From positions 732,501 through 796,500 of the forward strand of contig CP058732.1 of the NCBI GenBank assembly GCA_013414795.1: a DNA stretch of 64,000 nt, read 5' to 3'. The notes beneath the pieces were generated by a model, which searched no databases, was not told where the DNA came from, and saw nothing but the letters and a program-made list of their open reading frames with translations. Of the stretch, positions 1 to 64,000 are shown in pieces. The position numbers were made by a program, and so were the translations under genes. Within the stretch, counting starts at the first letter, position 1, and each line of letters starts with the position of its first letter. Source of the DNA: Candidatus Kapaibacterium sp. (lineage in GTDB: Bacteria > Bacteroidota > Ignavibacteria > Kapaibacteriales > UBA2268).

Positions 1-569
1 ACGGTTTGAATGAGTTCGTCAAATACTTCTATCCGCAAGTTCGTAAAGAAGGCTTGATTATCGACGACCGCTTTAATGGTGGCGGAAATGTTTCACCAAT
101 GATTATCGAAAGGCTGCGAAGGATACTTGTAGTCGCAAAACACGCTCGTAACCAGGAAGTTGTACAAACCAATCCCGATGCTGTTATGACTGGACCAATG
201 GTTTGCTTGGTGAATGAACTTTCCGCATCCGATGGTGATTTGTTCCCCTATCAGTTCAAAACTTTAGGGATTGGCAAAGTGGTTGGAAAACGAACCTGGG
301 GTGGAGTTATCGGTATTCGTGGCTCTCTACCTTTCCTTGATGGTGGTTACCTGATGAAACCAGAATTCGCCAACTTTGGTGCAGATGGAAAGTGGATACT
401 CGAAGGCGAAGGCTTAACCCCAGACATAGAAGTCGACAACGACCCCGCTCTCGAATATCAAGGTATCGACCAGCAACTCGACAAAGCAATTGAAATTATT
501 CTCGAAGAATTGAAAACGAACACCAAACCCCAAATTCCAAAAGTTCCACCTTATCCAATTAAAAAGTAG
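1..569 (+). CDS. Tricorn-like S41-type serine protease, C-terminal part (5' truncated by window edge)
   Basis: This is the last ~188 codons of a much longer gene; the frame is open to the left edge, so no start is visible. The sequence matches the catalytic C-terminal domain of tricorn proteases (about 1000-1100 aa): a D-x-RFNGGGNVS segment, then NELSASDGD, where the Ser before Asp is the expected nucleophile, then the KRTWGGVIGI loop and an EGEGLTPDIEV stretch near the end. Tricorn homologues trim peptides produced by other proteases. Whether this copy is cytoplasmic or exported cannot be told because the N-terminus is missing. It ends just before a strong hairpin terminator. Confidence 0.9.
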   Translation, partial: GLNEFVKYFYPQVRKEGLIIDDRFNGGGNVSPMIIERLRRILVVAKHARNQEVVQTNPDAVMTGPMVCLVNELSASDGDLFPYQFKTLGIGKVVGKRTWGGVIGIRGSLPFLDGGYLMKPEFANFGADGKWILEGEGLTPDIEVDNDPALEYQGIDQQLDKAIEIILEELKTNTKPQIPKVPPYPIKK

Positions 570-744
570 AACTTACCTTTTTTAAAAAATAAAGAAGGCT
601 GTCGATTTCTCTCTGACAGCCTTCTTTATTTACTGTATCATAACTTAGGTTTTTTAATCTTATTGGTCTTGGACTAAAACGGTTTTGAGAGAAAACATTT
701 AATGTTAAAACAAACAAAACCACAACAAATATTAATCGTTTCAT
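559..744 (-). CDS. Small signal-peptide ORF crossing a terminator (possible remnant)
   Basis: A 61-codon frame begins with a good signal peptide (MKRLIFVVVLFVLTLNVFS, then QN) and has a purine-rich ribosome site (GGGGAGGG) about 4 nt before its ATG. It starts 12 nt after the stop of the T9SS cargo gene at 757-2346, so it could be co-transcribed. Its mature part is only ~42 residues, and the last third is written by the terminator hairpin at 590-628. The in-frame stop lies past the hairpin's U-run. It may be the 5' stub of a lost exported-protein gene or a truly short secreted peptide. No family recognised. Confidence 0.35.
   Translation of the reverse strand: MKRLIFVVVLFVLTLNVFSQNRFSPRPIRLKNLSYDTVNKEGCQREIDSLLYFLKKVSSTF
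590..628 (-). terminator. Strong intrinsic terminator, bidirectional
   Basis: A perfect 14-bp inverted repeat (arms 590-603 and 615-628, 11-nt loop). On the minus strand it is followed by TTTATTTTTT, a better U-run than on the plus strand (TTTATTTAC). It separates the convergent protease gene and the minus-strand cargo gene. Confidence 0.85.
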
Positions 745-756
745 TTTCCCTCCCCC

Positions 757-2346
757 TCATTTTGTTACAATCAACTTATATGCCTTGCGCCAGTTCATTC
801 CGTGCACTACTACAAAATACATTCCCGTGGAAAGATTTTGCGTTTGTATCTCAAAGATATTCTTCCCCTCGGGCATTATTCCATCGAAAATTACTTTTAC
901 CTCTTCACCTTGAATGGTATTAATCGTTATCTTTGTTCTTGTGTTTCCGACTCCTTCGACCTCTAATATTGCTGTTCCATCGGCTGGATTTGGTATTATC
1001 TCTCCTTCTGTTGTAATTTCTGCCTTGCTAATATTGTCGAGTCTCTCCTGGTATATGTTCCGTCGTACATAATGATAAACTCCTTCTACGGGCGCAAAAG
1101 AAACAATATATCTACCATCCTTTGTTATATCAAAAATTTTCCACATCAATGAAGTCCAGGCGTTATTCTCTTCCCCCCAGATGTAAACAACCTCGCCAGT
1201 GCGTCCGTCTATGATGTGTGTACTATGGGCTAAAAGATACTTGTCCTCTGGTCCAAACTTGAAGTAGCCCCATCCACCATACGCAATGTCAGAGTGAAAT
1301 TCTTTTTCCCATACATTTCGTTTCTCCACTACATCATAAAGCGCATACCATAACGGCGGGGTTAATACATTTCTTTCTATCCATTCATCTGTTACATATC
1401 CATATAACACGTACCGTCCCGTCCTCGACGGGAAAAACATCGGCACACAATAGGCTCCTCCGTCCAAATATATTCCATTCGATTCTATTCCTGAGCAGGT
1501 TGGTCCTAACGGTGGGCAGGGTGGAGTATCATATGGATTTCGCTCATCTTTGTTTTTGGGACAAGGTCGCTTCTTATGAATTATTGTATCTGTTACCTCT
1601 TCTTTGTTTATGTCATACAATATTACCCAATATTCTCTTCTTGGGTTCTGCTCCCATAGCCACCCCTCTACCCAATATTCGCCTCCAACTATTATCGTTG
1701 TATCTGTTAAAAATCGAACCTGTGTCTCTACAGAACTTGGTATGATAAAATGCTTTATCAAGTTTCCGCTTGGCATCTCATAAAGGAAATAGTGTCCTCC
1801 CTCATCTTCTGCTCGAAAATATGCTGCTAATAATAGATATTTTCCGCTTGGGGATACATCAAAAGTATAAAGCATCCATCCTTTGTCTCCACCAACCTCA
1901 CCTTCTAGTTGTATCGTATCCACTGGGGTTATGTCTCCTTCTAATACTCGCCTTGTGTTATATAGATATAATCTATTTCCCTCATAGTTATGTCCTTCTT
2001 CGGCCACTCTGCCTATAAGAAAATATCGACCACTATCAACAAAAGCTAACTTTCGACTTTCTCCAAAGCCTAATTCATAATGCTTCAATACCTTCCCAGT
2101 TAGAGTTTCTACCATTATTAAACCATATAGGCTTTCGGTGTAAAGAATTATTGAATCAGTTGGGGAAAGGTAGGGGATATGTAAAGCGTCTGAGAAAGAT
2201 TTCCGCCACACAAAAGTAGAATCATCCCATGCACGCAAAGGAAGCACAAATGCAAGAAGTAAGAAGAGGACAAAGGAAAAGTTTCTGAACAACAACACTT
2301 GCCCCTCTCGTAGAGGCGTGTTATTGAACAATTTTTGCCTTTTCAT
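757..2346 (-). CDS. T9SS-secreted protein with beta-propeller-like repeats
   Basis: A 529-aa exported protein. The N-terminus has a basic stretch and a hydrophobic segment (FVLFLLLAFVLPLRA, residues ~26-40) fitting a signal peptide, although the n-region is unusually long. The body has WD40/propeller-like blocks, for example ETLTGKVLKHYELG and SPSGKYLLLAAYF. The last ~80 residues form a type A T9SS sorting domain: IIPNPADGTAILEVEG, an internal TINTIQGEEVK strand, then LSTGMYFVVVHG and a basic end. It should be carried across the outer membrane by the type IX system and anchored or released. A GGAG ribosome site precedes the ATG. Substrate or partner is unknown. It is the first of four T9SS cargo genes on this strand. 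Confidence 0.8.
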   Translation of the reverse strand: MKRQKLFNNTPLREGQVLLFRNFSFVLFLLLAFVLPLRAWDDSTFVWRKSFSDALHIPYLSPTDSIILYTESLYGLIMVETLTGKVLKHYELGFGESRKLAFVDSGRYFLIGRVAEEGHNYEGNRLYLYNTRRVLEGDITPVDTIQLEGEVGGDKGWMLYTFDVSPSGKYLLLAAYFRAEDEGGHYFLYEMPSGNLIKHFIIPSSVETQVRFLTDTTIIVGGEYWVEGWLWEQNPRREYWVILYDINKEEVTDTIIHKKRPCPKNKDERNPYDTPPCPPLGPTCSGIESNGIYLDGGAYCVPMFFPSRTGRYVLYGYVTDEWIERNVLTPPLWYALYDVVEKRNVWEKEFHSDIAYGGWGYFKFGPEDKYLLAHSTHIIDGRTGEVVYIWGEENNAWTSLMWKIFDITKDGRYIVSFAPVEGVYHYVRRNIYQERLDNISKAEITTEGEIIPNPADGTAILEVEGVGNTRTKITINTIQGEEVKVIFDGIMPEGKNIFEIQTQNLSTGMYFVVVHGMNWRKAYKLIVTK

Positions 2347-2548
2347 TTTAAACTCCTATAGTTGGTAAAACAAAATTTTTATATTGGATTCTAATTTGCG
2401 ATAAGTATATGTAAGAGAGAGTGTTAACATAAAAACATCAGCACCAATTTTAAAAAACAAATTTAAACAAAATTTAAGCAAGATATTTTCAAAAAGTTCG
2501 AGGTTTTTGGGAAAATAATTTGGTTGGATGATTGTAGGTTAATTTCAG

Positions 2549-2623
2549 TGGTGGCTACTGGATTCGAACCAGTGACCTTTCGCGTGTGAGGCGAACGCTC
2601 TTGACCAACTGAGCTAAGCCACC
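2549..2623 (-). tRNA. tRNA-Val (CAC anticodon)
   Basis: On the minus strand the acceptor arms GGTGGCT and AGCCACC pair perfectly over 7 bp. The anticodon stem TTCGC/GCGAA encloses the loop CTCACAC, giving anticodon CAC. The T-loop GGTTCGAATCC is standard. The 3' CCA is not encoded. Confidence 0.95.
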
Positions 2624-2662
2624 AACAAATGCAAAATTAATGAAAAATTTTTTCTTTTTTGC

Positions 2663-2692
2663 TTGTTTTTTTAATTGATTTGTGTAAATTTG
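2663..2692 (+). promoter_or_regulatory. Candidate Bacteroidota-type housekeeping promoter
   Basis: TAAATTTG at 2685-2692 fits the TAnnTTTG -7 element of Bacteroidota. A TTG lies at 2663-2665 with 19 nt between, the spacing expected for the -33 element. It sits ~31 nt before the ATG of the small gene at 2724. Confidence 0.4.
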
Positions 2693-2723
2693 TAATGTAA
2701 TTCAATGTTATTTGAGGTATACT

Positions 2724-2954
2724 ATGTTAATTCAACCTGCAAACAATCAGCAACAAAACCAAAATGAAAACCTACGGGTAAATACACAATTTCAAATTCA
2801 GAAAGAAGTTCTTCGACAAGCATTGGGAACCTCGCCAAACTCGTTGCAATCACAACTTCTGCAACTAATTTCTTCGGGCTTACCAAATGCACAGCAGGCG
2901 CAAGCAACTGCACAGGCGCAAATATCCAAAGGCTACCTCGATATCAAAATTTAA
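2724..2954 (+). CDS. Small Gln/Asn-rich protein, weakly YjfB (putative motility protein)-like
   Basis: A 76-aa protein with a GAGGT ribosome site 5 nt before the ATG and a plausible promoter just upstream, so it is likely expressed. It has no signal peptide or membrane segment. The first ~25 residues are rich in Q and N; the middle (QIQKEVLRQALGTSPNSLQS) and LLQLISSGLP resemble the short helical YjfB-type motility proteins, which are also under 80 aa. The resemblance is weak and made by eye. Its neighbours, tRNA-Val and peroxiredoxin, give no hint about its role. Confidence 0.5.
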   Translation: MLIQPANNQQQNQNENLRVNTQFQIQKEVLRQALGTSPNSLQSQLLQLISSGLPNAQQAQATAQAQISKGYLDIKI

Positions 2955-3051
2955 TTATTAAACTTCTTGCAAAAAATTTTTTAGTTGCAATAAAAATTGC
3001 CTTTGTTCTTCTCTATCTTTTACTTTATGTTCAATCTAAAAAGAGGTTAAA

Positions 3052-3705
3052 ATGGAAGGAAGAATGCCCTTAATAGGCGATCGATTTCCAGAGGTTCAAG
3101 TTCAAACTACTCACGGTCCAATGAAATTGCCAAATGATATGGCTGGAAAATGGTTCATTTTGTTTAGCCATCCCGCAGATTTTACTCCCGTTTGCACAAC
3201 AGAATTCGTTGCATTTCAAAATCGTTACGAAGAGTTTAAGAAACTCAATTGCGAATTAATCGGTCTTAGTATCGACCAAGTATTTTCCCACATCAAATGG
3301 GTCGAATGGATTAAAAACAATCTGAACGTAAACATCCAATTCCCAATCATAGCAGATACTGGCGACCTTGCAAGCACTCTTGGCTTAATTCATCCATCTA
3401 AGGGTAAAAACACTGTTCGTGCGGTCTTCTTTGTCGACCCGAACGGAATAATTCGAGCGATAGTTTACTATCCACAAGAATTAGGTCGTAATTTCGACGA
3501 ATTTTTGCGTATGCTAAAAGGCTTGCAAACTGCTGATGCACAAAAAGTTGCAATTCCAGCAAACTGGCCAAACAACGAATTGATTGGTGACAAAGTTATT
3601 ATTCCTCCACCAACGGACATAAAAGCAGCAGAATACAAAAAGGCAAAGTACCAAAACTTCGATTGGTGGTTCCTCTATCGTGATTTAAACGCCAAAGACG
3701 AATAA
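3052..3705 (+). CDS. Peroxiredoxin, Prx6/1-Cys type
   Basis: A 217-aa thiol peroxidase that reduces hydrogen peroxide and organic peroxides. The AhpC/TSA fold is clear: [15 protein letters not shown] carries the peroxidatic Cys (C48) in the PxxxT/SxxC motif. The C-terminal extension ([12 protein letters not shown] to FDWWFLYRD) is the Prx6-type dimerisation domain, and the length fits that subfamily. The only other Cys (in KKLNCELIG) is not in the position of a C-terminal resolving Cys, so a 1-Cys mechanism with an external reductant is inferred. AGAGG precedes the ATG. It is likely monocistronic, ending at the terminator at 3711-3737. Confidence 0.92.
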
Positions 3706-3710
3706 AACTG

Positions 3711-3737
3711 AAAAGGGGCACACGTTGCCCCTTTTTT
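3711..3737 (+). terminator. Rho-independent terminator after peroxiredoxin
   Basis: AAAAGGGGCA, loop CACGT, then TGCCCCTTTTTT. The A-rich 5' side lets it work in both directions, serving the convergent kinase gene that ends at 3736. Confidence 0.85.
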
Positions 3738-4686
3738 ATTCTTGCTCATCGAGTACCCGAGTTCCAATTAAAATTGCACCATCGAGCGGAGTTCCTTTTG
3801 GTTCAACTATTTTGAACCGTGAGTCTTTTTGAATTTCTTCAACTAATTTCCGCCCAAGTAAACTCTTCGATTCAACTATTCCACCCATAAGACTAACAAC
3901 GACTTGCTTTGATTTAAAATGGGGGAAAAGTGCAGTCAAAAGTTCTATCAAATGATAGGAAGACCTATTGATTATATCCATACAAACCTCGTCGCCAAGT
4001 TCTGCACACCGCATTACAGTTGGGGTAAGCATCTGGTACTCAAAAGTTCGTTCCGCATAGGCTTTGACAATCGTCCTTGGATTTTTGATGTCAATCAAAG
4101 GGTTGAAGTCTGCTAGCATATCTGTTAGAATTGTGGGTTTCCCGCGACCATCCAACGCCCGAACAACAGCGGTCAATCCTTCCCGACCAATCCAAGCACC
4201 GCTACCTTCGTCGTCCAACTCGATTCCCCAGCCACCACAACGAACAAATTTGTCCTTTCCAATCTTTCCGATTGCAATCGAACCAGTGCCAGCAATTAGC
4301 ACTATTCCATTTCCACCGCTGAACGCACCTTCGACAGCAATTTCTGCATCGCTTGTAATGATTACATCGCTAAGTGGAATATTTTGAGTTCGGGCAAGTG
4401 TTTTCAAAAGATGGGTCGAACGTTGTTTTTCTTCTTCGAGCCAAACACCAGCCAACCCCACAACAACCATATCTACTTCGCTTGTGTCGATTTCCGCCTG
4501 GTCGCAGAGGTCTAAGATTATCGTAAGCAATCGCTCGCAAGATTCCCCAACACCAACCGAACCAACGCGAGTAGTTCCAGCAGTCGTTTGCGAAAGAATT
4601 TCGTTCCCTCTTTTAAGTATTGCCCTTGTCCGCGTCCCCCCTCCATCGATTCCAATTATCGTATACTCATACTTCTTATCGCTCAT
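3736..4686 (-). CDS. BadF/BadG/BcrA/BcrD-family ATPase, probable N-acetylglucosamine kinase-like
   Basis: A 316-aa protein of the ASKHA fold. The N-terminal phosphate-1 loop IIGIDGGGTRTRAIL starts within ten residues of the chosen ATG (4686), which is why this start is preferred over an upstream TTG at 4749. GIVLIAGTGSIAIGK is the phosphate-2 loop, GGWGIELDDEGSGAWIGREG the segment typical of GlcNAc-kinase-like members, and VVSLMGGIVES the adenosine region. Relatives phosphorylate N-acetylglucosamine or related amino sugars during cell-wall recycling; the exact substrate cannot be read from sequence. It is divergent from the LptF/LptG gene. Confidence 0.8.
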   Translation of the reverse strand: MSDKKYEYTIIGIDGGGTRTRAILKRGNEILSQTTAGTTRVGSVGVGESCERLLTIILDLCDQAEIDTSEVDMVVVGLAGVWLEEEKQRSTHLLKTLARTQNIPLSDVIITSDAEIAVEGAFSGGNGIVLIAGTGSIAIGKIGKDKFVRCGGWGIELDDEGSGAWIGREGLTAVVRALDGRGKPTILTDMLADFNPLIDIKNPRTIVKAYAERTFEYQMLTPTVMRCAELGDEVCMDIINRSSYHLIELLTALFPHFKSKQVVVSLMGGIVESKSLLGRKLVEEIQKDSRFKIVEPKGTPLDGAILIGTRVLDEQE

Positions 4687-4812
4687 AAAATATTGTGTTT
4701 GTAATTCAAATCTATTCTTTGTCTCAATTTTTATGCCAACAAAAGACAAAATTAAGAACTTAATCTTATTTGATTTTCTTTGCGTAATTTTGTTATTTTA
4801 ATAATCATTGCT

Positions 4813-5892
4813 ATGATTGTTTATAGATATTTAATTCGGCTTTATTTACAAATTTTCATCTTTTCAATTATTGCCCTTTTGACTATTTTCATCATTGTCA
4901 ATATGATTGAAAATCTGGATGAATTCCTCGATAACAACGCCACTATATACATAATTGTAAAATACTATTTAAATTTTACCCCAGAAGTTCTCCGACTTGT
5001 TACCCCGATTTCCGTCTTGGTTGGAATACTGTTTTCCATTGGGCGACTTTCAACTCTTAACGAAATCACTGCCTTGAAATCTGGTGGATTTAGCCTTTAT
5101 CAACTAATTTTGCCATATATCATTTTTAATATAATTCTCAGTTTTGGTTTGCTTTATTTCAATGGGTGGATTGTACCCAGAGCAAACGAAAAACGCTTTG
5201 TTATTGAACGAAAGTATTTAAAAAAAGAAATTGAAACTCGCTCCGTTTACAATTTCTTCTTTCGCGACAATCCCACCCGAAATGTATCATTTCAATTCTA
5301 CGACCCCGACGAGTTCCGTGGGCAAGACATTTTCATCGAAGACTTCTCATCGGCGATGAAACCAAGAATCGTAAAACGCATAGAAGCAAAATCTTTCCGA
5401 TGGGACGAAAAGTCTCGTTCGTGGATACTTTATGATGTTATCGTCAGGAATTTAGAGGACGGACCAGTGCGTTTGGAAACTTACGACTCGTTGGAATTGA
5501 AATTTCGAATTGAACATCGTCAACTAATGAGTTTACAGAGAAAAGTCGAAGAAATGACATTCGACGAACTGCGAGAATATCTTGATTTGCTTTCCAAAGG
5601 TGGCAAAGATGTTCGGCGACAGATGATAAAATACTACGCTGGCTATGCATTTCCGTTCTCTTGCTTGATTTTAGTTTTTTTCGCCGTACCTTTTGCATCA
5701 ATAAAGCGTCGCGGTGGTATCGCTTTGCAAATTGCCTCGGCTATGACTTTCTCTTTTCTCTATTTATTTTTCACTGAAATCGGCCAAATTCTTGTATATA
5801 CCACTACATTGCACCCAGCAATTGGCGGTTGGATTGCTAATCTTGTGTTTTTAATTTTCGGTTTGATTATTCTCTTTAAAACAAGGACTTAA
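4813..5892 (+). CDS. LptF/LptG (YjgP/YjgQ) family permease
   Basis: A 359-aa inner-membrane protein with three N-terminal hydrophobic segments (about residues 8-40, 55-85, 95-120), a soluble periplasmic region (~130-260) and three more near the C-terminus, the LptF/LptG plan. These proteins form the membrane half of the LptB2FG ABC transporter that extracts LPS from the inner membrane. Only one copy is present here, so it cannot be assigned to LptF or LptG. The ATG at 4813 is chosen over a TTG at 4780. A TAATTTTG -7-like element lies at 4785-4792. Its stop abuts the start of the next gene. Confidence 0.85.
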   Translation: MIVYRYLIRLYLQIFIFSIIALLTIFIIVNMIENLDEFLDNNATIYIIVKYYLNFTPEVLRLVTPISVLVGILFSIGRLSTLNEITALKSGGFSLYQLILPYIIFNIILSFGLLYFNGWIVPRANEKRFVIERKYLKKEIETRSVYNFFFRDNPTRNVSFQFYDPDEFRGQDIFIEDFSSAMKPRIVKRIEAKSFRWDEKSRSWILYDVIVRNLEDGPVRLETYDSLELKFRIEHRQLMSLQRKVEEMTFDELREYLDLLSKGGKDVRRQMIKYYAGYAFPFSCLILVFFAVPFASIKRRGGIALQIASAMTFSFLYLFFTEIGQILVYTTTLHPAIGGWIANLVFLIFGLIILFKTRT

Positions 5893-6741
5893 ATGGATAG
5901 AAGAAATTTCGTTGAAATTGTCCTTTTAACCATACTTTCCAGTAAAATCTCTTTCTCGAAGAACGAAGAACCAATCATTTTCAACAAAATCATCGAAAAA
6001 GCCAGAAAAAATCAGTGGAACAAACTACCAATCAAACAATTGTTTTATAAAGTTGCTCTGGAATTTCTGGATTTTCCATATATAGGGGGAACTCTTGACA
6101 AAGGAAATCAAGAGTCCTGCGTTGTTACATTCGATGGTTTCGATTGCGTAACTTTCTTCGAGGTTTCATTGAATTTAGCAAGAATTATCAAGAAAGACAA
6201 GACAAATTTCGCCGACCTTGTCTCAGAAGTCACTTTCTCTCGATATCGAGAAGGTACTATAAACGACTACACCTCACGGTTGCATTACTCAGCAGATTGG
6301 ATTTACGACAATATACAAAAAGGCGTTGTCCGAGACCGTACGAAAGAAATTGGTGGAATTCCGACCCGCTTCAACCTGGATTTTATGTCGAGCAACCCAC
6401 ATTTATACAATAGTCTTCGGAATAACTCAGAATTCATCGCGAAAATCGAAAAAATTGAAAGAGAAATCTCAATGCGTGAGTACTACATTATTCCAAGAGA
6501 TAAAATAGAAACCGCCGAGCCTATGCTGGAAAGCGGGGATATTGTTTTCTTTGCAACCAACAGAAAGGGGTTGGATTATTCCCACGTAGGTATTTGCCTC
6601 GTCAAAGAAAGTAAACGTCGTCTTCTCCACGCATCGTCAAAAAAGAAAAAAGTAATTCTCGACACAAGCATTTTCAATTACGTTCAGCAACAACCAAACA
6701 TAACTGGAATAACAGTTGTCGAGCCATTGGAAATTCAGTAA
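5893..6741 (+). CDS. DUF1460 protein, NlpC/P60-like cell-wall amidase
   Basis: A 282-aa protein of the DUF1460 family, which has a papain-like fold related to NlpC/P60 enzymes and is thought to cut peptidoglycan peptides or amide bonds. The catalytic Cys is in FDCVTFFEVSL (about residue 82) and the His in LDYSHVGICL (about residue 233), both with family-typical surroundings. The N-terminus (FVEIVLLTILSSKISFS) resembles a signal peptide. The ATG follows the stop of the permease gene with no gap, so the two are probably translationally coupled, placing a cell-envelope enzyme with an LPS exporter subunit. Confidence 0.8.
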   Translation: MDRRNFVEIVLLTILSSKISFSKNEEPIIFNKIIEKARKNQWNKLPIKQLFYKVALEFLDFPYIGGTLDKGNQESCVVTFDGFDCVTFFEVSLNLARIIKKDKTNFADLVSEVTFSRYREGTINDYTSRLHYSADWIYDNIQKGVVRDRTKEIGGIPTRFNLDFMSSNPHLYNSLRNNSEFIAKIEKIEREISMREYYIIPRDKIETAEPMLESGDIVFFATNRKGLDYSHVGICLVKESKRRLLHASSKKKKVILDTSIFNYVQQQPNITGITVVEPLEIQ

Positions 6742-6830
6742 GTATTTTTCCTTCCTTTCAAAAAAACTTTTCTCAGGTTTGCATTTACATATAGCCTTGT
6801 TCAGTAGCCAAATTAATATAACACTAAATT

Positions 6831-9269
6831 TTACTTCAAAATAACAAGTGGTATAACTATATTCCTATTGCCATAATTGATACACAGATAATATGTTCCC
6901 AACGACAAAGAAGCAGTGTTTATTTTAATTAAAGCCGAGTTTTGCCCAGTATCCGAAAGCTCTAATGGAATGTTATACTTTCTACCAAAAATGTCAAAGA
7001 TTTTGAGACTCACATTTTGGTTCAAATTTTGTGAATCCCAAAAAACTTTAATATTTAACCAATCTTTCGCTGGGTTTGGAAATGGCAAAGAAGCATAAAG
7101 ATAATCCAGAGGCTTCTCAACCTCGGGTTCGACTACAAGGGAAGGCTCAGAAAATTCAACTTTTCCAATATTAATCTGATGGTAATCATTATAGTCAAAT
7201 CTTTGCAAAAAAGTCATTAATGATACAATGTAGTTCCCTTTTTCTGTTTCAACAAATTTTGTGATTTTAGTCATATTTTTAGAACCAGGTATGAGTTCAT
7301 TAAAAGGATAGAACTCGAAGGAAAAATCATTCATTATATCTGGAAAAACATAAATTCCGCTATCACCAATGAATAAAATAGTATCGTTTAAGTTTTGCAT
7401 ATAGTAACTTGAAGAAGAAGTCATCAAGTTCAGAGAATCGAAAATGTTTGTTTTAAGATTAAATATTAGTAACCTTGAATGGTTTTTAGAATATTCATTT
7501 ATGAAAATTTTACTTCCTTCTACCCCCAAAATTTTATACCAAATGTTTTCTGTATTAATTGTAGGCAAGTCAGTTAGTTTTATTATTGTTTTTCCATAAT
7601 CAGCCGAGGAAAATAGTGTTCCTTTATAAATGAGTAGTAAACCATTATCATCAGCAAAGGTATTATAATATTTGTAAAGTGGGATTGTATCGAGTAATTC
7701 AACTTTATTATTAAATAAACAAAGAAATTTTATTGGATAAGTAGTATCTTTAAATGAATGAAATAGAAGTAATTCAATTAAAAAAAGTTTTTTATTCCTT
7801 AAAACATATGTATTAATTATCACGCTTAGAACCGAATCAACATTAAAAATTCTTTTTCCCAAAGGTATTTCAACTTTTGAAAAAGAATTAAACACATTCG
7901 AGGAAAAAATGGATATAATTGTATCGCTTTGGTAGTATATTGTTTTTTCAATTGTAAAAGGTTTTAATCCAACAAGAGCAATTGTTCCATCGGATAGAAA
8001 AATTGGGACTAACACTGCTTTTAAATTATTCATAATGAGATTTAAAGTTCTGTTCAAAATAGGCAAAAAAGTTGCCCCACCATCTGTGGATCTAAAAAGA
8101 TTTGGGGAAAAGTTTGTCGCAACAATAATTGTGTCTTTCCCATATTGCCTTAGTCCATAACCATAAAAAGGAAAATTTCCTTCTACAATTGGACGGAAAA
8201 AACTCTTCATTTCCCAATTAACGCCGTTATTTTTTGACACAAAGATAGTTTTATTATTTCCAACTGCAACAATAACATTTCTGCTTTCTTGAACCTGGGT
8301 TATCCCAGTTATTGAGTAATTATTTAAAAAACTTGGTGTTAAACCAGCAATTTCGTAATATGATAAGTAAATACCCGCCGTTGTGTCTTGTATAAATTCA
8401 ACAAATTCGTTTCCCTTTATCTTTACGAAACTAAGCCCAAAGTAACTTTGAAGAAAAATTGGAGCAAGGGTAGAAATAGTGTCTTCGTTTATCAAAAAAT
8501 CCAAAGTGATAGGGAGGTCAGTCGTTACAACTTCCCAATTATCTCCAAAGTCAGTTGACTTTGCGATTAAATGCCTTTTTTGCTTGTATTCTAACCAAAA
8601 AACTGTTGACAGGCTAGATTTTATAAGTACATAAAGTTCATTGCCTCTCCTTTTAATATTTCCTATATCTCTAAAATAGCTTGAAAAATTTAATTTGCTG
8701 TGAACGTCGATTGTATCGATTTCCTTAGAGTTAATATCAATTCGGTATATATAATAGTTGGACTCTACCACAAACAAATACCTATCCAATACCTCGCATT
8801 TGGATAATATAGAAAACTCATCAAAAGTAATAAAAGTTTGTGGTTCGGTTTTAAACTCATTATCTATGCTTCCAATACTATTTTGGGTAATAAAATAAAT
8901 GGTGCTGTCCTTGATTGCAAAATCAAGCATATCTTCGTCTGTAAATATTGTCTTTTGTGTACAACTATTCCCATTGTCTTTGCTTAAAAATATTGTTTTT
9001 GGAGCAAGGGCATAAAGATTGTTTTGCTCGTCTTTGACAATCTTCAATATGTGATTAAAATCGCCAAGATTGATTTGCTTCCAGGTTTCCCCTAAGTCGT
9101 CGGAAAATGTAATAACTCCATAATTTCCGTAGGCTAAGATTCTTCCATTGGCTTCAATAACACCGTTGAAGTCTGTGCCAAGTCTTGCAAGCCGAAACGG
9201 TGTTTCGCAAATCAAAAGTTTACTGGTAAGAATGAATAAAAGGATTAAAATAAAGTAATTTTTCATCAT
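6831..9269 (-). CDS. Large T9SS-secreted protein with Asp-box (BNR) repeats
   Basis: An 812-aa protein with a classic signal peptide (MMKNYFILILLFILTSKLLIC). Several degenerate Asp-box/BNR turns are visible: SDDLGETWKQI, STDFGDNWEVV, SKNNGVNWEMK and STDGGATFLPI, indicating a sialidase- or YCF48-like beta-propeller. The last ~85 residues are a T9SS sorting domain (LPFPNPAKDWLNIKVF, LKIFDIFGRKYNI, LSLGTYYLCINYGN). No enzymatic residues could be recognised, so a binding or structural cell-surface role is as likely as catalysis. It lies convergent to the DUF1460 gene. Confidence 0.82.
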   Translation of the reverse strand: MMKNYFILILLFILTSKLLICETPFRLARLGTDFNGVIEANGRILAYGNYGVITFSDDLGETWKQINLGDFNHILKIVKDEQNNLYALAPKTIFLSKDNGNSCTQKTIFTDEDMLDFAIKDSTIYFITQNSIGSIDNEFKTEPQTFITFDEFSILSKCEVLDRYLFVVESNYYIYRIDINSKEIDTIDVHSKLNFSSYFRDIGNIKRRGNELYVLIKSSLSTVFWLEYKQKRHLIAKSTDFGDNWEVVTTDLPITLDFLINEDTISTLAPIFLQSYFGLSFVKIKGNEFVEFIQDTTAGIYLSYYEIAGLTPSFLNNYSITGITQVQESRNVIVAVGNNKTIFVSKNNGVNWEMKSFFRPIVEGNFPFYGYGLRQYGKDTIIVATNFSPNLFRSTDGGATFLPILNRTLNLIMNNLKAVLVPIFLSDGTIALVGLKPFTIEKTIYYQSDTIISIFSSNVFNSFSKVEIPLGKRIFNVDSVLSVIINTYVLRNKKLFLIELLLFHSFKDTTYPIKFLCLFNNKVELLDTIPLYKYYNTFADDNGLLLIYKGTLFSSADYGKTIIKLTDLPTINTENIWYKILGVEGSKIFINEYSKNHSRLLIFNLKTNIFDSLNLMTSSSSYYMQNLNDTILFIGDSGIYVFPDIMNDFSFEFYPFNELIPGSKNMTKITKFVETEKGNYIVSLMTFLQRFDYNDYHQINIGKVEFSEPSLVVEPEVEKPLDYLYASLPFPNPAKDWLNIKVFWDSQNLNQNVSLKIFDIFGRKYNIPLELSDTGQNSALIKINTASLSLGTYYLCINYGNRNIVIPLVILK

Positions 9270-9422
9270 ATTTTCCCCTTCATTTAAGTAGTAACCAAAA
9301 TTATATAAATTTTTTTAAAAAAAGAAAAGTTTATAACGAATTCCGAATATATTAAGCACACGGTGTGTTCTATTCAATTGACAAAGAACTTTGGTGGAAG
9401 GTTAACATTACTTGTTTTAGGT

Positions 9423-9462
9423 GGTCCACGGCAGAGGGAACAAGGGGTTACAGCCCCTTGTT
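9423..9462. repeat. Dispersed palindromic intergenic repeat, copy 1
   Basis: Two modules lie side by side. A 21-nt block (9423-9443, beginning GGTCCACGG) overlaps a perfect 9-bp inverted repeat (AACAAGGGG at 9439-9447, 6-nt loop, CCCCTTGTT at 9454-9462). Both modules recur at 12467-12519 in the opposite order. A further CCCCTTGT fragment lies at ~9480-9488. Confidence 0.6.
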
Positions 9463-9490
9463 CTTTGCTATGCTCCGTAGCCCCTTGTCT

Positions 9491-10678
9491 CTATCTTTTT
9501 ACAAACATCGTTGTTATATTGCTTTCTCTGTTGGAAAATACAATATAGTAACAACCTGCTGGTATTTGGTACAAATTGATTTCTTCGGAGGCGACAAATC
9601 CCCTTTCGATACATTCGCCTAAAAGATTGAATATTTTGAACGAAAAGCCCAAAAAATGCTTGCTGTTTATGTAATCATCTACCGGGTTGGGAAAAACAAG
9701 CTCCGATTCTGTCTTGCGGTCATATTCGACTGATAGACTCTCCCCAATTATTCCAGCAACATAGGCGAGCGTACCTATCGCCAGTCTTGCGTTCGCATGC
9801 AAGAATGGTAAATCCAAATTGGAAAATACATCTGTCTTGCCAATGTAGGGGGGAAATGGTGGGAAATCACGCACGAAATAAACTTCGTCGTACCCATTTA
9901 ATGCAAATTTGTAAAAAGGAGTAAATTTGTTCCTACTAATTAGTGGATATGGGTACTCGATTATGTTCGCAATGTTGAAAAAGTTGCCTACTAAACCTTT
10001 GCTGTTGTTCGTATCGGTACACATAAGTGCTATCGGTTTGTCGCCGTAGTATCCAATTTGGTCTAAACCCATTCCTATGAGCCGACTGTTTAGACTTTGA
10101 ATTAGGGAATCTAATAAATAATTTCCAAAGCCCGTATTAGCCCAATCATCAAACGAAACAAAGATTATTGTTCTCTCTGTTCCAATATTTTTGAATATTC
10201 GGGAAGCTTCTAATACTACTGAAAGCCCCGATGCATTTTCGTTTGCACCGGGACCGAGGGAGTCCTTTGCATTTACCTTTGAATCATGCGATGCGGCAAA
10301 GACAATAATTTCGTTCGGTTTCGTCTTCCCAATCTTCACTGCGTATATTGTCTCCATATCAACTTTGATGGTTGAACTAGGATATGGAATAGATGAAAAA
10401 TGAGGCTCGTAGCCATACTCTTTAAACTTATAATAAACATACTTTGCTGCTATTGCGTTCAATGGTGATTTGTAATCACGATTGTTTATTACATATTCTT
10501 TCCCTTCAATTGTTACTGGATTTTCACCCGATAAATCCTTGATGATACCGTGAATCCTTGTTGTATCGATTCGAGCAACTACATTTCGGATTGTGCTATC
10601 TGTTGGCTGGGAATTCGCCAGCAATGGCAATGCCATAATTATTAATGCATAGATATAAGTTTTCATTTTCATTTTCAT
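9491..10678 (-). CDS. M28-like peptidase with altered active site, T9SS-secreted
   Basis: A 395-aa protein with a signal peptide (TYIYALIIMALPLLANSQ) after a MKMKMK start. Residues ~70-320 follow the M28 zinc aminopeptidase fold: IIVFAASHDS, GPGANENASGLSVVLEASRIF and MGLDQIGY. Several metal or catalytic positions differ from the family pattern: the H-x-D motif reads HD without a spacer, the bridging Asp is Glu (E147), the usual Glu-Glu is Asp-Asp (D177-D178), and the C-terminal HT motif is replaced (IGKTD). D206 is kept. The C-terminal 70 residues form a T9SS sorting domain (FPNPVDDYINSK, IFNLLGECIERG, IPAGCYYIVFSN). It may be a weak or inactive peptidase. Confidence 0.75.
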   Translation of the reverse strand: MKMKMKTYIYALIIMALPLLANSQPTDSTIRNVVARIDTTRIHGIIKDLSGENPVTIEGKEYVINNRDYKSPLNAIAAKYVYYKFKEYGYEPHFSSIPYPSSTIKVDMETIYAVKIGKTKPNEIIVFAASHDSKVNAKDSLGPGANENASGLSVVLEASRIFKNIGTERTIIFVSFDDWANTGFGNYLLDSLIQSLNSRLIGMGLDQIGYYGDKPIALMCTDTNNSKGLVGNFFNIANIIEYPYPLISRNKFTPFYKFALNGYDEVYFVRDFPPFPPYIGKTDVFSNLDLPFLHANARLAIGTLAYVAGIIGESLSVEYDRKTESELVFPNPVDDYINSKHFLGFSFKIFNLLGECIERGFVASEEINLYQIPAGCYYIVFSNRESNITTMFVKR

Positions 10679-10802
10679 TTTTAGTTCCCCGACTTTAATT
10701 TAACATAATATTATTATTCAATTCGAAATTGGTAACTTTGGGCAGAAGCCCTTTGTTCAAGGGGTGCTCGGCTACCAAAACAGGTAAGAATCTTGTTAAC
10801 TT

Positions 10803-12254
10803 TCATTTTATTTTCAGAATACTGCCCGAAAATGTCCCTTCGCCAGTTTTGATTCGGTAGAAATATACACCCTCGCTTCTGTCATTTGGGGTGAATACGG
10901 CTTCTCTTTCTGGATATTCGATTTTCTGCGTTTCGATAAGATTCCCCATCGAATCGTAAAATTCCATCTCTATCGGCTCCTTAACATCTGCATTGAGTTG
11001 GATTGTAACACTTTCGGAAAATGGATTGGGGTAGGCAAAAACCCGGGAAGCATTCTCTCCACTCCTTTCATCTATATAATTCGGATATTGGTCCCAATCC
11101 CAAACCCACAACCCATAACTAAATGTCCCCACCAAAAGCCTTCTACCTGCATAGGTACCAGTTTGATAAACCGGTTCCTTTACCTGTGGGTTGGGGAAAA
11201 GAAATGGTGTCCAATCCAAACCCCTATTATAACTCCTGAATATTATTCCCCAGGCGCCAAAAGCAAATCCTATTGAATTATACTTATTAAATGCAACATA
11301 TCTTAACCCAAAATTGGGATCGGTTTCTTTGTCTAACACTTTTCTCCAAGTGAAGCCACCATCAGTTGTACGCAAAATGACACTGTTCGAAGAATTACCA
11401 ATTCCCGTAGGTCTGCCTCCCACAGCAATCCCAGTAAGTTTATCGAAAAAATATGCTGAAACGATATATTGCTCAATATATCTACCACTGTCATCTACAA
11501 AAGGAAACTCATACCAGGTCTTACCCCCATCTGTCGTTCGGGCAAGGCCATTTACACGGGCACCGTTGCGCCTTACATAAAAACTTACCAAAAAGTTTAA
11601 CGAGTCAAAACAATATAATGCTTCCTCTACAGAATACCAGGGATGTTTAATTTCTCTCCAAGTTCTCCAACCATCATTAGTTACATAAAGAGGAGCATCA
11701 CCCGAGGCAATTCCATTCATACTGTCACACATTTTGAGACGCCTTATCCAGGAATAAAGTTCCCCTTTCTCTTTGCTTACAAACCAAGGTCTAATAGTAT
11801 CAATTAATTCGCCATCATCAGTAATTATCCACACCCCATAATCCGAGCCAATATATATTTGACCTTTTGTAGGGTATGAAATTTCGTAAAATTCAGTGTA
11901 TTTCCTTTTTTCTGGAGCGAACAAAAAAGACCAGGTGTAACCACCGTCGGTGGTCTTAATTATATAGCTATTATAATCAAGAGTATCGACATTATCCATA
12001 CCGATTGCTACACAATTCAAAGAGTCTAAGCAGGCAATGTGCTTAACGTGTTCTGGAAGTAATGTACCGTGATAAACTGCAAACCCAACCCTTGTTGCCT
12101 TAGGGACTACAAGACAAAAAGATGGATAATCTACCAACAAAAACAAACCAAAAATTAAAAAAACTATTTTACCAAGAAATATTAATGCTTCGTTTGCGAT
12201 GAGTTTGTGATGAGTTTGTGATGAGTTTGTGATGAGTTTGTCAAGTACTAACAT
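10803..12254 (-). CDS. T9SS-secreted YCF48/BNR-repeat protein with repeat-borne start region
   Basis: A 483-aa protein with Asp-box turns KTTDGGYTWSFLF, RTTDGGKTWYEFP and RTTDGGFTWRKVL on a YCF48/sortilin-like propeller, followed by a T9SS sorting domain (YPNPFSESVTIQLNAD, EFYDSMGNLIETQ, RSEGVYFYRIKTGEG). The ATG at 12254 has a GAGGTG ribosome site ~7 nt upstream. Codons 5-19 are written by four 11-bp tandem repeats, and the hydrophobic export segment (FLGKIVFLIFGLFLLV) comes only after them. The two other frames meet TAA stops within ten codons after the repeats, so copy-number changes would switch the protein off. Surface role and ligand unknown. Confidence 0.8.
   Translation of the reverse strand: MLVLDKLITNSSQTHHKLIANEALIFLGKIVFLIFGLFLLVDYPSFCLVVPKATRVGFAVYHGTLLPEHVKHIACLDSLNCVAIGMDNVDTLDYNSYIIKTTDGGYTWSFLFAPEKRKYTEFYEISYPTKGQIYIGSDYGVWIITDDGELIDTIRPWFVSKEKGELYSWIRRLKMCDSMNGIASGDAPLYVTNDGWRTWREIKHPWYSVEEALYCFDSLNFLVSFYVRRNGARVNGLARTTDGGKTWYEFPFVDDSGRYIEQYIVSAYFFDKLTGIAVGGRPTGIGNSSNSVILRTTDGGFTWRKVLDKETDPNFGLRYVAFNKYNSIGFAFGAWGIIFRSYNRGLDWTPFLFPNPQVKEPVYQTGTYAGRRLLVGTFSYGLWVWDWDQYPNYIDERSGENASRVFAYPNPFSESVTIQLNADVKEPIEMEFYDSMGNLIETQKIEYPEREAVFTPNDRSEGVYFYRIKTGEGTFSGSILKIK
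12198..12241 (-). repeat. Four perfect 11-bp tandem repeats inside a 5' coding region
   Basis: Four uninterrupted copies of GATGAGTTTGT (plus-strand sense) start 13 bp downstream of the start codon of the cargo gene. Because 11 is not a multiple of three, gain or loss of one or two copies shifts the frame. Confidence 0.95.
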
Positions 12255-12784
12255 TTTGGCACCTCATAAATTGTTGAACATATCTTCAACAAGTCCCTTA
12301 TAAGGGCACATTAATTTGGAAAAAAATTAAAACAAAATATTAACCATAAAACAAATTTTTCCAATTTTTTTAATTTATTACCAATTCAATAGACAAAAAT
12401 GCAGGAAAAAAAGTTACACATTTTCAAACGGGGAATGCATAAAAAATTCAAAGATACAAACCTGATAAACAAGGGGTTACAGCCCCCCTTGTTTAAGCGG
12501 TCCACGGTAGCGGGAACAATGGTGGAACGGAATGCGTACCGAATCTATCGAATTGTAGCAATGCTCTGCTCTCCGCCGTGTAAGTTATTGTGAACGAAGG
12601 AGTTACAGAACAGCAGGATTGATTATCAAAATACACACTTCCCCATTGCGTTAAAGGAATTCGAGCAGGTATGTTTCCAAACCAAACCATTTCGACTTGC
12701 AAGGTATTAAATTAAAAAAATAAACAAAAAAAATTAAAAATGCAAGAGAAGGAAATCGATAAATATCTAACGATTACCTTTTGT
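12255..12784. other. 530-bp gene-free stretch with a repeat and no convincing gene
   Basis: The first ~160 bp are very AT-rich and hold the leader of the minus-strand cargo gene. From ~12460 to ~12690 base composition is clearly richer in G+C than the flanks and includes copy 2 of the dispersed repeat. A 69-codon minus frame (12493-12702) crosses this part but lacks a ribosome site and a recognisable family. It may be an eroded mobile or foreign fragment. Confidence 0.5.
12467..12519. repeat. Dispersed palindromic intergenic repeat, copy 2
   Basis: The palindrome (AAACAAGGGG at 12467-12476, 8-nt loop, CCCCTTGTTT at 12485-12494) is followed by the 21-nt block at 12499-12519, which matches 9423-9443 at 19 of 21 positions. 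The module order is reversed relative to copy 1, while the block keeps its orientation. Confidence 0.6.
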
Positions 12785-13285
12785 TCATTTATTTTGCAAT
12801 TTATCGGGAATAATATCTAAAAGCGAATCGAGAAACGCGTCGATTTTTTTCTTCCACTTTTTGCTTCGAAGTATTTTGCGGGCTCCACGTTCAACTTTCT
12901 CTTCCGATGGATGGAATGCTTCAAGATATGCAATAATCTCTAAAATTATGAATAATGTCGACAAAATAATTGCAACGGGTTCACCTTCTGGAACAAATAC
13001 AGAAAAAACAACCGAAATACCGAGGATTGCAGCGCCCAACGCAAAAGTCAATTCGTAAAATTCTTTTTTCTTCTTCTGGCGCCAAAGCGATTTTGCTTGC
13101 TCGAATTCAAGCATTTCGTCGGCTTTTTCTATTTCAGCCTCGACAATTGCAACATCAAGATTCAAATCTTTTGCAATTGAAATGATATCCTCTTTCGTAA
13201 AGTGGTCGCCAACGAAGCCTTTTGTGGTTATAACTCTTTGAATTATTTTTTCGACTTCCTCCTTGGTGTAGAAACGTTTGCCCAT
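12785..13285 (-). CDS. Small membrane protein with two transmembrane segments and helical N-terminus
   Basis: A 166-aa protein. Residues ~1-60 form a charged helical domain (YTKEEVEKIIQRVI, HFTKEDIISIAKDLNL) of the kind found before 2TM-type domains; two hydrophobic segments follow (LTFALGAAILGISVVFSVFV and AIILSTLFIILEIIAYLEAF), then a basic tail. No enzyme motif is visible. The ATG at 13285 is chosen over an in-frame TTG three codons upstream. The plan is like 2TM-domain membrane proteins of Bacteroidota, but the function is unknown. It is divergent from queF. Confidence 0.6.
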   Translation of the reverse strand: MGKRFYTKEEVEKIIQRVITTKGFVGDHFTKEDIISIAKDLNLDVAIVEAEIEKADEMLEFEQAKSLWRQKKKKEFYELTFALGAAILGISVVFSVFVPEGEPVAIILSTLFIILEIIAYLEAFHPSEEKVERGARKILRSKKWKKKIDAFLDSLLDIIPDKLQNK

Positions 13286-13410
13286 AAGTTTCAAAAAAAG
13301 GAAAATTAATAGAAATCAATAAAATAACAAAATTGTTTTTTGTTGATTTAAAATAAATTAATTTGACTTTTTTATTCGTCAATTTTCATTAAAAAGATTA
13401 GAGGGGAAAA

Positions 13411-13767
13411 ATGGACATAGAAACTTTTCCAAACCCAAAGCCAGAGCGAGAATATGTAATTATTCATCGCAACCCAGAATTTACATCTGTTTGTCCCAAA
13501 ACTGGATTACCAGATTTTGGCACTGTAACGATTAAATACATTCCCGATAAACTTTGCTTGGAGTTGAAATCTTTAAAATACTATTTTCTTCAATTTAGAA
13601 ATATGGGAATTTTTTACGAAGATGTTACGAATAGGATACTCGACGACCTTGTCCGTGCCTGCGACCCGCTTGAAATGGAAGTGCAAACGGATTGGTCGAC
13701 CCGAGGCGGAATGAATTCCACAATCATCGCACGTTACACAAGACCAGGGAGGAAAAATGAAAGTTAA
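13411..13767 (+). CDS. queF: NADPH-dependent 7-cyano-7-deazaguanine reductase (QueF, unimodular type I)
   Basis: This enzyme reduces preQ0 to preQ1 in queuosine biosynthesis. At 118 aa it is the short, single-domain type. FTSVCPKTGLPDFG carries the nucleophilic Cys (C28), which forms a thioimide with preQ0, and the catalytic Asp (D35). The LELKSLKYYFLQFRNMG segment and FYEDV with the substrate-binding Glu follow. AGAGGGG precedes the ATG. It overlaps queD by 11 nt, so the two are co-transcribed; no preQ1 riboswitch was seen upstream. QueC and QueE are not in this window. Confidence 0.96.
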   Translation: MDIETFPNPKPEREYVIIHRNPEFTSVCPKTGLPDFGTVTIKYIPDKLCLELKSLKYYFLQFRNMGIFYEDVTNRILDDLVRACDPLEMEVQTDWSTRGGMNSTIIARYTRPGRKNES

Positions 13768-14182
13768 AATTGCAAAGGAATTTTCTTGGAATATGAGCCA
13801 TCGTCTGCCTTTCCATCGAGGGCTTTGCAGTAATATTCACGGGCATACATACAAACTTCGTGTTTCTTTGATTGGCGAACCAGACCCAAACGGTATGCTT
13901 ATCGATTTCTACGAACTCGAATCAATCGTCAAACCAATCATCGACTCGCTCGACCATTCTTTTGTAGTCGACTCAAACGATAAATTAATGTTAGAATTCT
14001 TAAAACAGAATAATTTTCGACACTTAGTGACACCAAATACGACGACTTCTGAACATCTTGCAATCTGGATTGCAAACCAAATTGCAGATAAGTTTAGACA
14101 GTATAAAAATATTGAAAAAATAATTGTTCGTTTCTACGAAACAGTTGATTCTTTTGCAGAATTCGAATATGATTTGAGATAA
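13757..14182 (+). CDS. queD: 6-carboxy-5,6,7,8-tetrahydropterin synthase (QueD)
   Basis: A 141-aa member of the PTPS/QueD family, which converts dihydroneopterin triphosphate to 6-carboxytetrahydropterin, an early queuosine step. Zinc ligands are H15 (SHRL), H28 and H30 (NIHGH). The catalytic Cys is C24, four residues before the HGH, as in QueD rather than eukaryotic PTPS. The Asp-His pair in SLDHSFV and the late Glu in RFYETVDSFAEFEYDL complete the site. It overlaps queF and lies 3 nt before the DUF2723 gene, making a three-gene unit. Confidence 0.95.
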   Translation: MKVKIAKEFSWNMSHRLPFHRGLCSNIHGHTYKLRVSLIGEPDPNGMLIDFYELESIVKPIIDSLDHSFVVDSNDKLMLEFLKQNNFRHLVTPNTTTSEHLAIWIANQIADKFRQYKNIEKIIVRFYETVDSFAEFEYDLR

Positions 14183-14185
14183 AAA

Positions 14186-16027
14186 ATGAAAAGGGACCAA
14201 ATTATTTTCATTTCTGCAAGTCTACTTTCTTTTCTGGTTCCATTTGTTATCTACTTTTTAACTGCTAATCCATACTTGACATTCACCGACAACGGAGAAT
14301 TGATGGGCGTTTGCGTAACTCTTGGAATTGCCCATCCAACTGGTTATCCCTTATTCGCTATACTTGGACATTTATGGTCTTTAATTCCTCTACCAATCTC
14401 CAAAACATTTCAAATGAATCTTTTAGCCAGTGTTTGGACTGCTTTGGCTTCATTAGTTTTTTTCCACGCAACTTTCTCGCTTTTAAAAATACTTCAAGTG
14501 CAAACTTCCAACAAAAACAAAAAAGAAGTCGAGACAGACCAAACGGGAATAATCTTACTTTCTCTGATATCTTCATTAACCTTTTCCTTTGCCAGAACAA
14601 TTTGGGGCGAAGCCACATCGCTCGAAGTCTACTCTTTGCAGTTGCTTATTTTTAACTCAATTTTGTTCATTGCTTTTGAATACATTAGAAATAATTACAA
14701 CTCAAAATTGCTATTTCTTTTGGTATTTCTCGTTGGGCTTGGCTTCTCAAATCACTTAACAACTATTTTAATAACCCCAAGTATCTTATTTATTATTTTG
14801 TTTCATTACTCTGGCAAAATCTATTTTTCAAAGCCAAAACTAAAGTCTTTACTTTTGCTTCTTATACCATTTATTGGTGGTTTAAGTCTATACATATACT
14901 TACCCTTGCGTAGTAGCCAATTTCCACTTTTTAACTGGGGTTGGGTTTCTCGCTCTTTGGACAAGTTTCTTTATCACGTAACGGGAAAGCAATATCGTGT
15001 CTGGATGTTTAGTTCATCGGAAACTATATCTGAAAATTTTGACAAATTTATATCTAATTTACCATTTACATTTGCATACATTGGTTTGATTCTTGTTTTA
15101 GTCGGATTTTTGTATCTTTTGATAAAAAATCGTTATATCCTCTACTTTCTGTTATTAAGCCTTGCGTCTTGTCTTTTCTACGCTTTGAATTATCAAATTC
15201 ACGACATCGAAACTTACTTTTCTCTTGCATATATTTCACTAATACTTTTGTCAGTTGCGGGTTTGTATTTTCTTTGGGTTCGATTTAAGTGGTGGTCAGC
15301 AATTTCAATTCTTATACCTATCCTATTAATCTTCCTAAATTTCAAAGAGAACGACGATTCGAAAAATAACCTCGTTGTAACATATACCAAAAACATAGTC
15401 GACAATCTCGAACCGAATGCAATTGTAATTTCTGCGCAATGGGATTACTTTTGCTCGGCTTTTTGGTATTTGCAAAAGGTCGAAGGTTATCGGAAGGATG
15501 TTGTCTTGATTGAAAAAGAACTTTTGCGAAGGACTTGGTATCTTGAACAATTAAGAAGATGGTATCCCGACGTGATAAGTCGTTCAAAAACAGAAATGGA
15601 TAAATATCTAGCACAACTTGAACTGTTTGAATCGGAAAAGCCGTTCGATGTAAATGAGATTCAATTTCGCTTTGAAAATCTACTACGTAGTTTCGTAGCA
15701 AAAAATTTAGGCCAAAGACCAATTTACATTACTTATGACATTCTCCAAAATGAATTGGACAGAAGACCTTTCCTTGAATACGAGCAAGTTCCACAAGGTT
15801 TTGCACTTCGGTTATTGCCCGAATACAAAGATATTCAAACAGATTTCAAAAAAATAAGCACAGAGCCATTCGAACGGTTCATCAACAATGAAAGTCATTT
15901 GGTACAAGGTATAATCCAAGCAACTGCGACGAATTTGGTGTATCTGGAAAGTTACAATCGGCTCCAAGGAAGGACAGAACTTGCCGATTCATTGATAAAA
16001 ATCATTGAAAAATTGAGTAAGCAATAA
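14186..16027 (+). CDS. DUF2723 multi-pass membrane protein, glycosyltransferase-like
   Basis: A 613-aa protein with about ten membrane segments in the first ~380 residues and a soluble C-terminal part. The N-terminal signature (YLTFTDNGELMGVCVTLG, IAHPTGYPLFAILGHL) is that of DUF2723/TMEM260-like proteins, related to GT-C protein O-mannosyltransferases. The Asp in FTDNGEL occupies the expected catalytic loop position. It may transfer a lipid-linked sugar to exported proteins; the substrate is unknown. Although next to queD, it has no evident link to queuosine. It converges on the 1668-aa glycosyltransferase gene with no gap and no visible terminator. Confidence 0.8.
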   Translation: MKRDQIIFISASLLSFLVPFVIYFLTANPYLTFTDNGELMGVCVTLGIAHPTGYPLFAILGHLWSLIPLPISKTFQMNLLASVWTALASLVFFHATFSLLKILQVQTSNKNKKEVETDQTGIILLSLISSLTFSFARTIWGEATSLEVYSLQLLIFNSILFIAFEYIRNNYNSKLLFLLVFLVGLGFSNHLTTILITPSILFIILFHYSGKIYFSKPKLKSLLLLLIPFIGGLSLYIYLPLRSSQFPLFNWGWVSRSLDKFLYHVTGKQYRVWMFSSSETISENFDKFISNLPFTFAYIGLILVLVGFLYLLIKNRYILYFLLLSLASCLFYALNYQIHDIETYFSLAYISLILLSVAGLYFLWVRFKWWSAISILIPILLIFLNFKENDDSKNNLVVTYTKNIVDNLEPNAIVISAQWDYFCSAFWYLQKVEGYRKDVVLIEKELLRRTWYLEQLRRWYPDVISRSKTEMDKYLAQLELFESEKPFDVNEIQFRFENLLRSFVAKNLGQRPIYITYDILQNELDRRPFLEYEQVPQGFALRLLPEYKDIQTDFKKISTEPFERFINNESHLVQGIIQATATNLVYLESYNRLQGRTELADSLIKIIEKLSKQ

Positions 16028-19000
16028 CTATTTTGTTTCTTGTAAAGAATTTATAACATGAAGGTTTTCCTTTGCAATTTCGTTTTCTGGGTCGACAGCA
16101 AGAATTGCAATCAAGATACTTTTTGCTTCTTCAAACTCTCCACCCAAAGTTTTAACAATTGCAAGGTCATTTAAAGCATTAATAGCATCTTTATTCTCTT
16201 TGAGAAATTTTAAAATATTCTTTTCAGCCTCATCAATTTTTCCATTGTTCATCAATTCTTCTATGGTTTGTTTTGGATATGTTGTCGAAGCAGTTTCAAT
16301 TTCCTTTTTAAGTTCTTGCTCCCTAAACAACCCAACAACGTCATCAATCTTTGGAATATACTTTTCGTTGACAAATTTTGTAATAAGAGATGTAAGTTTA
16401 GCTTTAATGTGAGGGAAAGAGTGTAGAACAATTGCAAACATTTCGTTCGCTTGATTGGGCTGATTTTTAAACAAGAACAAAATTCCAAGATAAATGTAAA
16501 TTTCTGGAAATTCAGAAGGATTACGAAAAATTTTAGTACACTCTAACGCAGTTGCATAAGCAGATATTAAATCTTCTTTCAAAATGAAATCATTTATTTC
16601 TTCTAGAAAGAAATGTTTATATTTTCTGTAAATATTATTTTGCGAAATAATTATTTCATTTTGAAGTGAAGTTTGTCTTTGTGAACTATCATTTCTAATT
16701 GTAAACTCACAAGTAACTTTTTTAATGTGAAAAAATTTGTACTTCCTAGAAATACGAATGAGAAGATCCCAGTCCTCGAGAGCAGATGGAGAGTCACTAA
16801 AATAACCAACACTTTTAAGAGCATTTGCTTCAAATAATAAGCAATTCAAGGGAATATAGTTACCAAACAATAGTTTTGTCTTATCGAAGTCACTTGAATA
16901 CACAAGTTCCCTCGATTCTATTTGATAAAAGTCGCCCGCTTTATTCATATTTGTTCTTAATGCATCGGAGTAAACTACTTTGTATTCAGGATTATGCTCC
17001 AAAAGATCAACTAATGTCTGGAGGTGATTAGGATAAAATATGTCGTCATCGTCAAGAAATGCAATGTATTTCCCTCTTGCATTATCAATTCCAATATCTC
17101 TGCCCTTCTCAACGCTATTTTCTTTGTTTACAATGTAGCGGATTCGTTGGTCATTAAACAAATTGATAATGTTAGAAACATCCTCGCCAGCATTGTTTAT
17201 TACAATTAGTTCGAAATTTTTATAAGTTTGATGTAGAACACTTTGAATCGCTCTGAGGAGAAATTTTGGTCTATTGTAAGTTATAGTTATTATTGAAACT
17301 AAAGGCTGGGTTGAGCCAATCGGCTTGGTTTGCGGTTTTTTAAATTTTTGTACAAATTCATCTGGTATAATCCAGGGAATTATTTCTAATTGATTCGGAA
17401 TATTCCTTGCATCATTGTTTCCCTTCAAAACCTCTTTAGCCCAAATAATATGATTTTCAGAATAAAAATTGGGGTGGTTCAAAATAATTTGTGATTTAAT
17501 TTCAATATCTTTCTTAACAGCAGTTGTTTGCCGACTGGCATTCCTTATTCTATATAAAAACAATGGTTCTGGAATTCTTGTCCCTGTAAATCCTTTTTGG
17601 ACCGAGCCTATCCAAAAATCCCAATCTTCATACCCCAATACCATATTCGGATTATATCCACCAACTTCTTCCCAAACTTCTCTTCTCATCAAAGAACAGT
17701 AATTCAAATGATTTTGGTAAGGTAATGTCAAGGGATCCCAATTTTTGGCTTGAACCAAATTATTTCTTTCGCCAAATTCTTGTAAATCAGTATAAACAAT
17801 GAAAAAATATGGATATTCATCCAATATTCTTACCGTTTTCTCCAAAAATGTCGGGTGAAGCATATCGTCAGCATCCAAAGGCAAGATATATTTACCTTTT
17901 GAATGTTGGTTTCCATAATTTCTTGCTTTTGCAACTCCTTCATTCTTCTTATGTAGATAAACTATTCTTCTTGTTGGATACCTTGAAATCAAGTCAAAAG
18001 CAACTTGTTTAGTGTCATCAGTGCTTCCATCGTCAACGATTATACATTCCCAGTCTTGAAATGTTTGATTAACAACGCTTTCAACTGCGTCACCAAGATA
18101 TTGTGCAAGATTGTAACAGGTAACAACAACAGAGACTTTTGGTACTTTCGTGTCGGTGGGCTTTACAAAATCTATATCAACCTCCTGGTGGCAAGCATTC
18201 GGAACAAATCCATCCAATTTATCAATATCAAATCTAAATCCTTGTTCAAACAAATTTGCCAAATTTTCAGGGGCATACTTCTGGTCGACCGAAGCACGAT
18301 TTTGCCACATTGTTTGAACAAGGTTCAATGGTGCAGAAAAAGCAACAGATTGTTCATAGCACAACAAAATGGGCTTGGTGTTCTTAAAAACAGCCTTGTT
18401 TTGATCCAAAACTGATTCAAAAGTATTTGGGTTTTTATATTCCAGATTTGTCAACAATGGTAGTAAATCTTTTGTCCTATAAATAGAACTGGAAACTTCA
18501 ATTGGATAACCAAAATCATATTCTGAAAGTGTCCAGTTAAATTTTAAAACCCTTTCGTTGATTCTTTCAAATTTTGGTAATCTTTGAAACTTATCCATTG
18601 GATGACAATAAATTGCATTAACGCCTAGCCTCAAAGAAAAGCCAATTGAATCTTGATATTTTTCTAACAGCTCGATAATTTGATTAATACTGAATTCCCT
18701 TACAAAAATGGTATCATCAACAACAAAAAGAATGTATGGAAAACGTTGAACAGAAGCAACCAAATCATTTTTGAAGTCTTTTTCTTTAACAAAGTTTACG
18801 TCTGAATATTCTTCTATAAGTTTTTGATAAAGTTTTTCATATCTTGTATTTGATGTTTTATAAAGCACTTCAATATGCACATTTTGCAGGTCTTTGCAAT
18901 ATTTCTTAAACGACCGAATAGTCGCTTCCAACTGCATTGGTCTATCTTTGCTAAAGATGTAACTGATTGTATTTTGAGAATTCTGTCTATTGACTCGGAT

Positions 19001-21034
19001 ATAACTATTTTGTACCATTTTAATTTTTTTCAAATGACTTAATATTTCGTTGATAATATATTCAGGATCAGTCTTCAAAAGGATTAACCCTTTTTCATAA
19101 TTTTGAACCCTTTCAGGCATAGCCCCAACATTGAAAACTGCAACTGGAAGGCCCATTTGAACTGCCTCTTCTGCTGTATAGGAAAATGTCTCGGGCCAAA
19201 GAGAAGGTAACAATATAATATCAATTTCATTTTCTTCCATTAAATCCGAGATTTCATATTTTTTATATTCACCATGAAAAACGAATTTACTATTTTCCCT
19301 ATAATCTTTACCAAAAAATTTAATATCACCAAAAAGGTGAATTTTAATATCCAAGCCTTTTTGGGTAATATAATCCAGGAGATTGAAGACCACGATATTT
19401 CCTTTGTGTAAGGAAATATTTCCCAAAACTGCAATATTAACCGTCTGTGACGTTTTTATAATATTGACTTTTCTAACCCAATCTACTTTATGAGGTTTTA
19501 TTACGATTTTGTTACTTGGGATTTTGGGAAAAGCCTTTAAAAGCAAATCTTTTGAACTATTTGAAAATACAATAATTTGGGAAACGCATTCGAAAAATTG
19601 AAAGAACTTTTCTCGCCAAAAAGTTATCTTCAAATTGGGATAATTGTATTTAATTATCGGATTAAAAAACATTAATAACCCATTTGTATCTAAACAATTT
19701 TGGCATTTTATAAGGTCATCGGGGATATTACAAAAAAGGTTATTTTTATCGAAATTACCCATAAGAGTATATATTGGACAAACTGCAAAATAATCGTGCA
19801 AGAAGTAATAATATTCAATTTTTTTTTGTAGTTCTTTTTTTAATAATATTAAAAAATCAATAATACTCAATACAAAAGGATAAGTAACTAATTCGTTAAT
19901 AATTATTTTTTTAACATCCAAGAAATCTACTAAGTTCTGAATTTCATAAAAGCTATCCGTATAAAAGTCGATTTTGTTGAGATTGTTAGAAATAAATTCA
20001 AATTTAAACTTTTGTTGTTTATCGATATAACGAACAAATATGGTTAACCCGTCTTTTAAAACAAGTGTTTTAGAGAATTCATTGGCACCACCTCCCCAAC
20101 TATGGTCAATAATGATTTGTGAATCACGATAAGTCGAAAGTATTTTCGCTTTTAGTAATTCCCTGATTTGTTGTAACGGATCCGATTTTACAAATCTTTC
20201 AACAAGATGTAAGTATTCTGGGTGTAATATCTGCAATATTTGAAGATTCCTTTGAAGTAACTTTTGTTTTTCTTGATTCGTAAAAGAGCCACCGTGCTTA
20301 TGATAGACAAAAAGATTGGTTACAATAATATTCTTATATCCCAACTTCATTGCTCGCATACACCAATCGTTTTCTTCCCCATATCCCTTTCCAAATATCT
20401 CATTAAATAACCCAATTTTATCGTAAACTTCTTTATTGAAAGCCATACAAAAACCAACCCCGGTTGGTATTTCAACGAAATTATCATCAAAGTCGACTGT
20501 TTGAAAATATTTATCCAAAGTTTCAACATCGAGCCCCAAATACAACTCATTATCCTCGTTAAAATTTGGGAAACTACAAATCGTACCAGCATTTGTAAAA
20601 GGTGTTGTGCTCGCAATTTTGGGATATTTTAAAATTGGGTATACCAATCTTTGCAACCAATCGGGAGGGACTTCTGTATCTGTATTTAATATCACAAAAT
20701 GATTCTGAACTAAACCTGCTGCTTTATTAACACTTTTGATAAATCCTATGTTTTCCTCATTTTCAATCAAAAGCAACGAACTTTTTTCAAATCTTTTTTT
20801 AAACTGGCGTAAGAATGATTTAACCCTTTCGTCCGTGCTCTTATCGTCAATAAGTATCAAACGGTAGGGAATTGTTGTGTTTTTAACCAAGCTTTCCAGA
20901 CACTTTTGGAGAAATTCATAACCATTATAAATTGGTATAATTATGTCTATTGGCTTTTGAATTGGAATATTAATTACCTTCGAATCCCTATGAAAAGAAA
21001 GACCAAGAACTTTTAACTTTTCATTTATTTCCAT
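16028..21034 (-). CDS. Giant five-module glycosyltransferase with C-terminal TPR
   Basis: A 1668-aa cytoplasmic protein without signal peptide. Modules read from the sequence: GT2 at ~30-250 (IIIPIYNGYEF, NTDTEVPPDW); GT4/GT-B at ~300-670 (HSWGGGANE, AVLGNISLHKGN, PSLWPETFSYTAEEAVQMG); a GT-A-like domain at ~690-900 (SYIFSKDRPMQLEATIRSF, FVVDDT); GT2 at ~965-1165 (VSVVVTCYNLAQYL, LPLDADDM); GT2 at ~1245-1450 (VSIITITYNRPKFL, FLDDDD); then TPR helices to the end. Such enzymes build glycans in one polypeptide. The start ATG overlaps the end of an FkbM remnant by 14 nt. Its position downstream of flagellin genes suggests flagellin O-glycosylation; this is inference. Confidence 0.88.
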   Translation of the reverse strand: MEINEKLKVLGLSFHRDSKVINIPIQKPIDIIIPIYNGYEFLQKCLESLVKNTTIPYRLILIDDKSTDERVKSFLRQFKKRFEKSSLLLIENEENIGFIKSVNKAAGLVQNHFVILNTDTEVPPDWLQRLVYPILKYPKIASTTPFTNAGTICSFPNFNEDNELYLGLDVETLDKYFQTVDFDDNFVEIPTGVGFCMAFNKEVYDKIGLFNEIFGKGYGEENDWCMRAMKLGYKNIIVTNLFVYHKHGGSFTNQEKQKLLQRNLQILQILHPEYLHLVERFVKSDPLQQIRELLKAKILSTYRDSQIIIDHSWGGGANEFSKTLVLKDGLTIFVRYIDKQQKFKFEFISNNLNKIDFYTDSFYEIQNLVDFLDVKKIIINELVTYPFVLSIIDFLILLKKELQKKIEYYYFLHDYFAVCPIYTLMGNFDKNNLFCNIPDDLIKCQNCLDTNGLLMFFNPIIKYNYPNLKITFWREKFFQFFECVSQIIVFSNSSKDLLLKAFPKIPSNKIVIKPHKVDWVRKVNIIKTSQTVNIAVLGNISLHKGNIVVFNLLDYITQKGLDIKIHLFGDIKFFGKDYRENSKFVFHGEYKKYEISDLMEENEIDIILLPSLWPETFSYTAEEAVQMGLPVAVFNVGAMPERVQNYEKGLILLKTDPEYIINEILSHLKKIKMVQNSYIRVNRQNSQNTISYIFSKDRPMQLEATIRSFKKYCKDLQNVHIEVLYKTSNTRYEKLYQKLIEEYSDVNFVKEKDFKNDLVASVQRFPYILFVVDDTIFVREFSINQIIELLEKYQDSIGFSLRLGVNAIYCHPMDKFQRLPKFERINERVLKFNWTLSEYDFGYPIEVSSSIYRTKDLLPLLTNLEYKNPNTFESVLDQNKAVFKNTKPILLCYEQSVAFSAPLNLVQTMWQNRASVDQKYAPENLANLFEQGFRFDIDKLDGFVPNACHQEVDIDFVKPTDTKVPKVSVVVTCYNLAQYLGDAVESVVNQTFQDWECIIVDDGSTDDTKQVAFDLISRYPTRRIVYLHKKNEGVAKARNYGNQHSKGKYILPLDADDMLHPTFLEKTVRILDEYPYFFIVYTDLQEFGERNNLVQAKNWDPLTLPYQNHLNYCSLMRREVWEEVGGYNPNMVLGYEDWDFWIGSVQKGFTGTRIPEPLFLYRIRNASRQTTAVKKDIEIKSQIILNHPNFYSENHIIWAKEVLKGNNDARNIPNQLEIIPWIIPDEFVQKFKKPQTKPIGSTQPLVSIITITYNRPKFLLRAIQSVLHQTYKNFELIVINNAGEDVSNIINLFNDQRIRYIVNKENSVEKGRDIGIDNARGKYIAFLDDDDIFYPNHLQTLVDLLEHNPEYKVVYSDALRTNMNKAGDFYQIESRELVYSSDFDKTKLLFGNYIPLNCLLFEANALKSVGYFSDSPSALEDWDLLIRISRKYKFFHIKKVTCEFTIRNDSSQRQTSLQNEIIISQNNIYRKYKHFFLEEINDFILKEDLISAYATALECTKIFRNPSEFPEIYIYLGILFLFKNQPNQANEMFAIVLHSFPHIKAKLTSLITKFVNEKYIPKIDDVVGLFREQELKKEIETASTTYPKQTIEELMNNGKIDEAEKNILKFLKENKDAINALNDLAIVKTLGGEFEEAKSILIAILAVDPENEIAKENLHVINSLQETK

Positions 21035-21254
21035 AAGAATCCAATAAATTTTTGGCTAACTTTGGACAAATTGCTAAATAGTTTGAATAATTATAATTTT
21101 CTAAACTATCTTTCCAATATCTCAGATAAATCAATCCATCGGGAACAATTCTAAACATTTCATAACCATACATTTTCAACAAATCCCAAATACCTTTAAG
21201 TGTTGTTCCACTATCAATGAAAGTTCCACCATATTCAAATTGAATAATATTGAT
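21021..21254 (-). pseudogene. C-terminal remnant of an FkbM-family methyltransferase
   Basis: Between the two glycosyltransferase genes a minus frame of 77 codons has no start codon at its beginning, yet reads as an FkbM-type C-terminus: QFEYGGTFIDSGTTLKG, then YGYEMFRIVPDGLIYL, then LENYNYSNYLAI. Full-length FkbM enzymes are about 200-280 aa, so the SAM-binding part is gone. Its first codons overlap the last codons of the 470-aa GT2 gene in another frame (+1), and its stop overlaps the ATG of the 1668-aa gene. The simplest reading is an internal deletion that joined the GT2 gene to the tail of a methyltransferase gene. Confidence 0.75.
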
Positions 21255-22647
21255 TTAATATTTCGGTATACTCCAGATACTCCAAAGTTGGTATTTTTAA
21301 AGCAAGCGTGTGTAACGTCTCAAAAAATTCTCCGGGGTTTTTCAATACTTTCTCAAGGTTGTCATTAATCTTCTCGTTTACTTTAAATGTAAAATGAGCA
21401 AAATTAATCGGGAAAACTGAGGATGATGGCAATTCAAATGGATTGCAAATTCTTCTAGAAAATTCATAAAACCTACTTTGGCTTTGCTTGACATAGAAGT
21501 AAGCAGATGGAAGAATATCAATGTTGGAGTAATCTGATAACAATCTACTAAGATAATTTAAATGATTTGGAAAAATTTTGTTAGAATCGTTAAAAATAGA
21601 AAGATAATTTCCTTTTATTTTAGAAACTCCAAATTTAATAGCCTCTTCCAACGAAACATTAGAATCAACTTGATAAAACTCAATTCTCCTATCAAATTTG
21701 TAAAATTTTTGTAAATAATCATTACCGTATGTACTCAAAAAGATAATCTCCAAATTCTTATTATATTGATTTAAAATAGAATTAATGGTTTCAAGGGTTT
21801 TGTCGCTTTTATGGGAAGAAAAAATTATAAAGGAAAATTCCGGATTTTGAATCTTAACTGAACTAAAATCGATAAAAGTTTTAAAATCTACAATACCTGG
21901 ATAAAATGCTTGAAGACCTAACTTATTGAATTTCTTCTGATAAGAAAACCTAAGTTTTCTAGTTTCATTTGCAGCCAGTTCAGAATTATAATTTCCAATA
22001 CCCTTAGGGTTCCAATAGTACAATCCAAGCAACAATGGTATATGCTTGAAAAGACAATTTTCTGAAATTCGCAACCACCATTCCAAATCTCCGGCAACCC
22101 TATAACTTTCATCAAAATAACCGAATTTTGAATGTAAAGACTTCCGCCACATTGGGGAATGGCCAATATAGGTAACGTATAAAAGATGTTGCTTATCAAA
22201 ATAAGGGTATATAGTATAACCACTTGGAGTGCAATTTTCAAAAGTCTGGTTTTCAACTTCTGTAATAATATAATTGCAATAAACAAGATCGACCTCGGGT
22301 GATTCTTCCAACTCATTTGCTAGTATTTCCATACCCATTGGATGATGTCTGTCATCTGTATTTGCATTGGTAATAAACTTTCCATTTGCATTCTTAATTC
22401 CTATATTCCAAGCAGCATATAAGGGAATACGATTTGGTGTTCTTATATATTTTATTTTATTTGGAAATTTATTTCTATATTCCTCGACAACAATTTTTTC
22501 ATTTTGCTGGGAGCCAGCATCCACTACAATTATTTCTAACAAATTTTTTTTGAATAATGTTTGATTTGTAAGATTTTCTAAACGACCTCTAATGAATTTC
22601 TCTGAATTATATGTTGAAACAATAGCGGTGACAAGAAATTCTTCCAT
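21235..22647 (-). CDS. GT2 glycosyltransferase, two GT-A-like domains
   Basis: A 470-aa protein. The first domain (~5-230) is a standard GT2: VTAIVSTYNSEKFI, IIVVDAGSQ, ITNANTDDRHHP (the DxD-like metal site NTDD) and DLEWWLRISE. The second (~265-400) is a shorter, more divergent GT-A-like region (FSFIIFSSHKSDKTLETINS, LSIFNDSNKIFP). It starts 6 nt after the stop of the 1310-aa gene and is probably in the same operon. Donor and acceptor sugars are unknown. The 3' end abuts the FkbM remnant, so the original C-terminus may have been changed by that deletion. Confidence 0.85.
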   Translation of the reverse strand: MEEFLVTAIVSTYNSEKFIRGRLENLTNQTLFKKNLLEIIVVDAGSQQNEKIVVEEYRNKFPNKIKYIRTPNRIPLYAAWNIGIKNANGKFITNANTDDRHHPMGMEILANELEESPEVDLVYCNYIITEVENQTFENCTPSGYTIYPYFDKQHLLYVTYIGHSPMWRKSLHSKFGYFDESYRVAGDLEWWLRISENCLFKHIPLLLGLYYWNPKGIGNYNSELAANETRKLRFSYQKKFNKLGLQAFYPGIVDFKTFIDFSSVKIQNPEFSFIIFSSHKSDKTLETINSILNQYNKNLEIIFLSTYGNDYLQKFYKFDRRIEFYQVDSNVSLEEAIKFGVSKIKGNYLSIFNDSNKIFPNHLNYLSRLLSDYSNIDILPSAYFYVKQSQSRFYEFSRRICNPFELPSSSVFPINFAHFTFKVNEKINDNLEKVLKNPGEFFETLHTLALKIPTLEYLEYTEILNQYYSI

Positions 22648-22653
22648 CTGTTT

Positions 22654-25600
22654 TCAAATTTTTTTCCACAAATCCATAAGGATTTTTAACTTTAATTTCC
22701 AAAGTTCCAGTATCCTTCGCCCATTTCTAGTCTTAAACCTAAGGTTTTCATAATCCTGAATTATCTTCTCTAATTGGCTTCCAGTAATTTTTAAACCGCT
22801 TTTACTTACTAACTCAATAAAACTAACATTTATAGAGTTTCCAAAAGAATCAGAAGAAAATTCATTAACCCTACCCAAAAAATCGTTATAATATCTAACC
22901 AAGTCATAACCTTCTTTCATATACCTATCCATATTTCGACCTGTCTTGGATTCTGGTTGTAATCTAAAAACTGCTAACGGACAATCTAAAGTACAAAGAT
23001 TAGAATTTAAGTAAAAACGTATCCAAAGCTCAAGATCAGATGCCATCGAATATCTAGTACTTACATAACCTCCCGCTTTCTCCCACAAGCTTCTTTTCCA
23101 AAACGTTAATTCTTGTTGAATAAATGGACTATGAAATTTTCCATCTAAAATTTTACTTAGTGAGTACTCTTTCTTTCCCCAGTCAATATCTAAATATAAA
23201 TCTTGTGAAAGGGTCGCAATTTCTCTAGTTGTGACCCAATCGTATTCAGGAAATGCTAGGAAAAACTCTGCAACAAAATAAAAAGCCCCGGGCAGATAGA
23301 AATCGTCTGCATTTAACCAAGCAAGAATCTCGCCGGTTGACCTTTCAAAACCTTTGTTGATTGCATCATATTGCCCATTGTCTTTTTCGCTTACCCAATA
23401 CTTAAAATACCTTTCATATTTTCTAATTATTTCTACGCTATTATCCTTGCTTCCACCATCAATAATTATATATTCTAAATTAGGATAATTTTGATTGACA
23501 ACGCTTCTTATGGCATTCTCAATATATTTTCCTTGATTTAAATTGGGAGTAACAATAGAAATTTTAGGATATTCTTTATTAAAATACTTTAGAAAATTAA
23601 TATTCTTAACCTTATTTTCAAATTTAAAAAAGGCTGGAAAAAATTTAAAGATAATATAATTACTTTCCCCAAGCAAAGAATTTAAAAATGGATAATCCTT
23701 ATCATTTAGAACCAGATTATCAAAAGACATTTTTGAAATTATTTTAGAAGATTTTAAAAAACCAATTTTTTCAAGGAGGCTATCAATTTGTTCCCCTTCT
23801 TGGATTGGTAGGTCTACGAATAAGTAGCAATCTTCAATTTCAAAATCGAATAATGATTTTACAAATTCAGAATTAATCTTCTTTATTTCATCAAATGTTA
23901 AAACCAAAAAAATTGTTTTACTTTTTCCCAAATTTCTTAACTTTTCCAAGTTATCAACGCCAATTTCAAGTACAGTCTCATTTTGATCCAACCAATTAAA
24001 GATTTTCTTTGAAGTAAAATCAATGAGAACAAACTTAAAATTAAAAATTTTTGGTAATTCAGTAATAAAAACATTCTCCTTGGTAGTGACCAAGATAATA
24101 TTTGTCAAATTAATTCCTAGTGTGAAACAAAATCTTATGATAAGAAGCTTTAAAAATTCCCTTTTTTCAACCGATTGAAATTTAATAAACTTATTCAAAT
24201 AAGATTGATCTAATCCAATAAAATTGATTAAATGAAGATGATTAAGAAGAAAAATGCTAGGTTCTATAGATTCTATAAATTTTTCAAATTTGGACACAAT
24301 GTCGCCATCAAATCTATTTAAATCCCCAACGCTTTTTCCATTTAAAAGATTTAAATAGAGATTTGCATAATTTATACTTTGTGCCAACTCATTAAATTTC
24401 CTTTGTGCGTTGTAAGAAAATTCTATTGATTCTTCATCAGTAAAATTAGAGCAATACTCAATTCCTTTTATAATATCATCAATCTCGAAAGGTTTGGCAA
24501 GCCATCCGTTTACTTGGTGTTCAACAATATCACTCAAACCACCTATGTTAAATGCAACGACCGGAGTGCCACAACAAATTGATTCAATAGCAGTATTAGG
24601 GAGATTGTCTTCCAAGGATAATGACAAAAAAACATCAGCCGCGGAATATAACATTGCAAGAACTATTTGATTTCCAACGTAACCAAGAGGCTTAACTGGA
24701 ACGTTACTTTCAATTCTTTCATTTGATATATTTCCAAAAATGTATAATTCTACTTCTTTTCCATTAATAGACCGAGGAATTTTTTTCAATAAATCTTTTA
24801 GCAAGTGGTAACCTTTTCTATATGTTTGATATTCTGCCCCTGATAAAATAATAAATTTATTTTGGGGGAATTTTAAATACTCCCTAACATTGAATTTTTC
24901 ATATTTATGGAAAATACCAATTGGAATACCATTATAAATGTTTAACGCCGGTTTGTTCATTAAAAGAAAACTTTTGTTTACATTTTCAAGCAACCATTTG
25001 CTTGGCGCTACAATGGTGAGGTCTAAATCCTTAAGAAAATTGTACTTCGTTGTAAATTGATAATAACTTAAATCATTGTCAAAATTTGAACCAAGTTGAG
25101 GACAGGCTTTACAAATGTATTGATACTTTGTACATCCAGATGAATAATGGCATCCGCCAGTATAAGCATTTTCATCGTGCAAAGTCCATACAATTTTTTT
25201 CCCTTGGAAAATTTCAAAATCTTCTCTAAAATCAATCATCGAAGAAATCCAATGAAAATTAATTATATCAGCATTTTTAATGAATTGATTATCTTTTAAA
25301 TCAGTTATGCTACTAACAGAAGAGAAAAATTCAAAATGATTTGGTCTATTTGGATAATTTTTCATTAAAATACCATACCAATTAGAAGTGAAATCTTCCC
25401 ATTTCCAATTTAAAGCAAAAGGTTTTTTCTTTGCTTCATAAATTTCTGGATAATTAGTGCTTTTGAAAACGGTCAGCATTTTGCTATTAACTCCAATTCG
25501 AAGCAATCCTAAATGTAGCCTAAGTGCCGCTAACCCAGCACCATGAGTATCCCAAACAGACAAATGAACAACTTTGAGATTATTCAAATTGGAATAATCA

Positions 25601-26586
25601 GTTAGGTTTTTCGAGCTAGAAATTCGAATTTTTAACTTTTCTTCATCAATAACAATAGCTGGTTTTTGGGCTTCCATAAATAATGAATCTGGCTTTCGAA
25701 CAGAGCCATCTGGATTAATATCTAAAAAATACGAATTAAAGTTAGGAATTTTGGAATATTTTGCATCTACTTTTTCAATATTAATAAAACCGGCTTCTTC
25801 AAGTAATTTTCCCAAAGAATATCTATCATACATCCAAAGATGAATTTCACCCGAAAGCCTAAACCTTCCAAGTTCGGTTGGATCGGAAATAGCCTGATAA
25901 GGTCTATTTCTATACTCTTCTGGGGAAATCGTCTGTTTCGCTTTTCTTATGTTCTCTATTGTCGATTTTGCTTCGCTTCCAAGTCTTTTAAGAACAAAAT
26001 CTTCTAACGGCATTGGGTATTGTTTCCAATATTCTAACATTTCGCCGCCAGATTTATCCCGAACCATTTGGTCGAACAGTTCAATCAAAATCCAATCATA
26101 CTTCAATTTTGCTTCTTCATTACCTAGTAAAGCACCTTCAAGTGATTCTAAATATATTCTTACAATTTGTTCAAGGTCTGGAACAACGACTCTTATGATT
26201 CCACCCGGTTTCAAAACTCTATAACATTCTTTTAAAAAGAGTGGCGCAAATCTTTTGGGAAAATGTTCGAGTAAATGAGAATGGTAGACTACATCGAAAG
26301 ATTCATTCTCAAATGGTATTCCATTAATTAAATTATACGCAATTACGTGTTCACCAGTTTTATGAAAGTCAACATTAACCCAAGAAGGATGATAATGATA
26401 TCCACATCCGAGGTTCAATAATTTCATACCTTCACCTGTTTTGCACTCTTCAAATGTGAAAATTCTCCGAAGAATTTCCACTTTTTCGTCTTCATTTCTT
26501 TCCAGCATTAGTCTATTTAAGAAACTTTTTGCCTCTTCGAATTTGCTACTTTTGATTAATTCCAAAAATTCTAATATTTCTTTCAT
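22654..26586 (-). CDS. Giant methyltransferase-GT4-GT2 fusion protein
   Basis: A 1310-aa cytoplasmic protein. Residues ~50-310 are a class I SAM methyltransferase (LLNLGCGYHYHPSWVNVD, SFDVVYHSHLLEHF, CYRVLKPGGIIRVVVPD). Residues ~335-780 are a GT4/GT-B glycosyltransferase (VWDTHGAGLAALRL, LHDENAYTGGCHYSSGC, LEDNLPNTAIESICCGTPVV). Residues ~790-1000 form a region not recognised. Residues ~1005-1215 are a GT2 domain (ISIVTPNLNQGKYI, ILAWLNADDFYLPG). The C-terminal 60 residues are basic and helical. It lies 9 nt after a second methyltransferase gene and 6 nt before the next GT2 gene. Combining sugar methylation with two transferases suggests synthesis of a methylated glycan. Confidence 0.87.
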   Translation of the reverse strand: MKEILEFLELIKSSKFEEAKSFLNRLMLERNEDEKVEILRRIFTFEECKTGEGMKLLNLGCGYHYHPSWVNVDFHKTGEHVIAYNLINGIPFENESFDVVYHSHLLEHFPKRFAPLFLKECYRVLKPGGIIRVVVPDLEQIVRIYLESLEGALLGNEEAKLKYDWILIELFDQMVRDKSGGEMLEYWKQYPMPLEDFVLKRLGSEAKSTIENIRKAKQTISPEEYRNRPYQAISDPTELGRFRLSGEIHLWMYDRYSLGKLLEEAGFINIEKVDAKYSKIPNFNSYFLDINPDGSVRKPDSLFMEAQKPAIVIDEEKLKIRISSSKNLTDYSNLNNLKVVHLSVWDTHGAGLAALRLHLGLLRIGVNSKMLTVFKSTNYPEIYEAKKKPFALNWKWEDFTSNWYGILMKNYPNRPNHFEFFSSVSSITDLKDNQFIKNADIINFHWISSMIDFREDFEIFQGKKIVWTLHDENAYTGGCHYSSGCTKYQYICKACPQLGSNFDNDLSYYQFTTKYNFLKDLDLTIVAPSKWLLENVNKSFLLMNKPALNIYNGIPIGIFHKYEKFNVREYLKFPQNKFIILSGAEYQTYRKGYHLLKDLLKKIPRSINGKEVELYIFGNISNERIESNVPVKPLGYVGNQIVLAMLYSAADVFLSLSLEDNLPNTAIESICCGTPVVAFNIGGLSDIVEHQVNGWLAKPFEIDDIIKGIEYCSNFTDEESIEFSYNAQRKFNELAQSINYANLYLNLLNGKSVGDLNRFDGDIVSKFEKFIESIEPSIFLLNHLHLINFIGLDQSYLNKFIKFQSVEKREFLKLLIIRFCFTLGINLTNIILVTTKENVFITELPKIFNFKFVLIDFTSKKIFNWLDQNETVLEIGVDNLEKLRNLGKSKTIFLVLTFDEIKKINSEFVKSLFDFEIEDCYLFVDLPIQEGEQIDSLLEKIGFLKSSKIISKMSFDNLVLNDKDYPFLNSLLGESNYIIFKFFPAFFKFENKVKNINFLKYFNKEYPKISIVTPNLNQGKYIENAIRSVVNQNYPNLEYIIIDGGSKDNSVEIIRKYERYFKYWVSEKDNGQYDAINKGFERSTGEILAWLNADDFYLPGAFYFVAEFFLAFPEYDWVTTREIATLSQDLYLDIDWGKKEYSLSKILDGKFHSPFIQQELTFWKRSLWEKAGGYVSTRYSMASDLELWIRFYLNSNLCTLDCPLAVFRLQPESKTGRNMDRYMKEGYDLVRYYNDFLGRVNEFSSDSFGNSINVSFIELVSKSGLKITGSQLEKIIQDYENLRFKTRNGRRILELWKLKLKILMDLWKKI

Positions 26587-26595
26587 CTCATTCCG

Positions 26596-27462
26596 CTATG
26601 AAATTTTTTGAAAAATTGCAATCATCGTGTGACCTTTTATTTTATCGGGATATTTATCAACTATTTCTTTAAAATATTCAAAAACAAAAGGGTTGTTATA
26701 ATATTGATTTATTAAACTTAAAAAGTAGTCCTTGTGATAGTTTTGCAATGGTTCAAACTTCAATTCAATTAATTTCAGATTAAATATTTTTTCAAAGGAA
26801 TAAAAGACATCGGGAGTCCAACGTGTTTGATGATGGGGAGGCAAATCCAATAAATTAAACTTGTCTAATGAAATAAATGAATCTTGATTTGGAACACTAA
26901 TTATTATTTTGCCATGCTTTTTTAAAACTTTTAGGGAACTAATTATTGAATCTTTCAAATTTGGTAAATGTTCGAAAAGTTGGAATCCGCAAACATAATC
27001 ATAAAATTCCGGTTTTACCAAAGAATGTTGCTCAATGGTCTGGTTTAAAATTTTAAAATTATCACCAGTTTCATTATATTGCTCGTTTATTTCTAAACCA
27101 ACAGCCAAACAAGACTTTTGGGTGATTCTCTTTAAAAAATAACCCTTACCACAACCTAATTCTAAAACTTTCGAACCAGGCGTTATCCAATCGTAAGCAA
27201 CTTGATGTTCCCACTTTGATTCAATATAATACCAGTCAAATTTACTTAGACTTTTGTAAAATTCACCATCCCCTACAATATTTCTGGGATAGAAAAACAT
27301 TAAGCCAGAATCTGGACATTTACATAAATAAACTATTCGAATACCATCAAAAAATTTTTCGACATCAACTCCGAGTTGAGTTCTATATCCATTGATGATG
27401 TCTTTAGCCAGAAATTGGTTCACAATTGCAGACTTTTTTCCAGTTATTGGGCTTTCGAACAT
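26596..27462 (-). CDS. Class I SAM-dependent methyltransferase
   Basis: A 288-aa protein of the Methyltransf_23 type. An N-terminal segment with two Cys (VYLCKCPDSGLMFFYP) looks like the small zinc-ribbon-like part found in such sugar methyltransferases. The SAM site is VLELGCGKGYFLKRI (motif I), GLEINEQY (acidic motif II) and FEHLPNLKDS, with LKKHGKIIISVPNQ at post-motif III. It is the first gene of the glycosylation run, 9 nt upstream of the 1310-aa gene. The acceptor is probably a nucleotide- or lipid-linked sugar. The ribosome site is weak. Confidence 0.85.
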   Translation of the reverse strand: MFESPITGKKSAIVNQFLAKDIINGYRTQLGVDVEKFFDGIRIVYLCKCPDSGLMFFYPRNIVGDGEFYKSLSKFDWYYIESKWEHQVAYDWITPGSKVLELGCGKGYFLKRITQKSCLAVGLEINEQYNETGDNFKILNQTIEQHSLVKPEFYDYVCGFQLFEHLPNLKDSIISSLKVLKKHGKIIISVPNQDSFISLDKFNLLDLPPHHQTRWTPDVFYSFEKIFNLKLIELKFEPLQNYHKDYFLSLINQYYNNPFVFEYFKEIVDKYPDKIKGHTMIAIFQKIS

Positions 27463-27767
27463 TTTTAGGGTATTTTAACAAAAAACATAAAAAAACTAAC
27501 TTTTCACACTTCCAATATATTATACTCTAATTACCTCAAACTGTTCAAATAAAATGATATTTTATACAGAATAAAAATTCTCTGAAAATATTCTTTTGTA
27601 AACCAAATAAGTTTTTGTTTAGTATAATTAATTCTTCCAAAAAGTTTATCGCCTTCAATACAGATTTCACCAACGCTATCAAGATTTGTTTTTGTAAATG
27701 CTTCCATTATTGAACTAAAATGGGAAAACAAAAACAAGAGAGTTGCAAAAGTTATGCCAATGGAATG
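27463..27767. other. 305-bp gap between flgM and the glycosylation genes
   Basis: AT-rich. A minus frame at 27531-27707 could encode 59 aa (MEAFTKTNLDSVGEICIEG onward), but it has no ribosome site and no recognised family; it may be a gene remnant. The stretch may also hold the leader of the 26596-27462 gene. No clear terminator or promoter was seen. Confidence 0.3.
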
Positions 27768-28022
27768 TTAGGATTTAAATTTTTGGTAGATTTTTTCGGC
27801 TGTACTTTTCAAAATCGTTTCTTGATTATAAAACCCAGATTCGATTTTTCCTTTTATCTCCTGCATTCGGCGGGCTTCGTTGGAGATTTGAAGTTTATCG
27901 GGGATGTCGGTGGGTTTGGATTTATTTGTATCCTTTACATTTTGATTTGGTTTCGACAAGGTTGGTTGTTGCTGGGAAATATTGGATACTTTACTACTAA
28001 TGTTAATATTCTTTATGTTCAT
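27768..28022 (-). CDS. flgM: FlgM, anti-sigma-28 factor
   Basis: An 84-aa protein. The C-terminal half matches FlgM: DKLQISNEARRMQEIKGKI followed by SGFYNQETILKSTAEKI. FlgM binds sigma-28 (FliA) and blocks late flagellar genes until the hook is finished, when it is exported. The first ~40 residues are Asn/Ser/Gln-rich and disordered, as usual. The ATG overlaps the stop of the preceding chaperone-like gene by 4 nt. The sigma-28 promoter before flagellin in this locus is its expected target. Confidence 0.85.
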   Translation of the reverse strand: MNIKNINISSKVSNISQQQPTLSKPNQNVKDTNKSKPTDIPDKLQISNEARRMQEIKGKIESGFYNQETILKSTAEKIYQKFKS

Positions 28023-28390
28023 AGTTCACCTTTCATATATATCATCAATCGTTTCTGTTTATTTAAATCTTTCACTTTTTCACTTTGCAATTTCATACTT
28101 TTTTCGATAATATCCAAATTTATTTTTTCTTGTTCCAAAATTTTCTTTATTCTATTTAACCATTTGTTATGATTATTGCGAAAGTATAACTCGAGCGAGC
28201 TTATACTTGGTAACTTTTCAAATTCTTTGAAAAATGGATCCCTTTTGTCAAGGATTTCTTGTACTTTTTCGATCTTATCCGAATACTCTCCTTCGGAAGT
28301 AAGTAATTGGTACAATTCCGAAGTTGATTTTTCAATCTCTGTAATTACCTTTTCAACAAATTCTGGGCTATACTTTTGCGTTTGCAACAT
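28019..28390 (-). CDS. FliT/FlgN-like flagellar export chaperone (probable)
   Basis: A 123-aa all-helical protein without membrane segments. No strict motif is visible, but size, helical character (EFVEKVITEIEKSTSELYQ, RIKKILEQEKINLDIIEKSM) and position between flaG/fliD and flgM fit a FliT- or FlgN-type chaperone, which guards FliD or hook-junction proteins before export. It overlaps flaG by 23 nt and flgM by 4 nt, so the three are translated as a unit. Assignment rests mainly on context. Confidence 0.55.
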   Translation of the reverse strand: MLQTQKYSPEFVEKVITEIEKSTSELYQLLTSEGEYSDKIEKVQEILDKRDPFFKEFEKLPSISSLELYFRNNHNKWLNRIKKILEQEKINLDIIEKSMKLQSEKVKDLNKQKRLMIYMKGEL

Positions 28391-28784
28391 TTTTATCCTC
28401 GAGTGTTGATGCTATGTAACGAGCGATTTTCAAGGCAACTTCGGGCGGTATCTGTTGCACAACTTCCTTGGTTTGTGCATTAATCAATTTAAATATCATC
28501 TTTTTTGTTTGGTCGTCACGAGTAAATTGAATCATTAAATTCTCGTCGTTTATTATTTCTTCCAATCGTTTTGCTATTTTATCATAATCAATTGTTTTGG
28601 TTTGTTTTTTAGTATCTTCTTGGCTAATATTCTTCACAAAATTGTTGAAATTTGCCAATCCTCTTTCAACATTCTTTTCTTTCCTTTGATTCTCATTTAT
28701 AGGATTGGCAATTTGTGAAGTTCTAAAATCACCAAAATTTGTTTGCATTTCGTTTACTGGGGGACCTTCAATTGGATTTATCAT
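28368..28784 (-). CDS. flaG: FlaG family flagellar protein
   Basis: A 138-aa protein. The C-terminal ~70 residues match FlaG: LMIQFTRDDQTKKMIFKLI then NAQTKEVVQQIPPEVALKIA, the family hallmark being the QIPPE motif. FlaG proteins sit next to fliD and influence filament length, but their mechanism is not settled. The N-terminal half is polar and probably disordered. A strong GGGGAGG ribosome site precedes the ATG. It starts 18 nt after the fliD stop. Confidence 0.85.
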   Translation of the reverse strand: MINPIEGPPVNEMQTNFGDFRTSQIANPINENQRKEKNVERGLANFNNFVKNISQEDTKKQTKTIDYDKIAKRLEEIINDENLMIQFTRDDQTKKMIFKLINAQTKEVVQQIPPEVALKIARYIASTLEDKNVANAKV

Positions 28785-28802
28785 ATTTACCTCCCCTTAA
28801 CC

Positions 28803-30272
28803 TCAATAACGGTAATAGTTCGTTAAAAATATATTCGCAGTGTTCGAGAATGTGTTATATTGAGATTGTGCCTTCAAGTATGCCTCCAAGCTTCGAAAAT
28901 AATCATTTTTGTAATTCTCTGCTTGAATTTCAATTTTAGTTTCGAGCTCGGTAATTCTTTTCTGCATCTCATAAATTTGCTGTCGTACCAAGTTCGTTTT
29001 GTTTGTTAAATAATTGGTATCGCCAGAAAGAAGACCTGTAACGTTTTGTAGTTTTCTTACAAAACTATCGCTGGAAGTAAACAAGTCGGCTACTTTTGTA
29101 TAATCGGAAGCCAACGCTTCTTTAAGTTTTGTAAGATCAGAAATAGAAAGCGTCCCATCCGTATTTGTTTTAATACCAATTTCGTTCAAAAATTGGGGAT
29201 TTCCAGTTTGGGCAGATGTAATTGCTTGCGAAGGTATTACACGCAAATTAGAAATCAAATTTCTAAGCAATGGTTCATCACGGAGTAAACTTTTATTGCT
29301 GTTCAAAAATTGCAAAAGGTCATTATAAGCATTGACCAATGGAGTAAGCAAGTTTTGAACAGCATTTGTATCTACTTCGGTAGTTAATGTTACAGGTTGT
29401 GCACTGGCTTCTTGCGTCTTAAGTAAATTAAGGGTTACACCTTGAAGTACGTCAGAAATTGTATTCGAGCCTCTAACTACAATGATACCATTAACTTCAA
29501 TTTCGGAATCAAGTTGAGAAACATCAGCAATCTTGAAATGTGCATATTGGTTACCACTATTTATTGGTGTTCTAATGCTTGCGTTAGGATCGACATTATC
29601 AAATCCAAGGGCATTAAGAACTCCGCTTCCATTATCATCAAATTTAATATTATTATCTGAACCAGTGTTCTTTGAAGTAATTGTAAGTCTTACAGTAGAA
29701 TTAGTGTCTTTAATTACAGAAGCAGTAGCATTTACATCGGAAGTGTTATTTATTGCCTTTGCAATAAGTTTCAACGCATCTTCATTGCTTGTGTTTGGGT
29801 CAATCGAAACAGAAACGTCCTTGCCATTAATTTTAAATGTGAGATTTGAACCAGTAACAGCAAAATTTTGTGAAGCAGTCAATTGAGCCGAAATCAACAA
29901 ATCATTGGAGGCAAGCCGATTTACCTTCACGGTGTTAACTCCAAGTAGGGCTTCCCCCGTAGCAGTTGCAGTAACAATAGATGAGTCTGATGAATTAACC
30001 CGCCTAGTAACAAAAAACGATGATGCACCAGTAGCTGTAAATTTATCGATTTGAGACATTAAAGTACTGACCTTCGAACGCAAAGAGGAAAAGAAACTAC
30101 TCTTTTTTTCTAAAGTGCTTTTGCGGTCTTTAAGTTGATTTAATTTTCCAGATTGGGTTCTTTTGTATGCTTCAACCAACAAATCGGCTTGCGATTGGCT
30201 TGCCGAGTTGGTTTGCATCAAAGAGCTCAAAGCATTACTTAAAGAATCCAAACTAGAAGTTAAATCTGCCAT
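28803..30272 (-). CDS. fliD: Flagellar filament cap protein FliD (HAP2)
   Basis: A 489-aa protein that caps the filament and inserts flagellin monomers. The N-terminal coiled-coil region (residues ~1-80, with KLNQLKDRKSTLEKKSSFFSS cut short here as KLNQLKDRKSTLEKK) precedes FliD_N (TVKVNRLASNDLLISAQL). FliD_C follows from ~260 (ALASDYTKVADLFTSSDSFV) and ends in a coiled coil (LVRQQIYEMQKRITELETKI) with the usual hydrophobic C-terminus. The length fits the family. Ser/Thr/Asn-rich central strands could be glycosylated, though this is a guess. It lies 11 nt after fliS. Confidence 0.93.
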   Translation of the reverse strand: MADLTSSLDSLSNALSSLMQTNSASQSQADLLVEAYKRTQSGKLNQLKDRKSTLEKKSSFFSSLRSKVSTLMSQIDKFTATGASSFFVTRRVNSSDSSIVTATATGEALLGVNTVKVNRLASNDLLISAQLTASQNFAVTGSNLTFKINGKDVSVSIDPNTSNEDALKLIAKAINNTSDVNATASVIKDTNSTVRLTITSKNTGSDNNIKFDDNGSGVLNALGFDNVDPNASIRTPINSGNQYAHFKIADVSQLDSEIEVNGIIVVRGSNTISDVLQGVTLNLLKTQEASAQPVTLTTEVDTNAVQNLLTPLVNAYNDLLQFLNSNKSLLRDEPLLRNLISNLRVIPSQAITSAQTGNPQFLNEIGIKTNTDGTLSISDLTKLKEALASDYTKVADLFTSSDSFVRKLQNVTGLLSGDTNYLTNKTNLVRQQIYEMQKRITELETKIEIQAENYKNDYFRSLEAYLKAQSQYNTFSNTANIFLTNYYRY

Positions 30273-30283
30273 AATTCAACCTT

Positions 30284-30640
30284 TCACTTTTCAATTTCAA
30301 ATGCTTGGTTCCAAGCATTTCGAAGTTCTTGAATGATAAATATTGCATCATCGTATCTTTTTTGAAATACAAGTCTTTGCACATATTCGTATAGTCTATA
30401 AAGGCGAGTTGCTGTCTCTTCATAATCGAAATTAAGTGAAGCCATCAATTCGGCAAGGACGCGATTCATTTTGCTTATGTCTTTCTTCTTGGCGCTTACG
30501 ATAAATAAGTCGTACATTTTCAAAATTACTTTTTCCCTGGACCAAGAAAGAACCTCTTGTTCAAGATATTGAGGAATGCCTCCATCTTTCTTTATTCCAT
30601 AAGCCTTTGCTATCGCTGGATTTTGAACTGTTGTTGCCAT
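30284..30640 (-). CDS. fliS: Flagellar secretion chaperone FliS
   Basis: A 118-aa helical protein that binds the C-terminus of flagellin to prevent early polymerisation. Typical features are the start YLEQEVLSWSREKVILKMYD, then LAELMASLNFDYEETATRLY and RLVFQKRYDDAIFIIQEL. Position between flagellin and fliD is standard. The gap to flagellin carries a hairpin, so part of fliS transcription may be read-through from the flagellin promoter. Confidence 0.93.
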   Translation of the reverse strand: MATTVQNPAIAKAYGIKKDGGIPQYLEQEVLSWSREKVILKMYDLFIVSAKKKDISKMNRVLAELMASLNFDYEETATRLYRLYEYVQRLVFQKRYDDAIFIIQELRNAWNQAFEIEK

Positions 30641-30689
30641 TTTTCACCAATCAATTAAATAAATATTTACCTCAAATTTTATACCAATA

Positions 30690-30721
30690 CCGAAGGGAAC
30701 CCTTCCTGGGCGTCCCTTCGG
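30690..30721 (-). terminator. Hairpin after flagellin, probable partial terminator
   Basis: A 9-bp inverted repeat (CCGAAGGGA at 30690-30698, 14-nt loop, TCCCTTCGG at 30713-30721). On the minus strand the following sequence is only moderately T-rich (TATTGGTATAAAATTT), so it may let some transcripts continue into fliS-fliD. Such hairpins after flagellin genes help give flagellin a higher dose. Confidence 0.55.
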
Positions 30722-30770
30722 CTGGTTTTATGAACTTTTCCTGGTAATATCTTCATACTAGCCTAGGCTA

Positions 30771-31727
30771 TTACCTAAAAAGTTGCAAGAACGCTTGCGG
30801 TTGTTGATTTGCCTGTGTCAAGGAAATCAACGATGCCTGCAGCAAGAATTGTTGTTTAATCAATTCAAGTTGCTCTTGTGCAACGTCAGCATCCTCGATT
30901 CGGGAAATCGCAGCATTGTAGTTTGTAATCTGAGACTTCAACAATTCCTCGTGCGAACTAATTCTGTTTTGGATACCACCGAGATACGCAGCAACTTTAT
31001 TAACATTATCGATAGCCATTGCTAAGCTTGTCAACGTGGTGGCAATCACTGAAGTTGCAAAGATACCAAGGTTAGATTCGGAAACAGAGTTTAAACTTTC
31101 CAAGTCCAACCCACTAACACCAGCAAAATTTGTAGCGTGTCCTGCTGGGGAAGTTGCCCCAGAAATAGCATTCAAGTTGAAATTATTCGAAGCAACATTG
31201 AAGTCGGTATTACCAGTGGTAAGGTCGACACCAATTGAAAGTATAGTGTTATCAGCAAAGAAACCAATAGCCCATGTACCCGAGTAATTTCCCCAAAGGA
31301 GTTGCTTTCCACCGAACACAGTGGAGTCCACAACGAATTGGATTTGTTGAGCCAATCGATAGGATGCTTTTGCAAGAGCAACTTTTTCGGCAGTGCCCAA
31401 TGCACCAGTAGATGCCTGAGCAGCAGCATCTTTAATTTGGGTAAGCAAGTTTGTAATGTTGTCGAGAGCGTCTTGTGCTATCGAAGTAACATTCATTGCT
31501 TCGCCAGCGGCTAGCAACGCTTTCTTCAAAGCACCATTTCTTGCTTGCAAAGCGCGCGAAGTAATATAGCCAGCGACGTCGTCCGCAGCGGTGTTGATTC
31601 TTTTGCCAGTCGATAATCTCAACTGACGCAGAGCAATGTTGTTGCTCGCAGCCTGCAACGCATTATATACGTTTTCGGCAGGTGTGTTGGTTCGTATCCT
31701 CGAACCTTGTGCAATTGCTGTTGGCAT
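30771..31727 (-). CDS. fliC: Flagellin
   Basis: A 318-aa filament subunit. The N-terminal D0/D1 region is clear (NVYNALQAASNNIALRQLRL, then STGKRINTAADDVAGYI), as is the C-terminal one (SRIEDADVAQEQLELIKQ, then ASLISLTQANQQPQAFLQLF). The centre (~residues 140-215) is short, so outer domains D2/D3 are almost absent and surface Ser/Thr/Asn residues in that section would be the likely glycosylation sites. A GGGAGGT ribosome site and a sigma-28 promoter lie upstream. It is the only flagellin in this window. Confidence 0.96.
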   Translation of the reverse strand: MPTAIAQGSRIRTNTPAENVYNALQAASNNIALRQLRLSTGKRINTAADDVAGYITSRALQARNGALKKALLAAGEAMNVTSIAQDALDNITNLLTQIKDAAAQASTGALGTAEKVALAKASYRLAQQIQFVVDSTVFGGKQLLWGNYSGTWAIGFFADNTILSIGVDLTTGNTDFNVASNNFNLNAISGATSPAGHATNFAGVSGLDLESLNSVSESNLGIFATSVIATTLTSLAMAIDNVNKVAAYLGGIQNRISSHEELLKSQITNYNAAISRIEDADVAQEQLELIKQQFLLQASLISLTQANQQPQAFLQLFR

Positions 31728-31805
31728 AGTGTACCTCCCTGTTATAAATTAATAATAAACATTAGGGCATCCTGCCGAACACTATTTATTCCTAATTCAA
31801 TTCAA

Positions 31806-31832
31806 TTATCGACACATCATGCAAAAACTTTA
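31806..31832 (-). promoter_or_regulatory. Sigma-28 (FliA) promoter for flagellin
   Basis: On the minus strand TAAA (31829-31832), a 15-nt spacer and GTCGATAA (31806-31813) match the sigma-28 consensus TAAA-N15-GCCGATAA with one change. It lies ~80 nt before the flagellin ATG. Confidence 0.85.
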
Positions 31833-31877
31833 ATTTTTTTGAAACTTTTTATAGGTCGAAAATTTTCGGATTTTTCA

Positions 31878-31885
31878 TAATTTTG
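31878..31885 (+). promoter_or_regulatory. Candidate -7 element for lpxC/fabZ
   Basis: TAATTTTG fits TAnnTTTG and lies 26 nt before the ATG at 31912; no good -33 element is seen. Confidence 0.3.
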
Positions 31886-31911
31886 TTTCTTTTAAATTTT
31901 CAATTTTGTCA

Positions 31912-33315
31912 ATGGCTGAAAAACAACGAACTATTAAAAGACCGGTAAGTTTGACTGGTATTGGAATTCACACCGGAGAACAAACCACTATTACCTTCCA
32001 TCCAGCACCAGAAAACTATGGCTATCGTTTTGTTCGCGTCGACCTTCCGAATCCGATTGAAATTCCGGCTCTGGTCGATTATGTGGTTGACCTTTCTCGC
32101 GGTACAACAATTGGCATCGACGATGTTCGTGTACTTACTGTTGAACACGTTCTCGCCGCGCTTGTTGGTTTGCGAATCGACAATTGTCGTATAGAAATAA
32201 ATGGAAAAGAGCCTCCAGTTTTCGACGGAAGTTCTTTGCCTTATGCTGAAAAATTACTTGAGGCTGGTATTGTCGAGCAAGATGCCGAAAGAGAATACTT
32301 CGTCATTGATGAAACTGTACGCTACACTAATGAAGAAAAGGGGGTGGACATTGTTGCTCTTCCCACCGACGATTACAGAATCACAGTTATGATTGATTAC
32401 AATATTCCCGCTCTTGGAAGCCAACACACCGGCGTGTTCAATCTTGAAAAAGAATTTCTAACAGAATTTGCCCCCGCAAGAACTTTTTGCTTCCTCACTG
32501 AAGTCGAAGAGTTGTATAAACAAGGTTTAATCAAAGGTGGAAGCCTCAATAATGCAATTGTTATTGTCGACAAGGAACTAGACCAGGAAGAATTGGAAAA
32601 CATTCAAAAACTTTTTAATATTGAATATATTCCACAACCAAGGTCTGGAATTTTAAACGGAACTGGCTTAAGATTTAAAAACGAACCAGCCAGACACAAA
32701 CTTTTAGATATGCTTGGAGATTTAGCACTAATTGGTGTTCCAATAAAAGCACAAGTTCTGGCGGCTCGCCCTGGTCACGCCAGCAACTATGAATTTGCTA
32801 AAAAGGTTCGCAATTTATATTTGAAGAAACTTCCGTACTTAAAACTCCAGGGGAAAAAGAGTAAAGACGCTTTAATGGACATTTATAGCCTTCTTAAAAT
32901 TATGCCCCATCGCTACCCATTCCTTCTAATTGATAGAATTTTGGAGATTGACACCGAAACCAATACTATCACTGGTATTAAAAACGTAACCATAAACGAA
33001 CCTTTCTTTGCTGGACATTTCCCCGAGAAACCCGTTATGCCTGGGGTTTTACTTATCGAGGCAATGGCACAAACTGGAGGATTGATGCTTTTGAGTTCTG
33101 TTGATGCCTCCAACAAACTTCTTCTGTTTATGGGTATCGACAACGCAAAATTCCGTAAGCCAGTTATTCCTGGGGACCAACTTATTATGAAAGTTCAATT
33201 GATTGGAAAAAAATTCAATACATATAAATTCCACGGAGAAGCAACAGTAAATGGTCAAATTGTTGCAGAAGCGGATTTGCAAGCCGCTCTTGTTGACAGA
33301 AATATTCAGTTATAA
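31912..33315 (+). CDS. lpxC/fabZ: Bifunctional LpxC/FabZ: UDP-3-O-acyl-GlcNAc deacetylase and 3-hydroxyacyl-ACP dehydratase
   Basis: A 467-aa fusion. Residues ~1-310 are LpxC, the committed lipid A step: GIGIHTGEQTTITFHPAP, TVEHVLAAL with zinc ligand H79, and ARPGHASNYEFA with the late catalytic His. Residues ~320-467 are FabZ, a fatty-acid elongation dehydratase: KIMPHRYPFLLIDRIL, FFAGHFPEKPVMPG with the catalytic His, and LLIEAMAQTGG with the catalytic Glu. The fusion is a known marker of the Bacteroidota-Chlorobiota group. The ATG at 31912 is preferred over a TTG at 31906. lpxA follows 9 nt later. Confidence 0.96.
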   Translation: MAEKQRTIKRPVSLTGIGIHTGEQTTITFHPAPENYGYRFVRVDLPNPIEIPALVDYVVDLSRGTTIGIDDVRVLTVEHVLAALVGLRIDNCRIEINGKEPPVFDGSSLPYAEKLLEAGIVEQDAEREYFVIDETVRYTNEEKGVDIVALPTDDYRITVMIDYNIPALGSQHTGVFNLEKEFLTEFAPARTFCFLTEVEELYKQGLIKGGSLNNAIVIVDKELDQEELENIQKLFNIEYIPQPRSGILNGTGLRFKNEPARHKLLDMLGDLALIGVPIKAQVLAARPGHASNYEFAKKVRNLYLKKLPYLKLQGKKSKDALMDIYSLLKIMPHRYPFLLIDRILEIDTETNTITGIKNVTINEPFFAGHFPEKPVMPGVLLIEAMAQTGGLMLLSSVDASNKLLLFMGIDNAKFRKPVIPGDQLIMKVQLIGKKFNTYKFHGEATVNGQIVAEADLQAALVDRNIQL

Positions 33316-33324
33316 GGTGACACT

Positions 33325-34107
33325 ATGGCTTTAATTCAACATCCGACCGCCATCGTTTCTTCAAAAGCAAAAATTGAAGACAATGTTAAAATTGGACCCT
33401 ATTGCATTATCAATGACGATGTCTATATTTCGGAAGGAACTGAACTAATCGCCAATGTTTATTTAGATAATGGTGCTCAAATTGGAAAAAACTGTCTTCT
33501 TTTTCCTGGAGCCACCATTGCAACTAAACCCCAAGATTTAAAATATGATAACTCCCCGACAAAAGCTATTATTGGCGATAATAACGAAATTCGTGAATTT
33601 GTAACAATTCATCGTGGTACACAACACACTGGTGCTACAATTGTTGGAAACAATAACTTAATTATGGCATATTGCCATATAGCACACGACTGTCGCGTTG
33701 GTAACAATAACATTTTTGCAAACGTTGTTCAACTTGCTGGTCACGTCACTGTCGAAGATTGGGTTGTAATTGGCGGCGTGGTAAAAGTCCACCAATTCTG
33801 TAAAATTGGGGCACACGCAATGGTTGGTGGCGATGTAAAAGTAACCAAAGACATTCCGCCCTATACCCTTGTTGCAGACAATCCCGCAAAAGTAAACGGA
33901 ATAAACAAAGTCGGTTTAAAACGACGTGGTTTCACACAAGAAGTCATTAAAGAACTGGAAAATTTTTACAAATTAATTTTCCATTCTGGCTTTAACAATA
34001 CCGATGGAATCCAGAAGTACATTGAAACCCACCCAAATGGTATTCTTCCCGAAATACAACACTGCATAGAATTTATCAAAAGTTCCGAAAGAGGCGTTTA
34101 CCGATAA
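33325..34107 (+). CDS. lpxA: UDP-N-acetylglucosamine acyltransferase LpxA
   Basis: A 260-aa acyltransferase catalysing the first lipid A step. The left-handed beta-helix hexapeptide repeats fill the first ~190 residues. The catalytic His is in LIMAYCHIAHDCRVG; EFVTIHRGTQHTG and AGHVTVEDWVVIGG are also family-typical. The C-terminal helical domain contains GLKRRGFTQEVIKELENFY. Size fits the family. It is in an operon with lpxC/fabZ. Confidence 0.96.
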   Translation: MALIQHPTAIVSSKAKIEDNVKIGPYCIINDDVYISEGTELIANVYLDNGAQIGKNCLLFPGATIATKPQDLKYDNSPTKAIIGDNNEIREFVTIHRGTQHTGATIVGNNNLIMAYCHIAHDCRVGNNNIFANVVQLAGHVTVEDWVVIGGVVKVHQFCKIGAHAMVGGDVKVTKDIPPYTLVADNPAKVNGINKVGLKRRGFTQEVIKELENFYKLIFHSGFNNTDGIQKYIETHPNGILPEIQHCIEFIKSSERGVYR

Positions 34108-34134
34108 TTTGGTTATAAATTTTTAGGAGAAAAT

Positions 34135-35115
34135 ATGAAATTTAAACTCATTTTGGTAATATTTTACCTAATTGGTTGTTCTTTATCTTTATTTTCACAA
34201 GTTAAAGAAGTTGAAACAATTGTAAAAAGTAAACCCAAAGCCGACACAATTGGCTGGAAAAAAGGTGGCTTGCTTTCCATTAACCTTGCCCAGACCTCAT
34301 TGACAAATTGGGCTGCTGGTGGACAAAATTCAATTTCAATACAAGGCTTGCTTAGTTTGTTTTCCAGTCATAAGTGGACAATTTCTTATTGGGATAATTA
34401 TCTTGACATTGGTTATGGTTTACTCCAGCAAGGCGAAAACAAAAAGTTCATCAAAACCGACGATAAGTTCGAATTGACTTCAAAATATGGTTTACAGTTT
34501 CAAAAAAACTTTTTTACGGCTTTTGCATTGAACTTCCGTACTCAATTAACTGTGGGTTGGAACTACGGTAAAGACACTCAAAAAATCTCTAATTTCCTTG
34601 CACCCGCCTATCTTATTACTGCCCTCGGTATTGATTGGAAACCTTTGTCTGCTATTAGCGTTTTTGCTGCTCCTATGACTGGTCGCTTAACTTACGTCAA
34701 TGACGAAGAACTTGCGAACAAGGGTTCGTTTGGCGTAAAACCATCGGTTTACGATAGTCTTGGCAATATCATTGAAAAATCAAATAAAACCAAAAAAGAA
34801 TTCGGTGGATTCCTTCGTATTTACTTTTCAAAAAGTGATTTCAATTGGGAAGTTTTAAAGAACATTTCAATTACATCGAAATTAGATTTATTTTCTGATT
34901 ATTTAAACAAACCGCAAAATATCGATGTCAACTGGGAAAACATCATCTTTTTCAAGGTGAACAAAATTATTTCGATAAATTTAAGCACTCAACTGATTTA
35001 TGACGAAAATGTTAAAATACCAATTGATTCCAATGGCGATGGAAAGTTCGATTCTTTCGCTCCCAGAACCCAATTCAAAGAAATCTTTGGACTTGGTATT
35101 TCCTTAAATTTTTAA
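34135..35115 (+). CDS. DUF3078 protein, probable outer-membrane beta-barrel
   Basis: A 326-aa protein with a signal peptide (LILVIFYLIGCSLSLFSQ). The start of the mature part matches DUF3078: GWKKGGLLSINLAQTSLTNW, then AAGGQNSISIQGL. Alternating strands rich in aromatic residues, ending in the sequence LGISLNF with a terminal Phe, suggest a barrel recognised by the BAM machinery. Function unknown. A clear ribosome site (AGGAGA) precedes the ATG. It follows lpxA by 27 nt and may share its transcript. Confidence 0.75.
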   Translation: MKFKLILVIFYLIGCSLSLFSQVKEVETIVKSKPKADTIGWKKGGLLSINLAQTSLTNWAAGGQNSISIQGLLSLFSSHKWTISYWDNYLDIGYGLLQQGENKKFIKTDDKFELTSKYGLQFQKNFFTAFALNFRTQLTVGWNYGKDTQKISNFLAPAYLITALGIDWKPLSAISVFAAPMTGRLTYVNDEELANKGSFGVKPSVYDSLGNIIEKSNKTKKEFGGFLRIYFSKSDFNWEVLKNISITSKLDLFSDYLNKPQNIDVNWENIIFFKVNKIISINLSTQLIYDENVKIPIDSNGDGKFDSFAPRTQFKEIFGLGISLNF

Positions 35116-35119
35116 TTTA

Positions 35120-36064
35120 TTAAAAGTCACATTCAATTTTCGTTTGGGGAAATCTTTCTTTGAGTACGTAAATATAGTCGTGAGGAAGTTGGTTGTTTGT
35201 TAGCATTAACTTTTGTATTTGCTTCAAATTAAAAAGAGTATCGGGCAAAGCAGATAATTCGTTCCCACTCAAATCTAATTCTAATAAATTGTGTAGATTT
35301 CCAATGGTATCTGGTAATTCCACAATTTGATTTTCGTATAAATACAATTTGGTTAAGTTGGTTAAGTTCCCAATAGATAAAGGTAAATTTTTCAACATAT
35401 TTTTGTAAAGGCGTAATTTTTCGAGTAGCGAAAGATTTCCAATAGATTCTGGAAGGGAAACAAGATAGTTTTGTTGCACTTCCAATTTCTTCAATTTCTT
35501 GCATTTACCAATCGATTCGGGCAATGTAGTTAGTTTATTCTCAAACAAATAAAGTTCTTCAAGATTTTCAAGTTCTCCGATGGTTTCTGGAAGTGATTCA
35601 ATCGAATTGTTATTCAATGCTAATATTTTCAAATTCTTTAATTTTCCAATCGATTCTGGGATTTGCTTAATGTTATTATGGTTTAATGTAAGGACTTCTA
35701 ATTTCTCCAAGTTTCCAATTTCGTCGGGGATAACTTCAATTTTGTTCCAACTCAAATCAAGTTGCTTCAAGTTATTCAACTTAAACAAAATGTCTGGAAT
35801 CTTTGCAAAATTATTCCCGCCAAGTTCTAATTTTTCAAGATGTCGAAAATTTGCAAACTTTTCGGGTAGTTCAGTCAAATAATTGTTTTTAAGAATCAAT
35901 TCTTTAAGATTTTCGAATGCAAAGATTTCGTCGGGAACTGCTTCCAATTCACGCATATGTAAGTCTAACTTAGTTACTTCGAGTGGTTTTTTGAGTAACT
36001 CCGAAAGTTGGTTTCGTGTTCTTCCCGCTATGCTTTCTTTAATATTATCAAGTTTAGACTGCAT
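35120..36064 (-). CDS. Leucine-rich repeat protein
   Basis: A 314-aa protein made almost entirely of eleven or twelve 23-residue leucine-rich repeats of the form LxxLxLxxNxLxxLPxxIGxL (for example LEVLTLNHNNIKQIPESIG). The IP/LP plus IG pattern is the bacterial/plant-like Ras-group LRR type. No signal peptide, membrane segment or catalytic domain is seen, so a cytoplasmic binding scaffold is inferred; the partner is unknown. It converges on the DUF3078 gene with 4 nt between stops. Confidence 0.88.
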   Translation of the reverse strand: MQSKLDNIKESIAGRTRNQLSELLKKPLEVTKLDLHMRELEAVPDEIFAFENLKELILKNNYLTELPEKFANFRHLEKLELGGNNFAKIPDILFKLNNLKQLDLSWNKIEVIPDEIGNLEKLEVLTLNHNNIKQIPESIGKLKNLKILALNNNSIESLPETIGELENLEELYLFENKLTTLPESIGKCKKLKKLEVQQNYLVSLPESIGNLSLLEKLRLYKNMLKNLPLSIGNLTNLTKLYLYENQIVELPDTIGNLHNLLELDLSGNELSALPDTLFNLKQIQKLMLTNNQLPHDYIYVLKERFPQTKIECDF

Positions 36065-36164
36065 AATTATACTCTCAATTAATAAACAAAAATGTAATTT
36101 AATAATTTGGAACGAAACAATAGACGAAAAATATTAATTTTGAATTTCAATTTGGAGGTGAAAG

Positions 36165-37148
36165 ATGGTAGAGGAATTCTGGCGTTTCCGCAGATTAAGA
36201 ATGAATGCTATCGTTCGTAATATGGTTGCGGAAACTGTACTTACAAAAAACGACTTGATTTATCCTTTGTTTGTCATTCACGGGGAAAAAGTAAAAAACC
36301 CAGTTAAATCTATGCCTGGGGTCTACCAAATGTCAATAGATGTTTTGGTAGATGAATGCAAAAGCATAGTTGACTTAGGCATACCAGCCATAATTCTCTT
36401 TGGTATTCCAGACCATAAAGACCCGATGGGTTCCGATGCGTATTCCGAAAATGGAATTATTCAACGGGCTGTTCGGGCTATAAAGAAAGAAGTAAAGGAT
36501 TTGGTTATAATTACTGATGTCTGCCTGTGTGAATATACTTCACACGGACATTGTGGAATTCTCGATGGCGAAATCATCGACAATGATAAATCGCTTGAAA
36601 TTTATTCAAAAATTGCTTTAACCCAAGTTCAAGCAGGTGCCGATATGGTTGCTCCATCTGATATGATGGACGGGCGTGTCCAAAAAATCCGCAGAACACT
36701 CGACGAACACGGCTATGTAAATGTCCCAATTATGAGTTACAGTGCAAAATTTGCTTCATCTCTTTACGGACCATTTCGGGAAGCAGCGCAAGGAGCACCA
36801 AAATTTGGCGACCGTAAGTCCCACCAAATGGACTACCGCAACACCGACGAAGCAGTTCGAGAAGCAGAGCAAGACATCCTCGAAGGTGCCGACATTGTAA
36901 TGGTTAAACCTGCTGGAATGTATTTGGACATAATCCATAGAGTTAAAACCAACTTCCAAGTCCCAGTTGCTGCTTATCAAGTAAGTGGTGAGTATGCTAT
37001 GATAAAGGCTGCGGGAGAAAAAGGTTGGCTCGACGAGGAAAAAGTGATGATTGAATCGTTGTTCGCAATCAAACGAGCGGGCGCAGACTTAATTTTGACC
37101 TACTTCGCAAAGGATATCGCAAAGTTGATTGATAAAGGAGTTATCTGA
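36165..37148 (+). CDS. hemB: Delta-aminolevulinic acid dehydratase (porphobilinogen synthase)
   Basis: A 327-aa enzyme condensing two ALA molecules to porphobilinogen in tetrapyrrole synthesis. The two Schiff-base lysines are K195 (YSAKFASS) and K248 ([10 protein letters not shown]). The Cys-rich zinc site [14 protein letters not shown] (C120, C122, C130) indicates the zinc-dependent type. Length is normal. A near-perfect GGAGGTGA ribosome site lies before the ATG. An aspartate kinase gene starts 7 nt later. Confidence 0.97.
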
Positions 37149-37155
37149 TTGCTTT

Positions 37156-38502
37156 ATGGCAATTAAAGTCTTAAAATTTGGCGGGACATCAGTTGCCGAT
37201 TCAACCGCAATGAGAAAAGTTTTCGAAATCATTTCTTCGAATAGAGAGGATAAACAAATCGTTGTGCTTTCCGCTTGTGCTGGAATCACTGATAAATTGC
37301 TCAAATTATCTGAAACTGCTCTTTCGCAAGATAACGAATATTTACAGATACTCGAGAAAATAGAAAATCATCATCTCAAACTTATAGTGGAACTATTTCG
37401 AGATTCGGAAAAGTCTGCAAGTTGTATCAAATCAGTTAATTTTCTACTTCAAAGCCTAAAAAAACTCATTGAAGGCGTAAAGATTTTAGAAGAAATCACA
37501 CCTAAAATCAAGGCAGAAATTCTCTCCTACGGTGAGTTACTTTCAACAAACATATTTTATCAGTATGTCTTGTCTCGTGGTTTAAATTCTTTCCTACTGG
37601 ACTCCCGTGAAATCATTGAAACGGACAACTACCATTTAAATGCCAAGCCCAACTTTGAAAAAATTCAACAAAATGGAGAAAAATTAAAAAAGTTGCTACA
37701 AAATTATCCCATTGTGATAACACAAGGATTTATAGGAAATTGGAAGAAGGAAACTACAGTTCTGGGGCGTGGAGGTAGCGACCTTTCCGCCTCGCTTTTT
37801 GGTTATTCAGTAAATGCCGACGAAATTCTCATCTGGACTGATGTCGATGGAATTATGACAACCGACCCCCGCCTTGTCCCAAATGCAAAAGTAATTGAAA
37901 AAATCACTGTTGACGAAGTTGCCGAGTTATCCTTTTTTGGAGCAAAAGTTCTCCACCCAGACACAATCAAACCTGCTTTGGCTAAAAATATTCCAGTTAA
38001 AGTTTTGAATACATTCAATCCTAATGGAATCGGAACAACTATTTACCAAAACAATGGCATTACCTTCGAGTCGAAAGTAAGTTCAATGCTTCTAATTGAA
38101 GATTGTTTTTATCTTCGTAGACAAGTCACCAAAGATTCAAGAGATTTCTCTTATTATCTTAATTTATTGAAATCCAACTTTGAAAAACTGTTTAAGTTTT
38201 CATTTAATGATAATACTATTCTCGCAATTGTAAAAAGCCCAAAAGGTTCGGATACTCTTAATCTCCTCGAACAAGAAGAATTTTTAAATCAAAAGGTTGA
38301 CGCAATAGCATTGTTTGGGTTAAACATTCCGAACATTGATAAAGAAGAGAAATCGAAACTCGATTATATTACCGATAGAATTTCCGAATTCCTCGAAAGT
38401 AAACTCTTTTTTGTTGTTTCCGATTATTCCGCTATTCTCTTGCTTCAACCAAACAAAGGGAAGGAAGTAATCGAGTTTGTCCATTCTATTCTTTTCGACT
38501 AA
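37156..38502 (+). CDS. lysC: Aspartate kinase
   Basis: A 448-aa kinase that phosphorylates aspartate, feeding Lys, Thr and Met synthesis. The N-terminal signature VLKFGGTSVAD begins four residues from the ATG at 37156, supporting this start over a TTG at 37129. VLGRGGSDLSASLFG and WTDVDGIMTTDPRLVPNA form the substrate site, and AELSFFGAKVLHPDTIKPA the linker before the regulatory part. The ~160 C-terminal residues would be ACT domains but are clearly diverged, so the feedback effector cannot be inferred. Its stop overlaps the stop of the convergent gene. Confidence 0.92.
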   Translation: MAIKVLKFGGTSVADSTAMRKVFEIISSNREDKQIVVLSACAGITDKLLKLSETALSQDNEYLQILEKIENHHLKLIVELFRDSEKSASCIKSVNFLLQSLKKLIEGVKILEEITPKIKAEILSYGELLSTNIFYQYVLSRGLNSFLLDSREIIETDNYHLNAKPNFEKIQQNGEKLKKLLQNYPIVITQGFIGNWKKETTVLGRGGSDLSASLFGYSVNADEILIWTDVDGIMTTDPRLVPNAKVIEKITVDEVAELSFFGAKVLHPDTIKPALAKNIPVKVLNTFNPNGIGTTIYQNNGITFESKVSSMLLIEDCFYLRRQVTKDSRDFSYYLNLLKSNFEKLFKFSFNDNTILAIVKSPKGSDTLNLLEQEEFLNQKVDAIALFGLNIPNIDKEEKSKLDYITDRISEFLESKLFFVVSDYSAILLLQPNKGKEVIEFVHSILFD

Positions 38503-40100
38503 CTAAACTTTCGCCTCACTGTATCAACAAATTCTTTTGCTATTGGCATTTCGGGGAAAACTCCGAATTCAGCAAAATAGTTGTTAACGAATTCCAGTGC
38601 TTTTTCCAAATTATCACTATTATCAATGTTCGCCACAAGATTGTTATATTCCTCTTCCATCGTATAAAACAGTTCTTCGATGAATTGCTTGCGTTTCGCT
38701 TCATCAATCAAATCATTGAAACTGGGAAAGGTTGAAGGAATCACCTCTTCGACTGAAATTGCGGGCTCAACTACTTGTTCGGTTGTTATACAAGTTTCCT
38801 CAACACTCGAAGTTGTATCGAAAGAAGATTCCTCGACCTTTTGTTCATTTTCAAAGCCTTGCGTTTCCGAAATATATTCTTCTTGTTTATCGACTTCCAT
38901 TTGTTTATCGACTTCCATTTCTTCTTTTGTGCTTTCCAAAAAGGACTCGGCTTGCTCTGGATTTGGAGGCACAAATTCTTCTATATCACCAGTTTCTATC
39001 GATTGAATTTCTTGTGGGCTTGAAATAGAATCTTCCACCAAATTTTCGTTTTCAGTTCTTTGTTCCTCATTTGCAACTGATACAACTTCATCAATTTCTA
39101 CTTCTTCCGTTTCGATTTGCTTTTCAGTATCAAATTTTGAGAGCAACTCTTTAATTTCATCCACCTCTTCCTTCTTTGCTACTAATAAATTGGAATCTGT
39201 CTCTTGCACCTCTAACAATTCCTTGTCCACTTTTGGAACTTCATCTGGAAGAGTAAACACAAACGGCTCGAGGCTTGTGAAATTAATCGATTTACTTAAT
39301 CTCTTTGCTGTTTGTTCCTTTTCAAAATCAGTTATGAAATTGAATTTATTCTCAATTTCAAGTAGAAAGTGCGAAAGAACATCTTTGTCGACGGACTCGG
39401 TTCCGTTTCGCTTGCAGAAATTTTGAATTGAATTCGAAATGTGCAGAAGATTTAAGTCTTCGAAAAAGTCAGTGAAAAAGCCTATTGGAACAGAATTCGC
39501 TTCTTCGCCTTGGTTATAGAATTCAAAGACGGGGGCGAAAAAGGCAATCAAATCATCATTCGAAGCATTATTGAAAAATTCAATTTCCGTTTCGACAAGA
39601 AGTTTGTTGAATCGATAGACATTTATAATATCATCATCTTGATTGGTTGTTGTTTCTCGCAAAGGGTCAACAATTTTGTCATAGTTAACAAAATAGTCAA
39701 GATAGAATAGTATTTCGTTTTTGTTTTTACGCAAAGAATCACCAAATATAAAGTAAAGCAACGAAGAATTTGGCTTTCGTAGAAAGTTGTAATTGAATTT
39801 TAATGCTTGAAGTAAAAGTCCTTTAAAATGTTCAAAAGAGAAAGTGATATGTTGCTTCAAATCTGCTGTAAATCTACTCAAAAGATTTTGTAAATCGTTG
39901 GACTTTTTCGAAAACAAAGGCATTTCATTTAAAAGGAAGGAAATTTCGGAAAGTTGCCTATCGACTTCTTTGGCAATATAAGTTTTATATTGAATTGGAA
40001 TTAAATTTGAATTAATTATTTCATTTAATGAAATTTCGTCGCTGTTGGGCAACTTCAATAGAATTGCGTTTAACTTTGTTTGAAAATCAAATGGTTCCAT
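38499..40100 (-). CDS. Unrecognised acidic protein with low-complexity Glu-rich middle
   Basis: A 533-aa protein without signal peptide or membrane segment. Residues ~1-280 look folded and helical (FDFQTKLNAILLKLPNSDE; FFAPVFEFYNQGEE). Residues ~310-450 are Glu/Val/Ser-rich and probably disordered, with an 18-bp repeat coding for two EVDKQM-like units. The last ~80 (IEELFYTMEEEYNNLVANID, NYFAEFGVFPEMPIAKEF) form a compact helical end. The start is placed at an ATG (MEPFDFQ) 20 codons inside a longer open frame. No function assigned. It is convergent with the aspartate kinase gene and divergent from the nucleotidyltransferase gene. Confidence 0.7.
   Translation of the reverse strand: MEPFDFQTKLNAILLKLPNSDEISLNEIINSNLIPIQYKTYIAKEVDRQLSEISFLLNEMPLFSKKSNDLQNLLSRFTADLKQHITFSFEHFKGLLLQALKFNYNFLRKPNSSLLYFIFGDSLRKNKNEILFYLDYFVNYDKIVDPLRETTTNQDDDIINVYRFNKLLVETEIEFFNNASNDDLIAFFAPVFEFYNQGEEANSVPIGFFTDFFEDLNLLHISNSIQNFCKRNGTESVDKDVLSHFLLEIENKFNFITDFEKEQTAKRLSKSINFTSLEPFVFTLPDEVPKVDKELLEVQETDSNLLVAKKEEVDEIKELLSKFDTEKQIETEEVEIDEVVSVANEEQRTENENLVEDSISSPQEIQSIETGDIEEFVPPNPEQAESFLESTKEEMEVDKQMEVDKQEEYISETQGFENEQKVEESSFDTTSSVEETCITTEQVVEPAISVEEVIPSTFPSFNDLIDEAKRKQFIEELFYTMEEEYNNLVANIDNSDNLEKALEFVNNYFAEFGVFPEMPIAKEFVDTVRRKFS
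38882..38917 (-). repeat. Two perfect 18-bp tandem copies in a coding region
   Basis: The unit TTGTTTATCGACTTCCAT occurs twice head to tail. Eighteen is divisible by three, so copy changes would keep the frame and alter only the low-complexity linker. Confidence 0.9.
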
Positions 40101-40231
40101 CGTAATTTCAAAAAATGCAAAATAAACAAAATTTAAAAAGTTTCGATAAGAAGAATACAAAGATAAGTTATAAGTTCATTAAAATAGTTGCCTAATCTTT
40201 TCGTAATTTTGAAATTAATTTTTTTGTATTT

Positions 40232-41209
40232 ATGAAAGCAATTATTCCAGTTGCGGGAATTGGTAGCAGATTGAGACCCCACACGTACTTTCTACCCAAG
40301 GTTCTTTTGAACGTTGCGGGGAAACCCATTTTGCAACATATCATAGATTCACTAATTTCCGCTGGTATTGAAAAATTTGTCATTGTTACTGGTCATCTGG
40401 GAGATGACATTGAAAAATTTGTACGTTCAAAGTACGACCTTCCAGTCGAATTTGTCTCTCAAGCAGAGCCACTCGGATTGGGTCATGCCATTTGGTGTGC
40501 CTCTGAACATTTCGACGACGAGCCGTTGTTAATTGTGCTTGGCGATACAATTTTCGATGCCGATTTGAAAAAAATAGTGGAATTCGAATTTTCTGCTCTT
40601 GGGGTTAAAAAAGTTTCGAACCCAGAAAGATTTGGGGTAGTTATAACCGACTCGGAAGGATTCATCACAAAATTAGTAGAAAAGCCCGAAACTTTCGTCT
40701 CCGATTTAGCAATTGTTGGTATTTATTCCATAAAAAATTCACACTTATTGAAAGAAAGCCTTGACGAACTCTTGAAAAAGCAAATTAAAACGAAAGGCGA
40801 ATTTCAATTGACCGATGCTCTTCAACTTATGCTAGCCAAGGGAGAGAAATTCAAAACATTTGAAATCGAAGGCTGGTACGATTGTGGAAAACCAGATACT
40901 CTTCTGGAAACGAACAGATATCTTCTTGCAAAGAATAACCATTATAGACATTACGAAGGAAGTGTTATCATTCCGCCAGTCTATGTTGCAGACGATGCTA
41001 AAATTGAACATTCGGTTATAGGACCATATACCACGGTAGCTTCTGGGGCAACAGTGATAGACAGCGTAATCCGTGATTCAATAATCAGCGACGAGGCGAC
41101 TGTCGATTCTTATTTGCTTGAAAAATCAATAGTAGGAAATAACGCACTTGTCAAAGGTACATTCTATAAAATAAATGTTGGAAATTCAAGTGAAATAAAT
41201 AATGTTTAA
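40232..41209 (+). CDS. Sugar-phosphate nucleotidyltransferase with left-handed beta-helix tail
   Basis: A 325-aa NTP_transferase. The first ~230 residues have the pyrophosphorylase signature [18 protein letters not shown] with the conserved Arg and Lys; [24 protein letters not shown] (metal Asp) and [11 protein letters not shown] follow. Residues ~245-325 form hexapeptide turns as in long-form glucose-1-phosphate thymidylyltransferases and GlmU-like enzymes. It makes a nucleotide sugar, likely a precursor for surface glycans such as those built by the glycosyltransferases here; the sugar and nucleotide are not certain. A TAATTTTG element (40204-40211) is upstream. Confidence 0.85.
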
Positions 41210-41229
41210 TAAAAATAAAATTTAGTAAT

Positions 41230-42378
41230 ATGGAAAAACAGAGAACATTTCTTTTCACATCAGAATCAGTTGGCGAAGGACATCCAGACAAAATCTGCGA
41301 TCAAGTTTCGGATGCAGTCCTCGATGCAATGCTAACCGACGACCCAGAAAGCCGTGTTGCTTGCGAATGCTTTGCTACTACTGGCTTGATAATAGTTGGA
41401 GGCGAAATAACTACTAAAACTTACATCGACTTACAACAACTTGTGCGAGGAGTTATCCGAGACATCGGTTACGACAAGGATGGCTATCGTTTCGATGCAA
41501 ACTCATGTGCAGTAATTAATGTGATAAATCACCAATCGGAAGATATTGCACTTGGAGTAGACACTGGCGGGGCTGGCGACCAAGGTATGATGTTTGGTTA
41601 CGCAATTCGTGAAACCCCCGAACTTATGCCCGCAACCATAATGTACGCACATAAATTGGTAAAAAGACTTTCCGATATTCGCAAGAAAGAACCCCATTTG
41701 ATGCCCTATCTGCGTCCCGACGCAAAATCACAAGTCACAATTGAATATTCAGATGCTGGCGAAATTCTTCGAGTTGATACCGTTGTAATTTCAACTCAAC
41801 ACGACCCCGACGTTACCCAAAGTAAAATCAAGGAAGATGTCATCGAACACGTAATTAAAAAAGTTATACCCAATGAACTGTTGGACGAAAGGACAAAATA
41901 TTACGTTAACCCGACTGGTAAATTCGTAATTGGTGGACCCCACGGTGATACTGGTCTTACTGGGCGAAAAATCATTGTCGACACCTACGGTGGAAGAGCC
42001 CCGCACGGCGGTGGAGCCTTCTCGGGAAAAGACCCAACGAAGGTCGACCGTTCCGCAGCATACGCAGCGCGCCACCTTGCAAAAAATATCGTTGCCGCTG
42101 GTTTAACCGACGAATGCACAATCCAAATCTCTTATGCAATTGGTATTGCAGACCCAGTTTCGATTCATATCAATACTCACAATAAATCGAAAGTACCAGA
42201 GCAAGTAATTGAAGATTTCATAAAAGAAAATATCGACTTGACTCCGCGTGGAATTATCAAGCGTTTCGATTTACTTCGACCAATATATCGACCTACTGCT
42301 GTTTATGGACACTTTGGTCGAGAAGAATTTCCTTGGGAAAAACTCGACTTGGTTGATATGTTCAAATCTTTGCTTTAA
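41230..42378 (+). CDS. metK: S-adenosylmethionine synthetase
   Basis: A 382-aa enzyme making SAM from methionine and ATP. Signatures are [19 protein letters not shown] at the N-terminus, [12 protein letters not shown] (the methionine/ATP loop) and [20 protein letters not shown] (the phosphate loop). Length and order of motifs are normal. It is 20 nt after the nucleotidyltransferase gene, leaving no room for a riboswitch. ahcY follows, so synthesis of SAM and removal of its by-product are encoded together. Confidence 0.97.
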
Positions 42379-42405
42379 TGTTTAATAATTCAAGGAAATA
42401 CTGTG

Positions 42406-43761
42406 ATGGAAAACTTAAAAAACAAAGGCGAATTCACAACTGAAAAAGTTGTTTCATACCCACCAAAAAAGGCACAAGGCAAATTCGACGAAGTGCCTGG
42501 TAAATACTGTGTACGCGACCTTTCGCTTGCCGACGAAGGTCAAAAGTTGATCGATTGGGCTGAATCCCGAATGCCTGTTCTTATGCATTTGCGCGAAATT
42601 TACAGCAAAACAAAGCCATTTAAAGGATATAAGATTTCAGGTTGCCTTCACGTAACAAAAGAAACCGCTGTGCTAATTCGAACCCTTGTCGAATCTGGTG
42701 CCGAAGTTTCTTGGAGTGGATGCAATCCATTGTCCACCAATGACGCTGTTGCGGCAGCACTTGCCAAGCAAGGTATTTCAATTTTCGCCTGGCATGGAAA
42801 TCTTGAAGATTTTTACTGGTGCATAGAAAGAACCATTGACATACCGCCACATTTAACCCTTGACGACGGTTGCGACTTAATTAACACTGTCCACGAAAAA
42901 TACCCCGAAATGGCAAAGACCCACATCATTGGCGGTACCGAAGAAACCACAACCGGTGTCCATCGTTTGCGGGCTCGCCAGGAAGCTGGCCAACTGCTCT
43001 ACCCTGTATTTGCAGTAAACGACACGGAAACCAAATGGGATTTCGACAATGTTTATGGAACTGGACAATCGACACTCGACGGAATTATGCGTGCAACTTC
43101 TGTCTTAATTGCTGGGAAAACAGTTGTCGTTGCTGGCCACGGACATTGCGGTAGCGGTGTTGCCAAGCGTGCAAAGGGTCTTGGTGCAAATACTGTAATC
43201 ACCGAAGTCAAACCAACCGCAGCAATTAAAGCCCTATTGGAAGGACATCAAGTTATGACAATGGACCAAGCAGCCGAAATTGGCGATATTTTCATTACCG
43301 CGACTGGTTGTAAAGATGTCATCCGAAAGTGGCATTTCGAAAAAATGAAAGACGGTGCAATCGTTTGCAACACTGGACATTACGATGTTGAAATCAATAT
43401 CCCAGAATTAGAAGAGTTAGCAGTTTCCAAGAGGACCATTCGTGAGAATTGCGAAGAATACACATTGAAAGATGGTCGGAGAATTTATCTCCTTGCCCAA
43501 GGTCGTTTGATTAATCTTGCTGCCGCCGAGGGACATCCATCGGAAGTTATGGATATGAGCTTTGCAAACCAATTTATGGCTTTGCTTCGATTTGTTGAAG
43601 CACATAAAGAAGGGAAAAAATTCCCAATCGAGGTGATGGATATTCCGCCCGAACAAGACGAATACATTGCCACCTTGAAACTTCAATCGATGGGTGTTCA
43701 AATTGACAAACTGACTCCCGAACAAGAACAGTATTTGAAAGATTATCTCGCTGGTACCTAA
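42406..43761 (+). CDS. ahcY: Adenosylhomocysteinase
   Basis: A 451-aa NAD-dependent enzyme cleaving S-adenosylhomocysteine to homocysteine and adenosine, thereby relieving product inhibition of methyltransferases. GCLHVTKETAVLI, SWSGCNPLSTNDAVAAAL, and EETTTGVHRL are substrate segments; VVAGHGHCGSGVAKRAKGLG is the NAD-binding loop. A GTG lies one codon upstream of the ATG and could also serve. It ends at the strong terminator at 43781. The run metK-ahcY matches the many SAM-dependent enzymes in the window. Confidence 0.96.
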   Translation: MENLKNKGEFTTEKVVSYPPKKAQGKFDEVPGKYCVRDLSLADEGQKLIDWAESRMPVLMHLREIYSKTKPFKGYKISGCLHVTKETAVLIRTLVESGAEVSWSGCNPLSTNDAVAAALAKQGISIFAWHGNLEDFYWCIERTIDIPPHLTLDDGCDLINTVHEKYPEMAKTHIIGGTEETTTGVHRLRARQEAGQLLYPVFAVNDTETKWDFDNVYGTGQSTLDGIMRATSVLIAGKTVVVAGHGHCGSGVAKRAKGLGANTVITEVKPTAAIKALLEGHQVMTMDQAAEIGDIFITATGCKDVIRKWHFEKMKDGAIVCNTGHYDVEINIPELEELAVSKRTIRENCEEYTLKDGRRIYLLAQGRLINLAAAEGHPSEVMDMSFANQFMALLRFVEAHKEGKKFPIEVMDIPPEQDEYIATLKLQSMGVQIDKLTPEQEQYLKDYLAGT

Positions 43762-43780
43762 TCAAGTCAATAATTAAAAT

Positions 43781-43815
43781 AAAATGCCAGATTGGGAAAC
43801 CAGTCTGGCATTTTT
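43781..43815 (+). terminator. Strong Rho-independent terminator after ahcY
   Basis: Arms AAAATGCCAGATTGG (43781-43795) and its complement 43800-43814 around a GAAA loop, followed by T's. The T-run overlaps the stop of the convergent glycosylase gene. Confidence 0.9.
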
Positions 43816-44422
43816 ATTCTCTGGGCTTTGCTGATACTGATTTATTACCTCGAAGATAAAACCGAAGTTTCAAATCATTAGATTTAGCAATACCAATTCG
43901 CTCCGAAACTCCAATCTTGTCGTCGGGGAAATCCATAAAATCTTGAACAAACAATTCGGGTGCAAACAAAGTCTTGTGGTTGTCCTCTGTTGTGAAGGAA
44001 AAGCCTCGGGCAAAATTCCCTGGTCCACTCAACAATTTGTGTTCGGGAACATCACCTCTAACTTTTTTGAAATAATCAATACCAGCCAAAGGTTCCCCCG
44101 CTCTTATTAAAACAGCACAGCCCTTGCCTTCGTCTTCGGTAACGAAATTCACGCAATGGTGTACGCCATAGATTTTATACACGTAAATTGTGCCTCCTTC
44201 GGAAAACATTGGATTGTTCCGCTTCGTCTTTCCGACTGCTGAATGGCTGGCTAAATCGTTTTCGGCAAGGTAGGCTTCTGCCTCGACAATCATCGCAGCA
44301 AGATATTCATTATTTATCTTTCGGACAAGCACTTTCCCAATCAATTTTCGAGCAACAAGTTCTGTTTTTTGTAGAAAAAATCCCTTTGTCAAATGCTTTT
44401 CAAAATCTATTTCGAACCTCAT
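43814..44422 (-). CDS. DNA-3-methyladenine glycosylase (AAG/MPG family)
   Basis: A 202-aa base-excision repair enzyme that removes alkylated purines. Family marks are KTELVARKLIGKVLVRK, IVEAEAYLAENDLASHS (catalytic Glu in VEAEAY), IYVYKIYGVHHCVNFVTE and SGPGNFARGFSFT. The usual Gly-rich turn SGPG is intact. Length is normal. The ATG at 44422 is chosen over a TTG two codons upstream. It stands alone on the minus strand between ahcY and the sialidase-like cargo gene. Confidence 0.94.
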   Translation of the reverse strand: MRFEIDFEKHLTKGFFLQKTELVARKLIGKVLVRKINNEYLAAMIVEAEAYLAENDLASHSAVGKTKRNNPMFSEGGTIYVYKIYGVHHCVNFVTEDEGKGCAVLIRAGEPLAGIDYFKKVRGDVPEHKLLSGPGNFARGFSFTTEDNHKTLFAPELFVQDFMDFPDDKIGVSERIGIAKSNDLKLRFYLRGNKSVSAKPRE

Positions 44423-44482
44423 AATCAATTATCTGATTGAATTTTATTAATTTAAAATTTACAAAATTATTGAATTTGTGGA

Positions 44483-47371
44483 ATGAAAAGAAGTTTATTT
44501 CAACTTGCAATATTTGGTTTATATTTCTCATTTTCATTTTTTGCCTTTACCGAAAACCCAAGAGAGTTTTTCAAAAAATTGATGGAATCCGCCCATCCCT
44601 TGCCCGAACTTGAAATCAAAGATTTGCCCACAATACCTTTTGCCGATGTTTCTGGAAATTCTTTGTTCTACAACATACCAACAACAGTCGACGAAGTTGG
44701 ACAGTACCAAATGCAAAATGAATCCTCAATTGCGGTCAATCCGAAAAATCCAAAAATTTTGATTGCATCTGCTGTAGATTACCGCGATACATCTGCAACT
44801 TGGGTTTACTTTTCCACCGATGGTGGGCATACTTGGCGAAACAAAAAATTAGGGCGACCATACCCTAATTGGCGAGCCTCCAACGACCCATCAGTTGCAT
44901 ACTCCTACGATGGCGTTGGTTATATGGTATACGGCGGCTTTGGAAACGTAAGCGATACTGGACAACTTTTCGGCGAAAATGGGGTCTTCCTTGCTCGCAC
45001 TTTTGACGATTGCCAAACCTGGGAGGCTCATATTCCAATAATTGTACATCGAGGTGTTCAAACATTGGACTCTACATTCGAAGACAAATATTACATCACT
45101 GTCGACAACAGCCCAAATTCTCCTTTTAAAGGCAACTTATATGTACCGTGGAAGAGAGTAGTACCCAGAGACTCGTCAACCCAAATCGTTATCTCACGCT
45201 CTACGGATAAAGGGACAACCTGGTCTACTCCTATCCCAATCAGTCCGAGGAAAAACGGCTCTTCCGAGGACACAACATTCGGGCAAAGTTTTCCCCTTGC
45301 TACTGTTGGTCCAAATGGTGAAGTGTATGTCGTTTGGAACGACGGTATCGAAAAAGGGATTGGCTTTGCTAAATCTACCGATGGCGGGGTTATTTTCTCC
45401 GAACCTAAAATTATTATTCGATACAATCCTTTTGGTAAAGCAAAATACATAACTAATCAAGGTTACCGACACACAGTCAAAGACAAAGTCCGAGCCGAAG
45501 CCTATCCTTCGATTGTTTGCGACTATACTGGTGGAGTTAGGAATGGGTATCTTTACCTTTGCTGGTCTGCCGATTCTATTCCAAATGTTTACTTCTCCCG
45601 CTCGACAGACGGCGGGCAAACGTGGTCTACTCCCAAAATTGTCCACTCCGAGGAAAAGAACGACCAATTTTGGCAATGGATTGCAATCGACCCAACAAAC
45701 GGCGACCTTGCTATAATGTATTTGGATAGCAGAAGAGACCCAGAAAACCTACTCGTCGAGTGCTGGGTGAGTTATTCCAGCGATGGTGGCGAAACTTGGA
45801 TTGACCGACCAGTTTCCGACGTTGCAACCGATTTGCGACTTAATCCTTTCACCGACAACTCATTCGCTGGCGATTATAGTGGCTGTGCTTTCTACGATGG
45901 AAAAATTTACCCATCCTGGGTCGATATGCGAAACTCGGTGAAAAACATTTTCGACAGCGATGTCTATACCGCTTTTATTAATCTCAATACCCCAAACCCA
46001 CCAGATAATTTCAAAGCCAAGACTATTCCAGATAAGCCTCGTGCAATTTCTCTCTCTTGGCAGCCACCTATGTCCAAAGTTTTTGGACATCCTCTTAATC
46101 TTCAAGATGTCCATTACACTTTAAAAAGGGAGGGTAACTTCGTTGCCTCATTACCATCAAACATCACATCGTACATAGACACTGGATTGGTGCCCTATCA
46201 ATATTACAAATATTCTATCACTTCAAATATTGGAACTGATACAAGCATTGAAGTTTTCTCGGGGGCTTTTGCTGGCGGAGCAAAAAATCTTTCCAATCCT
46301 ACGATTGTCTCCAAAAATGTCGAAAACGGAAGCACTACGGAAATTTGCGTTCAAATTCCAAAACTTCGAGCGGATTCGTTAACCCCTATTGTCAACATCG
46401 CCAAAGTGTTAATTTACGACATCGACAAGTTCCTTTTCGAATATCCTCTTTCTGTTGGAGACACTGGCAGAGTTGTCTGCATTCCTTTTAATGTTGGTAA
46501 CGGCTTCTATCGAATACGCTCAAAAGTTGTCGACGCAGACGGCAACCCAAGCGATTTTTCAAACGAAATTGTTGCCTACAAAGGCGAAGTGGTCGACATC
46601 TCTTCCCAAGTCTATTTCGATGACTTTTCAAATACCACTCCAAAGAAATATCTTAAATACAACGGCTGGGACTACACTTCAAACTTCTTCGCTTCTCCTC
46701 CAAGTTGCATTACAGATTCTCCCCAAGGCAACTATCCTAATCGAACAGAATTGATTCTGGGAATTTTCCCCTTCAAGTTCAAAGTTGAAGGAAGCCTTTC
46801 AATCAGTTTCGACAACGTTGCTATTATTCATCGTACTGATACTGGATTTGTCGAACTTGTCAACGACCGTGGCAACGTGATTACTCTTGCACGCTACAAC
46901 ATTGAAGATTACGAGCCGTGGAAGGACAAGAACCTCGACCAAAACGATTGGCGACGAGAAAGTCTACAAATTTCCACAAACGAAGTGAACAGTGTGCTTG
47001 GCAACGAATTCGTTTACTTGCGTTTCCGATTGTACAGCGGAAATATTGGCGTCGACGACGGCTGGTACATTGACAATGTTGAAATCAAGCAAGGACCAAC
47101 TTCGGCGATGGAAGAAATTGCCGAAGCCAAGTTCGAAATCTATCCCAACCCAGTCGAAAAATTCCTAAAAGTTGTTACCAATCAAAAAGCAGAAAGCATT
47201 GCGATATTCAACATTTTGGGGAACAAAGTAGACGCCAAACTGCTCTACCAATCTCCGTCCGAACTACTGTTCGATGTTTCCAATTTAAGCACTGGAACAT
47301 ACTTCATTGCAATTGCGGAAAAAGCACAAAAACAAAAAGCAGTTCTACTCCTAAATGTAATTAAATATTAA
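44483..47371 (+). CDS. Large sialidase-like T9SS-secreted protein
   Basis: A 962-aa protein with a signal peptide (LFQLAIFGLYFSFSFFAF). Residues ~65-500 form a sialidase/BNR propeller with at least four Asp boxes: STDGGHTWRN, SRSTDKGTTWSTP, SRSTDGGQTWSTP and SYSSDGGETWIDRP. A fibronectin-III-like domain follows (~505-600, DKPRAISLSWQPP). A further beta-rich region (~690-860) resembles a jelly roll (SISFDNVAIIHRTDTG, IGVDDGWYIDNVEIKQ). The end is a T9SS sorting domain (YPNPVEKFLKVVTN, IAIFNILGNKVD, LSTGTYFIAIAEK). Catalytic sialidase residues were not confirmed, so it may be a glycan-binding protein. Confidence 0.85.
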   Translation: MKRSLFQLAIFGLYFSFSFFAFTENPREFFKKLMESAHPLPELEIKDLPTIPFADVSGNSLFYNIPTTVDEVGQYQMQNESSIAVNPKNPKILIASAVDYRDTSATWVYFSTDGGHTWRNKKLGRPYPNWRASNDPSVAYSYDGVGYMVYGGFGNVSDTGQLFGENGVFLARTFDDCQTWEAHIPIIVHRGVQTLDSTFEDKYYITVDNSPNSPFKGNLYVPWKRVVPRDSSTQIVISRSTDKGTTWSTPIPISPRKNGSSEDTTFGQSFPLATVGPNGEVYVVWNDGIEKGIGFAKSTDGGVIFSEPKIIIRYNPFGKAKYITNQGYRHTVKDKVRAEAYPSIVCDYTGGVRNGYLYLCWSADSIPNVYFSRSTDGGQTWSTPKIVHSEEKNDQFWQWIAIDPTNGDLAIMYLDSRRDPENLLVECWVSYSSDGGETWIDRPVSDVATDLRLNPFTDNSFAGDYSGCAFYDGKIYPSWVDMRNSVKNIFDSDVYTAFINLNTPNPPDNFKAKTIPDKPRAISLSWQPPMSKVFGHPLNLQDVHYTLKREGNFVASLPSNITSYIDTGLVPYQYYKYSITSNIGTDTSIEVFSGAFAGGAKNLSNPTIVSKNVENGSTTEICVQIPKLRADSLTPIVNIAKVLIYDIDKFLFEYPLSVGDTGRVVCIPFNVGNGFYRIRSKVVDADGNPSDFSNEIVAYKGEVVDISSQVYFDDFSNTTPKKYLKYNGWDYTSNFFASPPSCITDSPQGNYPNRTELILGIFPFKFKVEGSLSISFDNVAIIHRTDTGFVELVNDRGNVITLARYNIEDYEPWKDKNLDQNDWRRESLQISTNEVNSVLGNEFVYLRFRLYSGNIGVDDGWYIDNVEIKQGPTSAMEEIAEAKFEIYPNPVEKFLKVVTNQKAESIAIFNILGNKVDAKLLYQSPSELLFDVSNLSTGTYFIAIAEKAQKQKAVLLLNVIKY

Positions 47372-47439
47372 TAAAAAATTTGCATTAAAATTTAAAATTT
47401 ATTATTAAATTGTAAAAACTCAAAAAAGTTTGTTTAAAA

Positions 47440-48930
47440 ATGAAGATTAAAACTATAATTTTTATTTTAATCAGCGTCATTATGTCTTTCAACATATCTT
47501 ACAGCCAATTCTTCTCCGCCACAAAAATTTTTGAAAAATGTTCAGACGCAGTGGTGTTAATTGAAACTCATTATGGAATAGGTAGCGGTTTTTTTATTAA
47601 TGAAAATGGATATGTAATAACAAACCATCATGTAGTACAAAATCATCTTGGCGAAACATTAAGTCCCCAAGAAATAGTAGTTAAAACTAAAAATGGCTAT
47701 ACATACCAAGTAACATACGTTGACGATACACCGGAATTTTGGAATTTGGATATTGCAATTTTAAAAGTCGACGGCACTTCATTTAACTTTCTACCCTTAA
47801 AACCTAACGAGGCTGCAGTGGGAGAAGAAGTTGTTGCGATTGGACATCCAAATAGGGATTTTTGGAATCAATCAAAGGGAATAATTTCAAAAATTAACTT
47901 AGACGATCAATACTTGCTTCAACATGATGTACCCACAGACGAGGGAAATAGCGGAGGACCACTGATAAATGCAAAGGGCCAAGTTGTCGGAGTTGTTACA
48001 GCATATAAATGGATGAGGGATAACCTAGGAAATTATAAAATTCAGGAGACTGGTAAATTAGCAACAAAAGCCTCTTGGGTCAAATATGTACTCGAAAAAA
48101 GGGGAATTAAATATTACCAGAACGCAATTGTTATAGAGGGAATGTCAGAGCTCGAACGTCAATTTGAAGATTTGAGAAAAGAAAAAGAAGCATTGTTGAA
48201 AGACAGAGAACAATTAAAAATTGACAGGGAAAATTTTGAGAGGGAAAAAAGAGAATTTAATCAATTTAAATTAGATTTTGAAAAAAAGGTACGAGAAAGT
48301 TGGGATATAATTCAGAGAGCAGATATCCTTAAGCAAGAATTGCAAAACATTTGGGAATTAAATGCCAAAAAAGCGAAAGAATTGGCGGAAAGAGAAAAAC
48401 AAATAGAGGAAAAGGAATGGAAGCTATTCGAAAAGGAAAACGAACTTCAAAAAAGATACATAAATAGATTATCACTTGAAGTCCTTTTATCACCAAATTA
48501 TTTGTACAATTTGAACAACGACATTCGGTATCTTAAATTTCAAAGTTCAATTGGTCTATTCCTTTTGTTTGGTTTTAACAAGGATTATTACGGTTTTGTG
48601 AAATCATCTGACAGAATTGGTATAATTTACGGCATGCAAAAATTGTTCGGCTTTGAAACCAAAAAATTCATTAATGGTTATTACCATGATATTTCGTTAG
48701 CGATAGAGTTTAGTGATATTTTCCGATTTGGTTTTGGCAAGAATTTTCAAAACAATTATTATTATTTTGGGCACAAGGAATATTATTTTGCATATATAAA
48801 ACTCAACTTAACTTCTTATCCTTTTCCGTTTGGTCTAAATCTGGGGTACTACACCGACAATGACTTTAGACTTAAGATCTTTACAGCGGGTTTATTCTTT
48901 GGTTTTAATTTGAAATTTTTAAGGCTTTAA
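47440..48930 (+). CDS. Trypsin-like serine protease fused to coiled coil and beta-rich C-terminal domain
   Basis: A 496-aa protein. Residues 1-22 are a signal peptide. Residues ~28-215 are an HtrA/trypsin-like domain: VITNHHVVQN (His64), LDIAIL (Asp104) and EGNSGGPLI (Ser171); no PDZ domain is visible. Residues ~230-355 form a long charged coiled coil (RKEKEALLKDREQLKIDREN). The last ~140 residues alternate aromatic strands and end in GFNLKFLRL, resembling an outer-membrane barrel or other beta-sheet domain. The combination suggests a protease held at the envelope by its own C-terminus. Start chosen at ATG before the signal peptide. No partner gene adjoins it. Confidence 0.75.
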   Translation: MKIKTIIFILISVIMSFNISYSQFFSATKIFEKCSDAVVLIETHYGIGSGFFINENGYVITNHHVVQNHLGETLSPQEIVVKTKNGYTYQVTYVDDTPEFWNLDIAILKVDGTSFNFLPLKPNEAAVGEEVVAIGHPNRDFWNQSKGIISKINLDDQYLLQHDVPTDEGNSGGPLINAKGQVVGVVTAYKWMRDNLGNYKIQETGKLATKASWVKYVLEKRGIKYYQNAIVIEGMSELERQFEDLRKEKEALLKDREQLKIDRENFEREKREFNQFKLDFEKKVRESWDIIQRADILKQELQNIWELNAKKAKELAEREKQIEEKEWKLFEKENELQKRYINRLSLEVLLSPNYLYNLNNDIRYLKFQSSIGLFLLFGFNKDYYGFVKSSDRIGIIYGMQKLFGFETKKFINGYYHDISLAIEFSDIFRFGFGKNFQNNYYYFGHKEYYFAYIKLNLTSYPFPFGLNLGYYTDNDFRLKIFTAGLFFGFNLKFLRL

Positions 48931-49148
48931 TTAAAAAATACTTATTTAAGTTAAACAAAATCTATGAAAAATAATTATGCATTATCCCTAATTGATTTTA
49001 ACATCTTTTTGAAATTAAAATAATTTCTATAAGGAAATTGATATATGACTGTAAAATTTAAATGTCTTAATTCCATAAGGTTTGTTTTACCAATCATTTT
49101 TGCATCTTGTTTCAATAATTAAGTTAAGAGAAGATCCGCTGACTTTTT

Positions 49149-51746
49149 TCACTCCTCCCCCCACACTCTGTCAATCACCCGCTTAATCTTCTCCTCGTAG
49201 GTTTTCACCATTTCCCGCAGGCTGTCGATTACCTTCCGCTCGGATTCGATTTTATCGACTATACGGCTCTGGACTTCAAGGGGCGGAAGGGGGATTGATA
49301 TATCTTTTATCATTGGCACTGTTAGTTGAGGAATTGTATTACCAGTACTTCCAATATTAATTTTATCAATAACATATTTTAGAAAATAAACATCAATTAA
49401 ATCCTTTAATGGAATAACTACAATTAGTCTTATAGCAGGATAAAAAGGTTCTTTTCTTACCTGTGAATAACCAATTGTACCACGAGCTGAAATAGTAATA
49501 CACTCTTTATTAACCTTTATTATATTTGTATATCCATATAAGCTTTTTTCACCTATCCCATTTGTATAAATAGGTATATTATAGTATTCATTTTTAATTT
49601 TTGAATATTCTTCTGGAACATCTCCTCCTGCAAACAATTTCTCACACACCTCCCCCAGCTTTACCATGGGCCAGCCTTCGGATAATTCTTCCTGCTTCTC
49701 GGGGTGCTCAGCAAGGTAGATTTTGAGTTCTTCATCCAGATAGGTTTCTACATCGGGCTTCCAGGCGTCTATCACCTGCCTGCAGCCGTCGATGATCTTC
49801 TGGTAGCCCTCTATCTCTGCCACGATCTCTTGCTGCACTTCCAGCGGCGGAAGGGGGATTTGAAGGTTTTTTAAGTCATTGTGAGATAAATTAGAAATAT
49901 TTGTTGTTGTATTTGCAACTTTTAAAAAATAATCTTTTGATTTAGAACTGTTTAATTGATAATATATGTATTCTGGTAAAACTTTATCATTAGTAATTCT
50001 AATTAAAGTCATAAAAGCACCGAATGAACATTTATAATTTATATTTCTTACAAAAGTAGTACGACCTAATAAGTTCAAACTATTTGCTGTAGATATCAAA
50101 ATATCTTTATCTCTAAGTAATTTTTCTTCATCTGTTACAAATTCTTTTTTTACGTAATACAAATCTTTTTCAACAATTCCATTCTCTTGTGCAGCTTTTG
50201 TTGTTGCTACTCTTACTGTGTTATCATTCTCTATTTCTATTTGATCTTTTTTACTAAAAGTAATTCCCCTTATTATTTTGCACACTTCCCCTAGCCTCAC
50301 CATTGGCCATTTCTGGTGTTTGCGTTTTTCTTCTACCACGCGGTATCTATCACCGGTGAGATTATATTCGCCGTTTTCAGCCAGTTTTCCTTTCTTCACC
50401 CAGAGCGCCAGGGGCGACTCTTCTTTCTCGCCTTTCTGCCACTTCTTCAAGATCCGATATGCTTCGGGTAAATCGTTCTTATCGATTTTTCTTCGTTGTG
50501 CACCCAAATCGAAACCATCGTTTTCCACTTTGACGAACAAAATCTCGTCCGTCCGCTTTGCCCGCGATCTGTCCAGAAAAAGGATAGAAGTTTTCACCCC
50601 ACTATAAGGATTGAAAATACCCGGGGGCAAACTGACAACAGCAAACAAGCCCCAATTTTCGACCAGATTTTTACGCAATGTCTTATAGGCTTTTGCCGAT
50701 TGGAAAATAATGCCTTCGGGGACAATTATTCCAGCCCTTCCGTTGATTGTCAAATGCTCTGCAATATAATCCACAAAAAGGACTTCCGAGCGATTTGCCT
50801 GGATTTGAAAGCGACTATGAGGGCGAATGCCTCCTTTGGGCGACATAAAAGGTGGATTGGCAAGGATGACATCGAAAATTTCGTTCCACTTGTCCTCGTA
50901 AGTCAAAGTGTCGTATTCATAGATTTGTGGAGTGTGGAAACCGTGGAGATACATATTTACGAGGGAAAGGCGAACCATATCGGGCGAGATGTCGTAGCCG
51001 ACAATGTTTCGAGCCAGTTGTTTTCTTTCGTCTGGGGTAAGCAGATCGCCCTTGAAGTTACCATTTTTTTGAACTTCAACAGAATAAGCATCCAGGGCAT
51101 CATCCTGGCTGTGGAAAAGGTCGAATTTCTGTGGATCATAGTTGGAAGAATACTTTCGAAGGATATGCTTGTAGGAAGAAATAAGGAAGCCGGCGGTTCC
51201 ACAAGCGGGGTCGAGAATGCGCTCGTTTTTATCCGGATCCACAACCTCGACAATAAAATCGATAATATGGCGAGGGGTACGGAATTGACCAGCATCGCCC
51301 TGGCTACCAAGAATAGAAAGCAAATACTCGTAGGCATTGCCCAAATCTTCGCTGTGGTCGTAGGAAAATTCATTTATTACTTTTAAAAAAAGGTTAAGCG
51401 TTTCGCTATCCTTATAGGGCAAAAATGCATCTTTAAAAATTGTTCGGAAGATTGAAGGAATTATTGGAGAGCGAGCAAAGGCTTCGAGCGCCCTTGTATA
51501 AAGCTCCCAGCGTTGTCGGCCAGAAAGTTCTGGGCTGAGCAATTTTCTCCAGGAAAATTCCTGCAACTCATCAACAAAGAATGTAGGATTCCCGCCCAAC
51601 TCGATTGCTTGCCTATCCATATCATCCATAAACTTATAAATCAAAGCGGTGGTGATTTGTTCAACTTGTGCCTTTGGGTCGGGAATCTTTCCGACTAATA
51701 CGTCTCGGGCATAATTAATACGATTTTTAACTTCTTGATTGAGCAT
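49149..51746 (-). CDS. Type I restriction-modification HsdM-HsdS fusion (methylase plus two target recognition domains)
   Basis: An 865-aa protein. Residues ~1-140 are the HsdM N-terminal helical domain, and ~150-400 the N6-adenine methylase (RILDPACGTAGFLISS, VILANPPFMSPKGG with the NPPF catalytic motif). Two specificity units follow: TRD1 ~480-630 (starting WPMVRLGEVCKI, ending PLPPLEVQQ) and TRD2 ~690-820 (starting WPMVKLGEVCEK, ending PLPPLEVQS). In most type I systems M and S are separate. The TRD stretches are much richer in A+T than the DNA between them. It lies 77 nt downstream of hsdR, and the two form one system that methylates and cuts DNA at a bipartite site. Confidence 0.92.
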   Translation of the reverse strand: MLNQEVKNRINYARDVLVGKIPDPKAQVEQITTALIYKFMDDMDRQAIELGGNPTFFVDELQEFSWRKLLSPELSGRQRWELYTRALEAFARSPIIPSIFRTIFKDAFLPYKDSETLNLFLKVINEFSYDHSEDLGNAYEYLLSILGSQGDAGQFRTPRHIIDFIVEVVDPDKNERILDPACGTAGFLISSYKHILRKYSSNYDPQKFDLFHSQDDALDAYSVEVQKNGNFKGDLLTPDERKQLARNIVGYDISPDMVRLSLVNMYLHGFHTPQIYEYDTLTYEDKWNEIFDVILANPPFMSPKGGIRPHSRFQIQANRSEVLFVDYIAEHLTINGRAGIIVPEGIIFQSAKAYKTLRKNLVENWGLFAVVSLPPGIFNPYSGVKTSILFLDRSRAKRTDEILFVKVENDGFDLGAQRRKIDKNDLPEAYRILKKWQKGEKEESPLALWVKKGKLAENGEYNLTGDRYRVVEEKRKHQKWPMVRLGEVCKIIRGITFSKKDQIEIENDNTVRVATTKAAQENGIVEKDLYYVKKEFVTDEEKLLRDKDILISTANSLNLLGRTTFVRNINYKCSFGAFMTLIRITNDKVLPEYIYYQLNSSKSKDYFLKVANTTTNISNLSHNDLKNLQIPLPPLEVQQEIVAEIEGYQKIIDGCRQVIDAWKPDVETYLDEELKIYLAEHPEKQEELSEGWPMVKLGEVCEKLFAGGDVPEEYSKIKNEYYNIPIYTNGIGEKSLYGYTNIIKVNKECITISARGTIGYSQVRKEPFYPAIRLIVVIPLKDLIDVYFLKYVIDKINIGSTGNTIPQLTVPMIKDISIPLPPLEVQSRIVDKIESERKVIDSLREMVKTYEEKIKRVIDRVWGEE
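49269..49296 (-). repeat. Conserved-region repeat after TRD2 (partner 49833-49860)
   Basis: Twenty-eight nt matching 49833-49860 with three mismatches, including a 15-nt exact core. It codes for PLPPLEVQ, the central helix start. Confidence 0.8.
49833..49860 (-). repeat. Conserved-region repeat after TRD1 (partner 49269-49296)
   Basis: Partner of the preceding entry. A second pair at 49647-49673 and 50283-50309 codes for the WPMVxLGEVC starts of each TRD, with 22 of 27 nt identical. The pairs could support TRD exchange by recombination. Confidence 0.8.
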
Positions 51747-51823
51747 AAACTTCTAGTATTTATAGATAACAAAAACAATTTTCAACCATTGTCAATAGAA
51801 TTCTCAAAATTAAACAAGAAAAC

Positions 51824-54349
51824 CTACGCAGCATAATAATTTAAAATCACATAATCTTTAATGTATTGAACAATAATATCCTTCCATTTACCCAACCGAC
51901 CAAGGTCTTTCAAAGTAAAGACATTAGTGAACTCCAACTGTCCAAACTTTCGCTGGTCTATGATTTCCCTGAACTCTTCGTCGGAAATATAAGCCTTGAT
52001 GAAGGAACGAATATAGGGAACGTCTTTGCTATCGGGTTTGTAAATGGAAATAAATTTATCGCATTCTTCGTCGAGCATTTCATTTTTAGTCTTAATGCGG
52101 TCAATAAAGCCAAAGATGTATTCCAGGTATTCTCTCCAAGTCAGTTTTCTATCGAGATTAAGGCTTTTTTGCAATTTTTGTAAAGTAATAAACAACTCGG
52201 GTTTGTTTTCATATTTTTCCCGAATGATATTAATAGCTAGATCCCAGAGATTATTTTCGATGGCTTTCTTAATCTCGTCATCCTGCCGGACAGTATCGCT
52301 TGCTTTTTCGAAAAACTTTCGGTCGATTTTCATTCCTTCGATACCGATTGGCGTTTCGACGATATCCGTTAAAAAGTCGCTATCCGAAATTTCCACTGAC
52401 TCGACGGAAGTAACAGTTGTGGAAGTTTCAACTGGGCTAATATTTTTGCTTTGCTTAAGCGGGGGTAATTTCAGGACTTCGTCATAATTAAATTTCTCTT
52501 CGAAAAATTCGAAATTGGCGAAGAAATCGAAAAATTTGAAACGTTCTTTCTGGAAACTATACCTATGCCCGTTTTCGTCGGTGTAAGTAAATTCAAATCT
52601 ACGGGTTCCTCGACCTTTAATTTGAATGAAATCAGTTGGAGAAAATACCGGTCGCATCAAAACAAGATTTAAAATATCGGGACAATCATAGCCAGTGGTC
52701 ATCATCGCAACAGTTACACAAACCCTTGTCTTGCTGGATTTATAATTTTCCAGAAAACGAGTATGGCCATTCAAATTGTTGTTGGCAAAACTAATGGCAA
52801 ATTGTTGAGCATCGGGGATATTGGAAGTAACTTGAACAGCAAAATCTGAATTATATTTGCCCGGCCAACGTTGGCTTGCAATTTTATTTAAGATTTGGGT
52901 GATTTTAGAAGCGTGGTTCTGGCTGACGCAAAAGACAATGCTTTTGCCGATTTCGCCACTGATTGGGTCCTTCAGTGCATTTTCGATGAATGTCTCGCAG
53001 AAAACTCTATTTGTATCGTCCGAAAAGAACTTCTTTTCGAAATCTTTATGGTAAAAAACCTCTTCGAAATCTTCGCCTTCCTCGTTTTGTATCAAGACGG
53101 AATAGCCTTGCTCGGAGAGAAGTTCTGTTGTGATTTCAGTTCGGGCATCGACAACAATAGGTTGAACAAGGTAACCATCGCGGGCACCATCATTTAAACT
53201 ATAACGGAAAGTTGGCTCGCCGCTTTCACATCCAAAAGTTTTGTAAGTATCCAACAATTGTCGCCTTTCCCAAGCGCGAATATCATTTGAAGATAATTTG
53301 TCGGGGTCGATATTTTTTAAGTAATTTTTTGGCGTTGCAGTCAATCCAAGTTTAAAGCCGACGAAATATTCAAAAACAGCCCTGGCATTTCCATTGATTG
53401 ACCTATGGGCTTCATCCGAAATAACCAAATCAAAATCAATAGGTGAAAATAATCTACGAAACTTATTTTGCGAAAGTAGGGTTTGAATTGTTGTTACAAC
53501 AATTTCGGCTTTTCGCCAATCGTCCCGATCTTGTTTATAAATAACTGTTTTATAATCCTTTTTTAAATATCTTTCGAAACTTTTTTTTGCTTGATTCTCA
53601 AGTTCAATCCTATCTACCAAAAAAAGCACTCTTTTGGCATTCCCAGAACTCAAAAAAAGTTTAATTATTGCCGCCGCCACCAAAGTTTTCCCAGTTCCAG
53701 TAGCCATCTCGAAAAGGAAGCGCGTTTTACCTTCTCTCGCAGCGTTTTGCAATGCCTTTATTGCGTCCAATTGATATTTTCTAAGGATAGGGATATTCTT
53801 GTTAGCCTTGTACTCAACCAGTGCCTCGCCCACAAGATTTTGAGACATTTCTTTAATATAAGGGTCAATTGTTTCGGCGATGTAGTATTTATCGACTTTC
53901 ACCTCATACAATCGATTTGGATTGGGTTTAAATTCCAATCTTGATTGAATTGATTCTTGGGTGGGAAATTCCGTAATAATTTCTGGATTCCCAGTTTCAA
54001 TATCCCAGAAATAATGGATGTTGCCATTGGAAAGAATGACAAAACGAACATTCAGATTTTGAGCATATTTTCTGGCTTGCTCTTTTCCGTCCAAAGGATT
54101 TTTATTTTCCCTTTTTGCTTCCAGAACAGCCAAAGGTTTTCCATCCTTGCCCAACAACAAATAATCAACGAAACCCTGTTTGACATTCTCAAAATCTTCT
54201 CCCAGTTCTTCCATCATCTGAGGCGTAAATTTCACATTTGTTTCGAGCATAACATTGGCAGGACCCTTCTCATCATCAAAAAACCGCCAGCCAGCTTCTT
54301 CCAGTAGATTATTGATCTTAACTTTTGCTTTTGCTTCCTTGTCGGGCAT
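51824..54349 (-). CDS. hsdR: Type I restriction enzyme R subunit (HsdR)
   Basis: An 841-aa motor and nuclease. The N-terminal nuclease site has the D...ExK pattern (GFVDYLLLGKDGKP, LAVLEAKREN). The SF2 translocase follows: FEMATGTGKTLVAAA (Walker A, ~residue 220), VISDEAHRSING (DEAH box, ~310), TATPKNYL (motif III) and IQIKGRGTRRFEF (motif VI). The C-terminal ~170 residues are an EcoEI_R_C-type domain. Length fits the shorter EcoEI-like group. It precedes the M-S fusion gene, an R-MS order. No terminator is visible between them. Confidence 0.93.
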   Translation of the reverse strand: MPDKEAKAKVKINNLLEEAGWRFFDDEKGPANVMLETNVKFTPQMMEELGEDFENVKQGFVDYLLLGKDGKPLAVLEAKRENKNPLDGKEQARKYAQNLNVRFVILSNGNIHYFWDIETGNPEIITEFPTQESIQSRLEFKPNPNRLYEVKVDKYYIAETIDPYIKEMSQNLVGEALVEYKANKNIPILRKYQLDAIKALQNAAREGKTRFLFEMATGTGKTLVAAAIIKLFLSSGNAKRVLFLVDRIELENQAKKSFERYLKKDYKTVIYKQDRDDWRKAEIVVTTIQTLLSQNKFRRLFSPIDFDLVISDEAHRSINGNARAVFEYFVGFKLGLTATPKNYLKNIDPDKLSSNDIRAWERRQLLDTYKTFGCESGEPTFRYSLNDGARDGYLVQPIVVDARTEITTELLSEQGYSVLIQNEEGEDFEEVFYHKDFEKKFFSDDTNRVFCETFIENALKDPISGEIGKSIVFCVSQNHASKITQILNKIASQRWPGKYNSDFAVQVTSNIPDAQQFAISFANNNLNGHTRFLENYKSSKTRVCVTVAMMTTGYDCPDILNLVLMRPVFSPTDFIQIKGRGTRRFEFTYTDENGHRYSFQKERFKFFDFFANFEFFEEKFNYDEVLKLPPLKQSKNISPVETSTTVTSVESVEISDSDFLTDIVETPIGIEGMKIDRKFFEKASDTVRQDDEIKKAIENNLWDLAINIIREKYENKPELFITLQKLQKSLNLDRKLTWREYLEYIFGFIDRIKTKNEMLDEECDKFISIYKPDSKDVPYIRSFIKAYISDEEFREIIDQRKFGQLEFTNVFTLKDLGRLGKWKDIIVQYIKDYVILNYYAA

Positions 54350-54526
54350 TTTTCCCCCTTTTAGAATTGCAAAATATAAAAAATTCCGAGGTTCCCAACA
54401 ACAAATTTCTCACATTTGGTTCAAGAATTTTATGAAACATATAGAATGTTCAACGAATACTGGCATTTTACCTTTCGATTTAATTTACAAATATAAGAAA
54501 AATTTTTTGTAATTTTGCATTTTGAT

Positions 54527-54601
54527 GGCGAGCTTAGCTCAGCTGGTTAGAGCACCAGATTGTGGCTCTGGGGGTCACGGGTTCGAATCCCGTAGCTCGC
54601 C
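54527..54601 (+). tRNA. tRNA-His (GTG anticodon)
   Basis: Acceptor stem GCGAGCT/AGCTCGC with the extra 5' G (54527) opposite C73, a hallmark of tRNA-His. The anticodon stem CCAGA/TCTGG encloses TTGTGGC, giving GTG. The T-arm GGGTTCGAATCCC is standard. No CCA is encoded after C73. Confidence 0.95.
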
Positions 54602-54745
54602 CAAAAAATGTTGAAAACAACGCTACCTTGCTAAAATTGATTCACAAGCGATAACAAAGCAAAGACCAGTTTCGATTTAGTCAAAATTGTTACTCCAACT
54701 TGCCAACTTTTCTTATTTTTGCTTTTATTTATGTTGGGTTAGGCT

Positions 54746-56782
54746 ATGAAAAGATTATTTGCTCTTTTGGTTTTTGCTCTTATTTTTTCTTTTTGTACTA
54801 ATAATCAAAATTTGGAAATGAAAAGATTCATCGACAAAGCGACCGTAAACAAAACAGTCAAAGCACTCGTCGAAAAGTATGGCGAAAGCGAGCGACCTCG
54901 CATCGAGCGAAGCATCAAGCAAATGGCTGAATTTTGGACAGAGGACGACGGCTCGAAGAAAGAATTCTTCGATTTTTGCCTTTCCAACTTCGTGCCCCAA
55001 GGCGAAAAACTCGACCAGGTTTTCGAACGCCTATCGAATTATTTCGAAGTCATAAGCGGACATTTCAATAAAATCACTCTGGAATTGAACCGCCAACTCC
55101 ATCTTGACCTTGGAGAAATCCTTCCCGTCGATTTGATGTTCGCTGGATACGACCCTTCGGCAAATCTTATCAACGACTTCTTCAAAAACAAAATTGCTTT
55201 CTATGTCATTTTGAATTTCCCCAACTATTCCCTCGAAGAGAAGAACACGCTCGGTTCAAAATGGAGCAGAAAAGAATGGGCATTTGCTCGTTTGGGCGAC
55301 ATTTTCACTTCACGTGTCCCAAGCGAATATCTGCAAAAGATTTCTGAAGTTTCGACCAAAGCCGATTCTTACATTTCGCAATACAACATCTTTGTGGGTA
55401 ACCTCGTCGACGACAACTTTAAGACCTACTTCCCAAAAGACAAAAAGTTGATTTCACATTGGAATTTGCGTGACGAAATCAAATCGCAATATGGAAAGGA
55501 AGATGGCTTATTCAAACAAAAAATGATTTACCAAGTAATGAAGCACATAATCAATCAAACAATTCCAGAAAATGTGATAAACAATCCAGAATACAGTTGG
55601 AATCCATTCAAGAACAAGGTCTTCAAAGACGGAAAAGAAGTACCATTTAAACCCGAACCAAATACAAGATATGAGCACCTATTGAACAACTTTTTGGTAC
55701 GCAAAGCAGTCGACAAATTCTATCCACAATATCCAACATATATCAGCAGAAAGTTTGATTTGGAATTCGAAATTTCGGAAAAGGAAATAGAAAACTTGTT
55801 TGTGGAGTTGCTTTCTTCACCAACAGTAAAGAAGGTTGCGAATCTTATTCAAAAGCGTTTGAATAGACCACTTGAACCATTCGACATCTGGTACGATGGT
55901 TTCAAAGCAAGAAGTCTACTCGACGAAGCAAAACTTACAGAAATCACACGCAGTAAATATCCAAATAACGAGGCGTTTGCAAAAGATTTGCCAAACATAT
56001 TAATGAAATTGGGCTTTTCCTCCGATTTGGCAAACTTTATCGCATCGAAAGTGGAAGTCGACCCAGCCCGAGGTGCTGGCCACGCCTGGGGCGCTCAAAT
56101 GCGAAGCGAAAAGGCACATCTACGCACTCGTATCCCTCCCGAAGGAATGGACTACAAAGGATACAACATTGCTATTCACGAGTTTGGACACAATGTCGAG
56201 CAAACATTAACATTGCAAAAAGTCGATTACTATATGCTAAACGGTGTTCCGAACACTGCATTTACCGAAGCAATGGCATTTATCTTCCAAAAAAGAGATT
56301 TGCAATTGCTGGGAATATCCAATCCCGAACCCAATGCAAAATATCTGGATGTTTTAGACAATTTCTGGTCTGCCTACGAAATTATGGGCGTTGCACTCGT
56401 CGATATGTATGTTTGGAATTGGCTTTACAAGAATCCGAACGCAACCCCCGAAGAACTCAAACAAGCAGTAATCAGCATTGCAAAAGATGTTTGGAACAAG
56501 TATTATGCACCAGTTTTTGGTATCAAAGACGAGCCAATTCTTGCAATTTATTCACATATGATAGACTATCCACTGTATTTGCCAGCCTATCCACTGGGAC
56601 ACGTCATTGAGTTCCAAATCGAAAAATACATCGAAGGAAAGAACTTTGCCGAGGAATTGTACCGAATTTTGACGCAAGGACGTCTTACGCCACAAATCTG
56701 GATGCGTAATGCAGTTGGTTCCGACATTTCCGTCAAGCCAATGATTGATTCTGCCGAAGAAGCCTTGAAATATATAAATTAG
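54746..56782 (+). CDS. M3-like zinc metallopeptidase, lipoprotein
   Basis: A 678-aa protein. The N-terminus is a lipoprotein-type signal (RLFALLVFALIFSFC) with Cys17 as the probable lipidation site. The first ~470 residues are mainly helical. The zinc site is AIHEFGHNVEQ: H478, E479 and H482, with a third ligand Glu about 26 residues on (TEAMAF, E508). This gluzincin arrangement and spacing resemble family M3 oligopeptidases, though overall similarity is low. It likely faces the periplasm and cleaves short peptides. A TATTTTTG -7-like element lies at 54714-54721. A hairpin at 56792 separates it from the T9SS plug gene. Confidence 0.72.
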   Translation: MKRLFALLVFALIFSFCTNNQNLEMKRFIDKATVNKTVKALVEKYGESERPRIERSIKQMAEFWTEDDGSKKEFFDFCLSNFVPQGEKLDQVFERLSNYFEVISGHFNKITLELNRQLHLDLGEILPVDLMFAGYDPSANLINDFFKNKIAFYVILNFPNYSLEEKNTLGSKWSRKEWAFARLGDIFTSRVPSEYLQKISEVSTKADSYISQYNIFVGNLVDDNFKTYFPKDKKLISHWNLRDEIKSQYGKEDGLFKQKMIYQVMKHIINQTIPENVINNPEYSWNPFKNKVFKDGKEVPFKPEPNTRYEHLLNNFLVRKAVDKFYPQYPTYISRKFDLEFEISEKEIENLFVELLSSPTVKKVANLIQKRLNRPLEPFDIWYDGFKARSLLDEAKLTEITRSKYPNNEAFAKDLPNILMKLGFSSDLANFIASKVEVDPARGAGHAWGAQMRSEKAHLRTRIPPEGMDYKGYNIAIHEFGHNVEQTLTLQKVDYYMLNGVPNTAFTEAMAFIFQKRDLQLLGISNPEPNAKYLDVLDNFWSAYEIMGVALVDMYVWNWLYKNPNATPEELKQAVISIAKDVWNKYYAPVFGIKDEPILAIYSHMIDYPLYLPAYPLGHVIEFQIEKYIEGKNFAEELYRILTQGRLTPQIWMRNAVGSDISVKPMIDSAEEALKYIN

Positions 56783-56791
56783 TTTTACTTT

Positions 56792-56817
56792 AGGTTGGGA
56801 CTTTCAAGTCCCAACCT
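56792..56817 (+). terminator. Hairpin terminator or attenuator after the M3-like gene
   Basis: AGGTTGGGACT and its complement around a 4-nt loop, followed by TTAACTTTATT. The following ATG at 56836 has its own AAAGGAA ribosome site, so the hairpin may reduce but not stop read-through. Confidence 0.6.
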
Positions 56818-56835
56818 TTAACTTTATTAAAGGAA

Positions 56836-58164
56836 ATGAAACTTTTTGTAGAAATTGCTTTTGTATTCTTAATTCTCACTAGCAATTCATCAATTGCACA
56901 AGAGGAAAACATTTCTTTCGAAACAAAGAAGCCCATAGTCAGATTTTTACGAATCTACGGCGAGAAAAGCGAAACCGAACCACCAATAATTGTGATAAAC
57001 GATGAGAGGACAACTTCGAGCAGTGGTCTTTCGAGCAACAAAATTGTGATTGAGTTCGATGTATTTGCAACCGTTCCGCCAAATCTTTTCGCACGCTTTG
57101 TCCATTGTTCATACGATTGGAAGGAAGACGAAAACATTTTCATAAACGAGGCGACAGCAAACAGAACCAGCAATATTTTTTGGGAATCTGCACCGATACA
57201 TTCAAAATATTATAGTTTTCGTGGAAAAATCACAATTCCAAACGAGCAAGTAAAATTCAAGTACTCGGGCAACTGGAAAGTCAAACTTTACGACTATTCC
57301 GACCCAGAAAATGTTATCGCCGAAGGTAGGTTTTTCGTTGTTAATCAAATTGTTTCAACCGAAATGCGCTTCTACTCGGACTTCTACAAACCAAAGAGAA
57401 ATGTTACTGCTTCCGCATACGACATAGAGGTACTTGTATACGAACGAAAATCAATGAAGTTGATAGAAACACATCTACATTCAGTTGTTCTGTATCGAAA
57501 TAATCGTTGGTACGAGCCATTTTACATTTCAGCAACGTCAAAACCCTCGGGGTTTTACACAAATTTAAGTTTTTCGACATCTATATTTGGCTTTCTTTCT
57601 GGTGGCAAAGTATTTCGGATTGATGGAATACCAGCAGAAAATGGTTACCGAGTTCTGGATTTGACGAATCTTGCTCAATTTCCAGCAATGAATATTCCAA
57701 TCCGTCTGCCATTGTCCGATTATCGACGGCGAGGAAGTTACCTCGAACCCGACGACGACGGAGCAATGATTACTACTTTCGTTACACCAAATTACGATGA
57801 TTATCTTTACATTGAATTCACGCTCGACCCCGAAGGCTGGGAAACAACGAACGATGTTTTTCTTGTTGGTTCATTCAACAACTGGATTCCAACCCGTGAA
57901 TGGCAGATGTATTACGACGAAAAGGAACGCTTATTCAAACTTCGTCAATGGGTGCGTCGAGCCCGCCACAATTATATGTACGCAACTGGAAATTTTGATG
58001 AAAGTGGAAATATTGAAAATTTAAGTTTCGAAGAATTTGAAGGAAACACAGTAACAAGTGGACATACATTTCTTGCCTTTGTCTATTACAGAAACCCAGG
58101 GTTTGGTGGCTACGACGAAATCGTTGGCTTTGCTCGTGCAAATTACTTTTCCGCTGGAAGATAA
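56836..58164 (+). CDS. Type IX secretion system plug protein (DUF5103 family)
   Basis: A 442-aa protein with a signal peptide ending at SSIAQEEN. The pattern matches DUF5103, now named T9SS plug protein: KPIVRFLRIYGEKSETEPPI, SSNKIVIEFDVFATVPPN, HCSYDWKEDEN, FRGKITIPNEQVKFKYSGNW, and the C-terminal VFLVGSFNNWIPTREWQM, a carbohydrate-binding-like E-set fold. The plug seals the periplasmic side of the Sov translocon between export events. It links the five T9SS cargo proteins in this window to the machinery itself. The next gene, thpR, follows 17 nt later and appears unrelated. Confidence 0.82.
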   Translation: MKLFVEIAFVFLILTSNSSIAQEENISFETKKPIVRFLRIYGEKSETEPPIIVINDERTTSSSGLSSNKIVIEFDVFATVPPNLFARFVHCSYDWKEDENIFINEATANRTSNIFWESAPIHSKYYSFRGKITIPNEQVKFKYSGNWKVKLYDYSDPENVIAEGRFFVVNQIVSTEMRFYSDFYKPKRNVTASAYDIEVLVYERKSMKLIETHLHSVVLYRNNRWYEPFYISATSKPSGFYTNLSFSTSIFGFLSGGKVFRIDGIPAENGYRVLDLTNLAQFPAMNIPIRLPLSDYRRRGSYLEPDDDGAMITTFVTPNYDDYLYIEFTLDPEGWETTNDVFLVGSFNNWIPTREWQMYYDEKERLFKLRQWVRRARHNYMYATGNFDESGNIENLSFEEFEGNTVTSGHTFLAFVYYRNPGFGGYDEIVGFARANYFSAGR

Positions 58165-58181
58165 CATTTGTCTGGTCAATT

Positions 58182-58739
58182 ATGGAACAAAAGAAAAGAC
58201 TTTTTATCGGCACTTTTCTTAAAACAAAAGAACTCTTGGAAGAATACCCAAAATTGAGAAAAGAGTTCGAAGGGGCAATTTGGGGGAAATGGGTCGAAGA
58301 ATGGAATTTGCATTTCACTTACCATTTTCTTGGAGAAGTGGACACCCGAATCCTTGAACCACTTTTCAAGTCAATTTCGCCACACTTGCAAGAATATCAA
58401 AATGAAATCAAACTGAAAGGCTTGGGTTGTTTCCCATCCATAAGGTCGCCAAGGGTACTATTTGTCAATATAGTAGACCAAAATAGTCTGCTTAAAGAAA
58501 TCCACCAAAATTTAGCAAATGCATTGAAAAACTTTGATGTGGAATTAGACGAGCGGGAATACCATCCACATCTAACACTTCTCCGTATCAAAAGTTTCAA
58601 GTTAGACTTGTTTCAAAAAGCAATGCGAAAATACCAAAACTTCGATTTCGGAAGTGTGTCCAATTTTCGTGTCGAGTTAATTGAAAGCAAACTGACCCAC
58701 GAGGGTCCCAAATATACCCCGATAACAAATTTATCGTAA
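58182..58739 (+). CDS. thpR: RNA 2',3'-cyclic phosphodiesterase (ThpR)
   Basis: A 185-aa member of the 2H phosphoesterase family, which opens 2',3'-cyclic phosphates on RNA ends. The two HxT motifs are HFTYHFLGEVD and HPHLTLLRI. The N-terminal RLFIGTFLKTKEL is also typical. Normal length. It starts 17 nt after the T9SS plug gene, so probably shares its transcript. Its 3' end overlaps that of the convergent pfkA by 9 nt. Confidence 0.92.
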   Translation: MEQKKRLFIGTFLKTKELLEEYPKLRKEFEGAIWGKWVEEWNLHFTYHFLGEVDTRILEPLFKSISPHLQEYQNEIKLKGLGCFPSIRSPRVLFVNIVDQNSLLKEIHQNLANALKNFDVELDEREYHPHLTLLRIKSFKLDLFQKAMRKYQNFDFGSVSNFRVELIESKLTHEGPKYTPITNLS

Positions 58740-59738
58740 CGCTTCTTCGAATTCCTTTAAATTATCGGGAATATTTAAATGGGTTGTTTTTGAACTATCC
58801 GCTGCGACATCAAGTGGCAAACGAGTTGGCTCCTCCCCAGGATGGTAACAAATGTAGAAGGCGCTGTCGACACCGTTGAAAGCATCTTTGACCATAACGT
58901 AACCGAGCCAACTGGCAGTTAGAATATCCTTAACAGCGGCTTTACCACCTCGCTGGAAGTAGCCCATATCTACGTGTCTGATTTCGTGCTTGATGTTTCT
59001 ACGTGCAAAAATTTCTTCAAGTATTCTTCGAATTTCGTCGGCAGTTTTTGGGTAGCCTTCGGCAACAATTATTCGAGTGTCTCGGTCTCGTTCGCTTATC
59101 AAATTTACAAGTTCTTCGTAGTTGACCTCGTCGTTTGGAAGAATAATGTGCTCTGCGCCCGTAGCAACCCCAGCAAAGAATGCCAAATAGCCCGAGTCTC
59201 TTCCCATCGATTCAATAATATAAACCCTTCGGTGTGCCGAGGCTGTGTCTCGTATCCACTCCAACATTTCAAGACTTTTATCAATAGCACTGTAGAAACC
59301 AATAGAATAGCCATAATTATTGCAAACATCGTTATCAATCGACCCTGGAGCAACCAAAATCTTTGTCCTCAACCCTTTGCTTTTGATAATGTTATTTATT
59401 ACATTGGCAGCGGCAAGACTTCCATTTCCACCGCACAAAAATAAGTAGTCGAAAAAGTTGTCGTGCAAATTGAAAGCACACGCTTCTTGCATATCCTTGT
59501 CTTCTTTTAGTTCTGGAACTCGTAGCGTTCCAAGAATCGTTCCACCTTGGTGTGCAATACCAGCAGTATCCTTCTTGGTCAATTTTCGAAAATTGCCATC
59601 AACCAAACCACGCCAACCATCGATAACACCCCAAACAGAAGTCGACGGTTTCAGATTCAAACAACTTCGCACTACTGCACGGATAAAAGCATTCATACCA
59701 GGAGAGTCGCCACCGCCTGTCATCACTGCAACTTTCAT
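58731..59738 (-). CDS. pfkA: 6-phosphofructokinase
   Basis: A 335-aa glycolytic enzyme phosphorylating fructose 6-phosphate. TGGGDSPGMNAFIRAVV, APGSIDND, ESMGRDSGYLAFF and GYFQRGGKAAVKD are family landmarks. Two key positions differ from the E. coli enzyme: the metal-binding Asp in GGDGS is Asn here (GGNGS, N105), and the catalytic Thr in TIDND is Ser (S133). The Gly after N105 favours ATP rather than pyrophosphate as donor. The base D135 and D137 are kept. The gene follows a coiled-coil protein gene by 29 nt. Confidence 0.92.
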   Translation of the reverse strand: MKVAVMTGGGDSPGMNAFIRAVVRSCLNLKPSTSVWGVIDGWRGLVDGNFRKLTKKDTAGIAHQGGTILGTLRVPELKEDKDMQEACAFNLHDNFFDYLFLCGGNGSLAAANVINNIIKSKGLRTKILVAPGSIDNDVCNNYGYSIGFYSAIDKSLEMLEWIRDTASAHRRVYIIESMGRDSGYLAFFAGVATGAEHIILPNDEVNYEELVNLISERDRDTRIIVAEGYPKTADEIRRILEEIFARRNIKHEIRHVDMGYFQRGGKAAVKDILTASWLGYVMVKDAFNGVDSAFYICYHPGEEPTRLPLDVAADSSKTTHLNIPDNLKEFEEALR

Positions 59739-59767
59739 ATCAAACCTTTAAATTGTTTAACAATATT

Positions 59768-60670
59768 TTATATAAAGATTGCAACCAAGATTGCCAAAAT
59801 AAACAAGAGCGAGGAAATTATCAAGACATTTCTAATTTTTGTGTCTGTTTTTCCGATTGTCGTGCGAATTTCGTTCAAATTTTGAAACAAAAGGCGAATT
59901 TCGTCTTTTAATTTTTCGGCGCTTCCTTCTTTACTCTGCAACGTCGCTTCTGTTTGTTGCTCGAAATTCGTCAAAATTTGGTCGAGCCGTATGAACTTCT
60001 TGTTCAACTCTTCTGAAAACTCGGAAAATCTGCCTTCAATTCGCTGTCGTTCCTCGTAAATATTTTGCCGAATCAATTGCAAATTTTCTTTTATTGTATC
60101 GACATCGTCGTAGATTGCCTTGGAAAAACGAGATTGTGAAACAGTTAAATTTAGCAACTTTTGGTCAAAATTGGTAAGTTTTTCGTCAATTGATTTGAAC
60201 TTCAATGAATATTTGACTTCGAGCATTTTTAAAGTCGATTCGGTTTCTTCTTCAATCCTCTCCATCGATTTTTGTGCATAGTTCTCAAATTCCATTTCGA
60301 TTTTATTTTCAAGAGTTTTAACAAGGTTATCGACTTCCAATAATTTAACCTTTAGTTCAGAATTTAACTTGGTAAGTTCATTTTTGAGTTTCTCAACATA
60401 TTCAAGGTTTCTGTAAAAAATTTCAAAATTTGCAGATTTTTGTTGAAAATCCTCAACGAAATTGTTTACTGCGTCTTCGATAATTTTAACCTTTCCATCA
60501 AGCGAATTCGAAATGTTTTGAGCGAATTCATCCAATTCTTTAAGTTTGGAAACAATTTCCCGTTGTGTTTGCTCGAAAAACTCAAAAGCCTTCGAATACT
60601 CGATAGCCTGTTGTTTTATTGTCTCAAAAAGCCCTTTTATTTCTGGGCTGATTGCTTTCGATTCCTCCAT
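59768..60670 (-). CDS. Coiled-coil protein with C-terminal membrane anchor
   Basis: A 300-aa protein, almost entirely helical and charged, with heptad-like stretches (KNELTKLNSELKVKLLEVDN; ENLQLIRQNIYEERQRIEGR) and a single hydrophobic tail (NVLIISSLLFILAILVAIFI). It is tail-anchored, with the bulk in the cytoplasm. No family recognised. It overlaps the preceding 87-aa gene by 34 nt, indicating coupled translation, and lies before pfkA. A structural or scaffold role is only a guess. Confidence 0.6.
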   Translation of the reverse strand: MEESKAISPEIKGLFETIKQQAIEYSKAFEFFEQTQREIVSKLKELDEFAQNISNSLDGKVKIIEDAVNNFVEDFQQKSANFEIFYRNLEYVEKLKNELTKLNSELKVKLLEVDNLVKTLENKIEMEFENYAQKSMERIEEETESTLKMLEVKYSLKFKSIDEKLTNFDQKLLNLTVSQSRFSKAIYDDVDTIKENLQLIRQNIYEERQRIEGRFSEFSEELNKKFIRLDQILTNFEQQTEATLQSKEGSAEKLKDEIRLLFQNLNEIRTTIGKTDTKIRNVLIISSLLFILAILVAIFI

Positions 60671-60900
60671 ATGCTTGTATAATCAATAAAAAATTGCAAG
60701 CTTTCGCAAAGTTTTTCAAGAAAATGCCGTTCAAGCAAAGTTACTCTTTCGGTCGAGTGTTTAAGTAAAATTTCATTTATTTCTTCTCGGAAATTTTCAT
60801 CCCGTTCATAAAAATCTTTCCATTGGTGCTGAAGCAAATCGTCTAGCACTCCCATTTCTGCGAGTTCTTCGAATATTCTCTTCGGTTCGATTTTTTTCAA
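60637..60900 (-). CDS. Small helical protein of unknown function
   Basis: An 87-aa acidic, helical protein (KRIFEELAEMGVLDDLLQHQ, ERVTLLERHFLEKLCESLQF). The start is probably TTG at 60900: an AAGGT ribosome site lies 6 nt upstream and the stop of the trans-sulfuration gene is 12 nt away, while no ATG is suitably placed. It overlaps the coiled-coil gene downstream. No signal peptide, membrane segment or family is seen. The overlap suggests it works with the coiled-coil protein. Confidence 0.55.
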   Translation of the reverse strand: MKKIEPKRIFEELAEMGVLDDLLQHQWKDFYERDENFREEINEILLKHSTERVTLLERHFLEKLCESLQFFIDYTSIWRNRKQSAQK

Positions 60901-60912
60901 ATCTATACCTTT

Positions 60913-62097
60913 TTACACCAATTTCAGAGCAGTTTCCAAACCCCAAATTAAATCTTCGACATCCTCGATTCCAACCGAAACTCGCACCAGACCATCGGTG
61001 ATTCCCGCTTGCATTCGCAACTCCTTCGACATTCCTGCGTGGGTCATACTTGCGGGATGTTGTATCAACGATTCAACTCCACCAAGACTAACTGCAAGTT
61101 GCCAAACCTTGACATTGTTCATCAAAATTTTGCCCGCCTCGAGCCCACCTTTCAACTCGAAGGAGATAACTCCACCTCCGCCTTTGGTTTGCCTCAAAGA
61201 TAGTTCATATTGCGGGTGGGATTTCAAAAATGGATACCAAACCCTTTCGATTTTGGAATGCTGTTCCAACCATTCAGCAATTTTCAAAGCATTTTCGCAA
61301 TGCTTTTTCATTCTAATTTCAAGGGTCTTCAATCCTCGATGGACAAGGAACGAGTTGAAGGGGTCGATAACTCCTCCAATGTGATTTGAATATTTTCTGA
61401 AAATTCCATATTCATTGGGGTCTTTTAAAACCACAATGCCACCAACAACATCGGCGTGACCATTGAGGAATTTTGTCATACTGTGAAGAACAATGTCGGC
61501 ACCAAGTTCAAGTGGCTTTTGCAAAATTGGGCTCATAAAGGTATTGTCAACGACAACCTTGGCTCCGTGCAGATGGGCAATTTGAGATAATTTTTCGATA
61601 TCCGAAACCGACAAGGTTGGATTTCCTGGTGTTTCAAAAAAAAGAACTTTCGTATTGGGTCGAAAGGCGTTTTGCACTTCTTCAACCTTCGAGGTGTCGA
61701 CGAAAGTGGTTTCAACACCAAATTTTGAAAGAATTTGAGCCAAGAAAGTCGTTGTCGGACCATAGACAGAATTACCACAAATCACGTGGTCGCCTCTTTG
61801 GGTGAGAGTGAAAAACACAAGGCTAACCGCCGCCATACCGCTTGCACAACCAATCGCCTTTGCCCCCTGTTCAAGGTCGGCAATTGCATCTTCCATTGCC
61901 TCGATGGTTGGATTCCGCATTCTGGTGTAAATGTAACCATCTTCCTCACCTTTGAAAAGGCGGGCTCCGTGGTCTGCATCTTTGAATTTAAAAGTTGAAG
62001 TTTGGTAAATCGGTGGGACTACTGGACCAAATTCATAATCCTTAATTCCCGAATGAACACATTTGGTTCCTTGACGCATATCTTCATTTGTTTCCAT
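60913..62097 (-). CDS. Cystathionine gamma-synthase / methionine gamma-lyase family PLP enzyme
   Basis: A 394-aa PLP-dependent trans-sulfuration enzyme. The Schiff-base Lys is in HSMTKFLNGHADVVGG. YTRMRNPTIEAMEDAIADLE, GCASGMAAVSLV and VVDNTFMSPILQKP are family marks. Methionine gamma-lyases usually have Cys in the YGCT loop; here it reads VYGPTTTF, so a synthase or cystathionine lyase role is at least as likely. It relates to aspartate kinase, metK and ahcY in methionine metabolism. It probably heads an operon with the two helical-protein genes and pfkA. Confidence 0.88.
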   Translation of the reverse strand: METNEDMRQGTKCVHSGIKDYEFGPVVPPIYQTSTFKFKDADHGARLFKGEEDGYIYTRMRNPTIEAMEDAIADLEQGAKAIGCASGMAAVSLVFFTLTQRGDHVICGNSVYGPTTTFLAQILSKFGVETTFVDTSKVEEVQNAFRPNTKVLFFETPGNPTLSVSDIEKLSQIAHLHGAKVVVDNTFMSPILQKPLELGADIVLHSMTKFLNGHADVVGGIVVLKDPNEYGIFRKYSNHIGGVIDPFNSFLVHRGLKTLEIRMKKHCENALKIAEWLEQHSKIERVWYPFLKSHPQYELSLRQTKGGGGVISFELKGGLEAGKILMNNVKVWQLAVSLGGVESLIQHPASMTHAGMSKELRMQAGITDGLVRVSVGIEDVEDLIWGLETALKLV

Positions 62098-62163
62098 AGC
62101 AATTTGTCATAAAGTAAAACATAAAATTAACTAATTCTAATTAAATGCAAAAATTATAAAAAA

Positions 62164-62189
62164 TGAACGAAGGGTTGCCCCTTCGTTCA
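62164..62189 (-). terminator. Rho-independent terminator after aldehyde dehydrogenase
   Basis: Arms TGAACGAAGGG and its complement around a 4-nt loop. On the minus strand a TTTTTTATAATTTTT run follows the stem. Confidence 0.85.
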
Positions 62190-62213
62190 AAAAGCATTTT
62201 TGCGCTGTATTGA

Positions 62214-63695
62214 CTAATAGTTATCGATTTGTGCTCTTTGCAATCTATTTGAATAATCGATGTATACGGTTTTCCATTCGGTGAAGATGTCGAACACAGT
62301 CCAACCACCTTCGCGATGTCCGTTGCCAGTGCCTTTGACTCCGCCGAACGGCATATGGGCTTCTGCTCCGATTGTCGGCGCATTGACGTAAGTAATTCCT
62401 GCTTCGAGGTCGCGAATTGCAAGAAATGCATTATTAATGTTCGTAGTATAGATTGAAGAAGACAAACCATAGTCGACAGCGTTTGCAAGTTCGATTGCGT
62501 GTTCTAAAGAATCCGCTTTAATGACAGAAAGAATTGGACCGAAGATTTCTTCCTTGAACAAACGCATCTCTGGAGTAACATCAATGAAAATAGTTGGTTC
62601 GAAGAAATAGCCTTTTGCAAGTTCACCGTCGGTTGCTCTTTTTCCACCGCAAACCAGTTTTGCTCCCTCTTCAAGACCAATTTTAACATATTCTTCGCAA
62701 GTTCGAAGTTGCTGTTCGTGAATGACTGGTCCAACATCGACACCTTCGTTCAACCCATTTCCAAGGCGCAATTTCTTGGTTCGTTCAACAAGTTTTTCAA
62801 TGAAGGAATCATAAATATCTTTATGAAGAATCAAACGAGAAGTTGCAGTGCATCGCTGTCCAGTGGTTCCAAAAGCACCCCAAAGCACGCCGTCGAGTGC
62901 CAGTTCCATATTTGCATCGGGCATAACAATCAAAGGATTCTTCCCGCCCATTTCAAGCGAAATTCTTTTGTTCAGTCTTCCACAAATTTCACCAAGTTTT
63001 TTTCCAATTTCGGTTGAACCAGTAAATCCAATCACTTTAACGTCGGGATGTTCAACAAGCATATTTCCCATATAGCCTTTACCAAGAACAACATTAAACA
63101 CGCCTGGAGGAAGTCCAGCCTCTTCCATTACTTCAGCAAAAACAACACCGCTATGCGGAACGTCTTTCGAAGGTTTGAAGACCACTGTGTTCCCAGCAGC
63201 AATCGCTGGAAGAATTTTCCACGAAGGGACTGCAATCGGGAAGTTGAAAGCAGTAATAACACCCACAACACCAATTGGAACTCGGAAGGAAAGATTTGCT
63301 TTGTCTGGCAACTCGCTTGGAGTATTGTGCCCGAAAAGCCTTCGTGTTTCGGAAGCAGCATAATAAGCAGTGTCGATTGCTTCTTGGATATCGCCTCGCG
63401 TTTCGAAAACTGGCTTTCCCATTTCACGTGTCATAATCCTTGCAATTTCTTCTTTTCTGCGAGCAAAGATATCCCCAGCGCGCTTGATGATTTCTCCGCG
63501 TTTTGGGGCTGGCACCAAACGCCACTTCTTGAAAGCCTCCTTTGCCGCCGCAACTGCGTCGTCGACATCTTCTTTTCCAGATTCGGGAAATTCCCCGATT
63601 ATGTCTTCTGTATTGGCTGGATTGATGTTTAAAAAGTATTTACCACTTTTGGGTTCTACCCACTTACCATTGATATAGTTTTTAAAACGCTCCAT
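62214..63695 (-). CDS. NAD(P)-dependent aldehyde dehydrogenase
   Basis: A 493-aa oxidoreductase converting an aldehyde to its acid. The catalytic Cys is C282 (GTTGQRCTATSRL) and the general-base Glu is E248 (ISLEMGGKNPLIV). The Rossmann turn FTGSTEIGKKLGE and VITAFNFPIAVPSWK with the oxyanion Asn complete the site. Length is normal. The ALDH7-like substrate-entry sequences near the end (EAHMPFGGVKGTGNGHREGG) suggest an amino-acid-derived semialdehyde, but this is uncertain. It ends at a terminator and has its own upstream gap, so it appears monocistronic. Confidence 0.92.
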   Translation of the reverse strand: MERFKNYINGKWVEPKSGKYFLNINPANTEDIIGEFPESGKEDVDDAVAAAKEAFKKWRLVPAPKRGEIIKRAGDIFARRKEEIARIMTREMGKPVFETRGDIQEAIDTAYYAASETRRLFGHNTPSELPDKANLSFRVPIGVVGVITAFNFPIAVPSWKILPAIAAGNTVVFKPSKDVPHSGVVFAEVMEEAGLPPGVFNVVLGKGYMGNMLVEHPDVKVIGFTGSTEIGKKLGEICGRLNKRISLEMGGKNPLIVMPDANMELALDGVLWGAFGTTGQRCTATSRLILHKDIYDSFIEKLVERTKKLRLGNGLNEGVDVGPVIHEQQLRTCEEYVKIGLEEGAKLVCGGKRATDGELAKGYFFEPTIFIDVTPEMRLFKEEIFGPILSVIKADSLEHAIELANAVDYGLSSSIYTTNINNAFLAIRDLEAGITYVNAPTIGAEAHMPFGGVKGTGNGHREGGWTVFDIFTEWKTVYIDYSNRLQRAQIDNY

Positions 63696-63810
63696 AACAC
63701 CACCTTAAATTTGGTAAAAAAATTATAGAAAAATGCAAGTTACAATTTTTTAAGGAAATTACAATGTAAGATTGCAAGCATATTACAATCAAAGTTAAAA
63801 TAAGACAAAT

Positions 63811-64000
63811 TCAAATATGTCCAAGTTGTGCAAGACTAGTGAATTGGTCTCCAGCAATAATTAAATGGTCTAGAATTGGAATGTCGATATACTTACTTGC
63901 TTGGACCAACTTTTTTGTCATAGTTATATCCTCGTTTGATGGCGTGGGATTTCCCGAAGGGTGATTGTGTATCAAAATAATCGAAGCAGCCGACTCTGTG
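63811..64000 (-). CDS. radC: RadC/JAB-domain protein, C-terminal part (5' end beyond window)
   Basis: The final ~62 codons of a gene entering from the right edge. The JAMM metalloprotease-like motif is intact: IHNHPSGNPTPSNED, with H-x-H and the S...D ligands. The closing residues IPILDHLIIAGDQFTSLAQL are also typical of RadC. RadC proteins are about 220 aa; the role in DNA repair is debated. No start is visible because the gene is cut by the window edge. Confidence 0.92.
   Translation of the reverse strand, partial: TESAASIILIHNHPSGNPTPSNEDITMTKKLVQASKYIDIPILDHLIIAGDQFTSLAQLGHI

Follow-up and report, generated by a model that had tools for sequence, protein, structure and literature searches.

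A hypervariable glycosyltransferase and methyltransferase island behind the flagellin genes of a Kapaibacterium genome probably decorates the flagellar filament

The methyltransferase (MT) and glycosyltransferase (GT) genes that follow flagellin in a genome of Candidatus Kapaibacterium sp. probably decorate the flagellar filament, judging from their sequences and surroundings. We analyzed a stretch of 64,000 nucleotides (the window), positions 732501-796500 of a single-contig 2.66 Mb genome, and estimate a probability of about 80% that the locus is a flagellin glycosylation island, hypervariable in content, whose enzymes work in the cytoplasm. A first-pass annotation had already proposed such an island. 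This reading is favored by a constant slot with variable content, by cross-phylum proximity of the core enzyme to flagellin-like genes relative to a control, by low GC, and by precedents, but it is tempered by nine strong matches to the largest enzyme that lie outside the flagellin locus.

All genes of the locus are on the minus strand, in the order flagellin, fliS, fliD, flaG, a flgN-like gene, and a flgM-like gene, followed by an MT, a 1310-aa MT-GT4-GT2 protein, a GT2 protein, and a 1668-aa protein. Flagellin (318 aa; 30771-31727), the presumed glycosylation target, matched PF00669 and PF00700 above cut-off, as did fliS (30284-30640; PF02561), fliD (28803-30272; PF07195 and PF02465), and flaG (28368-28784; PF03646) with their own profiles. 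The flgM-like gene for a putative anti-sigma-28 factor (84 aa; 27768-28022) scored 16.5 bits with PF04316, below the cut-off of 25, and therefore owes its name mainly to conserved gene order. With flgM sub-threshold, ORF places, sizes, and Pfam matches agree with the genes of the first-pass annotation, which had overlooked the 123-aa flgN-like ORF (28019-28390). We named this ORF by its position between flaG and flgM; it had no FlgN match in Pfam, and its place in the order is kept in the genus and in most other loci. Beyond the 3' end of the 1668-aa gene lie convergent TMEM260-like, QueD-type, and QueF-type genes. The TMEM260-like gene (PF11028; 14186-16027, plus strand) is the right-hand border of the island, and a profile match to it sits beside the island in four of four sister genomes.

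Several features of the surroundings were recorded in passing. An LpxC-FabZ fusion (31906-33315, plus strand; NCBIfam PRK13188 above cut-off) is divergent from flagellin. Five proteins in the window (757-2346, 6831-9269, 9491-10678, 10803-12254, and 44483-47371) carry Por_Secre_tail, the C-terminal sorting domain of type IX secretion, one of them just under its cut-off. A second flagellin of 311 aa (L145; G000:C1:2202194-2202607) is 63% identical to the first, and no GT2/GT4 profile match was found in the surrounding 17 kb of sequence.

Flagellin is preceded by a sigma-28-like promoter, TAAAGTTT-N11-GTCGATAA (31806-31832, minus strand), which agrees in 15 of 16 letters with what we take to be the sigma-28 consensus and whose upstream end coincides with the end coordinate of the first-pass annotation. 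The site is present in all five genomes of the genus (14-15 of 16 letters in the four sisters); among 400 random 300-base stretches, one scored 15 and two scored 13. The 306-base gap between flgM and the first island gene holds no such site, its best score of 11/16 being ordinary background, and we do not favor sigma-28 control of the GT genes. In the same gap we found no terminator-like site and 5 sigma-70-like matches, compared with 1.4 in shuffles (both strands). Hence, read-through and a promoter of the island's own are both possible, and the island may be expressed separately. The GT/MT stretch (16028-27462) is low in GC, at 30.9%; the window without 16028-31727 has 37.8%, and seven stretches elsewhere in this genome have 36.0-38.3%.

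Only GT and MT modules were recognized in the island enzymes. The first gene encodes a SAM-dependent MT (288 aa; 26596-27462, minus strand; PF13489, 51.2 bits) and is followed, on the same strand, by those for the 1310-aa MT-GT4-GT2 protein (22654-26586; Pfam) and a 470-aa GT2 protein (21235-22647; PF00535). No NCBIfam equivalog scored above cut-off for the island enzymes; the domain model TIGR04440 alone matched, on the 1668-aa protein. In a simple hydropathy scan, the TMEM260-like protein had 63 windows above 1.6 and the two giants had 5 and 6, compared with 0 in each of the two smaller island proteins (288 and 470 aa).

The 1668-aa protein (16028-21034, minus strand) had been described as a five-module glycosyltransferase, and this description holds: Pfam sees four GT modules (GT2, GT4, GT2, and GT2) and a weak TPR, and the fifth module has a confidently predicted GT-A-like fold. 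From the N terminus, module 1 is a GT2 (residues 25-260; 20255-20962; profile and phmmer/HMMER matches), module 2 is a GT4 region (about residues 301-680, Pfam core 534-670; 18995-20134; PF00534 and PF13692), module 3 is the GT-A-like module that we call U690 (residues 685-960; 18155-18982), module 4 is GT2b (residues 956-1225; 17360-18169), and module 5 is GT2c (residues 1239-1475; 16610-17320; Pfam and sister-genome comparison). The C-terminal TPR (residues 1560-1668; 16031-16357; TPR_19, 26.3 bits) puts GT and TPR in one chain, and in a model of residues 685-1668 (pLDDT 85.4, pTM 0.46) three GT-A-like domains are followed by an all-helical C terminus, the relative placement of the domains being unsure given the pTM. 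Solved GT2 structures match both GT2 domains of this model. Sequence matches of GT2b in the PDB include the solved GT domain of GmaR (E 1.4e-5), with many other GT2 structures matching better. Acidic DxD-type motifs, which are nucleotide-sugar motifs, are visible by eye in each GT2 module. Other giant ORFs were seen in passing: a 1677-aa GT2-GT4-GT4 ORF of the window genome (L144:9371-14401, plus strand; G000:C1 about 1165370-1170400), away from flagellin and similar to a 1687-aa ORF in sister genome G004 (L148), and, in a flagellated relative (G021), one of 3744 aa (L221:1497-12728, minus strand) in which profiles detected nine GT/MT matches, away from FliD.

We regard U690 as a candidate new glycosyltransferase family. 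This module (here about residues 685-960) had no meaningful Pfam match, no PDB sequence-profile match at E up to 1, and, among PHROGs, nothing beyond one match at E 0.021. AlphaFold2 predicted a GT-A-like fold (pLDDT 91.4, pTM 0.90), for which Foldseek returned 273 matches at E up to 0.001, mostly glycosyltransferases among the matches listed. The best solved structures are of GT13 type (GnT-I and POMGnT1), which share the GT-A fold: GnT-I (1foa) aligned with Z 15.1 at 3.6 A over 200 residues with 12% identity, and 5ggi with Z 14.0. Because generic GT2 structures follow closely (Z 13.2) and there is no sequence match, kinship between U690 and GT13 is unproven; closeness of fold to GnT-I among the matches listed, at 12% identity or less and with no PDB sequence match, was insufficient to place U690 in GT13. 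A V-D-D at 88-90 is invariant in 23 of 23 aligned sequences, the 22 relatives being 40-58% identical, and U690 also occurs as a stand-alone protein of 283 aa in Paenibacillus (L133).

To describe variation within the genus, we used five genomes, G000 (the window genome) to G004. The slot between flgM and the TMEM260-like gene, contiguous in the window, G002, and G004 and lying across contig ends in G001 and G003, holds GT and MT genes in all five, often with sugar genes. In the sisters it further contains genes of the kinds expected for modified sugars: aminotransferase, WbqC, formyltransferase, epimerase, oxidoreductase, and acyl-transferase types. GT and sugar-modification genes are thus inserted in a flagellin locus, and their makeup differs from genome to genome. 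The G003 slot carries an MT, a hexapeptide transferase, a GFO/IDH/MocA oxidoreductase, WbqC, a DegT aminotransferase, and a double MT, then GT4-GT2 and GT2-GT2-GT2-TPR. That of G004 has GFO/IDH/MocA, ATP-grasp, HAD, epimerase, DegT aminotransferase, and asparagine-synthase-like genes, then GT-MT, MT-GT4-GT2, and GT2-GT2-GT2-TPR. G002 has GT2-GT2-TPR (617 aa), a formyltransferase, and an MT, together with genes that look fucosyltransferase-56-like and DegT aminotransferase-like by their sequence starts. In G001, one contig carries an epimerase, an RGP-like gene, an FkbM MT, and GT2-GT4-U690-GT2, and GT2-TPR lies on a second. A guess from ORF sizes that the sisters carry legionaminic or pseudaminic acid genes was dropped, Pfam having given other sugar genes instead (WbqC, DegT aminotransferase, fucosyltransferase-56-like, formyltransferase, epimerase, ATP-grasp, and asparagine-synthase-like).

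Island content therefore differs between close relatives while the flagellar genes stay conserved, with the slots of G001 and G003 broken by contig ends. Identity to the sisters is 91-95% for flagellin, 81-95% for FliS, 66-79% for FliD, and 64-70% for TMEM260. GT2b and the TPR are the only modules found in all four sisters, GT2b at 52-58% identity and the TPR at 49-52% in three and 29% over 73 aa in G002 (73-79 aa aligned); other island modules are mostly absent or below 60%. In a 42-row tree, the five GT2b sequences form one clade with support 98/93, and, given this single clade at such identities, GT2b looks inherited within the genus and fast evolving. The 288-, 1310-, and 470-aa proteins match G003 and G004 at 41-56%, and the first 690 residues and U690 of the 1668-aa protein match G001 only (55-58%). 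In both G003 and G004, the core protein begins with a counterpart of the 470-aa GT2, and a larger ORF ends with one of the 288-aa MT (47-50% identity). As these two proteins are separate here and fused in two sisters, the suggestion that domain order fixes the order of sugars finds no support.

We then asked where the core enzyme lies in other phyla. From a scan of named genomes we took the best 80 of 274 loci, in 10 of which profiles detected a flagellar gene (one, L060, belonging to the genus mate G002). The core set comprised 35 loci with a match above 150 bits to residues 600-1480 (L093 included), in 34 genomes, and the control set 42 loci without a strong core match, of which 41 were searched, in 38 genomes (L063 left out); three loci of the own genus were left out of the comparison. 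PF00669, which covers flagellin and also FlgL, was found in 31/34 core and 20/38 control genomes. A PF00669 gene lay within 25 kb of the match in 13/34 core genomes and in 1/38 control genomes (G183, about 20 kb; Fisher p 1.6e-4), and within 15 kb in 10/34 and 0/38, respectively (Fisher p 2.4e-4), where the near cases are not independent and the sets were divided after the matches had been seen. Restricted to flagellated genomes, the test gave p 0.004, and random placement of one position per genome predicted about 1.05 (25 kb) and 0.63 (15 kb) near cases. The 13 comprise six Planctomycetota (four Brocadia), two Verrucomicrobiota, two Thermodesulfobacteriota, and one each of Nitrospirota, Ignavibacteriota, and Acidobacteriota; the nearby PF00669 gene may be FlgL in four of the 13, and for some Brocadia FlgL may be the nearest one. 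A further core (G135) lies 25,053 bases from a PF00669 gene, outside the 25-kb count. The remaining 21 of the 34 other-phylum core genomes, many of them fragmented, have no flagellin-like gene within 25 kb. Giants of Brocadia and Kuenenia that adjoin the core include relatives of the 1310-aa protein (44-45% identity).

We suggest the following mechanism. The sigma-28-type promoter would transcribe flagellin, and the island enzymes would act afterwards or at the same time in the cytoplasm. The 1668-aa enzyme may recognize unfolded flagellin via its C-terminal TPR, and GT2b would attach the first sugar to Ser/Thr. Extending and methylating the chain before export would fall to the remaining GT-A, GT2, and GT4 modules together with the 470-aa and 1310-aa proteins. 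We infer flagellin as the acceptor and, by analogy with GmaR, FlmG, and FgtA, TPR docking, the GT2b starter, and growth and methylation of the sugar chain in the cytoplasm.

A route like that of GmaR and FgtA is, on the gene content, our best reading over one through Maf with sialic-acid-like sugars. We set aside this NulO/Maf route because NeuB (PF03102) had no match in the genome, which is 97.65% complete, while the control matched in 9/14; the searches with Maf profiles are weakly informative, PF01973 having no match in the genome and a control match in archaea only, and PF20157 matching nowhere, controls included. The same results weigh on an unlikely alternative, in which flagellin is modified but a Maf-type or unlinked transferase starts the chain and the island only extends it. 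There is precedent for islands that only extend a chain begun by a separate enzyme: Aeromonas Fgi-1 is reported to add sugars onto a pseudaminic-acid link.

A flagellin glycosylation island was also to be weighed against a surface-polysaccharide cluster (O-antigen, capsule, or S-layer glycan) that merely adjoins the flagellin operon in this genus, and here other genera of the order bear on the matter. FliD was found in 76/123 genomes of the order, and we examined FliD neighborhoods in 60 of the 71 FliD-positive genomes outside the genus. With home-made GT2/GT4 profiles, which were seeded from the window and may miss distant families, no match followed FliD in any of the 36 loci with 10 kb or more after it or of the 47 with 5 kb or more. 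When the 1668-aa protein was searched against 60 genomes, its own included (best 8 candidates scored per genome), 14 matched with E values of 2.3e-40 or lower, and the next best stood at 4.6e-28. The first-pass annotation had held that the same enzymes in non-flagellated relatives would speak against the island; strong matches occurred in 0/12 genomes without FliD (four of the 12 being negatives not listed individually) versus 14/48 with FliD. Nine of the 14 are flagellated genomes outside the genus, and in these the match is not in the flagellin locus (in G035 it is 80 kb away on the same contig). These nine cases weaken any claim that this enzyme type is always linked to flagellin.

Such giants elsewhere in flagellated relatives favor the polysaccharide cluster, as do the adjoining TMEM260-like gene, which is of protein O-mannosyltransferase type, and the GT2-GT4 half at the N terminus of the 1668-aa protein, whose relatives among the best 80 of 274 loci are mostly in genomes or loci without flagellin. 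Against it, the core lies near flagellin-like genes in six phyla far more often than the control does, none of the island ORFs matched a flippase, polymerase, or ligase in Pfam, and the slot changes its content while the flagellar genes stay. We consider a polysaccharide cluster quite improbable. Recent decay, with the giants as non-functional leftovers of a horizontally acquired cluster, would fit the low GC and patchy distribution but is very hard to reconcile with frames of 1668 and 1310 aa that are open throughout, the acidic motifs in each GT2 module, and GT2b kept in 5/5 genomes.

If the locus is a flagellin glycosylation island, it extends such islands to Ignavibacteria. The locus also exposes a GT-A-like domain outside Pfam coverage and offers a natural set of fused and split GT modules, useful for asking whether joining in one chain orders sugar addition. 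Within one genus, the presumed filament glycan genes change and flagellin hardly does, a pattern that might be expected if phages or surfaces select on the filament. A wider proposal, which we put forward tentatively and think may well prove wrong, is that the block of U690, GT2, and GT2, often with a TPR, represents a hitherto undescribed family of modular glycan synthases devoted to flagellin and spread over at least six phyla, anammox Planctomycetota among them. Such enzymes would retain the starter while the rest of the modules undergo shuffling, fusion, and splitting, and species with near-identical flagellins would thereby gain a new filament glycan. In open-licence PMC full text, we found no paper on Ignavibacteria, flagellin, and glycosyltransferase together; among the matches listed in open-licence PMC, nothing related to Brocadia flagellin glycosylation appeared, and no title on giant or multidomain glycosyltransferases concerned flagellin.

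The kind of system is known; the lineage is new to it, and the modular enzyme with its shuffled parts is unusual. Comparable gene sets in flagellin glycosylation islands have been described for Enterobacteriaceae (PMC4875605), Pseudomonas (PMC11833859, PMC3927599), and Aeromonas. The enterobacterial islands (De Maayer and Cowan 2016, PMC4875605) resemble ours, taken across the genus, as low-GC, highly strain-variable inserts in a flagellin locus with GTs that carry MT domains, DegT aminotransferases, and formyltransferases. They lie between fliC and fliA, and many have GT41, whereas the island in Ignavibacteria follows flgM and joins as many as five GT modules to a TPR in a single chain. FgtA/PA1091, CD0240-CD0244 (PMC11833859), and fgt1/fgt2 with the viosamine island (PMC3927599) likewise combine a GT2 starter near flagellin with an MT in the cluster; in these systems, too, parts fused in one species are separate genes in another, and distal sugars vary around a conserved starter, as we propose here. 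In PAO1, a pa1091 mutant has nonglycosylated flagellin, and pa1088-1090 mutants keep the core (PMC11833859); PA1091 itself is described as a GT2 fused with a phosphotransferase, unlike the GT and MT modules recognized here. The Listeria flagellin GlcNAc transferase GmaR acts in the cytoplasm and, like the 1668-aa protein, has a GT2 domain and then a TPR in one chain, but it is given as 637 aa with a single GT domain plus an antirepressor domain (PMC9638930). FlmG of Caulobacter, a cytoplasmic flagellin O-glycosyltransferase whose TPR binds flagellins experimentally (PMC7591256), also joins TPR and GT; as described there, its TPR is N-terminal, its single GT is of GT-B type, and its donor is pseudaminic acid, whereas the Kapaibacterium enzyme has a C-terminal TPR and GT2 (GT-A) modules in a genome with no NeuB match.
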